Assembly: GCA_030655315.1 (NCBI GenBank)
Contig: JAURVT010000047.1
Location: 1 to 35,251 of the forward strand
Reading direction: 5' to 3'
DNA: 35,251 bases
Source of the DNA: Nocardioidaceae bacterium
GTDB taxonomy: Bacteria > Actinomycetota > Actinomycetes > Propionibacteriales > Nocardioidaceae
Shown: in pieces, positions 1 to 35,251 of the stretch
Position numbering within the stretch: position 1 is the stretch's first letter
Layout of the letters: the number at the start of each line of letters is the position of its first letter
The notes under the pieces: model-generated
Seen by the model: only the letters and a program-made list of their open reading frames with translations
The model's database searches: none
What the model was told of the DNA's origin: nothing
Made by a program: the position numbers and the translations under genes

Positions 1-79
1 TCAGCACCAGCGCGATGACGGACGCGGCGATGAACGCGACCGGGCGCTTGGTCGGTGGCGTGCTCGGTCCGGTGCTCAC
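1..79 (-). CDS. Small membrane protein of the Asp23 cluster (3' part outside window)
   Basis: Only the first 26 codons are in the window. The GTG start overlaps the stop of the upstream Asp23 gene as GTGA, so the two are probably translationally coupled. The visible N-terminus is short and basic (PPTKRP) and runs into a hydrophobic stretch (VAFIAASVIALVL) that should be a transmembrane segment. Actinobacterial Asp23 operons commonly end in small membrane proteins of this kind (DUF6286/AmaP-like), which anchor soluble Asp23 proteins to the membrane. That assignment rests on position and the hydrophobic start only; the domain itself lies outside the window. Confidence 0.6.
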   Translation of the reverse strand, partial: MSTGPSTPPTKRPVAFIAASVIALVL

Positions 80-501
80 TGGACCCTCCTTCGGGGGGTG
101 TCGTCCTCGGTCTGGGTGATCACGTGGACGGTGACGTCGACGCGCCGCACGTCCAGACCCGACAGGGTGGTGGTGCGGGCCGCGACGCCGTCGCGGACCT
201 GCTGGGCGATCCGTGCGGCCGGGGCGGGCCAGATGACGGCGACGTCGAGGTCGATCCAGGCGCGGTTGCGGTCCAGGCGGACCGACGCGCGCGGGTAGCC
301 GCGGCCGGTGGCCTTCTGCAGGGTCGAGGCGTTGCGGACGGTGCCCTCGACCTCGTCGGCGGCGCGCTCGGCGATGTGCGTGACGGCCTTGGAGCTCACG
401 TCCAGCGAGCCACGCTCGGCCGGGTCACGGTCCGCGCCACCGGCCGCGTCGGACAACGCGAACGGCTCCGCCCGGGTCGCTGGGGCGGACGTGTCAGCCA
501 C
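76..501 (-). CDS. Asp23/Gls24 family envelope stress protein
   Basis: This 141-residue protein has a typical Asp23/Gls24 core: a segment around residues 35-55 (SSKAVTHIAERAADEVEG), a strand-rich middle (ASVRLDRNRAWIDLDVAVIW), a helix APAARIAQQVRDGVAARTTT and a final strand ending RRVDVTVHVI. Asp23 proteins are small cytoplasmic proteins tethered to the membrane and linked to envelope stress. The GTG start overlaps the preceding DUF2273-like gene by 8 bp, and its own stop overlaps the next start (GTGA), so it sits mid-operon. It differs clearly from the two other Asp23-like proteins upstream. Family assignment is fairly secure; specific function is unknown. Confidence 0.8.
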   Translation of the reverse strand: MADTSAPATRAEPFALSDAAGGADRDPAERGSLDVSSKAVTHIAERAADEVEGTVRNASTLQKATGRGYPRASVRLDRNRAWIDLDVAVIWPAPAARIAQQVRDGVAARTTTLSGLDVRRVDVTVHVITQTEDDTPRRRVQ

Positions 502-670
502 GACGGCCCCGCACGATCTCGGTCACGTCCAGCTCACCGTCGATCTGGCCACCGACGAGGTAGCCGACGGCACCGAGCACCAGGGCCAGGAGGAATCCGC
601 CGAACCCCCCGACGGCGATGGCGATGGCGAGCAGCAGTCCGGCGATGAGGCCGACGGTCGAGGTGGTCAT
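494..670 (-). CDS. DUF2273-like small integral membrane protein
   Basis: This 58-residue protein has two hydrophobic helices (TVGLIAGLLLAIAIAVG and FGGFLLALVLGAVGYLVGG) followed by a short charged tail (DGELDVTEIVRGRRG). That is the layout of the DUF2273 proteins that accompany Asp23/Gls24 genes and are thought to help dock them at the membrane. The ATG at 670 is chosen because a strong AAGGAG lies just upstream; a longer upstream frame has no homology-like content. It overlaps the next gene by 8 bp. A perfect 14-bp hairpin lies about 50 bp upstream of its start. Confidence 0.75.
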   Translation of the reverse strand: MTTSTVGLIAGLLLAIAIAVGGFGGFLLALVLGAVGYLVGGQIDGELDVTEIVRGRRG

Positions 671-718
671 GGGGGTGTCTCCTTGGATGAGGTGCAGGGG
701 TGGTGCGCGAAGTGGGGG

Positions 719-761
719 GCCTGGACGGCCGCTGCTGGTGCGGCGGTGCGGCCGTCCAGGC
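719..761. repeat. Perfect 14-bp inverted repeat between two Asp23-operon genes
   Basis: The arms are GCCTGGACGGCCGC (719-732) and GCGGCCGTCCAGGC (748-761), an exact inverted complement around a 15-nt loop. It lies in the 100-bp gap between the second Asp23-like gene and the DUF2273-like gene, the only sizeable gap in this minus-strand operon. No T-run follows in the direction of transcription, so a classic terminator is not certain. An attenuator or mRNA-processing hairpin that sets different levels for the two halves of the operon is equally possible. Confidence 0.6.
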
Positions 762-770
762 GTCGGGGGG

Positions 771-1202
771 TCACGCCGGGCGGGCGACGTCCTCGACGGT
801 GACGTCGACGGGGCCGTCGACGAGGGCGCGGACCGAGCGGCGCACCGAGTCCGCGGTCTCGCGGACGGAGGAGCCCCACTCCACGACGACGTGGATGCTG
901 GCACCCCCGTCGTGGAGCCGGACGCCGTTCACGCGCCGACCGGGCAGGTACGTCGCGACCTCGCCGAGGACCCCGCCGTGCAGGTCGGCGACGCCCGGGG
1001 TGGACAGGACCGCCTCGGCGACGACGTCGGCGGGATCCGGCTCGGGCGCGGGCGCCTCGGCCTCCGCCTCGGCGGTCTCGAGGTCGGTCAGCTCGACCGG
1101 CTCGGCCGCCGGGGCGGTGACGATGACGTCGGGCTCGAGGACCGGCTCGGTCACGGACCCGTCGTGGTCGCCACCGGGGCGACCGGGCGTGTCACTCGAC
1201 AC
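771..1202 (-). CDS. Asp23-like protein with acidic N-terminal extension
   Basis: This 143-residue protein has two parts. Residues 1-60 are low complexity and strongly acidic, rich in Glu, Ala and Pro. Residues 60-143 form a short Asp23-like domain: STPGVADLHGG, GEVATYLPGRRV, a central strand around residues 100-110, a helix RETADSVRRSVRALV and a closing strand PVDVTVEDV. The LHGG...GEVATYLPGRR block is typical of actinobacterial Asp23 paralogues. The GTG start overlaps the stop of the upstream Asp23 gene by 11 bp, supporting co-transcription. The acidic extension is probably disordered and could mediate interactions; that is inference. Confidence 0.7.
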   Translation of the reverse strand: MSSDTPGRPGGDHDGSVTEPVLEPDVIVTAPAAEPVELTDLETAEAEAEAPAPEPDPADVVAEAVLSTPGVADLHGGVLGEVATYLPGRRVNGVRLHDGGASIHVVVEWGSSVRETADSVRRSVRALVDGPVDVTVEDVARPA

Positions 1203-1647
1203 GGCTCTTGTCGTCCTCGTGGTCGTCGTCCGAGCCGTCGTCGAGGTTCACGTCGTTGACGGTGATGTTGACCTCGGTGACTTGCAGGCCCGTCATGCGC
1301 TCGACGGCGCTGATCACGTTGCGACGCACACCGGCCGACAGGTCGGCGATCGAGACGCCGTACTCGGCGACGAGCTGAACGTCGACGGCGGCCTGGCGCT
1401 CGCCGACCTCGACCGACACGCCCTGGCTGTGGTTCGTCGACGAACCGGGGATGCGCTCACGCAGCGCACCGACCGCACGGGCGGCGCCGCCACCGACGGC
1501 GTAGACACCGGAGACCTCGCGGGTCGCGATGCCGGCGATCTTCGAGACCACGGTGTCGGCGATCGTGGTGCGACCCTGCTCGGTGACCAGGGGACCGTTG
1601 GCCTTGGTGGCGACCTCGGTGGACTTCTCGGTGCTGCTGGTGCTCAT
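1192..1647 (-). CDS. Asp23/Gls24 family envelope stress response protein (first gene of operon)
   Basis: This 151-residue protein is the canonical member of the cluster. GRTTIADTVVSKIAGIATREV, SGVYAV, the strand QAAVDVQLVAEYGVSI, ADLSAGVRRNVISAVERMTGL and VTEVNITVNDVNL follow the Asp23/Gls24 family order closely. The tail is acidic (DDGSDDDHEDDK). The ATG at 1647 is preceded by AGGAAGG at good spacing, and a much longer upstream frame is antisense to the sigma factor gene. It opens a minus-strand operon of at least five genes. The 157-bp gap upstream, shared with the divergent sigma factor gene, should hold the promoters and contains a CRP-like site. Confidence 0.88.
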   Translation of the reverse strand: MSTSSTEKSTEVATKANGPLVTEQGRTTIADTVVSKIAGIATREVSGVYAVGGGAARAVGALRERIPGSSTNHSQGVSVEVGERQAAVDVQLVAEYGVSIADLSAGVRRNVISAVERMTGLQVTEVNITVNDVNLDDGSDDDHEDDKSRVE

Positions 1648-1723
1648 GGGTACGAACCTTCCTGATTCGACGTGTGGATGCCCCTTAGTCGGAAGTCGGG
1701 CACGAACCCTCACGGCGATCTCA

Positions 1724-1739
1724 TGTGATCTGGGCCACA
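1724..1739. promoter_or_regulatory. Candidate CRP/GlxR-type site between Asp23 operon and sigma factor gene
   Basis: TGTGATCTGGGCCACA matches the CRP-family consensus TGTGA-N6-TCACA at 9 of 10 defined positions. It lies midway in the divergent intergenic region, about 80 bp from either start. AT-containing palindromes of this type are uncommon in such GC-rich DNA. Elsewhere in the window an adenylate cyclase and a cAMP-binding-domain protein are encoded, so cAMP signalling is plausible, but no CRP gene is visible here. Confidence 0.35.
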
Positions 1740-1803
1740 CCCATGATCGAGGGTCGACCGAGGGGCCCGCGGGGTCTTGGGGAGAGGTTGAGGCAAGGTG
1801 TAG

Positions 1804-2595
1804 TTGCACTTTCAAGTGGCAGCGGTCGCCCCCCGGACCCACGATGGCCTCGTGCTCACGAACCAGGCGGCGCACCCGCCGGACCCGGTCCCCGGGACGT
1901 CGACCCCCGACCTGGGCCCGCTGAGCACGACCGACCCCGCCGCGGAGGTCGACCTCGACCCGCCGCTCGACCTGGACGCGACGAGCGAGCCGTGGGCCCC
2001 CGAGGACCTGCGCTCGGCGAGCGTCGGCGTCGACGAGCCCCCGGTGGACCTGCGCGACGCGAGCGACGAGGCGCTGGTGCGGGCGTCCGGCCTGTGCGAC
2101 GACCTCGCGTTCGCGGTGCTGGTCGACCGGCACGGCCCGGCCCTCCTGCAGTTCGCCCGGCGGATGATCGCCGACGAGCACGAGGCCGTCGACGCCGTCC
2201 AGGAGACCTTCATCTCCGCCTGGCGGGGCCTGCCCGGCTACCGCGGGCGGTCGTCCTTCCGCACCTGGCTCTACCGCCTGCTGCACCGGCGGGTGGTGGA
2301 CCTGACCCGCGTCCGACGCCCGGTGCCGATCGACGACGTCCTCCTCGACGCCTTCCACCGCCCGTCCACCGACGACCCGCTGCAGCACCTGCTCGACGAC
2401 GAGCTGGTGGAGGCGCTCGAGGTCGCCCTGGGCGAGCTGCCGTGGAACCAGCGGGCCGCGTGGCTGCTCGCCGAGGTGCACGGCATGACCTACGACGAGA
2501 TCGCCACCACCTTGGCGATCAGCCCTGGCGCGGTCCGCGGCCACCTGCACCGCGGGCGACGCACCCTGTCGGCGAGGATGGAGAGATGGCGATGA
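1804..2595 (+). CDS. ECF-type RNA polymerase sigma factor
   Basis: The protein (263 residues from TTG 1804) has an Asp/Pro-rich N-terminal stretch of about 95 residues, then sigma region 2 (about 100-165: FAVLVDRHGPALLQFARRMI, DAVQETFISAWRG, SSFRTWLYRLLHRRVVDLTR). Region 4 is at about 205-260 (LGELPWNQRAAWLLAEVHGMTYDEIATTL, then SPGAVRGHLHRGRRTL). It is divergent from the Asp23 operon and its stop overlaps the next Asp23-like gene as ATGA. The start is uncertain: TTG 1804 has AAGG 5 nt upstream and an in-frame stop directly before it, but GTG 1816 or GTG 1852 are possible. No anti-sigma factor is visible. Control of the Asp23 genes by this sigma is inferred from position only. Confidence 0.85.
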   Translation: MHFQVAAVAPRTHDGLVLTNQAAHPPDPVPGTSTPDLGPLSTTDPAAEVDLDPPLDLDATSEPWAPEDLRSASVGVDEPPVDLRDASDEALVRASGLCDDLAFAVLVDRHGPALLQFARRMIADEHEAVDAVQETFISAWRGLPGYRGRSSFRTWLYRLLHRRVVDLTRVRRPVPIDDVLLDAFHRPSTDDPLQHLLDDELVEALEVALGELPWNQRAAWLLAEVHGMTYDEIATTLAISPGAVRGHLHRGRRTLSARMERWR

Positions 2596-3065
2596 CCCCG
2601 CGCGACCCCGCCGAGCGGGCCGCCGACCTGCTCCGCGACGAGCCGGTCGACGGGTGGTCGGAGATCTCCGCCTCGATCATGGGCCAGGTCCGCCGCACCG
2701 TCATGCCCTCGGACCCCGTCGTCGTGCACGGCCCGGACGGCGCCGTGGCGCAGGACGACCAGGGCTCCCGCTCCTACGTGTCGGCCCGCGTCGTCGTGGC
2801 CGCGCTCCGCACCCGCCTGACGAGTGCCGCCTTCTCCCCCAGCGCCATCCGTGTCACCACCGACGACGACGACCGCTGCTCCGAGGTCACGGTCGAGATC
2901 GTCTGCTCCTGGGACACCGACTTCCAGCACGCCGGCCGGCGGGCCCGCGAGGTCGTCGAGACCACCCTGCTCGACCTCGTGGGCGACGATCCCGCCTTCG
3001 ACCCGGACACCGCGGTCCACGTCCACGTCGGCGACGTCACCACGGGCGACACCCGCACCACCTGA
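2592..3065 (+). CDS. Asp23-like protein co-transcribed with the sigma factor
   Basis: This 157-residue protein has an N-terminal segment AADLLRDEPVDGWSEISASIMGQVRRTV, then a SYVSARVVVAALRTRL helix, a strand pair around EVTVEIVCSWDT, a helix QHAGRRAREVVETTLLDLVG and a closing strand VHVHVGDV. The second half follows the Asp23/Gls24 layout, although sequence similarity is distant. ATG 2592 is preferred over ATG 2586: it forms an ATGA overlap with the sigma factor stop and has GGAGAG six bases upstream. Coupling to the sigma gene suggests the two work together, for example as stress output or as a sensor or regulator of the sigma. That role is speculative. Confidence 0.7.
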   Translation: MTPRDPAERAADLLRDEPVDGWSEISASIMGQVRRTVMPSDPVVVHGPDGAVAQDDQGSRSYVSARVVVAALRTRLTSAAFSPSAIRVTTDDDDRCSEVTVEIVCSWDTDFQHAGRRAREVVETTLLDLVGDDPAFDPDTAVHVHVGDVTTGDTRTT

Positions 3066-3086
3066 CCGGACGGGACCGCACGCGGC

Positions 3087-4961
3087 TCAGGTCAGCGGAC
3101 CCGGCGTCACGAGCGCGAGGGCCGGCTCGTGCTGCGGCCCGGGGGCGGGACGCGCGAAGAGGAAGCCCTGCGCCCCGATGCAGCCCATCGCGACCAGGGC
3201 GTCGCGCTGGTCGGGCGTCTCGACCCCCTCGGCGATGACCTCGGCGCCGAGGCTGCCGGCGAGGTGGACGATGGCCGAGACCACCGTGGCCGTCGTGCGT
3301 CCGCACGCGACCTCGGCCACGAACGACCGGTCGATCTTGATCACGTCGACGGGCAGTCGGCGCAGGTACTCGAAGTTGGAGAAGCCGGTGCCGAAGTCGT
3401 CGATCGCGACCCTCACGCCGTCGGCCCTCAGGGAGGCAAGGGCCTCGACGGCCGGCCCGCACTGGTCGGCCACGAGGTTCTCGGTCACCTCGAGCACCAG
3501 CTGGGTCGGGGGCAGGCCGTGCGCCAGCAGCGAGCGGCGCACGGTCTCGGCCCAGCCGGGGGTGACGAGCTGGACGGGAGAGACGTTGACGCCCATCTGG
3601 ATCGGTCGGCCGGTCTGCCGGGTCCACCGCGCGGCACGCTCCACCGCCACGTCGAGCACGTGGGCGCCCAGGGCCCCGATGGACCGGTCGGCCTCGGCCC
3701 AGGCGATGAACTCGGCCGGTGACACCGGCCCCGCGGTCCGGTGCTGCCACCGCGCGAGCGCCTCGTAGCCACGCACGTGTCCGGTGTCCATCTCGACCAC
3801 GGGCTGGAAGTGGACCTCGATCTCGCCGCGTTCGAGCGCGTGCCGGAGGTCCTGCTGGAGCGTCGACAGGCGGCGCACCAGGTCGGTCATGCCCGGGGCG
3901 TAGACGACCACGCAGTTCTTGCCGCGGTCCTTGGCCGCGTAGAGGGCGACGTCGGCGTCGCGCAGCAGCGCGGTGACGTCGCGCCGGGCCTGCGCGGTGA
4001 CGACGGCACCCCGGCTGCGCGCCCCCGCCGGCAGGTCGGCCGGGCGACGGGTCACGTCGAGCCCGGCGACGCCCATGCTGGCGCCGACCTCGAGGCTGAC
4101 CTCGCCGACGACGACCGGCGCGGCCAGGGACCGGAGCATCCGGGACGCGGCCTCCTCCACCTCGCGCGGGCGGGCGTGCACGATGGCCGCGAACTCGTCG
4201 CCGCCCAGGCGGGCGAGGGTGTCGGTGGCGCGCAGGCACCCCGCGAGCCTCCGGCCCACGGCCGTCAGCAGCTGGTCGCCCACGTCGTGGCCGTGGGTGT
4301 CGTTGACGGTCTTGAAGTCGTCGAGGTCGATGAACACGACGCCGAAGGGGGCCGACCCGCGCGCGGCCGCCGTCGTCAGCTGCTGGAAGCGGGTGCGGCT
4401 GCCGAGGCCCGTCACGGCGTCCCGCAGGACGACGTCCTCGTGCAGGCGCCAGGCCGCGAGGCTTGTCGTCGCGGCCACGAGGAAGAACGCGACGTTCACG
4501 CCCGTGCTGGACCACGTGTCGGCGGCGGTGGCGCCGGTCGTCGCCTCGCCCGTCACGCCCTGGACGAGGTAGAACACCGACATCGACCCGACGACGGTCC
4601 CGAACGGACGCCAGTCCTCGTAGAGCGCGACGACCGCCACGACCACCAGCACCTGCAGGTGCGCGACGGCGACGCCCACCTCGAGCGACGCGAGGACCAT
4701 CGGGCCGGCCGCGAGGCTGAGGGCGGCGAGCACGGTCCGCGCCCGGGGCTCGACGTCGGGGACGAGCGCGGTCACGCACGCCAGGAGGCTGAGGACGGCG
4801 ACCGCGGTGGGGACGCCGGCCGACGGCAGCCGGGAGACGGCCGTCGCCAGCACGACCCCGACCTGCAGCAGCGCGAACGCGACCACGACGCGGTGCCGGT
4901 GGCGCCAGGTCGACCCCGGCAGCATCTGGCCCGACGGCAGCAGCTGGTGGACGAGGCTCAT
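3087..4961 (-). CDS. Membrane GGDEF-EAL bifunctional c-di-GMP protein
   Basis: This 624-residue protein begins with about six hydrophobic segments (about 25-175), then a GGDEF domain (about 178-355) and an EAL domain (about 360-615). The diguanylate cyclase signature RLGGDEF is intact at 253-257, with an inhibitory-site motif RATD at 244-247. An Arg/Ala-rich insertion of about 20 residues (about 302-328) separates the GGDEF core from its last helix. The phosphodiesterase half keeps E400-A-L, EVTEN (about 491-495), DDFGTG (521-526) and the QG...P end, so both activities look possible. ATG 4961 has GGGGAGGA upstream. It is the last of three neighbouring c-di-GMP genes and lies just downstream of the PAS-GGDEF gene, with a 121-bp gap that could hold its own promoter. 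Confidence 0.92.
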   Translation of the reverse strand: MSLVHQLLPSGQMLPGSTWRHRHRVVVAFALLQVGVVLATAVSRLPSAGVPTAVAVLSLLACVTALVPDVEPRARTVLAALSLAAGPMVLASLEVGVAVAHLQVLVVVAVVALYEDWRPFGTVVGSMSVFYLVQGVTGEATTGATAADTWSSTGVNVAFFLVAATTSLAAWRLHEDVVLRDAVTGLGSRTRFQQLTTAAARGSAPFGVVFIDLDDFKTVNDTHGHDVGDQLLTAVGRRLAGCLRATDTLARLGGDEFAAIVHARPREVEEAASRMLRSLAAPVVVGEVSLEVGASMGVAGLDVTRRPADLPAGARSRGAVVTAQARRDVTALLRDADVALYAAKDRGKNCVVVYAPGMTDLVRRLSTLQQDLRHALERGEIEVHFQPVVEMDTGHVRGYEALARWQHRTAGPVSPAEFIAWAEADRSIGALGAHVLDVAVERAARWTRQTGRPIQMGVNVSPVQLVTPGWAETVRRSLLAHGLPPTQLVLEVTENLVADQCGPAVEALASLRADGVRVAIDDFGTGFSNFEYLRRLPVDVIKIDRSFVAEVACGRTTATVVSAIVHLAGSLGAEVIAEGVETPDQRDALVAMGCIGAQGFLFARPAPGPQHEPALALVTPGPLT

Positions 4962-4976
4962 GTCCTCCCCATCGGC

Positions 4977-4988
4977 CGGTCCGGACCG
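4977..4988. repeat. 12-bp palindrome just upstream of GGDEF-EAL gene
   Basis: CGGTCCGGACCG is a perfect palindrome 16-27 bp upstream of the GGDEF-EAL start, between the ribosome-binding site and any upstream promoter. It could be an operator or form a small leader hairpin. Short GC palindromes are common in this genome, so confidence is low. Confidence 0.25.
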
Positions 4989-5082
4989 ATCGGCAGCCCA
5001 TCGCGGTCCCGACCTCCACCGACGGGTGAAACCTTGGCGTCGCCGGTGTTTCCGGCCCGTGACGCGGACGGCGCCGCCGTCG

Positions 5083-6099
5083 TCAGAGGACCGGAGCGGA
5101 CGCCCGACCGAGGTGGGTCACGGTCCAGCGCCGGCGGCCGGCCCGCTTGGACTCGTACAGGGCGAGGTCGGCGGCGGCGAGGACGCCGGTGGGGTCCACC
5201 GGGCCGCCGGGCAGGACGCAGGCGCCGATGCTCAGCGACACCCGCGGACGCACCGAGGCGTAGCGGCGACGGACGCGGGCCTCGACGCCGCTCATCAGGG
5301 CACGGGACGTCGCGACGGCGCGCTCCTCGCCGCCCGTGGGCAGCAGGAGCGCGAACTCGTCGCCGCCGAGCCGGGCCACCAGCCCGTCGACGTCGTCGAC
5401 GTGCGCGCGCAGCTGCTCGGCCACGTCGCGGATCAGGGAGTCGCCCGCCGCGTGCCCGAGGGTGTCGTTGACCGCCTTGAAGTGGTCGACGTCCACCAGC
5501 AGCAGCGACCCGGGCGAGGCCGACGCGCGGGACAGGTGCGTCTCGAGCGCGGTCGCGAAGGCCCGTCGGTTGGGGAGCTCGCTCAGCGGGTCGTGGCCCG
5601 CCAGGTACCTCAGGTGCTCCTCGGCCAGCTTGCGCTCGGTGAGGTCGCGGGTGACCTTGCCGAAGCCGAGCAGGTGACCGTCGTCGGTGCGCAGCGCGGT
5701 GATCACCACGTTGGCCCAGAACGTCGAGCCGTCACGCCGGACCCTCCAGCCCTCGTGCTCCACCCGCCCCTGGACCTCCGCCGTCGCCAGCAGCTCGTCG
5801 CAGCGGCCGGCCTCGACGTCGGCCCGGGGGTAGAAGACCGAGAAGTGCCGGCCCAGGACCTGCTCGGCCGTGTAGCCCTTGATGCGCTCGGCGCCGCGGT
5901 TCCAGCTCGACACGAAGCCGCCGGTGTCCAGGATGAGCACCGCGTAGTCGACGACGTCGCTGACGAGCTGGGCGATCGCGGCGTCGACGGGCAGCCCACG
6001 GCGGTGCGGACCGGCGTCGAGCACTCCACCGGCCCCCACGCCCGAGGTGACGACGCGCGCCCGAGCGGGGTCGTCGTCGGGGGGCCGGGCGGAGTGCAT
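5083..6099 (-). CDS. PAS-GGDEF diguanylate cyclase
   Basis: The 338-residue soluble protein has a PAS domain (about 40-160: VDYAVLILDTGGFVSSWNRGAERIKGY, the PAC part WANVVITALRTDD...GFGKVTRDLTERK) followed by a GGDEF domain (about 165-335) with RLGGDEF intact at 245-249. It lacks the RxxD inhibitory site that its two neighbours have (the equivalent positions are D and G), so product inhibition may be absent. The ATG at 6099 is chosen because the next in-frame ATG (6249) lies only 8 bp from the start of the divergent gene, which would leave no room for promoters, and the extra 50 residues look non-conserved. It is divergent from another GGDEF gene around a four-half-site array. Confidence 0.88.
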   Translation of the reverse strand: MHSARPPDDDPARARVVTSGVGAGGVLDAGPHRRGLPVDAAIAQLVSDVVDYAVLILDTGGFVSSWNRGAERIKGYTAEQVLGRHFSVFYPRADVEAGRCDELLATAEVQGRVEHEGWRVRRDGSTFWANVVITALRTDDGHLLGFGKVTRDLTERKLAEEHLRYLAGHDPLSELPNRRAFATALETHLSRASASPGSLLLVDVDHFKAVNDTLGHAAGDSLIRDVAEQLRAHVDDVDGLVARLGGDEFALLLPTGGEERAVATSRALMSGVEARVRRRYASVRPRVSLSIGACVLPGGPVDPTGVLAAADLALYESKRAGRRRWTVTHLGRASAPVL

Positions 6100-6170
6100 G
6101 GTCGTCCCAGCGTCCGGGAACGGCCCGACCTGAGGGAAGTCGGCCGGTGCATCGCCGCCGGAGGCCCAGA

Positions 6171-6208
6171 ATGGCCCGTTCGGGCCATCCCGATGGCCCA
6201 TCGGGCCA
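6171..6208. promoter_or_regulatory. Array of four alternating TGGCCC/GGGCCA half-sites
   Basis: ATGGCCCGTTCGGGCCAT (6171-6188) is a perfect 18-bp palindrome. It is followed by GATGGCCC (6192-6199), which also pairs with GGGCCATC (6182-6189), and then by GGGCCA (6203-6208). The half-sites alternate in orientation at 6172, 6182, 6194 and 6203, about one helical turn apart. The array lies between two divergent diguanylate cyclase genes, 72-109 bp upstream of the minus-strand start and 50-87 bp upstream of the plus-strand start. A dimeric or tetrameric regulator site is the likeliest reading; overlapping hairpins in RNA are an alternative. Confidence 0.55.
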
Positions 6209-6246
6209 GAGTTCAAGATTTGCTCCGCACCGTTGACCGATCTCGT

Positions 6247-6252
6247 CATAAT
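6247..6252 (+). promoter_or_regulatory. Candidate -10 element for leaderless GGDEF transcript
   Basis: CATAAT matches the TATAAT consensus at five of six bases and ends 5 bp before the ATG at 6258. A transcript starting at that distance would begin at or next to the start codon, that is, leaderless. This fits the lack of a usable ribosome-binding site before 6258. No convincing -35 box is seen at 17 bp spacing. Confidence 0.4.
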
Positions 6253-6257
6253 GAGGT

Positions 6258-7817
6258 ATGCCCCTGACGAGATCCCGTCGCGTGGCGTCCGTCGCCGCCT
6301 GCGTCGTGGCGTCCGTCGCCTACGCCCTGCTGCTGCGTCACACCGCCTCCGTCGACACCCGGCTCGCCGACGACCTCACCAACGCCGGGCAGCTGCTGGC
6401 GTCCGCGCTCGCCAGCGCGGGGTGCGCGATCGCGGCGCGACGGTCCGTCGGCGAGCGTCGCCGCGGGTGGACGTTCGTCGCCCTGGGCGCGGCCTCCTGG
6501 TCGCTCGGGCAGCTCGCCTGGACGGTCTACGAGTCGGTGCTGCGCCGGCCGGTGCCGTTCCCGTCCATCGCCGACATCGGCTACCTGCTCTTCCCCGTGC
6601 TCGCCGGCTGGGGCCTGGTCACCTGGATGGGACGGCAGGGTCGGGGCGCGGCGCGTGGCCGCGACGTCTTCGACGGGCTGATCATCTCCGGGTCGCTGCT
6701 CGTGCTCTCGTGGTTGACGGTGCTCCAGCCCGTCACCGAGGCCTCGGGGTCGGACGGCTGGTTCTCCCTCACGCTCTCCCTCGCCTACCCGGTGGGCGAC
6801 CTCGTCCTCGGCACCCTCGTGCTCCTCGCCCTCCTGCACGCCGAGCACGCGCAGCGGTGGTCGCTGTGGACGCTGGTCGCCGGCCTGTCGAGCATCGCCG
6901 TCGCCGACAGCGCCTTCGTGGTGCTCACGTCGACCTCCACCTTCAGCTCCAGCGACATGCCGACCAACGTCGGCTGGGTCGTCGGCTTCCTCGCCGTGGG
7001 GCTGTCCGGCCTGCTGGCGCCCACGGCGCGCGAGTCCGTCGCCGACGACGACCCGGACCGGCGCTGGTCCGTCGCCGGGACGATCGACGTGGCCGTGCGG
7101 CTCGCGGTCCCCTACCTGGCCCTGGTCGTGGGCCTCGGCGCCCTGGGCGCGCGGCTGATGTCGGGCCGCGACGCCCCCCGCCTCGCCCTGCTGCTCGCGG
7201 CGGCCCTGGTGGCGATGGTGCTCCTGCGCCAGCTGCTCGCGGTCCTCGACAACCAGCGGCTGATCGCCGAGCTGGCCGAGGCGCAGCGCCACCTGGAGCA
7301 CGAGGCCACCCACGACCCGCTGACCGGCCTGCCCAACCGCATCCTCTTCGCGGCCCGCCTCGACCGTGCCCTCGCGTCGCCCGACGGCGTCATCACCCTG
7401 ATGTTCTGCGACCTCGACGGCTTCAAGCGCATCAACGACGAGCACGGCCACGACGCTGGCGACGAGCTGCTCCGGGTGGTGGCGTCACGCCTGCTCGGGT
7501 GCGTGCGCGACACCGACACCGTCGCACGGCTGGGCGGCGACGAGTTCGCCGTCCTGCTCGAGGACTGCTCCGACCCCGACCTCGTCAGCCGCACCATCCT
7601 CGAGGCCGTCGCCGGTCACGTCGACGCGGGCTCGGCGCGCGTCACCGTCTCGGTCAGCATCGGCATGGTGCGCCACGACACCGGCGCGCCCCCGGACCGC
7701 CAGCAGCGCCGCGAGCTCGCCGGCCGGCTGCTCAAGAGCGCCGACGGCGCCATGTACGCCGCCAAGACCGCCGGCCGCAACCAGTCCCGCGTCGCGCAGG
7801 CGGCGGACGCGGCCTGA
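6258..7817 (+). CDS. Membrane GGDEF diguanylate cyclase
   Basis: This 519-residue protein has a basic N-terminus (PLTRSRR) and about eight to ten hydrophobic segments to residue 330. A short linker helix (IAELAEAQRHLEHEA) leads to a GGDEF domain (about 350-510). The active site RLGGDEF is intact at 426-430, with inhibitory-site motif RDTD at 417-420 and the substrate-binding CDLDGFKRIND. No EAL domain follows, so it should only make c-di-GMP. The membrane part resembles multi-helix sensory regions, with no ligand identified. It ends 30 bp from the convergent EcsC gene. The ATG at 6258 sits 5 bp after a CATAAT box, so the mRNA may be leaderless. Confidence 0.9.
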   Translation: MPLTRSRRVASVAACVVASVAYALLLRHTASVDTRLADDLTNAGQLLASALASAGCAIAARRSVGERRRGWTFVALGAASWSLGQLAWTVYESVLRRPVPFPSIADIGYLLFPVLAGWGLVTWMGRQGRGAARGRDVFDGLIISGSLLVLSWLTVLQPVTEASGSDGWFSLTLSLAYPVGDLVLGTLVLLALLHAEHAQRWSLWTLVAGLSSIAVADSAFVVLTSTSTFSSSDMPTNVGWVVGFLAVGLSGLLAPTARESVADDDPDRRWSVAGTIDVAVRLAVPYLALVVGLGALGARLMSGRDAPRLALLLAAALVAMVLLRQLLAVLDNQRLIAELAEAQRHLEHEATHDPLTGLPNRILFAARLDRALASPDGVITLMFCDLDGFKRINDEHGHDAGDELLRVVASRLLGCVRDTDTVARLGGDEFAVLLEDCSDPDLVSRTILEAVAGHVDAGSARVTVSVSIGMVRHDTGAPPDRQQRRELAGRLLKSADGAMYAAKTAGRNQSRVAQAADAA

Positions 7818-7831
7818 CGGGTCGTCCCGTC
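7816..7831. terminator. Small hairpin at the end of the GGDEF gene
   Basis: GACGGG-TCGT-CCCGTC forms a 6-bp stem with a tetraloop that overlaps the stop codon at 7815-7817 and lies between two convergent genes. No T-run follows. It may help termination but is weak evidence on its own. Confidence 0.3.
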
Positions 7832-7847
7832 GTCGACCTGCCCGGTC

Positions 7848-8507
7848 TCAGCCGGCGAGCTCGCGGGCGGCGTAGGTCCCGATCGTCCGCGTGGCGCGGG
7901 TGTCGTTGAGGGCGCCCACGGGGCCGCCGAGCAGCGGGACGCGTCGCGCCACCATCGTCGTCGCCCGGCCACCGGTGAGCTTGGCGACGAGCTCGCCCGC
8001 CACCGCCTTGGCCACCGTGTTGTCCGACGCCGGGCGCGGCGCCGACGACGTCGCGATCTGCCGAGGGGTGCCGGGCAGGGTCCTCTTCTTGACCAGGTGC
8101 TTGACCGAGTCCTCGCCCAGCAGGCAGGCCATCACGGCGTCGCGCACCCGCGGGTCGTGCAGGTCGTGCCCGCGCAGGTGGGCGATGCCCGCCACCAGGT
8201 GGCACTGCAGCACGGCGAGGGCCGAGACGTTGGCGGGCAGCGTCAGCGCGAGGGTGGCGACCCCGCCGACGTTGGAGAGGAAGCCCTGGGCGCCCGCGAG
8301 CTTGGCGTGGGTCGAGATCATCGCCGCGATCGCGGCCTCGGCGTCGCCGTCGGCCTTCTCGAGCTGGTCGGCGGCCGCCTCGCGCACGGGACGGATCGGG
8401 CCCACGCCGTCGATGGCCTTGTCGAGCGCCGCACGCACCCACCCGGCGGTCATCCCCGGGGCCGCCTTCTGGCCCAGCTTGCGCCCCACCGTCTGCCTGA
8501 TCCCCAC
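7848..8507 (-). CDS. EcsC family protein
   Basis: This 219-residue, Ala-rich protein resembles EcsC-family proteins (PF12787). It has an amphipathic N-terminal half, a glycine-rich hydrophobic region (NVGGVATLALTLPANVSALAVLQCHLVAGIAHL, about 78-110) and a C-terminal LLGGPVGALNDTRATRTIGTYA block similar to the family's conserved Gly-Gly...Asn ending. The molecular role of the family is not known; Bacillus EcsC is linked to the EcsAB transporter, but no ABC transporter is nearby. The GTG start at 8507 has GGGAGC about 7 bases upstream. It is divergent from furA, with the Fur-type operator between them. Confidence 0.65.
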   Translation of the reverse strand: MGIRQTVGRKLGQKAAPGMTAGWVRAALDKAIDGVGPIRPVREAAADQLEKADGDAEAAIAAMISTHAKLAGAQGFLSNVGGVATLALTLPANVSALAVLQCHLVAGIAHLRGHDLHDPRVRDAVMACLLGEDSVKHLVKKRTLPGTPRQIATSSAPRPASDNTVAKAVAGELVAKLTGGRATTMVARRVPLLGGPVGALNDTRATRTIGTYAARELAG

Positions 8508-8603
8508 TGCGCTGCTCCCGTCGACGGGCGCCGGAGTGGCGCCGCCCCACCGTAGAGGCGCGGACCGACGTCCGCTCGTCCAGCGCGTCCCGGCCCGCCC
8601 TAG

Positions 8604-11325
<2,722 letters not shown>

Positions 11326-11346
11326 GCGTCCGGCACCACCCGCACC

Positions 11347-11385
11347 GACGCCCGGGTCGGCCCCTCGTGGGCCGGCCCGGGCGTC
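11347..11385. terminator. Strong 17-bp hairpin after katG
   Basis: GACGCCCGGGTCGGCCC (11347-11363) and GGGCCGGCCCGGGCGTC (11369-11385) form a 17-bp stem with one G-U pair and a 5-nt loop. It lies between katG and the convergent cyclic-nucleotide-binding gene and probably serves both strands. There is no long T-run, which is common for actinobacterial terminators. Confidence 0.75.
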
Positions 11386-11397
11386 GTCGTGCGCAGG

Positions 11398-11820
11398 TCA
11401 GTCGGTCGGCGCGGCGGCGTCGCCCTGGCGGCTGCGCGCGACCTCGCGGAGCTTCTCGCCCAGCGACGGGTCGCGCACGAGCAGCTCGGCGAACGCCTCG
11501 TCGGTGAGGTGCACCGCCGTGAGCGGCGTGACCGCCACGACCGACGCGCTCCGCAGCCGGCCGTCGACGAGCGCGATCTCGCCGAACACGTCACCGGGGC
11601 CGAGCGTCGCGACGGCCACCTTGGACTTGCGCACCTCGGCCTCGCCCTCGAGCAGCACGTAGGCGCGGTCGGCGGGCGTCTGCTCGTGGATCACCGACCA
11701 GCGGGCGGGGATCGTCACGATCACGCCCACCGCGGCGATGTCGTCGATCGCGTCGCGGTCGAGGTCGGTGACGCGTCGCAGCGCGGCGACGATCTGTGGG
11801 TCGGGCTTCCTGCGGGCCAT
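11398..11820 (-). CDS. Stand-alone cyclic-nucleotide-binding domain protein
   Basis: This 140-residue protein consists almost entirely of one CRP/CNB beta-barrel (about 15-120). The phosphate-binding cassette GDVFGEIALVDGRLRSASV keeps the Glu and Arg that contact ribose and phosphate of cAMP or cGMP. There is no helix-turn-helix, so it is not a CRP-type transcription factor; it may be a free cAMP-binding or partner protein. ATG 11820 has a strong AAGGAGG upstream. It is divergent from a class III adenylate cyclase with 163 bp between the starts, suggesting a paired signal maker and receiver. Which nucleotide it binds is not visible from sequence. Confidence 0.85.
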   Translation of the reverse strand: MARRKPDPQIVAALRRVTDLDRDAIDDIAAVGVIVTIPARWSVIHEQTPADRAYVLLEGEAEVRKSKVAVATLGPGDVFGEIALVDGRLRSASVVAVTPLTAVHLTDEAFAELLVRDPSLGEKLREVARSRQGDAAAPTD

Positions 11821-11882
11821 GGTCCCGAGAACCTCCTTCGCCCGGCACCGCCAGGCCTGGTGAGCGGACGCGCCCAGGGTCC

Positions 11883-11900
11883 CACCTCGGCGTGGAGGTG
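11883..11900. repeat. Inverted repeat in cyclase/CNB intergenic region
   Basis: CACCTC (11883-11888) and GAGGTG (11895-11900) flank 6 bp in the 163-bp divergent intergenic region. It is a possible operator for one or both genes, but the arms are short. Confidence 0.25.
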
Positions 11901-11983
11901 TCAGGTCGACATGCCCGGGACCTCCGGCACCGCCTACGCTGTGGTCCCTCATCCACGTCACCGGGGACGTCGCAAGGAGCACC

Positions 11984-13534
11984 GTGGCCGATCACACGAC
12001 CGGGCCCACCGGGCCGTCGGGTCCCGAGCGGGTCGCTCCCCCGCGGGTGCCGCCCCTGCAGCGTGCGCGCATCCAGCTCGCGCTCACCGTGCTGCTCGTG
12101 GGCACCAACGTCATCGGCGCCGGCGTGGTGTTCGCCCTCAACTTCGTGCTCGTGCCCGGCGACGGGCCCAGCGCGGCGTTCCTGTCGGCCCTGGCGATCG
12201 CCGCGCCGGTCTACGTCGGCGTGGCGCTCCTCGTCGGCGCCGTCGCGATCACGGTCCTGGTCGTCCGCTCGCTGTCGTGGTTCCTGCTCGGCCGCGAGCC
12301 GACGCCCGAGCAGCGTCGCTCGGCGCTCGGCCTCCCGTGGCGCATCACCGTCGCGCAGTTCTGCCTGTGGCTCGTCGCGGCCGCCACCTTCACCACCATC
12401 GCCCTGTGGCGCCAGCCGGAGGCCGCGCTGAGCACGGTCCTCGCCGTCGTGATCGCCGGCCTCGTCGTCAGCGCGATCGCCTACCTGTTCACCGAGTACA
12501 TCCTGCGACCCGTCGCCGCCCGGGCGCTCGCGGGCCGTGCCGAGGACTACCCCGTCGGGGTCAGCCTGCAGAGCCGGATGGTGCTCTTCTGGGGCCTCGG
12601 CACGGCGGCGCCGATGGCGGGCCTGGCGATGGCCGCGCTGGTCGACCTGACCCGCTCCGGCCCGCCCAGCGCAAGGCTCCCCTACGCGGTGCTCTCGCTG
12701 TCGGCGATCGTCCTGCTCTTCGGCCTGCTCGTCACCGTCCTCGCCGCGCGGGCCGTCGTCTCGCCGATCCTCGCCGTCCGCCGCGCCCTGGGGCGGGTCG
12801 GCGCGGGCGACCTCGAGGCGCGGGTCGAGGTGAACGACGGCACCGAGCTCGGGCAGCTGCAGGACGGGTTCAACGTGATGGCCCAGGGGCTCGGCGAGCG
12901 CGACCGGATCCGCGACCTCTTCGGACGGCACGTCGGGCGGTCGGTGGCGTCGGCGGCGGCCGCGGGCGACGTCGAGCTCGGCGGCGAGACCCGGGTCGCG
13001 AGCGTGCTGATGATCGACCTCGTCGGCTCGACCACCTACGCGGCCGACCGGGAGCCGCGCGAGGTCGTCGAGATGCTCAACCGGTTCTTCGCCGTGGTGG
13101 TCGAGGAGGTCGCCGACCGCGACGGGCTGGTCAACAAGTTCATGGGCGACGCCGTCCTCGCCGTCTTCGGCGCGCCGAACCGGTTGGCCGACCATGCCGG
13201 CCTCGCCCTCGGCGCCGCGCGCGCGATCGCCGACCGGCTCGGCACCGAGGTGCCCGAGATCGGGTCCGGCATCGGGGTCTCGACCGGCGAGGTGGTCGCC
13301 GGCAACGTCGGCCACCGCACGCGCTTCGAGTACACCGTGATCGGCGACGCGGTGAACTCCGCCGCCCGGCTCACCGAGCTCGCGAAGGACGTCGAGGGCG
13401 GCGTGCTCGTCGCCTGGCGCTCGGTGCAGGCGACCGACCGCACCGAGGCACGGCACTGGAAGCAGCACGACTCCCCCGTGCTGCGCGGCCGTGACGCTCC
13501 CACCCGGACCGCGATCCGGGCCGCGTCGACCTGA
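11984..13534 (+). CDS. Membrane class III adenylate cyclase with HAMP domain
   Basis: This 516-residue protein has about six transmembrane segments (about 28-265), a HAMP linker (about 250-305, LAVRRALGRVGAGDLEARVEV) and a class III cyclase domain (about 325-500). Both metal Asp residues are present (D345 in LMIDLVGST and D389 in KFMGDAV). So are the ATP-selecting Lys (K385) and Asp (D455 in VIGDAVNSAARL) and the transition-state pair N458 and R462, so it should be active as a homodimer on ATP. It resembles mycobacterial six-helix HAMP cyclases. GTG 11984 has AAGGAG five bases upstream. The divergent neighbour encodes a cAMP-binding domain. Confidence 0.92.
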   Translation: MADHTTGPTGPSGPERVAPPRVPPLQRARIQLALTVLLVGTNVIGAGVVFALNFVLVPGDGPSAAFLSALAIAAPVYVGVALLVGAVAITVLVVRSLSWFLLGREPTPEQRRSALGLPWRITVAQFCLWLVAAATFTTIALWRQPEAALSTVLAVVIAGLVVSAIAYLFTEYILRPVAARALAGRAEDYPVGVSLQSRMVLFWGLGTAAPMAGLAMAALVDLTRSGPPSARLPYAVLSLSAIVLLFGLLVTVLAARAVVSPILAVRRALGRVGAGDLEARVEVNDGTELGQLQDGFNVMAQGLGERDRIRDLFGRHVGRSVASAAAAGDVELGGETRVASVLMIDLVGSTTYAADREPREVVEMLNRFFAVVVEEVADRDGLVNKFMGDAVLAVFGAPNRLADHAGLALGAARAIADRLGTEVPEIGSGIGVSTGEVVAGNVGHRTRFEYTVIGDAVNSAARLTELAKDVEGGVLVAWRSVQATDRTEARHWKQHDSPVLRGRDAPTRTAIRAAST

Positions 13535-13562
13535 GCGTGGTCGGTCGCGGCCCGGCACGTCC

Positions 13563-16013
13563 TCAGCGTGCGGAGGGGGCACCGCTCGGCGTGAGCCCGT
13601 CGTCGTGGGAGGCGTCGCCGTGCGGGTGCGAGCGCTCGAGCGAGGCCCCCTCGACGTCGACGTCGGGCAGGATCCGGTCGAGCCAGGCGGGCATCCACCA
13701 GGCGGCGTCCCCCAGCAGGTGCATGACGGCCGGGATGAGCAGCAGGCGCACCACGAACGCGTCGAGCAGGACGCCGAGCGCCAGGCCGAGCCCGATCGAC
13801 TGGATCAGCACCGAGTGGGCGAACACGAACCCGCCGAAGACCGACACCATGATCAGCGCGGCGGCGACGACGACCGCCCGACCGGCGTGGACGCCGCGCT
13901 GCACCGCCACCCTCGCCGGCGAGCCGTGCGCGAACGCCTCGCGCATGCCGCTGACCAGGAACAGCTGGTAGTCCATCGCGAGCCCGAAGAGCACGCCGAC
14001 CAGGAGGATCGGCAGGAAGCTCAGGATGGGCCCGGGGTCGTGCACGCCGAACACGGGCGCGAGCCAGCCCCACTGGAACACGGCGGTCACGCCTCCGAAG
14101 GCCGCGAACACCGACAGGATGAAGCCGAGCGTCGCGGTGACCGGCACCAGGATCGACCGGAAGACGAAGACGAGGATCACCAGCGACAGCCCCACGACCA
14201 CCACGAGGTAGATCGGCAGTGCGTCCGACAGCTTCTCGCTGACGTCGATGTTGCCCGAGGCGTTGCCCGCCACGCCGAACGAGTCGACGCCGTCGAGGTC
14301 GAGCCCGCGCAGGTCGCGGACGAGCTGCTCGGTGGACTCGGCGGTCGGACCGCCCTCGGGCACCACCTGGAACGCGAGCAGCATGGCGTCCTCCGAGGCG
14401 CCGATCGGCGCCACGGCGCTGACGTCGGCCTGGGCCCCGAGCTCGGTGCCGATCCGCACCTGCTCGGCGAGCAGGTCGTCCTCGCCGACGGCGTCGGTGA
14501 GGTCGGCGACCACCAGCAGCGGGCCGTTGACGCCGGCGCCGAACTTGTCCTCGACCAGCTGGTAGGCCTGGTAGGCGGTGGAGTCCTGCGGCTCCGACGA
14601 CCCGGCGGGCAGACCGAGCCGCATCGAGAGCGCGGGGATCGCCACGACGAGCAGCACCACCGTGCCGCCGACCAGCGTGATGATCGCGCGGCGGTTGCTC
14701 ATCGGCGTGCTCGGCCGGACGGCGCGGTCGGCGTGCTGGCTGCCCGAGCGCTCCTTGCGGGCCAGGATGCGGGGACCGACGAGCGACAGCAGCGCGGGCG
14801 TCATGGTGATCGCGACGCAGATGGCGACCGCGACGCAGATGGCGCCGACCGTGCCCATCAGCCCGAGGAACGGGATGCCGGTGAGGTTCAGCGCGAGCAG
14901 CGCGATCATCACCGTCGCGCCGGCGAACACGACCGCGTTGCCCGACGTGCCGTTGGCGAGCCCGATCGACTCGTCGAGCGGCACCCCGTCGCGCAGCTGG
15001 GTGCGGTGCCGGTTGAGGATGAACAGCGAGTAGTCGATGCCGACCGCGAGCCCGAGCATGATGCCGAGCACCGGGGTGACCGACAGCATCTCGACCGTGC
15101 CGGAGAGGGCGAGCGCGGCCAGCACGCCGACGCCCACGCCCACCAGCGCGTTGACCAGCGGGAGCCCGGCGCCGATCAGGGTGCCGAGCATGACGAGCAG
15201 CACGACCGCCGCGACCGCGAGACCGACGGCCTCGCCGACGCCGAAGACCTCGGGGATCGTGGCGGCGATGTCGTTGGAGACCTCGACGTCGACGCCCGCG
15301 ACGTCGGCACCGGTGAGCTCGGCGACGACGGCGTCCTTGGTCTCGGTCGGCACCTCCTGCAGCCCGGTGTCGAACTGGATCGTCGCGACCGCGGTGGTGC
15401 CGTCGGCGGAGACCTGGCGGATGCCGTCGGAGAGCGCGAGGAGCTCGGCGCCCTGCTCCAGCTGGGTCCCCTGCGCCTCGAGCGCGGCGCGGTTCTGGTC
15501 GAGCTCGGCCTGCTGCGCGTCGAGCTCCTCGAGCGCGGCGTCCTGTCCGGCGTCCTCGGCCTGCTGGCGGGCGCCGTCCAGCTGCTCCTGCGCGGCGTCG
15601 AGCCGCGCGGTGCCCTGGGTCAGCTGGTCGCGTCCGCCGGCGACCTGCTGGGCCTGCGCGTCGATCCGGGCCTGGGTCTGGAACGGGTTCGTGGCGCCGG
15701 CGACACCGTCGATCGACCCGGTCGCGGTGAGCAGCTCGCCGATCGCGGTCCGCTGGCCGGCGGTGAAGGCCGACCCGTCGGTGGTGGTGACGACGACGTT
15801 GCCGCTGCCGCCCCCGAGGTCGGGGAAGCGCTCGGCGAGCTGGTCGCTGACCGCCTGGGTCGGGGTGCCGGGGATGCTGACCGCCGACGACAGCGACCCG
15901 CCGAAGAGCGCGAAGGCGCCGCCGGCGAGACCGAGGACGAGCACCCAGGCGACGACGACCGTCCAGGCGCGGCGGGCGGCCGCGCGGCCGAGGCGGTAGA
16001 GCAGGGAGGCCAT
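13563..16013 (-). CDS. MMPL/RND family transporter
   Basis: This 816-residue inner-membrane protein has two repeats of one helix, a large extracytoplasmic loop and about five to six helices, as in MMPL exporters driven by proton motive force. The proton-relay DY pairs of both halves are present (GLAVGIDYSLF and GLAMDYQLF). The first external loop carries a Gln/Ala-rich, heptad-like region (about 115-190) likely to form a coiled coil. Substrate is unknown; family members export lipids, siderophores or drugs. The ATG at 16013 has GAAGGA upstream. It lies 36 bp downstream of a TetR gene on the same strand, so the two form an operon likely to be derepressed by its substrate. Confidence 0.92.
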   Translation of the reverse strand: MASLLYRLGRAAARRAWTVVVAWVLVLGLAGGAFALFGGSLSSAVSIPGTPTQAVSDQLAERFPDLGGGSGNVVVTTTDGSAFTAGQRTAIGELLTATGSIDGVAGATNPFQTQARIDAQAQQVAGGRDQLTQGTARLDAAQEQLDGARQQAEDAGQDAALEELDAQQAELDQNRAALEAQGTQLEQGAELLALSDGIRQVSADGTTAVATIQFDTGLQEVPTETKDAVVAELTGADVAGVDVEVSNDIAATIPEVFGVGEAVGLAVAAVVLLVMLGTLIGAGLPLVNALVGVGVGVLAALALSGTVEMLSVTPVLGIMLGLAVGIDYSLFILNRHRTQLRDGVPLDESIGLANGTSGNAVVFAGATVMIALLALNLTGIPFLGLMGTVGAICVAVAICVAITMTPALLSLVGPRILARKERSGSQHADRAVRPSTPMSNRRAIITLVGGTVVLLVVAIPALSMRLGLPAGSSEPQDSTAYQAYQLVEDKFGAGVNGPLLVVADLTDAVGEDDLLAEQVRIGTELGAQADVSAVAPIGASEDAMLLAFQVVPEGGPTAESTEQLVRDLRGLDLDGVDSFGVAGNASGNIDVSEKLSDALPIYLVVVVGLSLVILVFVFRSILVPVTATLGFILSVFAAFGGVTAVFQWGWLAPVFGVHDPGPILSFLPILLVGVLFGLAMDYQLFLVSGMREAFAHGSPARVAVQRGVHAGRAVVVAAALIMVSVFGGFVFAHSVLIQSIGLGLALGVLLDAFVVRLLLIPAVMHLLGDAAWWMPAWLDRILPDVDVEGASLERSHPHGDASHDDGLTPSGAPSAR

Positions 16014-16049
16014 GGTGGGTCGTTCCTTCGGGTCAGGGAGGGGGGAGGG

Positions 16050-16694
16050 TCAGACGGTGGGGGCGTAGCCGTGGCGCACGGTGGCCACGAGGCGGTCGAA
16101 CAGGGCGTCCCAGGTCGCGCGGGTCGAGGCGTCGACCACGGCACCGGTGTCCTCGATCCAGCGGCCCGCGAGCACGGCGATCCCGTTGACCAGCGAGCTG
16201 ACGAGGATCTGGGACTCCAACCCGTCCGAGTCGGTGCTGCGGGCGACCATCTCGGCCGAGAGCTCGTCGACGCAGCGGGTGAAGACCTCGTCGATCAGGT
16301 GGTGCGACCGGGGGCCGCCGTCGAGGTCGCCGAGGACGCCCCAGAGGTAGGAGACGACGGAGGGGAGGTCGATGCCCCGCATGGCGTCGGTGAGCTCGGC
16401 GAACAGGGCCGCCGGCGTGCCGTCGCCCGCGGGGGTCGCCGCCGTCGCGTCGCCGAACTCCTCGACGGTCCTCGTGAGCAGCCGCGAGCACGCCGTCATC
16501 ACCACGTCGTCGAGCGACGCGAAGTGGTTGAACACGGTGCGTCGGGCGACGTCGGCGCGCGCGGCGAGGTCGTCGACGCCGAAGTCGGCCGATCCCCGCT
16601 CGCCGATCAGCGCGTCGGCGGCGTCGAGGATGGCCTCACGGTGCCGCGCCTTGAGAGCCGCCCGACGGTCCACGGGAGCGGCGTCGGCGGTCAT
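16050..16694 (-). CDS. TetR family regulator of the MMPL exporter
   Basis: This 214-residue protein has a TetR N-terminal helix-turn-helix (about 12-58: RHREAILDAADALIGERG, FGVDDLAARADVARRTVFNHFASLDDVV) and a helical ligand-binding C-terminal part (about 75-210). The ATG at 16694 is chosen because upstream in-frame sequence covers the operator region. It precedes the MMPL gene by 36 bp on the same strand. Two palindromes sit 22-51 bp upstream of its start, so it probably represses itself and the pump. The region also faces another TetR gene on the plus strand, so cross-control is possible. Confidence 0.88.
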   Translation of the reverse strand: MTADAAPVDRRAALKARHREAILDAADALIGERGSADFGVDDLAARADVARRTVFNHFASLDDVVMTACSRLLTRTVEEFGDATAATPAGDGTPAALFAELTDAMRGIDLPSVVSYLWGVLGDLDGGPRSHHLIDEVFTRCVDELSAEMVARSTDSDGLESQILVSSLVNGIAVLAGRWIEDTGAVVDASTRATWDALFDRLVATVRHGYAPTV

Positions 16695-16715
16695 GGAGCC
16701 ATCGTACGTCGTCGT

Positions 16716-16745
16716 TGCACTGAGTGCAGCGTTGCACCGAGTGCA
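16716..16745. promoter_or_regulatory. Two tandem TGCACnnnGTGCA operators between divergent TetR genes
   Basis: TGCACTGAGTGCA (16716-16728) and TGCACCGAGTGCA (16733-16745) are two near-identical 13-bp palindromes, 17 bp apart centre to centre. Each is preceded by GT (GTTGCAC...), so the repeat unit is 15 bp. They lie between two divergent TetR genes, where they would cover the promoters, since TTGCAC could also serve as a -35 box. The spacing suits two repressor dimers on adjacent, offset faces of the DNA. Most likely target: the minus-strand TetR of the exporter operon. Confidence 0.7.
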
Positions 16746-16773
16746 CGGACGCGTCGCGTGGGACGATCTCGTC

Positions 16774-17388
16774 ATGACCTCGACCCCGGCCCGGCTGCCG
16801 TCGGGCGAGAAGAGGCCGCGGTACGACCTCGACTCGCTGCTCGCGGTGGCCGTCACCGTCTTCACCGAGCGCGGGTACGACGGCACCAGCATCGAGCAGC
16901 TCGCGCAGGCCTCCGGGCTCTCGAAGTCGTCGATCTACCACCACGTCGACAGCAAGGAGCAGCTGCTCCGGCTCGCCCTCGAGCGCGCGCTGGACCCCCT
17001 CCTCGCGTCCACCCGCGAGCGCGGGGCGACCACCGGCCGCGCCGCCGACCGCCTGCGGCACATGGTCCGCCGCGACGTGCAGGTGCTGGCCGACCGGCTG
17101 CCCTACGTGACCCTGCTGCTGCGCGTCCACGGCAACACCGCGACCGAGCGCTGGGCGATGGGCGAGCGACGCCGCTTCGACCAGGTGGTCGCCGACCTCG
17201 TCCAGGAGGCCGCGGCCGACGGCGACATCCGGGCCGGCGTCGACAGCCTGACCGTCAGCCGGCTGATCTTCGGGATGGTGAACTCGCTGGTCGAGTGGTA
17301 CCGACCCGGCCGCGACCAGGACCCCGGCGCGCTCGCCGACGACCTGCTCTCGCTGGTCTTCGACGGCATCGGCACCCGCACCTCCTGA
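16774..17388 (+). CDS. TetR family regulator, probably PaaR for phenylacetate genes
   Basis: This 204-residue protein has an N-terminal TetR DNA-binding domain (about 18-65: LDSLLAVAVTVFTERGYDGTSIEQLAQASGLSKSSIYHHVDSKEQLL) and a TetR C-terminal domain ending ALADDLLSLVFDGIG. It is convergent with paaK, 22 bp away. In many actinobacteria a TetR next to paaK controls phenylacetate catabolism (PaaR), and a TetR-type palindrome lies between paaK and paaA here. That target assignment is by context; the gene also shares the tandem operators with the exporter TetR upstream. ATG 16774 has no clear ribosome-binding site, so the mRNA could be leaderless. Confidence 0.8.
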   Translation: MTSTPARLPSGEKRPRYDLDSLLAVAVTVFTERGYDGTSIEQLAQASGLSKSSIYHHVDSKEQLLRLALERALDPLLASTRERGATTGRAADRLRHMVRRDVQVLADRLPYVTLLLRVHGNTATERWAMGERRRFDQVVADLVQEAAADGDIRAGVDSLTVSRLIFGMVNSLVEWYRPGRDQDPGALADDLLSLVFDGIGTRTS

Positions 17389-17406
17389 CCGACGTCCCGG
17401 GTCGGT
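17388..17406. terminator. Weak hairpin between convergent tetR and paaK
   Basis: ACCGAC (17388-17393) and GTCGGT (17401-17406) form a 6-bp stem with a 7-nt loop in the 22-bp gap between the two convergent genes. Position fits a shared terminator; the stem is short and no T-run is present. Confidence 0.3.
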
Positions 17407-17410
17407 GGTC

Positions 17411-18718
17411 CTACCGCCCGCGACGACGGTCGACGATGCGGCGCATCTTGCCCACCGAGCGCTCGACCGTGTCGGGGTCGACGACGTCGACCCCGACGGT
17501 CACCCCGATCGAGCTCTTGACCGCCTGCTGCAGGCGGGCACCGGCCTGCGTCGCGTCCTCGAGGGAGGCGGACCCACGGCGCTCGACGAGCACGGTCATC
17601 TCGTCGAGGTGGCCGTGACGGTCGAGCACGCACTGGAAGTGCGGTGACAGCTCGGCGGTGGCGAGGACGAGCTCCTCGATCTGGGTGGGGAACAGGTTCA
17701 CCCCGCGCAGGATGATCATGTCGTCGGTGCGACCGGTCACCTTCTCCATGCGCCGCATCGTGCGGGCCGTGCCCGGCAGCAGCCGGGTGAGGTCGCGCGT
17801 GCGGTAGCGGATCACCGGCATCGCCTGCTTGGTGAGCGAGGTGAGGACCAGCTCGCCCCGCTCCCCGTCGGGCAGCACCTCGAGGGTGACCGGATCGATC
17901 ACCTCGGGATAGAAGTGGTCCTCCCAGACGTGCAGCCCGTCCTTGGTCTCGACGCACTCGTTGGCCACCCCGGGGCCCATCACCTCGGACAGGCCGTAGA
18001 TGTCGACCGCGTGCATGTCGAGGCGCTGCTCCATCTCGTGCCGCATGTCGTTGGTCCACGGCTCGGCGCCGAAGATGCCGACCTGCAGCGACGTGGACCG
18101 CGGGTCGATGCCCTGCCGCTCCATCTCGTCGACGATCGAGAGCATGTACGACGGGGTCACCATGATGACGTCGGGCGAGAAGTCGCAGATCAGCTGCACC
18201 TGGCGCTCGGTCATGCCGCCGGACACCGGCACCACGGTGCAGCCGAGCCGCTCGGCGCCGTAGTGCGCGCCCAGGCCGCCGGTGAACAGGCCGTAGCCGT
18301 AGGCGTTGTGCAGGACGTGGCCCGCACGACCGCCCGAGGCGCGGATGCTGCGCGCCATCACCGCGGCCCAGGAGTCGAGGTCGTCGCGGGTGTACCCGAC
18401 GACGGTGGGCCGACCGGTGGTGCCCGACGACGCGTGCACGCGCACCACCTGCTCGCGCGGCACCGCGAACATGCCGAACGGGTAGTTCTCCCGCAGGTCC
18501 GCCTTGGTGGTGAAGGGGAGGCGGGCGAGGTCGGAGAGGTCGGTGACGTCGTCCGGGTGCACGCCCACGGCGTCGAGCGCGGCGGTGTAGTGCGGCACGT
18601 GCTCGTAGGCGTGGCGCACCGTCCACCGGAGCCGCTCGAGCTGCAGGCCGCGCAGCTCGTCGACCGACGCGGTCTCGATCGGCTCCAGGTCGCCGGGGCG
18701 GGGACTGAGGTCGTGCAT
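17411..18718 (-). CDS. paaK: Phenylacetate-CoA ligase PaaK
   Basis: This 435-residue enzyme activates phenylacetate with ATP and CoA, the first step of aerobic phenylacetate breakdown, in the cytoplasm. It is the usual length for PaaK. The P-loop [14 protein letters not shown] is at about 97-110, the mid-domain motif [10 protein letters not shown] near 246, and the C-terminal region has [21 protein letters not shown], typical of this family. The ATG at 18718 has GGAGGAG just upstream; an in-frame extension upstream would run through the operator and into paaA antisense. It is divergent from paaABCDE and shares their operator, so acid activation and ring epoxidation are regulated together. Confidence 0.95.
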
Positions 18719-18805
18719 CGGCTCCTCCGTCGGTGCGGCGCTGCGGTCCCGGTCGTGTGCGAGGTGTTGCGTGCCGCCCCGGGGCCGGGTGATGATGGAC
18801 CCTAC

Positions 18806-18821
18806 CCGACCGATCGGTCGG
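18806..18821. promoter_or_regulatory. TetR-type palindrome between paaK and paaA
   Basis: CCGACCGATCGGTCGG is a perfect 16-bp palindrome in the 129-bp gap between the divergent paaK and paaABCDE starts. ACCG...CGGT cores of this type are typical operators of TetR regulators, and TetR-type PaaR proteins repress paa genes in other actinobacteria. The adjacent TetR gene (16774-17388) is the likely binder, with phenylacetyl-CoA as expected inducer; both are inferred. Confidence 0.7.
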
Positions 18822-18847
18822 TTGAGAAGAGTGCGGAGGACGGCGCG

Positions 18848-19777
18848 ATGACGACCACCGACCTGCAGGCCGGCTTCGACGAGACGATCGCCCACGAGTG
18901 GCGCGTCGAGCCTCGCGACTGGATGCCCGACGGCTACCGCCGCACGCTCGTCCGCCAGGTCGCCCAGCACGCGCACTCGGAGATCATCGGCATGCAGCCC
19001 GAGGGCGGCTGGCTGACCCGTGCGCCGTCGCTGCGACGCAAGCAGGTGCTGATGGCCAAGGTGCAGGACGAGGCGGGCCACGGGCTCTACCTGTACTCCG
19101 CGGCCGAGACCCTCGGCGTCGACCGGGACGACCTCACCCAGCAGCTGGTCGACTCGCGCCAGAAGTACTCCTCGATCTTCAACTACCCGGCGCTGTCCTA
19201 CGCCGACGTCGGCACGATCGGCTGGCTCGTCGACGGCGCCGCGATCTGCAACCAGGTGCCGCTGTGCCGCAGCTCGTACGGGCCCTACGCCCGCGCGATG
19301 ATCCGCGTCTGCAAGGAGGAGTCCTTCCACCAGCGCCAGGGCTACGAGCTGCTGATGACGATGATGAACGGCACCGACGCCCAGCGCGCCATGGTGCAGG
19401 AGTCCGTCGACCGGTTCTGGTGGCCGTCGCTGATGATGTTCGGTCCGCCCGACGCCGACTCCCCCAACACCGAGCAGTCGATGGCGTGGGGCATCAAGCG
19501 CCACACCAACGACGAGCTGCGCCAGCGCTTCGTCGACATGTCCGTGCCGCAGGCCGCGGCCCTCGGCGTCACGCTCCCCGACCCCGACCTGGCGTGGAAC
19601 GACGATCGCGGCGCCCACGACTTCGGTGAGCCCGACTGGTCCGAGTTCGCGGCCGTCGTCCGCGGTGACGGCCCGTGCAACGTCCAGCGGGTAGCGCACC
19701 GCCGCGCGGCCCACGAGGACGGCGCGTGGGTGCGCGAGGCCGCCACCGCCTTCGCCGCGAAGCAGGCCGCCTCGTGA
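18848..19777 (+). CDS. paaA: Phenylacetyl-CoA 1,2-epoxidase subunit PaaA
   Basis: This 309-residue protein is the catalytic subunit of the multicomponent di-iron oxygenase that epoxidises phenylacetyl-CoA. It has the ferritin-like fold, with di-iron ligands expected at E45 (HSEIIG), E75 and H78 (DEAGH), D129, and E158/H161 ([10 protein letters not shown]). The ATG at 18848 has GGAGGA nine bases upstream. Its stop overlaps paaB as GTGA, and the operon continues as paaBCDE. Expression should be repressed through the 16-bp palindrome upstream until phenylacetyl-CoA forms. Confidence 0.96.
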
Positions 19778-20073
19778 GCGACGAGCCGGTGCGCGCCGGC
19801 TGGCCGCTCTACGAGGTGTTCGTCCGCGGCAAGCGCGGCCTCAACCACGTGCACGTCGGCTCGCTGCACGCCGCCGACGACGAGATGGCGCTGCGCCACG
19901 CCCGCGACGTCTACACCCGCCGCAACGAGGGCGTGAGCATCTGGGCCGTCCGGGCCGACCTGGTCGCCGCGTCGAGCCCGGCCGAGAAGGACCCCTTCTT
20001 CGCGCCCAGCGCCGACAAGGTCTACCGGCACCCGACGTTCTACGACATCCCCGACGACGTCCCCCACCTCTGA
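19774..20073 (+). CDS. paaB: Phenylacetyl-CoA 1,2-epoxidase subunit PaaB
   Basis: This 99-residue small protein matches Paa[25 protein letters not shown], then [22 protein letters not shown] and a final [18 protein letters not shown]. PaaB bridges PaaA-PaaC units in the epoxidase complex and has no catalytic centre. The GTG start overlaps the paaA stop (GTGA), which supports coupled translation and fixed stoichiometry. It is followed 17 bp later by paaC. Confidence 0.95.
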
Positions 20074-20090
20074 CGCGCCGGAGACCCGCC

Positions 20091-21005
20091 ATGGACCACG
20101 ACAACGCCTACGACGGCCTGGTCGAGACCCAGGACGACGCCCGGTGGGCGTTCGGCACCGGGTTCGACGACCCGCTGGCCGGCGTCGACACCACCGTGCC
20201 GACCGGCGTCGACGGCGCCGCGCTCGCCGCGTACTGCCTGATGCTCGGCGACGACGCGCTGGTGTCCGCGCAGCGCCTCGCGCAGTGGAGCACCCGCGCG
20301 CCCGAGCTGGAGGAGGAGGTCGCGCTCGCCAACATCGGGCTCGACCTCCTCGGCCAGGCCCGGCTGCTGCTGGCCCGCGCCGCGGCGGCCGACCCGTCGG
20401 TGGTCCCACCGCTCCCCGAGGGGTCGCCGGTGCCGTCCGAGGACGCGCTCGCGTTCTTCCGCGACGCGCCGGCGTTCCGCCCCGTGCACCTCACCCAGGT
20501 CCCGAACGGCGACTTCGCGGTGACGGTCGTGCGGCTGACCGTCCTGTCGACCTGGCGCCTGGAGGTGCTGCGGGCACTGACCGCGTCGCGCGACCCGGTG
20601 CTGGCCGCCGTCGCCGAGAAGGGCGTCAAGGAGCTGAGCTACCACCGCGACTACGCCGCGCGCTGGTGCGTCACGCTCGCGCAGGGCACGGCTGTCTCCC
20701 GGTCGAGGCTCGTGGGCGCGCTGGGCGTCGTCTGGCCCTACCTGGCCGAGCTCTCGCGCGTGCACCCCGTCGAGCGCTCGCTGGTCGAGGTCGGCGTCGC
20801 CGCCGACCCGTCGGCCGCCTGGCTCGTCGCGTCGGCGTTCCTCGACCAGGTGCTGGCCGCGGGCGACCTCGAGCCTCCCGGGACGCGGTCCGTCGGCACG
20901 ATGGGCGGCCGCGCCGGACGCGACGGCGCGCACACCGAGTGGCTGGGCCCGCTGCTCGACGAGATGCAGGTGGTCGCTCGCGCCCACCCGATGGGCCGCT
21001 GGTGA
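20091..21005 (+). CDS. paaC: Phenylacetyl-CoA 1,2-epoxidase subunit PaaC
   Basis: The 304-residue structural subunit PaaC pairs with PaaA and has the same ferritin-like fold without a working metal site. Recognisable blocks are YCLMLGDDALVSAQRLAQWSTRAPELEEEVALANIGLDLLGQAR, LPNGDFAVTVVR-like text and KELSYHRDYAARW. The ATG follows a 17-bp gap after paaB, with CCGGAGA upstream. Its stop overlaps the GTG of paaD. Length and motifs fit the family well. Confidence 0.94.
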   Translation: MDHDNAYDGLVETQDDARWAFGTGFDDPLAGVDTTVPTGVDGAALAAYCLMLGDDALVSAQRLAQWSTRAPELEEEVALANIGLDLLGQARLLLARAAAADPSVVPPLPEGSPVPSEDALAFFRDAPAFRPVHLTQVPNGDFAVTVVRLTVLSTWRLEVLRALTASRDPVLAAVAEKGVKELSYHRDYAARWCVTLAQGTAVSRSRLVGALGVVWPYLAELSRVHPVERSLVEVGVAADPSAAWLVASAFLDQVLAAGDLEPPGTRSVGTMGGRAGRDGAHTEWLGPLLDEMQVVARAHPMGRW

Positions 21006-21484
21006 GTGCGCGCGACGTCGCGGCCGCCGTCACCGACCCCGAGCTGCCGATGCTGACGCTCGAGGACCTCGGGGTGCTGCGCGACGTCACCGAGCACGAC
21101 GGACGCGTCGTCGTGACGATCACCCCCACCTACACCGGCTGTCCGGCGATGGCCACCATGCGGGCCGACCTCGAGGTGGCGCTCCGTCGCGCCGGCCACC
21201 TCGACGTGGTGGTCCGGACCAGTCTGAGCCCGGCCTGGACCACCGACTGGATCACCGAGCGCGGGCGACGCGCCCTGGCCGAACACGGCATCGCCCCGCC
21301 CCGGCACGACGCCCGTCCCGCCCCCGTCGACCTCGTCCTGCTCGCGCCGCGGCCCGCGCTCGCCTGCCCCCTCTGCGGGTCCGACGACACCCGCGAGCTG
21401 TCCCGCTTCGGCACGACGGCCTGTCGGTCGCTCCAGGTGTGCCGCGCGTGCGGCGAGACCTTCGACCACCTCAAGGAGATCTGA
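21002..21484 (+). CDS. paaD: Epoxidase maturation factor PaaD
   Basis: This 160-residue protein has an N-terminal MIP18/DUF59 domain (about 1-95, DPELPMLTLEDLGVLRDV, TYTGCPAM) and a C-terminal zinc ribbon (CPLCGSDDT...CRACGETFDH). PaaD is needed for phenylacetate epoxidase activity and is thought to help assemble metal or Fe-S centres, probably the PaaE cluster or the PaaA di-iron site. GTG 21002 overlaps the paaC stop as GTGA. The paaE start follows directly after its stop. Confidence 0.92.
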   Translation: MSARDVAAAVTDPELPMLTLEDLGVLRDVTEHDGRVVVTITPTYTGCPAMATMRADLEVALRRAGHLDVVVRTSLSPAWTTDWITERGRRALAEHGIAPPRHDARPAPVDLVLLAPRPALACPLCGSDDTRELSRFGTTACRSLQVCRACGETFDHLKEI

Positions 21485-22543
21485 GTGCCGCCGCGCTTCG
21501 ACGTGCTCACGGTCAGCCGGGTCGAGTCGCTGTGCGACGACGCCGCGGCGGTCACCTTCGCCGTGCCGCCCGAGCTCGCCGCCACCTACGCGTTCGGTCC
21601 CGGCCAGTCGCTGACCCTGCGCCGCGAGGTCGACGGGCGCGAGGAGCGTCGCTCGTACTCGATCTGCGCGCCCGTCGGTGCCGCGCCGCGCGTCGGCGTG
21701 CGGGTCGTCCCCGACGGCGTGTTCTCGACCTGGCTGGTCCACGACGTGCGCCCCGGCGACGAGGTCGAGGTCCAGGCACCGAGCGGGTCGTTCACGCTCG
21801 ACCCCGCGACCGGGGGGCGTCACGTGCTGGTCGCCGCCGGATCGGGCATCACGCCGATGATGTCGATCGCGTCGTCGCTGCTGGACGGCTCCGACGCCCA
21901 CGTCACCCTGCTCTACGGCAACCGCCGCACCACCAGCGTGATGTTCACCGAGGAGCTGGCCGACCTCAAGGACCGGCACGGGCCACGCTTCGACCTCGTG
22001 CACGTGCTGTCGCGCGAGCCCCGCGAGGTCGAGCTGTTCAGCGGACGCCTCGACGCCGACCGGATCGAGCGGATCCTGCGTGCCCTCGTGCCGGTGGACG
22101 ACGTCGACGGCTTCTGGCTCTGCGGGCCGCTCGAGATGGTGGAGTCGGCACGCGAGCTGCTCCTGCGCCTCGGCGTCGACCGCGACCGCGTCCATGCCGA
22201 GCTCTTCCACGCCGGCGACGTCCCCCCGCCACCGGTCGTCCGCCCCGAGGGCGCCCCCGAGGGCCCGACCAGCACGGTCACCGTGACGCTCGACGGACGC
22301 TCGTCCGAGCTGGTCCTCGCCCGTGACCGTCCGCTGCTCGACTCCGCGCAGGCCTCGCGCCCGGACCTGCCCTTCGCCTGCCGGGGCGGGGTGTGCGGCA
22401 CCTGCCGGGCCCAGGTCACCGTCGGCGAGGTCGACATGCGGCGCAACTACGCGCTCGAGGACCGCGAGGTCGAGGCCGGGTTCGTCCTCACGTGCCAGTC
22501 CTACCCCGTCAGCGACGTGCTCGTCGTCGACTACGACTGCTGA
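21485..22543 (+). CDS. paaE: Phenylacetyl-CoA epoxidase reductase PaaE
   Basis: This 352-residue reductase passes electrons from NAD(P)H via FAD and a 2Fe-2S centre to the PaaAC oxygenase. It has a FAD domain (about 1-105, RRSYSIC), a nucleotide-binding domain (VAAGSGITPMMSIA, LLYGNRR, FWLCGPLEMV) and a C-terminal plant-type ferredoxin domain with CRGGVCGTC and a distal Cys in VLTCQSYP. The GTG start abuts the paaD stop. Its 3' end overlaps the convergent P450 gene by 13 bp, so paaABCDE ends here. Later pathway genes (paaFGZ and others) are not in the window. Confidence 0.95.
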   Translation: MPPRFDVLTVSRVESLCDDAAAVTFAVPPELAATYAFGPGQSLTLRREVDGREERRSYSICAPVGAAPRVGVRVVPDGVFSTWLVHDVRPGDEVEVQAPSGSFTLDPATGGRHVLVAAGSGITPMMSIASSLLDGSDAHVTLLYGNRRTTSVMFTEELADLKDRHGPRFDLVHVLSREPREVELFSGRLDADRIERILRALVPVDDVDGFWLCGPLEMVESARELLLRLGVDRDRVHAELFHAGDVPPPPVVRPEGAPEGPTSTVTVTLDGRSSELVLARDRPLLDSAQASRPDLPFACRGGVCGTCRAQVTVGEVDMRRNYALEDREVEAGFVLTCQSYPVSDVLVVDYDC

Positions 22544-23862
22544 GCCGGCGCGCCCTCGGGACGCAGGCGCGCCGGGAGGTGCTCCCATCCGCGCAGGATC
22601 CGGGTCGGCCGGCGCCGCGCGCCGGGCAGCAGCTGCACGTCGGGGAACCGGTCGAACAGGGTGCGCAGCCCCACCTCGCCCTCCATCCGCGCCAGCGCCG
22701 CCCCGAGGCAGTAGTGCCGACCGGAGGAGAACGCCAGGTGGTCGCGCGCGTTGGGTCGCGCGACGTCGAAGCGCAGCGGGTCGTCGAACACGGCCGGGTC
22801 GCGGTTGGCCCCGGCGAGCAGGGCCACGACCTGGGCGCCGGACGGCACGTCGACACCGGCCAGCCGCGTGTCGCGGGCGGCCATCCGGCCCGTGAGCAGC
22901 ACCGGCGGGTCGACGCGCAGCACCTCGTCGACGGCGTTGGTCCACCCGGCCGGGTCGGCCCGGAGCGCCTCGCGCTGCTCGGGGTGGCGGGCGAGGAGCG
23001 TGATGCCGTTGCCCAGGAGGTTGACGGTGGTCTCGAAGCCGGCCGCGAGCACCAGGCCCGCCGTCGACCTGAGCTCGCGCTCGTCGAGCACGCCGTCCTC
23101 GTCGCTGGCCGCGAGCAGCCGGCTGAACAGGTCGTCGCCCGGCTGACGACGGAGCCGGGCGAAGTGCCGCTCGAGCCAGGCGTCGAAGTCCCGCAGTCCC
23201 TGGTCGACCACGCGGAAGGTGGCACGGTCGAGCCCGAGGTCGAGGCTGGGCGCGGCCATCGCGCCGTAGCGCAGGACGGCGTCGTGCTCGTCCGCCGGCA
23301 CCCCCAGGATCTCGGCGATCACGGTCACCGGCAGTGCGCTGCAGTAGGCCTGGACGAGGTCGACCGGCGAGTCCGGGTCGAGGGCGTCGAGCAGCCCGTC
23401 GGCGATCTCCTGGGTGCGCGCCCGGAGGTCCTCGATCGCGCGGGCGGTGAACACCCGGGTGACGAGCTTGCGGTAGCGGGTGTGGTCCGGCGGCTCGGTG
23501 ACGAGCATGGACGGAGCGCGCAGGGGGTGCAGCAGGTCGCGGTTGGCCCACCGGGACACGCGCTCGAGCAGCCCGCTCGCCTGCGTGGGGTCGCCGGTGC
23601 GGAAGTCGGCGTGCGACAGCACCTCCTTGACCACGGCGTGGTCGGCGCTCAGCAGCGACAGCCGGGTGCGGGGCAGCGGGCCGAGCGCCCGGACCTCCTC
23701 GATCAGCCCCGACACGTCCCCACCGCCGGTGCCCTGCATGATGAGCCGGCCCTGGAGGTCGCCGCGGGCCGCGAGCGACCGCACGGCGAGCCGCGGGATG
23801 CCGTGGCCCACGCCCCAGGCGACGGTGCCCCGCGTCCGTCGTGTCACTGCTGCCAGCACCAT
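22531..23862 (-). CDS. Cytochrome P450
   Basis: This 443-residue soluble P450 keeps all core signatures: the I-helix oxygen-activation motif AGFETT (274-279), ExxR (E313-R316, EVLR) and the haem loop FSSGRHYCLG with ligand C385. Bacterial class I P450s need a ferredoxin and reductase, neither of which is adjacent (PaaE is dedicated to the epoxidase). The substrate cannot be told from sequence. The ATG at 23862 has GGGAGGAG upstream. It is divergent from a TetR gene across an 18-bp palindrome, so it is probably induced by its own substrate. It overlaps paaE tail to tail by 13 bp. Confidence 0.93.
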   Translation of the reverse strand: MVLAAVTRRTRGTVAWGVGHGIPRLAVRSLAARGDLQGRLIMQGTGGGDVSGLIEEVRALGPLPRTRLSLLSADHAVVKEVLSHADFRTGDPTQASGLLERVSRWANRDLLHPLRAPSMLVTEPPDHTRYRKLVTRVFTARAIEDLRARTQEIADGLLDALDPDSPVDLVQAYCSALPVTVIAEILGVPADEHDAVLRYGAMAAPSLDLGLDRATFRVVDQGLRDFDAWLERHFARLRRQPGDDLFSRLLAASDEDGVLDERELRSTAGLVLAAGFETTVNLLGNGITLLARHPEQREALRADPAGWTNAVDEVLRVDPPVLLTGRMAARDTRLAGVDVPSGAQVVALLAGANRDPAVFDDPLRFDVARPNARDHLAFSSGRHYCLGAALARMEGEVGLRTLFDRFPDVQLLPGARRRPTRILRGWEHLPARLRPEGAPAQQS

Positions 23863-23881
23863 GGCTCCTCCCGAGCGGTGG

Positions 23882-23899
23882 TGGTACGTTCGCGTACCA
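23882..23899. promoter_or_regulatory. TetR-type operator between P450 and tetR
   Basis: TGGTACGTTCGCGTACCA is an 18-bp inverted repeat (7-bp arms TGGTACG/CGTACCA). It lies 20-37 bp upstream of the P450 start and 64 bp upstream of the divergent TetR start. A further half-site GGTACG occurs at 23912-23917. It probably binds the adjacent TetR. Confidence 0.65.
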
Positions 23900-23962
23900 T
23901 CGTGGCTCGACGGTACGTCCCCCGCCGCGTCGCGGCAAGACCGCCCTGCCCCGGAGGTGCCC

Positions 23963-24562
23963 GTGAGCGCTGTGGAGTCCACCGGCGACGGTCCGCGGCA
24001 CCGGCTGCTCGACGCGATGGCCACGGTGCTCCGCGCGGGGTCGTACGACGACGCCACCGTCGCCGAGGTGGTGCGCGTCGCCCGGGTGTCGCGGCGCACG
24101 TTCTACGAGCACTTCGCCGACCGGCATGCCTGCCTCGAGGCGCTCCTCGAGCAGACCAACACCCAGATCATGGCCGCGGTCGCGGCGGCGGTCGACCCCG
24201 GCGAGGAGTGGCGCGTGCAGGTGGGCCAGGCGGTCGACGCGTGGGTGGCCTGCATCCGTCGCGACCCGGCCGTCACGCTGAGCTGGATCCGGATCGTCCC
24301 CGCGCTCGGGGAGCGGGGACGCCGGTTCGACCGCCGCACGCGCGGTCGGTACGCCGAGATGATCCAGTCCCTCGTCGACCGGCCCGAGGTGCGCGCCCGG
24401 GGCGTCGAGCCGCTGCCGGACCCCGTGGCCACCCTGCTGATCGGTGGCCTGCGCGAGCTCGTCGCCACCACGGTCGAGGACGGCGGCGACCTCGACGTCG
24501 TCGCGCAGGTCGCGTCCGCCACGTTCGTGCGCGTGCTCTCGCCGTCCCGGGACGCGTCCTAG
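23963..24562 (+). CDS. TetR family regulator of the P450
   Basis: This 199-residue protein has the TetR DNA-binding domain at about 12-58 (GPRHRLLDAMATVLRAGSYDDATVAEVVRVARVSRRTFYEHFADRHACL) and a helical effector domain. GTG 23963 is chosen for the GGAGG five bases upstream; GTG 23957 is a minor alternative. It is divergent from the P450 gene with an 18-bp palindrome between, which makes that gene its likely target. The flavin oxidoreductase gene starts 9 bp after its stop and may belong to the same transcript. Confidence 0.88.
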   Translation: MSAVESTGDGPRHRLLDAMATVLRAGSYDDATVAEVVRVARVSRRTFYEHFADRHACLEALLEQTNTQIMAAVAAAVDPGEEWRVQVGQAVDAWVACIRRDPAVTLSWIRIVPALGERGRRFDRRTRGRYAEMIQSLVDRPEVRARGVEPLPDPVATLLIGGLRELVATTVEDGGDLDVVAQVASATFVRVLSPSRDAS

Positions 24563-24571
24563 GCTGGCAGC

Positions 24572-25591
24572 GTGCCCGACGCCTCCCGCCCGCTCCGCAG
24601 CCTCGGCTTCCTCACCATCGGCGTCTTCGACGCGGACGACCCCGGCCCCGGGCACGAGTCGACGCTGCGCGTGATCGAGCTCGGCGAGCAGCTGGGCTTC
24701 GACAGCGCGTGGGTGCGCCACCGGCACCTGCAGCACGGCATCTCCTCCCCGGTCGCGATCCTGGCCGCCGCGACGCAGCGCACGAGCCGGATCGCGCTGG
24801 GCACGGCGGTGATCCCGCTCGGCTGGGAGAACCCGCTGCGGCTGGCCGAGGACCTCGCGACCGTCGACCTGCTGTCGGGCGGGCGGCTCAACCCGGGCCT
24901 GAGCGTCGGCCCGCCGATGCGGTGGGACGACGTCAAGGAGGCGCTGTACCCCGACACCGCCGATGCCGAGGACTTCTCCTACGAGCGGGTCGAGCGGCTG
25001 CTGCGCATGGTGCGCGGCGAGGCGGTCAGCCCGTTCTCCGGCACGGTGGGCATCGAGCAGTTCTCCGACCGCGTCCAGCCGCACGCGGCCGGTCTCGCCG
25101 AGCGGCTCTGGTACGGCGGCGCGAGCCTCCGCTCGGCCCAGTGGGCCGGCGAGCACGCCATGAGCTTCCTGACCAGCAGCGTGGTCAAGGCCGAGGAGTC
25201 CGAGGACTTCGCCGAGATCCAGCGCTCGCACGTGCGCCGGTTCCGCGAGCACCACCCGCTCGGCGACGCCGCCCGGGTGTCGCAGGGCCTCGTCGTGGTC
25301 CCCACCGACACCGCCACCCCCGAGCAGCGGGCGAGGTACGAGGCCTACGCGGAGTCCCGGCTCGCCCGGACCCGCACCCCGCAGGGCCCCGCGCGGATGA
25401 TGTTCGCGCCCGACCTCGTCGGCACCTCCGAGCAGATCGCCGAGACGCTGCACGCGCACGCCGGCTTCCGCGAGGTCGACGAGGTCGCGTTCGCGCTCCC
25501 GTTCTCCTTCGAGCACGACGACTACGTGCAGATCCTCACCGACATCGCGACCCGGCTCGGCCCGGCCCTGGGCTGGAGCCCCGCGCCCTGA
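24572..25591 (+). CDS. LLM class flavin-dependent oxidoreductase
   Basis: This 339-residue protein fits the luciferase-like monooxygenase family: a single TIM barrel that binds FMN or F420. Visible family features are LGFLTIGVF near the N-terminus, LGEQLGFDSAWVRHRHLQHGISSPVAILAAATQRTSRIALGTAVIPLGWENPLRLAEDLATVDLLSGGR, and the LVGTSEQIAETL region near the C-terminus. The cofactor and substrate are not evident. It starts 9 bp after the TetR gene on the same strand, with only a weak ribosome-binding site, which suggests co-transcription. Together with the P450 it may form a small oxidative module. Confidence 0.85.
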   Translation: MPDASRPLRSLGFLTIGVFDADDPGPGHESTLRVIELGEQLGFDSAWVRHRHLQHGISSPVAILAAATQRTSRIALGTAVIPLGWENPLRLAEDLATVDLLSGGRLNPGLSVGPPMRWDDVKEALYPDTADAEDFSYERVERLLRMVRGEAVSPFSGTVGIEQFSDRVQPHAAGLAERLWYGGASLRSAQWAGEHAMSFLTSSVVKAEESEDFAEIQRSHVRRFREHHPLGDAARVSQGLVVVPTDTATPEQRARYEAYAESRLARTRTPQGPARMMFAPDLVGTSEQIAETLHAHAGFREVDEVAFALPFSFEHDDYVQILTDIATRLGPALGWSPAP

Positions 25592-25611
25592 CGGCCCTCG
25601 CCCGCCCGCGG

Positions 25612-25628
25612 CGAACCGGGGCGGTTCG
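25612..25628. terminator. Hairpin after the LLM oxidoreductase gene
   Basis: CGAACCG (25612-25618) and CGGTTCG (25622-25628) form a 7-bp perfect stem with a 3-nt loop, 20 bp after the stop codon, followed by TT. This may end the tetR-LLM transcript before the carotenoid genes. It could also act as an operator for crtI. Confidence 0.45.
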
Positions 25629-25633
25629 TTCGG

Positions 25634-25643
25634 CGCTCGAGCG
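25634..25643. repeat. 10-bp palindrome upstream of crtI
   Basis: CGCTCGAGCG is a perfect palindrome about 92 bp before the crtI start, in the 143-bp gap that must hold the crtIB promoter. A regulator site is possible but unproven. No convincing -35/-10 pair is seen in this gap. Confidence 0.3.
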
Positions 25644-25734
25644 ATCTGCGACAGAGGCTGGTGTCAGCGACGTCCACCACGGGCGTGTTCGGACCGACCG
25701 TGACCCCGTCGCCCGTCGACCAGCAGGAGTGCAG

Positions 25735-27234
25735 ATGCGCACAGTCAAGGGTCCCACCGACCACGTGGTCGTCGTCGGCGCCGGGCTCGGGGGGCTCTCC
25801 GCCGCCCTGCGCCTGGCCGGCGCCGGACGCGAGGTCACGGTGATCGAGCGCGAGGCCGAGCCGGGCGGGCGCGCGGGCGTCGTCCGCGCCGACGGCTACA
25901 CCTTCGACACCGGTCCGACGGTCCTGACGATGCCCGACCTGATCGCCGACGCCTTCGACTGCGTCGGCGAGGACATGGCCGACTGGCTCGACCTCGAGCC
26001 CGTGGCGCCGCTGTACCGCGCGACCTACGCCGACGGGTCGCGCCTGGACGTGCACGCCGACCCCGAGCAGATGGCGCAGGAGGTGGCCGAGGTCTGCGGG
26101 CCCGACGAGGCTCAGGGCTACCGCGACTTCGTCGACTTCGTGTCCAAGGTCTACCGCTACGAGATGCGCGACTTCATCGACACCAACATGGACAGCCCAC
26201 TGTCGGTGCTGGGTCCCAACCTCGCCCGGCTCGCCGCGATCGGCGGGTTCCGCAAGATGGCCCCCAAGGTGGCGCAGTACCTCAAGGACGAGCGGCTGCA
26301 GAAGGTCTACAGCTTCCAGGCCATGTACGCCGGGCTGTCGCCGTACGACGCCCTCGCGATCTACAGCGTGATCGCCTACATGGACTCCGTCGCCGGCGTC
26401 TTCTTCGCCAAGGGCGGGATGAACGCCGTCCCGCGCGCGCTCGCGGGCGCCGCCGAGAAGCACGGCGTCACCTTCCGCTACGACACCACCGTCGACCGGG
26501 TGGAGCTGCAGGGTCGGCGCGCCGTCGCCGTCCACACCGCCGACGGCGAGCGGATCGCGTGCGACGCCGTCGTCCTCAACCCCGACCTCCCGGTGGCCTG
26601 GCGCGACCTGCTCGGACGGACGCCGCGGCGCGTCAAGCGGTTGACCTACTCGCCGTCGTGCTTCCTGATGCTGGCCGGCTCCACCGCCGACTACTCCCCC
26701 GGCGCGCTGCACAACATCTCGTTCGGGCACTCCTGGGAGGGCGTCTTCGACGAGCTGATCGACCAGCGCACCGTGATGTCCGACCCGTCGCTCCTCGTGA
26801 CGGTGCCGACCCACATGGACCCCTCGCTCGCCCCGCCGGGCCGGCACAGCTACTACGTGCTGTTCCCCACGCCCAACCTCGACGCCGACATCGACTGGGA
26901 CGAGTTCGGCCCCCGCTACCGCGACCAGGTGGTCCGGACGCTGGAGTCGCGTGGCTACCCCGGGTTCGGCGACGCGATCGAGGTCGAGCACGTGACGACG
27001 CCGCTCGACTGGGAGCGCCAGGGCATGGAGCGCGGCGCGCCGTTCGCCTCGGCCCACTCCTTCGGCCAGACCGGCCCGTTCCGCCCGCGCAACATCTGGG
27101 GCGACAACGTGGTCTTCACCGGCTCGGGCACCACGCCCGGCGTCGGCGTGCCGATGGTGCTGATCTCGGGCCGCCTGGCGGCCGAGCGGATCACCGGCCC
27201 GCAAGCGTCCTACCGCTCGCGGACGTGGGCATGA
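25735..27234 (+). CDS. crtI: Phytoene desaturase CrtI
   Basis: This 499-residue FAD enzyme desaturates phytoene stepwise to lycopene. The dinucleotide-binding motif VVVVGAGLGGLSAALRLAGAG is followed by VIEREAEPGGRAG and the substrate-domain text GYTFDTGPTVLTMPDL. The C-terminal carotenoid-desaturase block is TGSGTTPGVGVPMVLISGRLAAERI. The ATG at 25735 has AGGAG five bases upstream. It is followed by crtB with an ATGA overlap, so crtI-crtB are one operon. CrtI differs from the second desaturase-like protein (32328-33812), which is probably CrtD. Confidence 0.93.
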   Translation: MRTVKGPTDHVVVVGAGLGGLSAALRLAGAGREVTVIEREAEPGGRAGVVRADGYTFDTGPTVLTMPDLIADAFDCVGEDMADWLDLEPVAPLYRATYADGSRLDVHADPEQMAQEVAEVCGPDEAQGYRDFVDFVSKVYRYEMRDFIDTNMDSPLSVLGPNLARLAAIGGFRKMAPKVAQYLKDERLQKVYSFQAMYAGLSPYDALAIYSVIAYMDSVAGVFFAKGGMNAVPRALAGAAEKHGVTFRYDTTVDRVELQGRRAVAVHTADGERIACDAVVLNPDLPVAWRDLLGRTPRRVKRLTYSPSCFLMLAGSTADYSPGALHNISFGHSWEGVFDELIDQRTVMSDPSLLVTVPTHMDPSLAPPGRHSYYVLFPTPNLDADIDWDEFGPRYRDQVVRTLESRGYPGFGDAIEVEHVTTPLDWERQGMERGAPFASAHSFGQTGPFRPRNIWGDNVVFTGSGTTPGVGVPMVLISGRLAAERITGPQASYRSRTWA

Positions 27235-28187
27235 GCACCCGCGAGCTCGACGCCGCGGGCATCGTCGACCCGGCGCTGCGCCGGTCCTACGAGGCCTGCC
27301 GGCGCCTCAACGCCGAGCACGGCCGCACCTACTACCTCGCGACGCTGCTGCTGCCGCCGCACAAGCGGCCGCACGTGCACGCCCTCTACGGCTTCGCCCG
27401 CTACGCCGACGACTTCGTCGACTCGCTCGAGGCGCCTGACCCCGACCGCCTCGTCAGCTGGGGGGCGGAGTTCCTCGACGCCATCAGCGGCGGCGTGTCG
27501 TCCGACCCGGTCGCGGCCGCGGCCGGCCACACGATGGAGCGCTACGACATCCCGGTGGCGTACACCGAGGCGTTCCTCGCCTCGATGCGTCAGGACATCA
27601 CCGTCGACCGCTACGACACCTACGAGGACCTGCGCGGCTACATGTACGGCTCGGCCGCCGTCATCGGCCTGCAGATGACGTCCGTCCTCGGTGTCCTGAC
27701 GCCCGAGGCGTTCCCCCGGGCGCGCGCGCTGGGCGAGGCGTTCCAGCTGACCAACTTCATCCGCGACGTCGCCGAGGACCTCGAGCGCGGCCGGGTCTAC
27801 CTGCCGATGGAGGACCTCGACGCGTTCGGCGTCACCGTCGGCGACCTGCGGCCGGGGACGGTCTCGGACGGCGTCCGGGCCCTCGTCCGGCACGAGGTCG
27901 CCCGCGCCCAGGAGCTGTACGTGGAGGCCGAGCCCGGCATCGAGATGCTGGAGCCGACGAGCCGGGACTGCGTCCGCACCGCGTTCACGCTGTACCGCGG
28001 CATCCTCGACGAGGTCGAGCGCGCCGACCACGACGTGCTCAACCAGCGGGTGGCCGTGTCGCTGCCCCGTCGTCTGAGGACGGCGCTGCCGCGGCTCGCC
28101 GCTGCGCGACGAGCCCGCCGGCGGGAGGGGCCTCGCGCTCGACGCCGCGGCGGCCCCAGAACACCCACCACACCATGGACTGCGTGA
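27231..28187 (+). CDS. crtB: Phytoene synthase CrtB
   Basis: The 318-residue enzyme condenses two GGPP molecules to phytoene. The two Asp-rich metal-binding motifs are YADDFVDS (D60, D61, D64) and FIRDVAEDLERGRVYLP. The usual ending (VLNQRVAVSLPRRLRTALPRL) is followed by a basic tail of about 30 residues rich in Arg and Pro. The ATG overlaps the crtI stop as ATGA. The last 149 bp lie on top of the 3' end of crtYd on the other strand, including the conserved end, which is unusual. No GGPP synthase gene is present in the window. Confidence 0.92.
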   Translation: MSTRELDAAGIVDPALRRSYEACRRLNAEHGRTYYLATLLLPPHKRPHVHALYGFARYADDFVDSLEAPDPDRLVSWGAEFLDAISGGVSSDPVAAAAGHTMERYDIPVAYTEAFLASMRQDITVDRYDTYEDLRGYMYGSAAVIGLQMTSVLGVLTPEAFPRARALGEAFQLTNFIRDVAEDLERGRVYLPMEDLDAFGVTVGDLRPGTVSDGVRALVRHEVARAQELYVEAEPGIEMLEPTSRDCVRTAFTLYRGILDEVERADHDVLNQRVAVSLPRRLRTALPRLAAARRARRREGPRARRRGGPRTPTTPWTA

Positions 28188-28434
28188 CGATCGCGTAGCC
28201 GAACAGGAAGTCCTCGACGGGGGCGTGGCCGATGCGCCAGCCCAGGATCGCGTCGGGGTCGTACCGGAACACCCCGCGCGACGTCAGCCACTCGTTGGTG
28301 AGCAGCTGGAAGAACAGCACGATCGCGTACGACACCCAGTACGCGCGGGTCGTCAGGAGCCGGGTGCGCAGCACCCACAGGTCGAGCACCACCGTCACCG
28401 CGACGGCGACCAGCGAGACCTCCGTGTGCGTCAC
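28039..28434 (-). CDS. crtYd: Lycopene cyclase domain subunit CrtYd
   Basis: This 131-residue membrane protein is one half of the actinobacterial heterodimeric lycopene cyclase. It has about three transmembrane segments and the conserved NEWLTSRGVFRYDPDAILGWRIGHAPVEDFLFGYAIV and SMVWWVFWGRR blocks, including the P-x-E-[ED] motif (PVED) required in this family. A Pro/Ala-rich tail of about 30 residues follows. The GTG at 28434 overlaps the crtYc stop as GTGA, so the subunits are co-expressed. Its last 49 codons are antisense to the end of crtB. Paralogues acting on C50 carotenoids (CrtYe/Yf) look similar, so beta versus epsilon ring is not certain. Confidence 0.88.
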   Translation of the reverse strand: MTHTEVSLVAVAVTVVLDLWVLRTRLLTTRAYWVSYAIVLFFQLLTNEWLTSRGVFRYDPDAILGWRIGHAPVEDFLFGYAIVTQSMVWWVFWGRRGVEREAPPAGGLVAQRRAAAAPSSDDGAATRPPAG

Positions 28435-28766
28435 CGGTGCTCCTCCCCGCGGACCGGCCAGCCGCGGACCCGTCGCACGGCCTCCAGCGAGAGCACCGAC
28501 GCGACCGGCACGACCACGAAGAACAGCGCCTCCTCGAGCGGGAGGTCGCCCGGCAGCACGATGCCGAGCGTCTGGGTGAGGTCGAACGACCAGTGGCCGG
28601 CGTGGATCGCGAGCACGTCCCACAGGACGAAGACGGGCGCCACGCACAGCAGCGTGAGACCCGTCCGCCGCCAGCGCGCGTAGACGCGGGTGCCGAGGAG
28701 CAGCTCGAGCGGCAGCGTCGCCACGACGACGAACACCAGCATCCCGGCGTAGACCCAAGCGCGCAT
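28431..28766 (-). CDS. crtYc: Lycopene cyclase domain subunit CrtYc
   Basis: This 111-residue, three-helix membrane protein is the other half of the cyclase. VFVLWDVLAIHAGHWSFDLTQTLGIVLPGDLPLEEALFFVVVP carries the conserved WD, HAGHW and PLEE features of CrtYc. CrtYc and CrtYd together convert psi ends of lycopene to cyclic ends. ATG 28766 is preceded by GGGCGG only, a weak ribosome-binding site. It is divergent from the yihY-led operon, 83 bp apart, so this gap probably holds both promoters. Confidence 0.88.
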   Translation of the reverse strand: MRAWVYAGMLVFVVVATLPLELLLGTRVYARWRRTGLTLLCVAPVFVLWDVLAIHAGHWSFDLTQTLGIVLPGDLPLEEALFFVVVPVASVLSLEAVRRVRGWPVRGEEHR

Positions 28767-28798
28767 GCCGCCCAGTCTCGCGCGTCGCCCCGGGCCCT

Positions 28799-28818
28799 GC
28801 CGACGGGCACCGGTCGGC
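28799..28818. repeat. Inverted repeat between crtYc and yihY
   Basis: GCCGAC (28799-28804) and GTCGGC (28813-28818) flank 8 bp in the 83-bp divergent gap. It could be an operator coordinating the two carotenoid operons. Arms are short, so support is limited. Confidence 0.3.
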
Positions 28819-28849
28819 GCCCACCGCGACCAGCGGCGACGATGGACAG

Positions 28850-29725
28850 ATGACGGCCACCGACGCGACGCCCCACGGCGCGCCCGTGGAGCGCGTCGTC
28901 CAGGAGGGCGTGGCGGTCGTCCGCGGCACCGGGGCCGTGCTCGCCGGACGCGACGTGGCCCGTGCCGCCGCCGCGCTCACCTACTTCGGGGCGATTTCCG
29001 TGGTGCCCTGGCTGCTACTGGCCCTGTGGTCCACGAGCTGGACGGTCGGCGCCGACGCCGCCGAGGTGCGCCTGCTCGCGCTCGCCCCGCTCGTCCCGGG
29101 GCAGATGGGCGCCCGTCCCGCGTTCGAGACGCTGGTGCACGCGGGCACCCACCTGGGCTGGCTCGGCGCCCTCGTCACCGTCCTGCCCGCCTCGTTCTGG
29201 GGCGAGGGCGTGCGTCGGGCCTGCCTGTCGCTGGTGCCCCGCGAGGACTCGTGGACGGGCTGGCGCGCCCGCGCCTGGCTCCTGCCGGTGCTCGTCGTCG
29301 TCCCCGCCCTGACCTGGGTGCTGGTCGGGCTGTCCGACGGCCCGCTGCTCGACCTCGCCCGTCAGGACGGCTTCTGGCCGCTCGTCTTCCGGGTGCTGAT
29401 CGGGTTCACCGCCCTGTGGCTGACGCTCAGCGTCCCGCTCGCCTGGGTGTTCCGCCACGTCGCCCCGCGCGACGCGAGCTGGACCGCGGTCTGGGCCGGC
29501 TCGCTCGGCACCGCCGCGTTCCTGGCCGGGTTCCTCCACGGCTTCCTGCTGTTCCTCTCCATCCCGGTCGACGTCGGCGTCCCGTTCGGCGGGCTCGGCG
29601 TGGTCGGCGGCGTCGTCTCCGTCGGGTTCTGGCTCTATCTGCTGCACACCGTGCTGCTCGTCGGCTGGGTGGCGACGACGGTGCTGGACCGTCGCCTGCG
29701 AGCGTCGCGCCCGGGACCCGCCTGA
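28850..29725 (+). CDS. YihY/BrkB family membrane protein in the carotenoid operon
   Basis: This 291-residue integral membrane protein has about six transmembrane helices and the features of the YihY/BrkB family (RAAAALTYFGAISVVPWLLLALW near the start; VPLAWVFRHVAPRDASWTAVWAGSLGTAAFLAGFLHGFLLFLS later). The function of the family is not settled. The next gene (crtA-like) starts in its stop codon (TGATG), so it is the first gene of a carotenoid-tailoring operon and not a bystander. A role in moving or organising the carotenoid or its glycoside in the membrane is plausible, but inferred only from position. Confidence 0.83.
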   Translation: MTATDATPHGAPVERVVQEGVAVVRGTGAVLAGRDVARAAAALTYFGAISVVPWLLLALWSTSWTVGADAAEVRLLALAPLVPGQMGARPAFETLVHAGTHLGWLGALVTVLPASFWGEGVRRACLSLVPREDSWTGWRARAWLLPVLVVVPALTWVLVGLSDGPLLDLARQDGFWPLVFRVLIGFTALWLTLSVPLAWVFRHVAPRDASWTAVWAGSLGTAAFLAGFLHGFLLFLSIPVDVGVPFGGLGVVGGVVSVGFWLYLLHTVLLVGWVATTVLDRRLRASRPGPA

Positions 29726-30414
29726 TGGGCGACGGCGGCTCGGTCGCCGTCCTGCACCTGTGGGGCGTCGACCGCGTCCGGACGGCCCTGCGCCACATGG
29801 CCACCGACCGCCGAGGGCTGCGTGGGGTGCCCGGGCTCCGGTTCGCCAAGCTGCTCGGCACCGGGTCGGGCGAGACGTTCACCGTCCGCGACGCCGACCC
29901 GCACCACTGGGCGCTCCTCACCGTCTGGGACGACCCCGCCGACGCCGAGCGCTTCGACGCGGGCCCGCTGGTCGGCGGCTGGGACGGCTTCGCGCACGAG
30001 CGGCTCCGGGTCACCCTGCGTCCGCTCGTCGCCCGCGGCACGTGGGCCGGACGCACCCCGTTCGAGGTCGTCGCTCCTCCCACCACCGACGGACCCGTCG
30101 CCGCGATCACGCGCGCCCGGCTCCGTCCCTCCCGTGCCCTGACCTTCTGGAGGGCCGTCCCCCCGGTCTCGGCCGACCTGGTCGGCTCCTGCGGGCTCCG
30201 CCTGACGGTGGGCGTCGGCGAGGCGCCGGTGGGCCTGCAGGGCACCTTCAGCCTGTGGGACTCCGCGGACGACCTGCGCGCCTTCGCCTACCGCAGCGCC
30301 CCGCACCTCGAGGCGATCCGCCGCACCGCCGAGGTCGACTGGTACGCCGAGGAGCTCTTCGCCCGGTTCGCCGTGCTCGACGCCGTCGGCACCTATCGCG
30401 GACGCACGCCGTGA
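29725..30414 (+). CDS. CrtA-like (spheroidene monooxygenase family) carotenoid oxygenase
   Basis: This 229-residue protein matches the CrtA family: GLRFAKLLGTGSGETFTVRDADPHHWALLTVWDD, and the ending AYRSAPHLEAIRRTAEVDWYAEELFARFAVLDAVGTYRGRTP. Bacterial CrtA oxidises the C-2 end of acyclic carotenoids to hydroxy or keto forms with haem and oxygen. Here it is in an operon with CruF, CruG and a second desaturase, so it probably hydroxylates or ketolates the acyclic end near C-2'. The ATG overlaps the yihY stop by one base, and its own stop overlaps cruF as GTGA. Confidence 0.8.
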   Translation: MGDGGSVAVLHLWGVDRVRTALRHMATDRRGLRGVPGLRFAKLLGTGSGETFTVRDADPHHWALLTVWDDPADAERFDAGPLVGGWDGFAHERLRVTLRPLVARGTWAGRTPFEVVAPPTTDGPVAAITRARLRPSRALTFWRAVPPVSADLVGSCGLRLTVGVGEAPVGLQGTFSLWDSADDLRAFAYRSAPHLEAIRRTAEVDWYAEELFARFAVLDAVGTYRGRTP

Positions 30415-31193
30415 CCGCCGTCGACGTCCGTCCGTCGAGGTGGACCCGCGGCGCCGCCGCGGCCTGGGTGCTCGCGGGCGCCGGCGTGCTCGTGCAGATG
30501 AGCTTCCCGTTCTCCGGTGGCGGCGACGCGGTGCTGGCCGTGGTGGTCGTGCTGCTCCTGGCCGGCGCCGCCCTGGCCCACGCGGCGTCGGCGCGCGGCG
30601 CGCGCTCAGTGGTCGCGCTGCTGCTGGTGGCCGGGGGCGGCGGTCTCCTGGTCGAGGCGGTCGGCGTCGCCACCGGCTACCCCTTCGGCGGCTACGACTA
30701 CGCCCGCTCCCTGGGCGCCTCGGTGCTCGGCGTCCCGCTCGTGGTGCCACTGGCCTGGGTGATGATCGCCTACCCGTGCCTGCTCGCGGCCCGGCGGCTC
30801 ACCGGCGGCCGCGCCGTCCCCACGGTCCTCGTCGCGGCCTGGACGATGACCACCTGGGACGTCTTCCTCGACCCCCAGATGGTCGACGCCGGCCACTGGG
30901 CCTGGCGGACGCCGACCCCCGCGCTGCCCGGCGTCGAGGGCATCCCGCTCACCAACTACGCCGGCTGGCTCGTCGTGTCGCTGGTGATGTGCGCCCTGCT
31001 GCAGGCGCTGCTGCCCGCCCCGCGCGGCACCGACGCGCTCCCCCACGCCCTCCTGCTCTGGACCTTCGCCTCGTCGGTGCTCGCCAACGCGGTCTTCTTC
31101 GGACGTCCGCCGGTCGCGCTCGTCGGCGGCCTGCTGATGGGCCTCGTGGCGGTGCCGCTGGCGGTCGTCCTGTGGCGCGGGCGTCGCCGGTGA
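30411..31193 (+). CDS. cruF: Carotenoid 1,2-hydratase CruF
   Basis: This 260-residue membrane protein with about seven helices fits the CruF (DUF422) family, which adds water to the C-1',2' double bond of monocyclic carotenoids. Characteristic text is EAVGVATGYPFGGYDYARSLGASVLGVPLVVPLAWVMIAYPC, MTTWDVFLDPQMVDAGHWAWRTP and GIPLTNYAGWLVVSLVM. GTG 30411 overlaps the crtA-like stop (GTGA), and the stop overlaps the cruG start (GTGA). CruF is known from Deinococcus, cyanobacteria and some actinobacteria; with CruG it makes myxol-type glycosides. Confidence 0.87.
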   Translation: MTAVDVRPSRWTRGAAAAWVLAGAGVLVQMSFPFSGGGDAVLAVVVVLLLAGAALAHAASARGARSVVALLLVAGGGGLLVEAVGVATGYPFGGYDYARSLGASVLGVPLVVPLAWVMIAYPCLLAARRLTGGRAVPTVLVAAWTMTTWDVFLDPQMVDAGHWAWRTPTPALPGVEGIPLTNYAGWLVVSLVMCALLQALLPAPRGTDALPHALLLWTFASSVLANAVFFGRPPVALVGGLLMGLVAVPLAVVLWRGRRR

Positions 31194-32314
31194 GGGCCGG
31201 GGACGCCGTCGTCGCCGCCGGCACCGCGATCGCGGTCGCCGGACTCGCGCTCACCGTCGACAACCTGCGCCGGCTGCGGGTGCCGTCCCCCCGTCCCCCC
31301 GTGCCCGTCGACGCGGTCTCGGTGCTGCTGCCCGTCCGCGACGAGGAGCGCGACGTCGACGCGTGCCTGCACGCGGTGCTCGCCGCCGCCGATGCCTGCG
31401 GACCCGACGTGGAGGTGCTCGTCCTCGACGACGGGTCGCGCGACCGCACCGCCGACGTGGTCCGCGAGGTCGCCGGTGACGACAGGCGGGTACGGCTGCT
31501 CGACGGCAGACCGCCCCCGCACGGCTGGCTCGGCAAGCCCTGGGCGTGCCGACAGCTCTCGGAGGCGGCCCACCCGCGCTCGACGATCCTCGTGTGGGTC
31601 GACGCCGACGTGGTGCTCGAGCCGCACGCGCTCGCCGCGACCGTCGACCTGCTGCGCGACGCGCGCCTCGACCTCGTCAGCCCCTACCCGCGCCAGCTGG
31701 CCGGCACCTGGGCCGAGCGGCTCGTCCAGCCGCTGCTGCAGTGGTCGTGGGCCAGCACCCTGCCGCTCGGGATCGCGGAGCGCTCGTCGCGGCCGTCGCT
31801 CGGCGCCGCCAACGGGCAGCTGCTCGCCGTCGACCGTCGCACCTACGACCGTGCGGGCGGCCACGCGGCGGTGCGCGGCGAGGTGCTCGACGACCTCGCC
31901 CTGCTGCGCGCGGTCAAGGCGGCCGGCGGCCGGGGCACCGTCGCCGACGGCACCCACCTCGCCACCTGCCGGATGTACCGCGGGGCGGCCGAGGTGCGCG
32001 CGGGGTACGCCAAGTCGCTCTGGGCGGCCTTCGGGTCGCCGGCCGGCGCGACCGCCGTGGTCGCGCTGCTGGTGCTGGCCCACGTGATCCCGCCGCTGGC
32101 GGCGCTGCGCGGCTCGCGCGTCGGGCTCGCCGGCTACGGCGCCTCGGTGGCGTCGCGCGCCCTGGTGGCCCGCCGCACCGGGTCCCCCCCGGCCGACGCG
32201 CTCGCCCACCCGCTCTCCGTCGTCGCCCTGGCCGCGCTCACCGTCGACTCGTGGCGCGGTCGACGGGCGGGTCGGCTGACCTGGAAGGGCCGCCCGGTCG
32301 TGGGGTCGCGATGA
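31190..32314 (+). CDS. cruG: Carotenoid glycosyltransferase CruG
   Basis: This 374-residue family 2 glycosyltransferase has the nucleotide-sugar motif VLVLDDGSRDRT, the DxD-type VWVDADVVLEP and the acceptor-side GEVLDDLALLRAVK, then about two to three C-terminal membrane helices. Its ending AHPLSVVALAALTVDSWRGRRAGRLTWKGRPV is typical of CruG. It should attach a sugar to the hydroxyl made by CruF or the CrtA-like enzyme, at the membrane. GTG 31190 overlaps the cruF stop. After its stop a six-codon reading frame relays to crtD. Confidence 0.87.
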   Translation: MRAGDAVVAAGTAIAVAGLALTVDNLRRLRVPSPRPPVPVDAVSVLLPVRDEERDVDACLHAVLAAADACGPDVEVLVLDDGSRDRTADVVREVAGDDRRVRLLDGRPPPHGWLGKPWACRQLSEAAHPRSTILVWVDADVVLEPHALAATVDLLRDARLDLVSPYPRQLAGTWAERLVQPLLQWSWASTLPLGIAERSSRPSLGAANGQLLAVDRRTYDRAGGHAAVRGEVLDDLALLRAVKAAGGRGTVADGTHLATCRMYRGAAEVRAGYAKSLWAAFGSPAGATAVVALLVLAHVIPPLAALRGSRVGLAGYGASVASRALVARRTGSPPADALAHPLSVVALAALTVDSWRGRRAGRLTWKGRPVVGSR

Positions 32315-32331
32315 CGGCGGCGTCGCGATGA
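32311..32331 (+). other. Six-codon minicistron between cruG and crtD
   Basis: ATG 32311 (ATGA with the cruG stop) starts MTAASR and stops at TGA 32329-32331, which overlaps the crtD ATG 32328 in a second ATGA. The repeat GTCGCGATGA (32305-32314 and 32322-32331) shows a short tandem duplication. It may keep ribosomes moving from cruG to crtD by termination-reinitiation; it could equally be chance. Confidence 0.3.
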
Positions 32332-33812
32332 GCCGCGTCGTCGTCGTGGGCGCGGGCCTCGGGGGCCTGGCCGCGGCGGCCCGCCTCGCGGCGGGCGGCC
32401 ACGACGTCACGGTGATCGAGCAGGCGGCCGAGGTCGGCGGCAAGCTCGGCACCTACGAGCGCGACGGCTTCCGCTTCGACACCGGCCCCTCGCTGGTCAC
32501 CATGCCGCACCTGCTGCGCGAGCTGTTCGACGACACCGGCGGTCCGCTCGACGACGTCCTCGCGCTGCGCCGGCTTGACGTGGCCTGCCGCTACACGTTC
32601 CCCGACGGGACGCTGCTCGACCTGCCCGGCGACGCGACCCGGGTCCCGGCCGCCCTCGACGCGGCCCTCGGATCCGGCGCGGGCGCGCAGTGGTCGGCGT
32701 TCCTGGACCGCGCCGAGCGGATCTGGGACGCGACGCACGAGCCGTTCCTGGAGTCGCCCATCACCCCGCGCGACATGCTGCGGTTGTCCGGTCGGGTCGG
32801 CGACCTCCTCGCGGTCGCCCCGTGGCGCAGCCTGCGCGGCCTCGGCGCCCGCTACCTGCGCGACCCCCGGCTGCGGATGCTGCTCGACCGGTACGCCACC
32901 TACACCGGCTCGGACCCGCGTCGTGCCCCCGCCGCCCTCGCGACGGTGCCGTGGGTGGAGCAGGCGCACGGCTCCTGGTACGTCGACGGCGGTCTGGTGC
33001 GGATCGCCGAGGCGGTGCGCGACCGGGCCGTCGAGCGGGGCGCGGTGGTCCGCACGTCGTGCGAGGTCGCCGAGGTGGTCGTCGAGGGCGGCCGTGCCCG
33101 CGGCGTGCGCCTGGTCGACGGGGAGCTGGTGCCGGCCGACGTGGTGGTCGCGAACGCCGACGCGTCCCAGGTCTACGGCCGACTCGTCCCCGGCTCCGGC
33201 GGCCCCGACCGCGCCCGCCTGCGTCGTGCCACCCCGTCGCTCTCGGGCTTCGTGCTCCTGCTCGCGCTCGACGACGCCGGCCCCGACCCGGTCCACCACC
33301 GGGTGCTGTTCGCCGAGGACTACGACGCCGAGTTCGACGCGGTGTTCGGCCTCGGCGGCCGGGCCCGTCCGGTGGACCGTCCCACCGTCTACGTCTCCGC
33401 ACCGGACGACCCGGCGCTCGTCCCGGCCCAGGGCGCCGCCGCGTGGTTCGTGCTCGTCAACGCCCCCCGTCACGACCCGGTGCACGGGACGGACTGGGAC
33501 GCCCCGGGGCTCGCGGCGTCGTACGCGGACCGGGTGCTCGCGGTGATGGCCGACCGTGGTCTGGACGTGCGCGCACAGGTGCGGTGGCGTCACGTGCTCA
33601 CTCCGGCGGACCTGGAGCGGGCGACGCTCACCCCGGGCGGCTCGATCTACGGCTCGTCGTCGAACGGCGCACGGTCGGCCTTCCTGCGTCCGCCCAACGC
33701 CTCGAGCGTGGACGGCCTGTTCCTGGTGGGCGGCTCCTCGCACCCTGGCGGGGGCCTACCCCTGGTGACCCTCTCGGCCCGCATCGTCGCCGACCTGGTC
33801 GGACCGGCCTGA
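32328..33812 (+). CDS. Carotenoid C-3',4' desaturase CrtD-like
   Basis: This 494-residue FAD-dependent protein of the CrtI superfamily begins VVVVGAGLGGLAAAARLAAGG, VIEQAAEVGGKLG and GFRFDTGPSLVTMPHLLREL, and ends LVGGSSHPGGGLPLVTLSARIVADL. The HPGGG-type ending and place beside cruF and cruG point to CrtD (1'-hydroxy-carotenoid 3',4'-desaturase), not phytoene desaturase, which is already supplied by crtI. CrtO-type ketolases are a less likely alternative. The ATG at 32328 has no ribosome-binding site and is coupled to the minicistron. Its last 57 bp overlap the convergent CDP-alcohol transferase gene. Confidence 0.82.
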   Translation: MSRVVVVGAGLGGLAAAARLAAGGHDVTVIEQAAEVGGKLGTYERDGFRFDTGPSLVTMPHLLRELFDDTGGPLDDVLALRRLDVACRYTFPDGTLLDLPGDATRVPAALDAALGSGAGAQWSAFLDRAERIWDATHEPFLESPITPRDMLRLSGRVGDLLAVAPWRSLRGLGARYLRDPRLRMLLDRYATYTGSDPRRAPAALATVPWVEQAHGSWYVDGGLVRIAEAVRDRAVERGAVVRTSCEVAEVVVEGGRARGVRLVDGELVPADVVVANADASQVYGRLVPGSGGPDRARLRRATPSLSGFVLLLALDDAGPDPVHHRVLFAEDYDAEFDAVFGLGGRARPVDRPTVYVSAPDDPALVPAQGAAAWFVLVNAPRHDPVHGTDWDAPGLAASYADRVLAVMADRGLDVRAQVRWRHVLTPADLERATLTPGGSIYGSSSNGARSAFLRPPNASSVDGLFLVGGSSHPGGGLPLVTLSARIVADLVGPA

Positions 33813-34478
33813 CAGCTGCCCGCGGACCTGCCAGGTGAGGTGGGCGAACCCGCCGACGGCGAGCGCCAGCCCCACGGCGGTGCCGGCGGTGGCGAGCCCC
33901 TCGACCGTCACCCAGCCGGGCAGGGGCAACAGCGCCGCGGCCCCGCACGCGAGGCAGACGGCGATGGTGACGATCACCCGCGACGGCCGCTCCCACACGG
34001 TCACGGCCCCCACCCCGCGCATCCCCGCGACCATCCCGGACGAGCGGACCGACTCGTGCAGCAGCGTCAGCGCCCCAAGCGCCACGCACAGCCAGCCGGG
34101 CGCCCCGAGCAGCCAGAGCGCACCCAGGAACAGCAGGTCGGACACCCGGTCGGCGAGCGGGTCGAGCACCCGCCCCCACGCGGACCCGGACCCGTCGGCC
34201 ACCGCCACCGCGCCGTCGACCCCGTCGACCACCGCGGCCAGCAGGGCCACCACCGCCGCGGCCAGCGGCCACCCGCCACCGACCCACGCCAGCAGCGGCA
34301 CCCCCGCCGACACCAGCATCCCCGCCAGCGTCACCACGTCCGGCGACACGTGCCGCCGCACCAGCGGCCGCGCGATCCACCGCACCATCGCCAACCAGCC
34401 AGACACCCACACGGACGCATGCGGATCGAGCCCTCCGTGCGCCTCGGACCACCCGGCGTCGTCGTGCTGGGAGCTCAC
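33756..34478 (-). CDS. CDP-alcohol phosphatidyltransferase family protein
   Basis: This 240-residue membrane protein with about six helices has the CDP-alcohol transferase motif D85xxD88-G89-xx-A92-V93-x8-G102-xxx-D106-xxx-D110. All four Asp and both Gly are present, but the usual Arg after Ala is Val, as I recall for a divergent actinobacterial subgroup. It probably transfers a phospho-alcohol from a CDP-lipid to an acceptor, but substrate is unknown. GTG 34478 is chosen for AGGTGG upstream and because the SEAHGGLDPHASVWVSGWL block fits the family's N-terminus. It lies 74 bp after the HNH gene and overlaps crtD's 3' end by 57 bp. Confidence 0.82.
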   Translation of the reverse strand: MSSQHDDAGWSEAHGGLDPHASVWVSGWLAMVRWIARPLVRRHVSPDVVTLAGMLVSAGVPLLAWVGGGWPLAAAVVALLAAVVDGVDGAVAVADGSGSAWGRVLDPLADRVSDLLFLGALWLLGAPGWLCVALGALTLLHESVRSSGMVAGMRGVGAVTVWERPSRVIVTIAVCLACGAAALLPLPGWVTVEGLATAGTAVGLALAVGGFAHLTWQVRGQLSGRSDQVGDDAGREGHQG

Positions 34479-34552
34479 CGTCCACCTGACCGTCCCGGGC
34501 GCGTCGGTGCGCCTCCCCCAGGCTAGGACGTGCCGGGACGCAGCACCGACCC

Positions 34553-35251
34553 TCACGTCCGTCTCGGCCGGTAGCGGGTGCTGGTGCGGGTCTCCGGTAC
34601 GGGTCGAGGCGTGCCGGGGGGATGAACGCGGGCCTTCGGTCGTCGGTGTCGAAGGTGATGATCCAGTCGTCCTCGTGAACCGTCCGGTGGTGGAAGGCGC
34701 ACAGCAGCACGCCGTCCTCCAGATCCGTGGCCCCGCCGTGGGCCCAGGGTTCTCTGGCGTGGTGCGCTTCGCACCAGGACGGTGGCCGATCGCAGTCCGG
34801 CATCGCACACCCCTGGTCCCGGTGGGCCAGCGCGACCCGCTGGGCCGGGGTGGACAGTCGCTGCTTGCGGCCCAGATCGAGCGGTAGGGACTGGCCGCCG
34901 AGGACCTGCGGGACGATCCCCACCCGGCAGGCGTGCTGACGGACCTGCGAGGCGCTCATCCGGTGCCCGGTGGAGGTGGTCGCCGTGCCGATGCCGTCGA
35001 TCAGCTGCTGCAGGTCCAGGTTCACCGTCACCGTCATGCCGGATCCGCCGGCGTCGGGCAACCCGTCGGTGGGGAGGTGGTCGACCAGTGCCACGAGCGC
35101 ACGTCCCTGGCGTTGGGGGTAGGTCAGGCCGGTATCGCCCTGCCCGTCGTCGAGGTGACGGCGGCGCGGGGCCGAGAACCCGTCCAGGACGTTCGACAAC
35201 GCGGCCGCCTGCGCCGCGGGGATCCGGAAACGGCCGAAGAACGTGCCGTCC
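34553..35251 (-). CDS. DUF222/HNH endonuclease domain protein, 5' end outside window, apparent frameshift near 3' end
   Basis: The visible part is the C-terminal half of a 13E12-type protein. The end of DUF222 (DGTFFGRFRIPAAQAAALSNVLDG) is followed by an HNH nuclease with CAMPDC, WCEAHHAREPW and GVLLCAFHHRTVHEDDW. The usual Asn of TxLxNGVLLC is Asp (TDLEDGVLLC), which may affect metal binding. After FIPPARLDPY the open frame continues far past the next gene to 33628 with poor third-position GC. In the next frame the text ETRTSTRYRPRRT ends at a stop (34553) with normal codon bias, matching the family's short Arg-rich tail. I therefore put the true end at 34553 and infer a one-base shift near 34590-34600. 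These genes are multi-copy and often degraded. Confidence 0.72.
   Translation of the reverse strand, partial: GRHVLRPFPDPRGAGGRVVERPGRVLGPAPPSPRRRAGRYRPDLPPTPGTCARGTGRPPPHRRVARRRRIRHDGDGEPGPAAADRRHRHGDHLHRAPDERLAGPSARLPGGDRPAGPRRPVPTARSGPQAATVHPGPAGRAGPPGPGVCDAGLRSATVLVRSAPRQRTLGPRRGHGSGGRRAAVRLPPPDGSRGRLDHHLRHRRPKARVHPPGTPRPVPETRTSTRYRPRRT

Follow-up and report, generated by a model that had tools for sequence, protein, structure and literature searches.

A YihY-family gene and a CDP-alcohol phosphotransferase gene as recurrent neighbours of carotenoid-tailoring genes in Nocardioidaceae

The window, a 35,251-nucleotide stretch of genomic DNA from a Nocardioidaceae bacterium, raises the question of why a gene for a BrkB/YihY-family membrane protein should head a row of carotenoid-tailoring genes, and what pigment such a row might produce.

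Gene organization and predicted pigment

Open reading frames and junctions read from the sequence place yihY, a crtA-like gene, cruF, a cruG-like gene and a crtD-like gene at positions 28850–33812, all on the + strand. The yihY gene (28850..29725) overlaps the crtA-like gene (29725..30414) by 1 bp, which in turn overlaps cruF (30411..31193) by 4 bp; cruF overlaps the cruG-like gene (31190..32314) by 4 bp, and the crtD-like gene (32328..33812) follows after a 13-bp gap. A scan of positions 28000–34600 detected no terminator-like hairpin on the + strand, and neither strand showed a sigma-70-like promoter. The tight junctions and the uninterrupted + strand agree with the sequence-only reading that yihY to crtD are one transcript, which is plausible. 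Upstream lie crtI (25729..27234, + strand; the first GTG codon was used and the start is uncertain) and crtB (27231..28187, + strand), overlapping by 4 bp, followed on the − strand by crtYd (28039..28434) and crtYc (28431..28766), the latter divergent from yihY. A CDP-alcohol phosphotransferase (CDPOH) gene (33756..34478, − strand; GTG start picked by comparison with relatives) is convergent with the crtD-like gene. P450, TetR and luciferase-like genes (22531–25591) were considered as pathway members, which found no support: none of them had a neighbour-gene match in the loci of relatives.

Phytoene synthase was identified by profile (crtB, PF00494, 251 bits), as were both lycopene cyclase subunits (TIGR03462; crtYd 68.8 bits and crtYc 73 bits, each above the cut-off of 39.4), and the phytoene desaturase gene crtI by identity to sister clusters only (85–86% to the cluster-side crtI of L035–L037). 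CruF, the carotenoid 1′,2′-hydratase, exceeded the cut-off of PF04240 (128.2 versus 25 bits) and missed that of TIGR03460 (126.4 versus 154.7). The CrtD-like 3′,4′-desaturase passed Pfam Amino_oxidase (102.4 versus 19.8) and the crtI family TIGR02734 (335 versus 238), its top NCBIfam matches being CrtD models below cut-off (NF045637, 369 versus 580). The family 2 glycosyltransferase passed PF00535 (Glycos_transf_2; 58.2 versus 23.3), while its best NCBIfam match was HpnB (124.2, cut-off 379), followed by CruG (NF045692; 116.6, cut-off 600), both missed; because the CruG score falls short and HpnB scores higher, the gene is named cruG-like only. For the CrtA-like protein, a probable C-2′ oxygenase, the sole Pfam match was a sub-threshold one to DUF3291 (20.2 versus 23.5), and it scored 182.5 bits with the spheroidene monooxygenase model NF045923 (cut-off 300), with which two CrtA homologues of the class scored 163.8 and 188.6 bits; a PDB profile sequence search found no relative of CrtA. 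The CrtA-, CruF-, CruG- and CrtD-like proteins thus each stay short of the respective NCBIfam equivalog cut-off. With a CrtEb-type prenyltransferase of the C50 pathway in mind, UbiA genes were also counted, and three were present in the genome, none of them on the contig of the window.

These assignments bear out the predicted gene set for a monocyclic carotenoid that is tailored at its psi end and glycosylated. CrtB and CrtI would form lycopene, the GGPP synthase being encoded at another place in the genome, and CrtYc/CrtYd would close one ring to give a monocyclic C40 carotenoid. At the open end, CruF would hydrate C-1′, the CrtD-like enzyme would desaturate C-3′,4′, the CrtA-like enzyme would oxygenate C-2′, most likely to a hydroxyl, and the CruG-like enzyme would attach a sugar; this reaction order is modelled on characterised homologues. 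The likeliest product is a monocyclic carotenoid, C-1′/C-2′-oxygenated, 3′,4′-desaturated and glycosylated, of a putative phleixanthophyll/deoxymyxol-glycoside type. A 2′-keto end product in place of the 2′-hydroxy glycoside is suggested by the relationship of the CrtA-like protein to spheroidene monooxygenase and by one CrtA which, in the available text of PMC2889829, forms a ketone through two hydroxylations; we consider it unlikely, as the CrtA-like score lies under the spheroidene monooxygenase cut-off and as a CrtA-OH adjoining cruF and crtD hydroxylates according to the portion of PMC11855829 consulted. The idea that the CrtA-containing set represents an undescribed pathway found no support: CrtA homologues occur in 143/394 genomes of the class and the CrtA-OH function has already been shown in the myxol pathway, and the pathway genes are therefore not new.

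Linkage of yihY within and beyond the family

YihY exceeded the gathering cut-off of PF03631 (64.9 versus 33.7 bits) and missed that of the subfamily TIGR00765 (27.4 versus 73.15), and no relative was found in a PDB profile sequence search. AlphaFold models of YihY (three sequences) and CDPOH (two sequences) were poor, with a mean pLDDT of 51.4 each.

Forty-six genomes of the family matched CrtA, of which 25 with weak matches (E 4.5e-11 to 8e-4) were excluded from cluster counts. Six weak-CrtA loci were fetched (L055–L060). At four of these, tblastn revealed no further carotenoid gene; L057 had a short CrtD-like match and L058 a short YihY-like match (28% identity), neither retained by profiles. 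The yihY clade was present in 20 of 294 family genomes, including the genome studied here, and all 20 fall among the 21 strong-CrtA genomes (L003 and L049, being one genome, were counted once). In 19 of the 20 other strong-CrtA genomes the order yihY-crtA-cruF-cruG-crtD is conserved, with yihY immediately upstream of crtA; Marmoricola sp. Leaf446 (L003), for example, has this order together with CDPOH. The one cluster without yihY (L046) belongs to genome G272, for which profile searching of the whole genome likewise gave no match. In 19/19 relatives crtA has a candidate start that would give a 4-bp overlap with the end of yihY, and the dN/dS of yihY, 0.08–0.24 in seven pairs of relatives, is within the range of the enzymes. 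Since the order recurs in 19/20 clusters and dN/dS is low, the neighbourhood goes beyond chance, and the recurrence together with the 4-bp overlaps rules out chance placement of yihY. The gene families and their conserved linkage are direct observations.

Outside the family, yihY was absent from 40/40 sampled crtA loci within the fetched stretches, some of which end at contig ends; this sample includes L130 and L131, which are weak CrtA matches without a cluster. YihY is therefore dispensable for such pigments in general, and its role as a general crtA partner is ruled out.

Even so, yihY recurs in differently arranged carotenoid clusters of two more families (f7 and f48), in the arrangement cruG-crtD/CDPOH/yihY at L161–L164 and L189 and cruF-cruG/CDPOH/yihY at L165. 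Cluster-linked YihY proteins of f1 and those of f7 plus f48 formed separate supported clades (100/99 and 98/98). Recurrence in these further families, with the family clusters and the dN/dS values, upholds YihY as a recurrent partner rather than a single-strain accident. The yihY-crtA coupling seen in all 19 relatives would also suit a scaffold or stability factor for membrane-bound tailoring enzymes that transports nothing, but yihY does not adjoin crtA in f7 and f48, in whose genomes no CrtA was found, and we regard such a function as improbable.

The same YihY clade was found apart from carotenoid genes at 12/12 inspected loci in seven other families, which rules out a strictly carotenoid-linked YihY; the clade counts 37 genomes in the class, with 11 of these outside the locus inspection. 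One of the 12 loci, L172, carries a 39-bit CrtD-like fragment. On a Modestobacter contig of only 5.7 kb (L004), carotenoid genes were likewise not seen.

A CDP-alcohol phosphotransferase as wider partner

The CDPOH gene, overlooked by the sequence-only reading, is a wider unexpected partner than YihY. Its product exceeded the cut-off of PF01066 (46.6 versus 22 bits) and missed that of the phosphatidylinositol-phosphate synthase model NF045883 (52.8 versus 170). In the motif D1xxD2GxxAR...GxxxD3xxxD4 the Asp, Gly and Ala positions are invariant in 27/27 sequences, and the Arg is retained in only 2/27. Presence in a genome was called at E < 1e-35 for CDPOH, set post hoc at the gap between 5e-37 and 8e-29, at 1e-20 for YihY and at 1e-15 for CrtA across the class; the CDPOH of G474, divided over two frames, was scored absent. 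By these cut-offs the CDPOH clade occurs in 137/394 class genomes, 119 of them with CrtA. All of the remaining 18 were inspected, and 16 have CDPOH in a carotenoid cluster; the clade accompanies such clusters under 24 family handles in the class sample. Of the 37 genomes in the class that have this YihY clade, 36 carry CDPOH as well, a co-occurrence that is partly due to shared ancestry.

Most arrangements outside the family have CDPOH after metF, and in L183 the two frames overlap. Together with the YihY loci lying off carotenoid clusters in seven families, this would suit a CDPOH that makes an ordinary phospholipid as a mere neighbour of metF or carotenoid genes, and a YihY that is a co-expressed general envelope protein. 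Against this, CDPOH stands among carotenoid genes in f1, f7, f48 and f14, with metF not seen in the fetched stretches; crtD adjoins metF without CDPOH between them in L107 and L116, and metF therefore does not need CDPOH; and 16 of the 18 genomes lacking CrtA keep CDPOH in the cluster. We hold this explanation to be somewhat unlikely.

The best reading, drawn from gene company and distant analogy, is that the carotenoid glycoside is positioned in the membrane or flipped by YihY and may be modified by CDPOH. YihY would be an accessory of the glycosylated product, moving it across the cell membrane or seating it there, and CDPOH, as part of the same cluster, probably acts on the glycoside or supplies a lipid partner. 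To the whole explanation, pathway and accessories together, we assign a probability of about one half.

More specifically, the sugar might receive a phosphatidyl group, or a comparable phospho-lipid group, through CDPOH, and YihY might flip the conjugate. The association of the CDPOH clade with carotenoid clusters in several arrangements, its presence in nearly all YihY-clade genomes, and its invariant catalytic residues are consistent with this, as is its phosphate pocket (S132, R155 and R195 in synthase numbering), in which the S132 and, as placed by alignment, R195 positions are altered in 27/27. However, CDPOH retains the equivalents of R94 and R155, the residues through which the synthase binds inositol phosphate, and we know of no phosphatidyl-bearing carotenoid glycoside; this version is quite unlikely. 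We give just as little credence to its extension, whereby in many actinomycetes a CruG-like enzyme would add the sugar, CDPOH the phosphatidyl group and, in some families, YihY would flip the product to the outer leaflet, as an unknown class of pigment-lipids.

To our knowledge, little is known about the finishing and membrane placement of carotenoid glycosides, and a CDPOH clade and a YihY clade (the latter in three families) beside the clusters make this question testable. If the reading is right, this would, as far as we know, be the first cargo of a BrkB/YihY protein outside bacteria that bear LPS, and a new class of pigment-lipids might emerge. Among openly licensed PMC papers, no link between YihY and carotenoids was found (PMC11205660, as far as its available text goes, is off topic), and none by title between CDP-alcohol phosphatidyltransferases and carotenoids.

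Comparison with known systems

Two actinobacterial carotenoids, sioxanthin from Salinispora and mycobacterial phleixanthophyll, resemble the predicted pigment in structure: both are monocyclic, glycosylated and oxygenated at C-1′ and C-2′. Sioxanthin differs in its aryl end. The myxol cluster of Nonlabens spongiae and Flavobacterium P99-3 tailors the psi end of a monocyclic carotene in the same way, through cruF, crtD and a C-2′ oxygenase of the CrtA type, and in Nonlabens the functions of CruF, CrtD and CrtA-OH, a psi-end 2-hydroxylase, have been shown (PMC11855829, in part). That cluster has crtY and crtZ, whereas crtYc/crtYd, a cruG-like gene, yihY and CDPOH are present here; the consulted portion of the same paper names no glycosyltransferase, YihY or CDPOH.

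Escherichia coli YhjD belongs to the same Pfam family as YihY (PF03631, 170.9 bits) and, as reported in the accessible part of PMC3219608, binds rough LPS and takes part in LPS transport; this handling of a glycolipid is the precedent for the membrane role proposed for YihY. The sequences are distant and the lipid differs, and transport by the YihY described here is putative. CDPOH shares its family and the metal-binding aspartates with phosphatidylinositol-phosphate synthase (PDB 6h53, 6wm5, 5d92), and the equivalents of synthase R94 and R155 are invariant in it. It differs in having Glu at S132 and Leu, Val or Phe at the R195 position, as inferred from the alignment (both 27/27), as well as an invariant W10 and H14 near its N-terminus.

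Gene layout and the carotenoid gene set

On re-reading, the five genes of the operon (yihY, crtA-like, cruF, cruG and crtD; 28850-33812, plus strand) and their junctions proved exact, and the observation of a carotenoid operon led by yihY in the sequence-only reading is sound. The gene set had been taken to end at crtD, which left out a CDP-alcohol phosphotransferase gene (CDPOH; 33756-34478, minus strand) convergent with it. The crtI-crtB genes lie upstream of the operon on the same strand, and crtYc-crtYd lie between the two on the opposite strand; crtB (plus) and crtYd (minus) converge and share 149 bp at their 3' ends (28039-28187). The window spans the whole of contig C42 (35,251 bases), part of a genome of 4.18 Mb, and no GGPP synthase gene was recognised in it. 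Two polyprenyl synthases are encoded elsewhere in this genome; the gene for one of them, on contig C27, and metF are transcribed divergently, as crtE and metF are in many loci of the class. In the locus fetched from that contig (L200, 4668-8641) metF and the crtE-like gene are divergent neighbours, and a CrtD-like FAD frame (432 codons, 189 bits) adjoins metF; this layout is perhaps a trace of the order found in other actinomycetes, in which crtD faces a metF from which crtE diverges.

Elsewhere in the window, genes assigned by eye from their translations appear to be phenylacetate degradation-like (paaK, paaA-E; 17411-22543). Between these and the crt genes stand a cytochrome P450, a TetR regulator and a luciferase-like monooxygenase (22531-25591), for which no match was found beside crt in the relatives' loci. 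GGDEF/EAL proteins, a peroxidase-family protein, a HAMP/nucleotide cyclase protein and an MMPL transporter are encoded at 3087-7817 and 9088-16013.

Family scans identified the operon genes as CrtA-, CruF-, CruG- and CrtD-like. The Pfam cut-offs were passed by CruF, the glycosyltransferase and CrtD and missed by CrtA, the NCBI equivalog cut-offs were missed by all four alike, and the glycosyltransferase scored slightly higher as HpnB than as CruG. According to a Nonlabens study, lycopene-making Escherichia coli carrying crtY, cruF, crtD and crtA-OH yields deoxymyxol (PMC11855829). Another CrtA is described as producing a ketone by two hydroxylations (PMC2889829), and therefore a 2'-OH and a 2'-keto product cannot be told apart from sequence.

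CrtA homologues were detected in 143 of the 394 class genomes (E <= 1e-15). Among 40 CrtA loci fetched outside the family, from 137 such genomes, 23 carry crtA, cruF, cruG and crtD in this order, uninterrupted by any other gene that was recognised, three more (L111, L122 and L136) have an additional CrtI/CrtD-type gene interposed, and several others are truncated where their contig stops; a different gene order was seen in L112 and L132, both of f20, and in L148, from a Nonomuraea record. Since CrtA is widespread in the class and the same order recurs in other loci, the gene set including CrtA is not novel, contrary to the suggestion that it may yield an undescribed variant. The operon is a family-wide version of a known type of cluster.

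In several class genomes the CrtA-like match is broken into two pieces by frame breaks or sequencing errors, as in L112 and L134 and in G409, G438, G629 and G648; in L134 the cruF- and crtD-like matches are likewise broken in two. L055 and L056, from two family genomes, each contain a remote relative of CrtA (31-32% identity) in a common neighbourhood devoid of carotenoid genes. A Deinococcus taeanensis plasmid encodes a CrtA homologue annotated as hypothetical (L147, 9887-10672; 48% identity), with no annotated carotenoid gene within the 20-kb stretch.

YihY within and outside the family

YihY is a genuine, family-wide member of the cluster. Any CrtA match was found in 46 of the 294 family genomes and a strong one (E < 1e-70) in 21, the own genome included. 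The loci of all 20 others were fetched: yihY stands immediately 5' of crtA in 19 of the 20, with a possible crtA start overlapping the yihY stop by 4 bp in 19/19. The YihY profile (E <= 1e-20) matched 20/294 family genomes, every one among the 21 with strong CrtA. The exception, L046 (G272), carries crtA-cruF-cruG-crtD without yihY and lacks a YihY-profile match anywhere in its genome, making it a natural control strain; there crtYc is directly divergent from crtA. The dN/dS of yihY was 0.08-0.24 (seven pairs), and that of the other genes tested 0.07-0.30. Five other BrkB-family genes of the own genome are nearer to the Pfam model (116-220 bits versus 65 for the operon YihY) and barely register with the carotenoid-YihY profile (<= 7.9 bits).

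Outside the family the results were mixed. YihY was seen in none of the 40 CrtA loci fetched there. Its clade is present in 37/394 class genomes, six of them from the window's family. In five f7 genomes (L161-L164, L189) and an f48 genome (L165), in all of which no CrtA was detected, YihY lies in a differently built cluster, adjoining a CDPOH whose neighbours are crtD-cruG in f7 and cruG-cruF in f48. In two further f7 genomes (L159, L160) YihY adjoins CDPOH with no carotenoid gene within the 17-kb stretch, and both have a CruG homologue elsewhere. Twelve other YihY loci from seven families have no carotenoid gene nearby, bar a 39-bit CrtD-like fragment in L172; the inspection covered 26 of the 37 genomes with the clade. 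The proteins of the window's family (100/99) and of f7 plus f48 (98/98) form separate clades with unresolved forks between them, a tree compatible with separate recruitment or gene exchange.

CDPOH as the wider partner

The convergence of CDPOH on crtD seen in the window is shared by 17 of the other 20 family clusters; of the remaining three, L050 opens at the edge of its contig, right beside crtD, L039 stops short of a CDPOH copy ∼3.3 kb downstream, and L043 has no CDPOH within 3.6 kb. The CDPOH clade (E < 1e-35) was found in 137/394 class genomes (24 family handles), 119 of which also have CrtA, and CrtA occurred without it in 24 genomes. All 18 genomes with CDPOH and no CrtA were fetched: it lies within a carotenoid cluster in 16 and stands next to yihY alone in two. 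The nearest carotenoid gene was at most 1.7 kb away in 36 of 37 CDPOH loci, 17 of which had been picked for CrtA, and 3.1 kb away in L142. In most loci outside the family CDPOH, facing crtD, is preceded on its own strand by metF, from which crtE diverges; in genus g6 of the family it is preceded on its own strand by crtB and crtI and likewise faces crtD, and in f7, where it also faces crtD, yihY diverges from it. In f14 it lies between a convergent crtYd and a divergent glycosyltransferase gene, as observed in two genomes (L181, L182) that show no cruF or crtD match in 17 kb.

CDPOH was present in 36 of the 37 class genomes with this YihY, the exception being G539 (81% complete), and the seven f7 genomes with strong CDPOH are exactly the seven with YihY. 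Against a fixed role, crtD faces metF without CDPOH in L107 and L116, and L127 (G444) is a full f7 cluster lacking both CDPOH and yihY. The CrtA of L127 groups inside the proteins of the window's family in a quick tree, and this cluster possibly represents a transfer without the two partners. The point of interest is the recurrent pair of lipid-type membrane proteins, YihY and CDPOH, and not CrtA; no description of this pair with carotenoid clusters was found in the openly licensed literature searched, mostly by title-level screening.

Candidate roles and comparison with characterised proteins

When the CDPOH profile was compared with the PDB, phosphatidylinositol-phosphate synthases ranked first (E 1e-19). 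Alignment of 27 CDPOH sequences, that of the window and those of 26 loci, shows no variation at the four catalytic aspartates or at the two glycines and the alanine of the motif, and the motif arginine is kept in 2/27. Synthase residues, as described in PMC4634129 and PMC6506517, were mapped via a HMMER alignment: like the synthase, CDPOH has invariant equivalents of R94 and R155, whereas all 27 proteins carry Glu at the S132 position and Leu, Val or Phe at the R195 position, the latter position being inferred. Because of these two changes inositol-phosphate seems less likely as the acceptor; a sugar or polyol without phosphate would be plausible, and a carotenoid glycoside is a guess from the company of genes.

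As clusters without YihY are common, this protein would be no more than an accessory of certain lineages. The lead to its function is E. coli YhjD, which belongs to PF03631 (170.9 bits); PMC3219608 reports its genetic and physical interaction with LPS transport parts and binding of rough LPS. By analogy, a glycolipid-handling role for YihY, as a partner of the carotenoid glycoside, would fit, although YhjD and the YihY of the window, while sharing the family PF03631, are separated by a great sequence distance.
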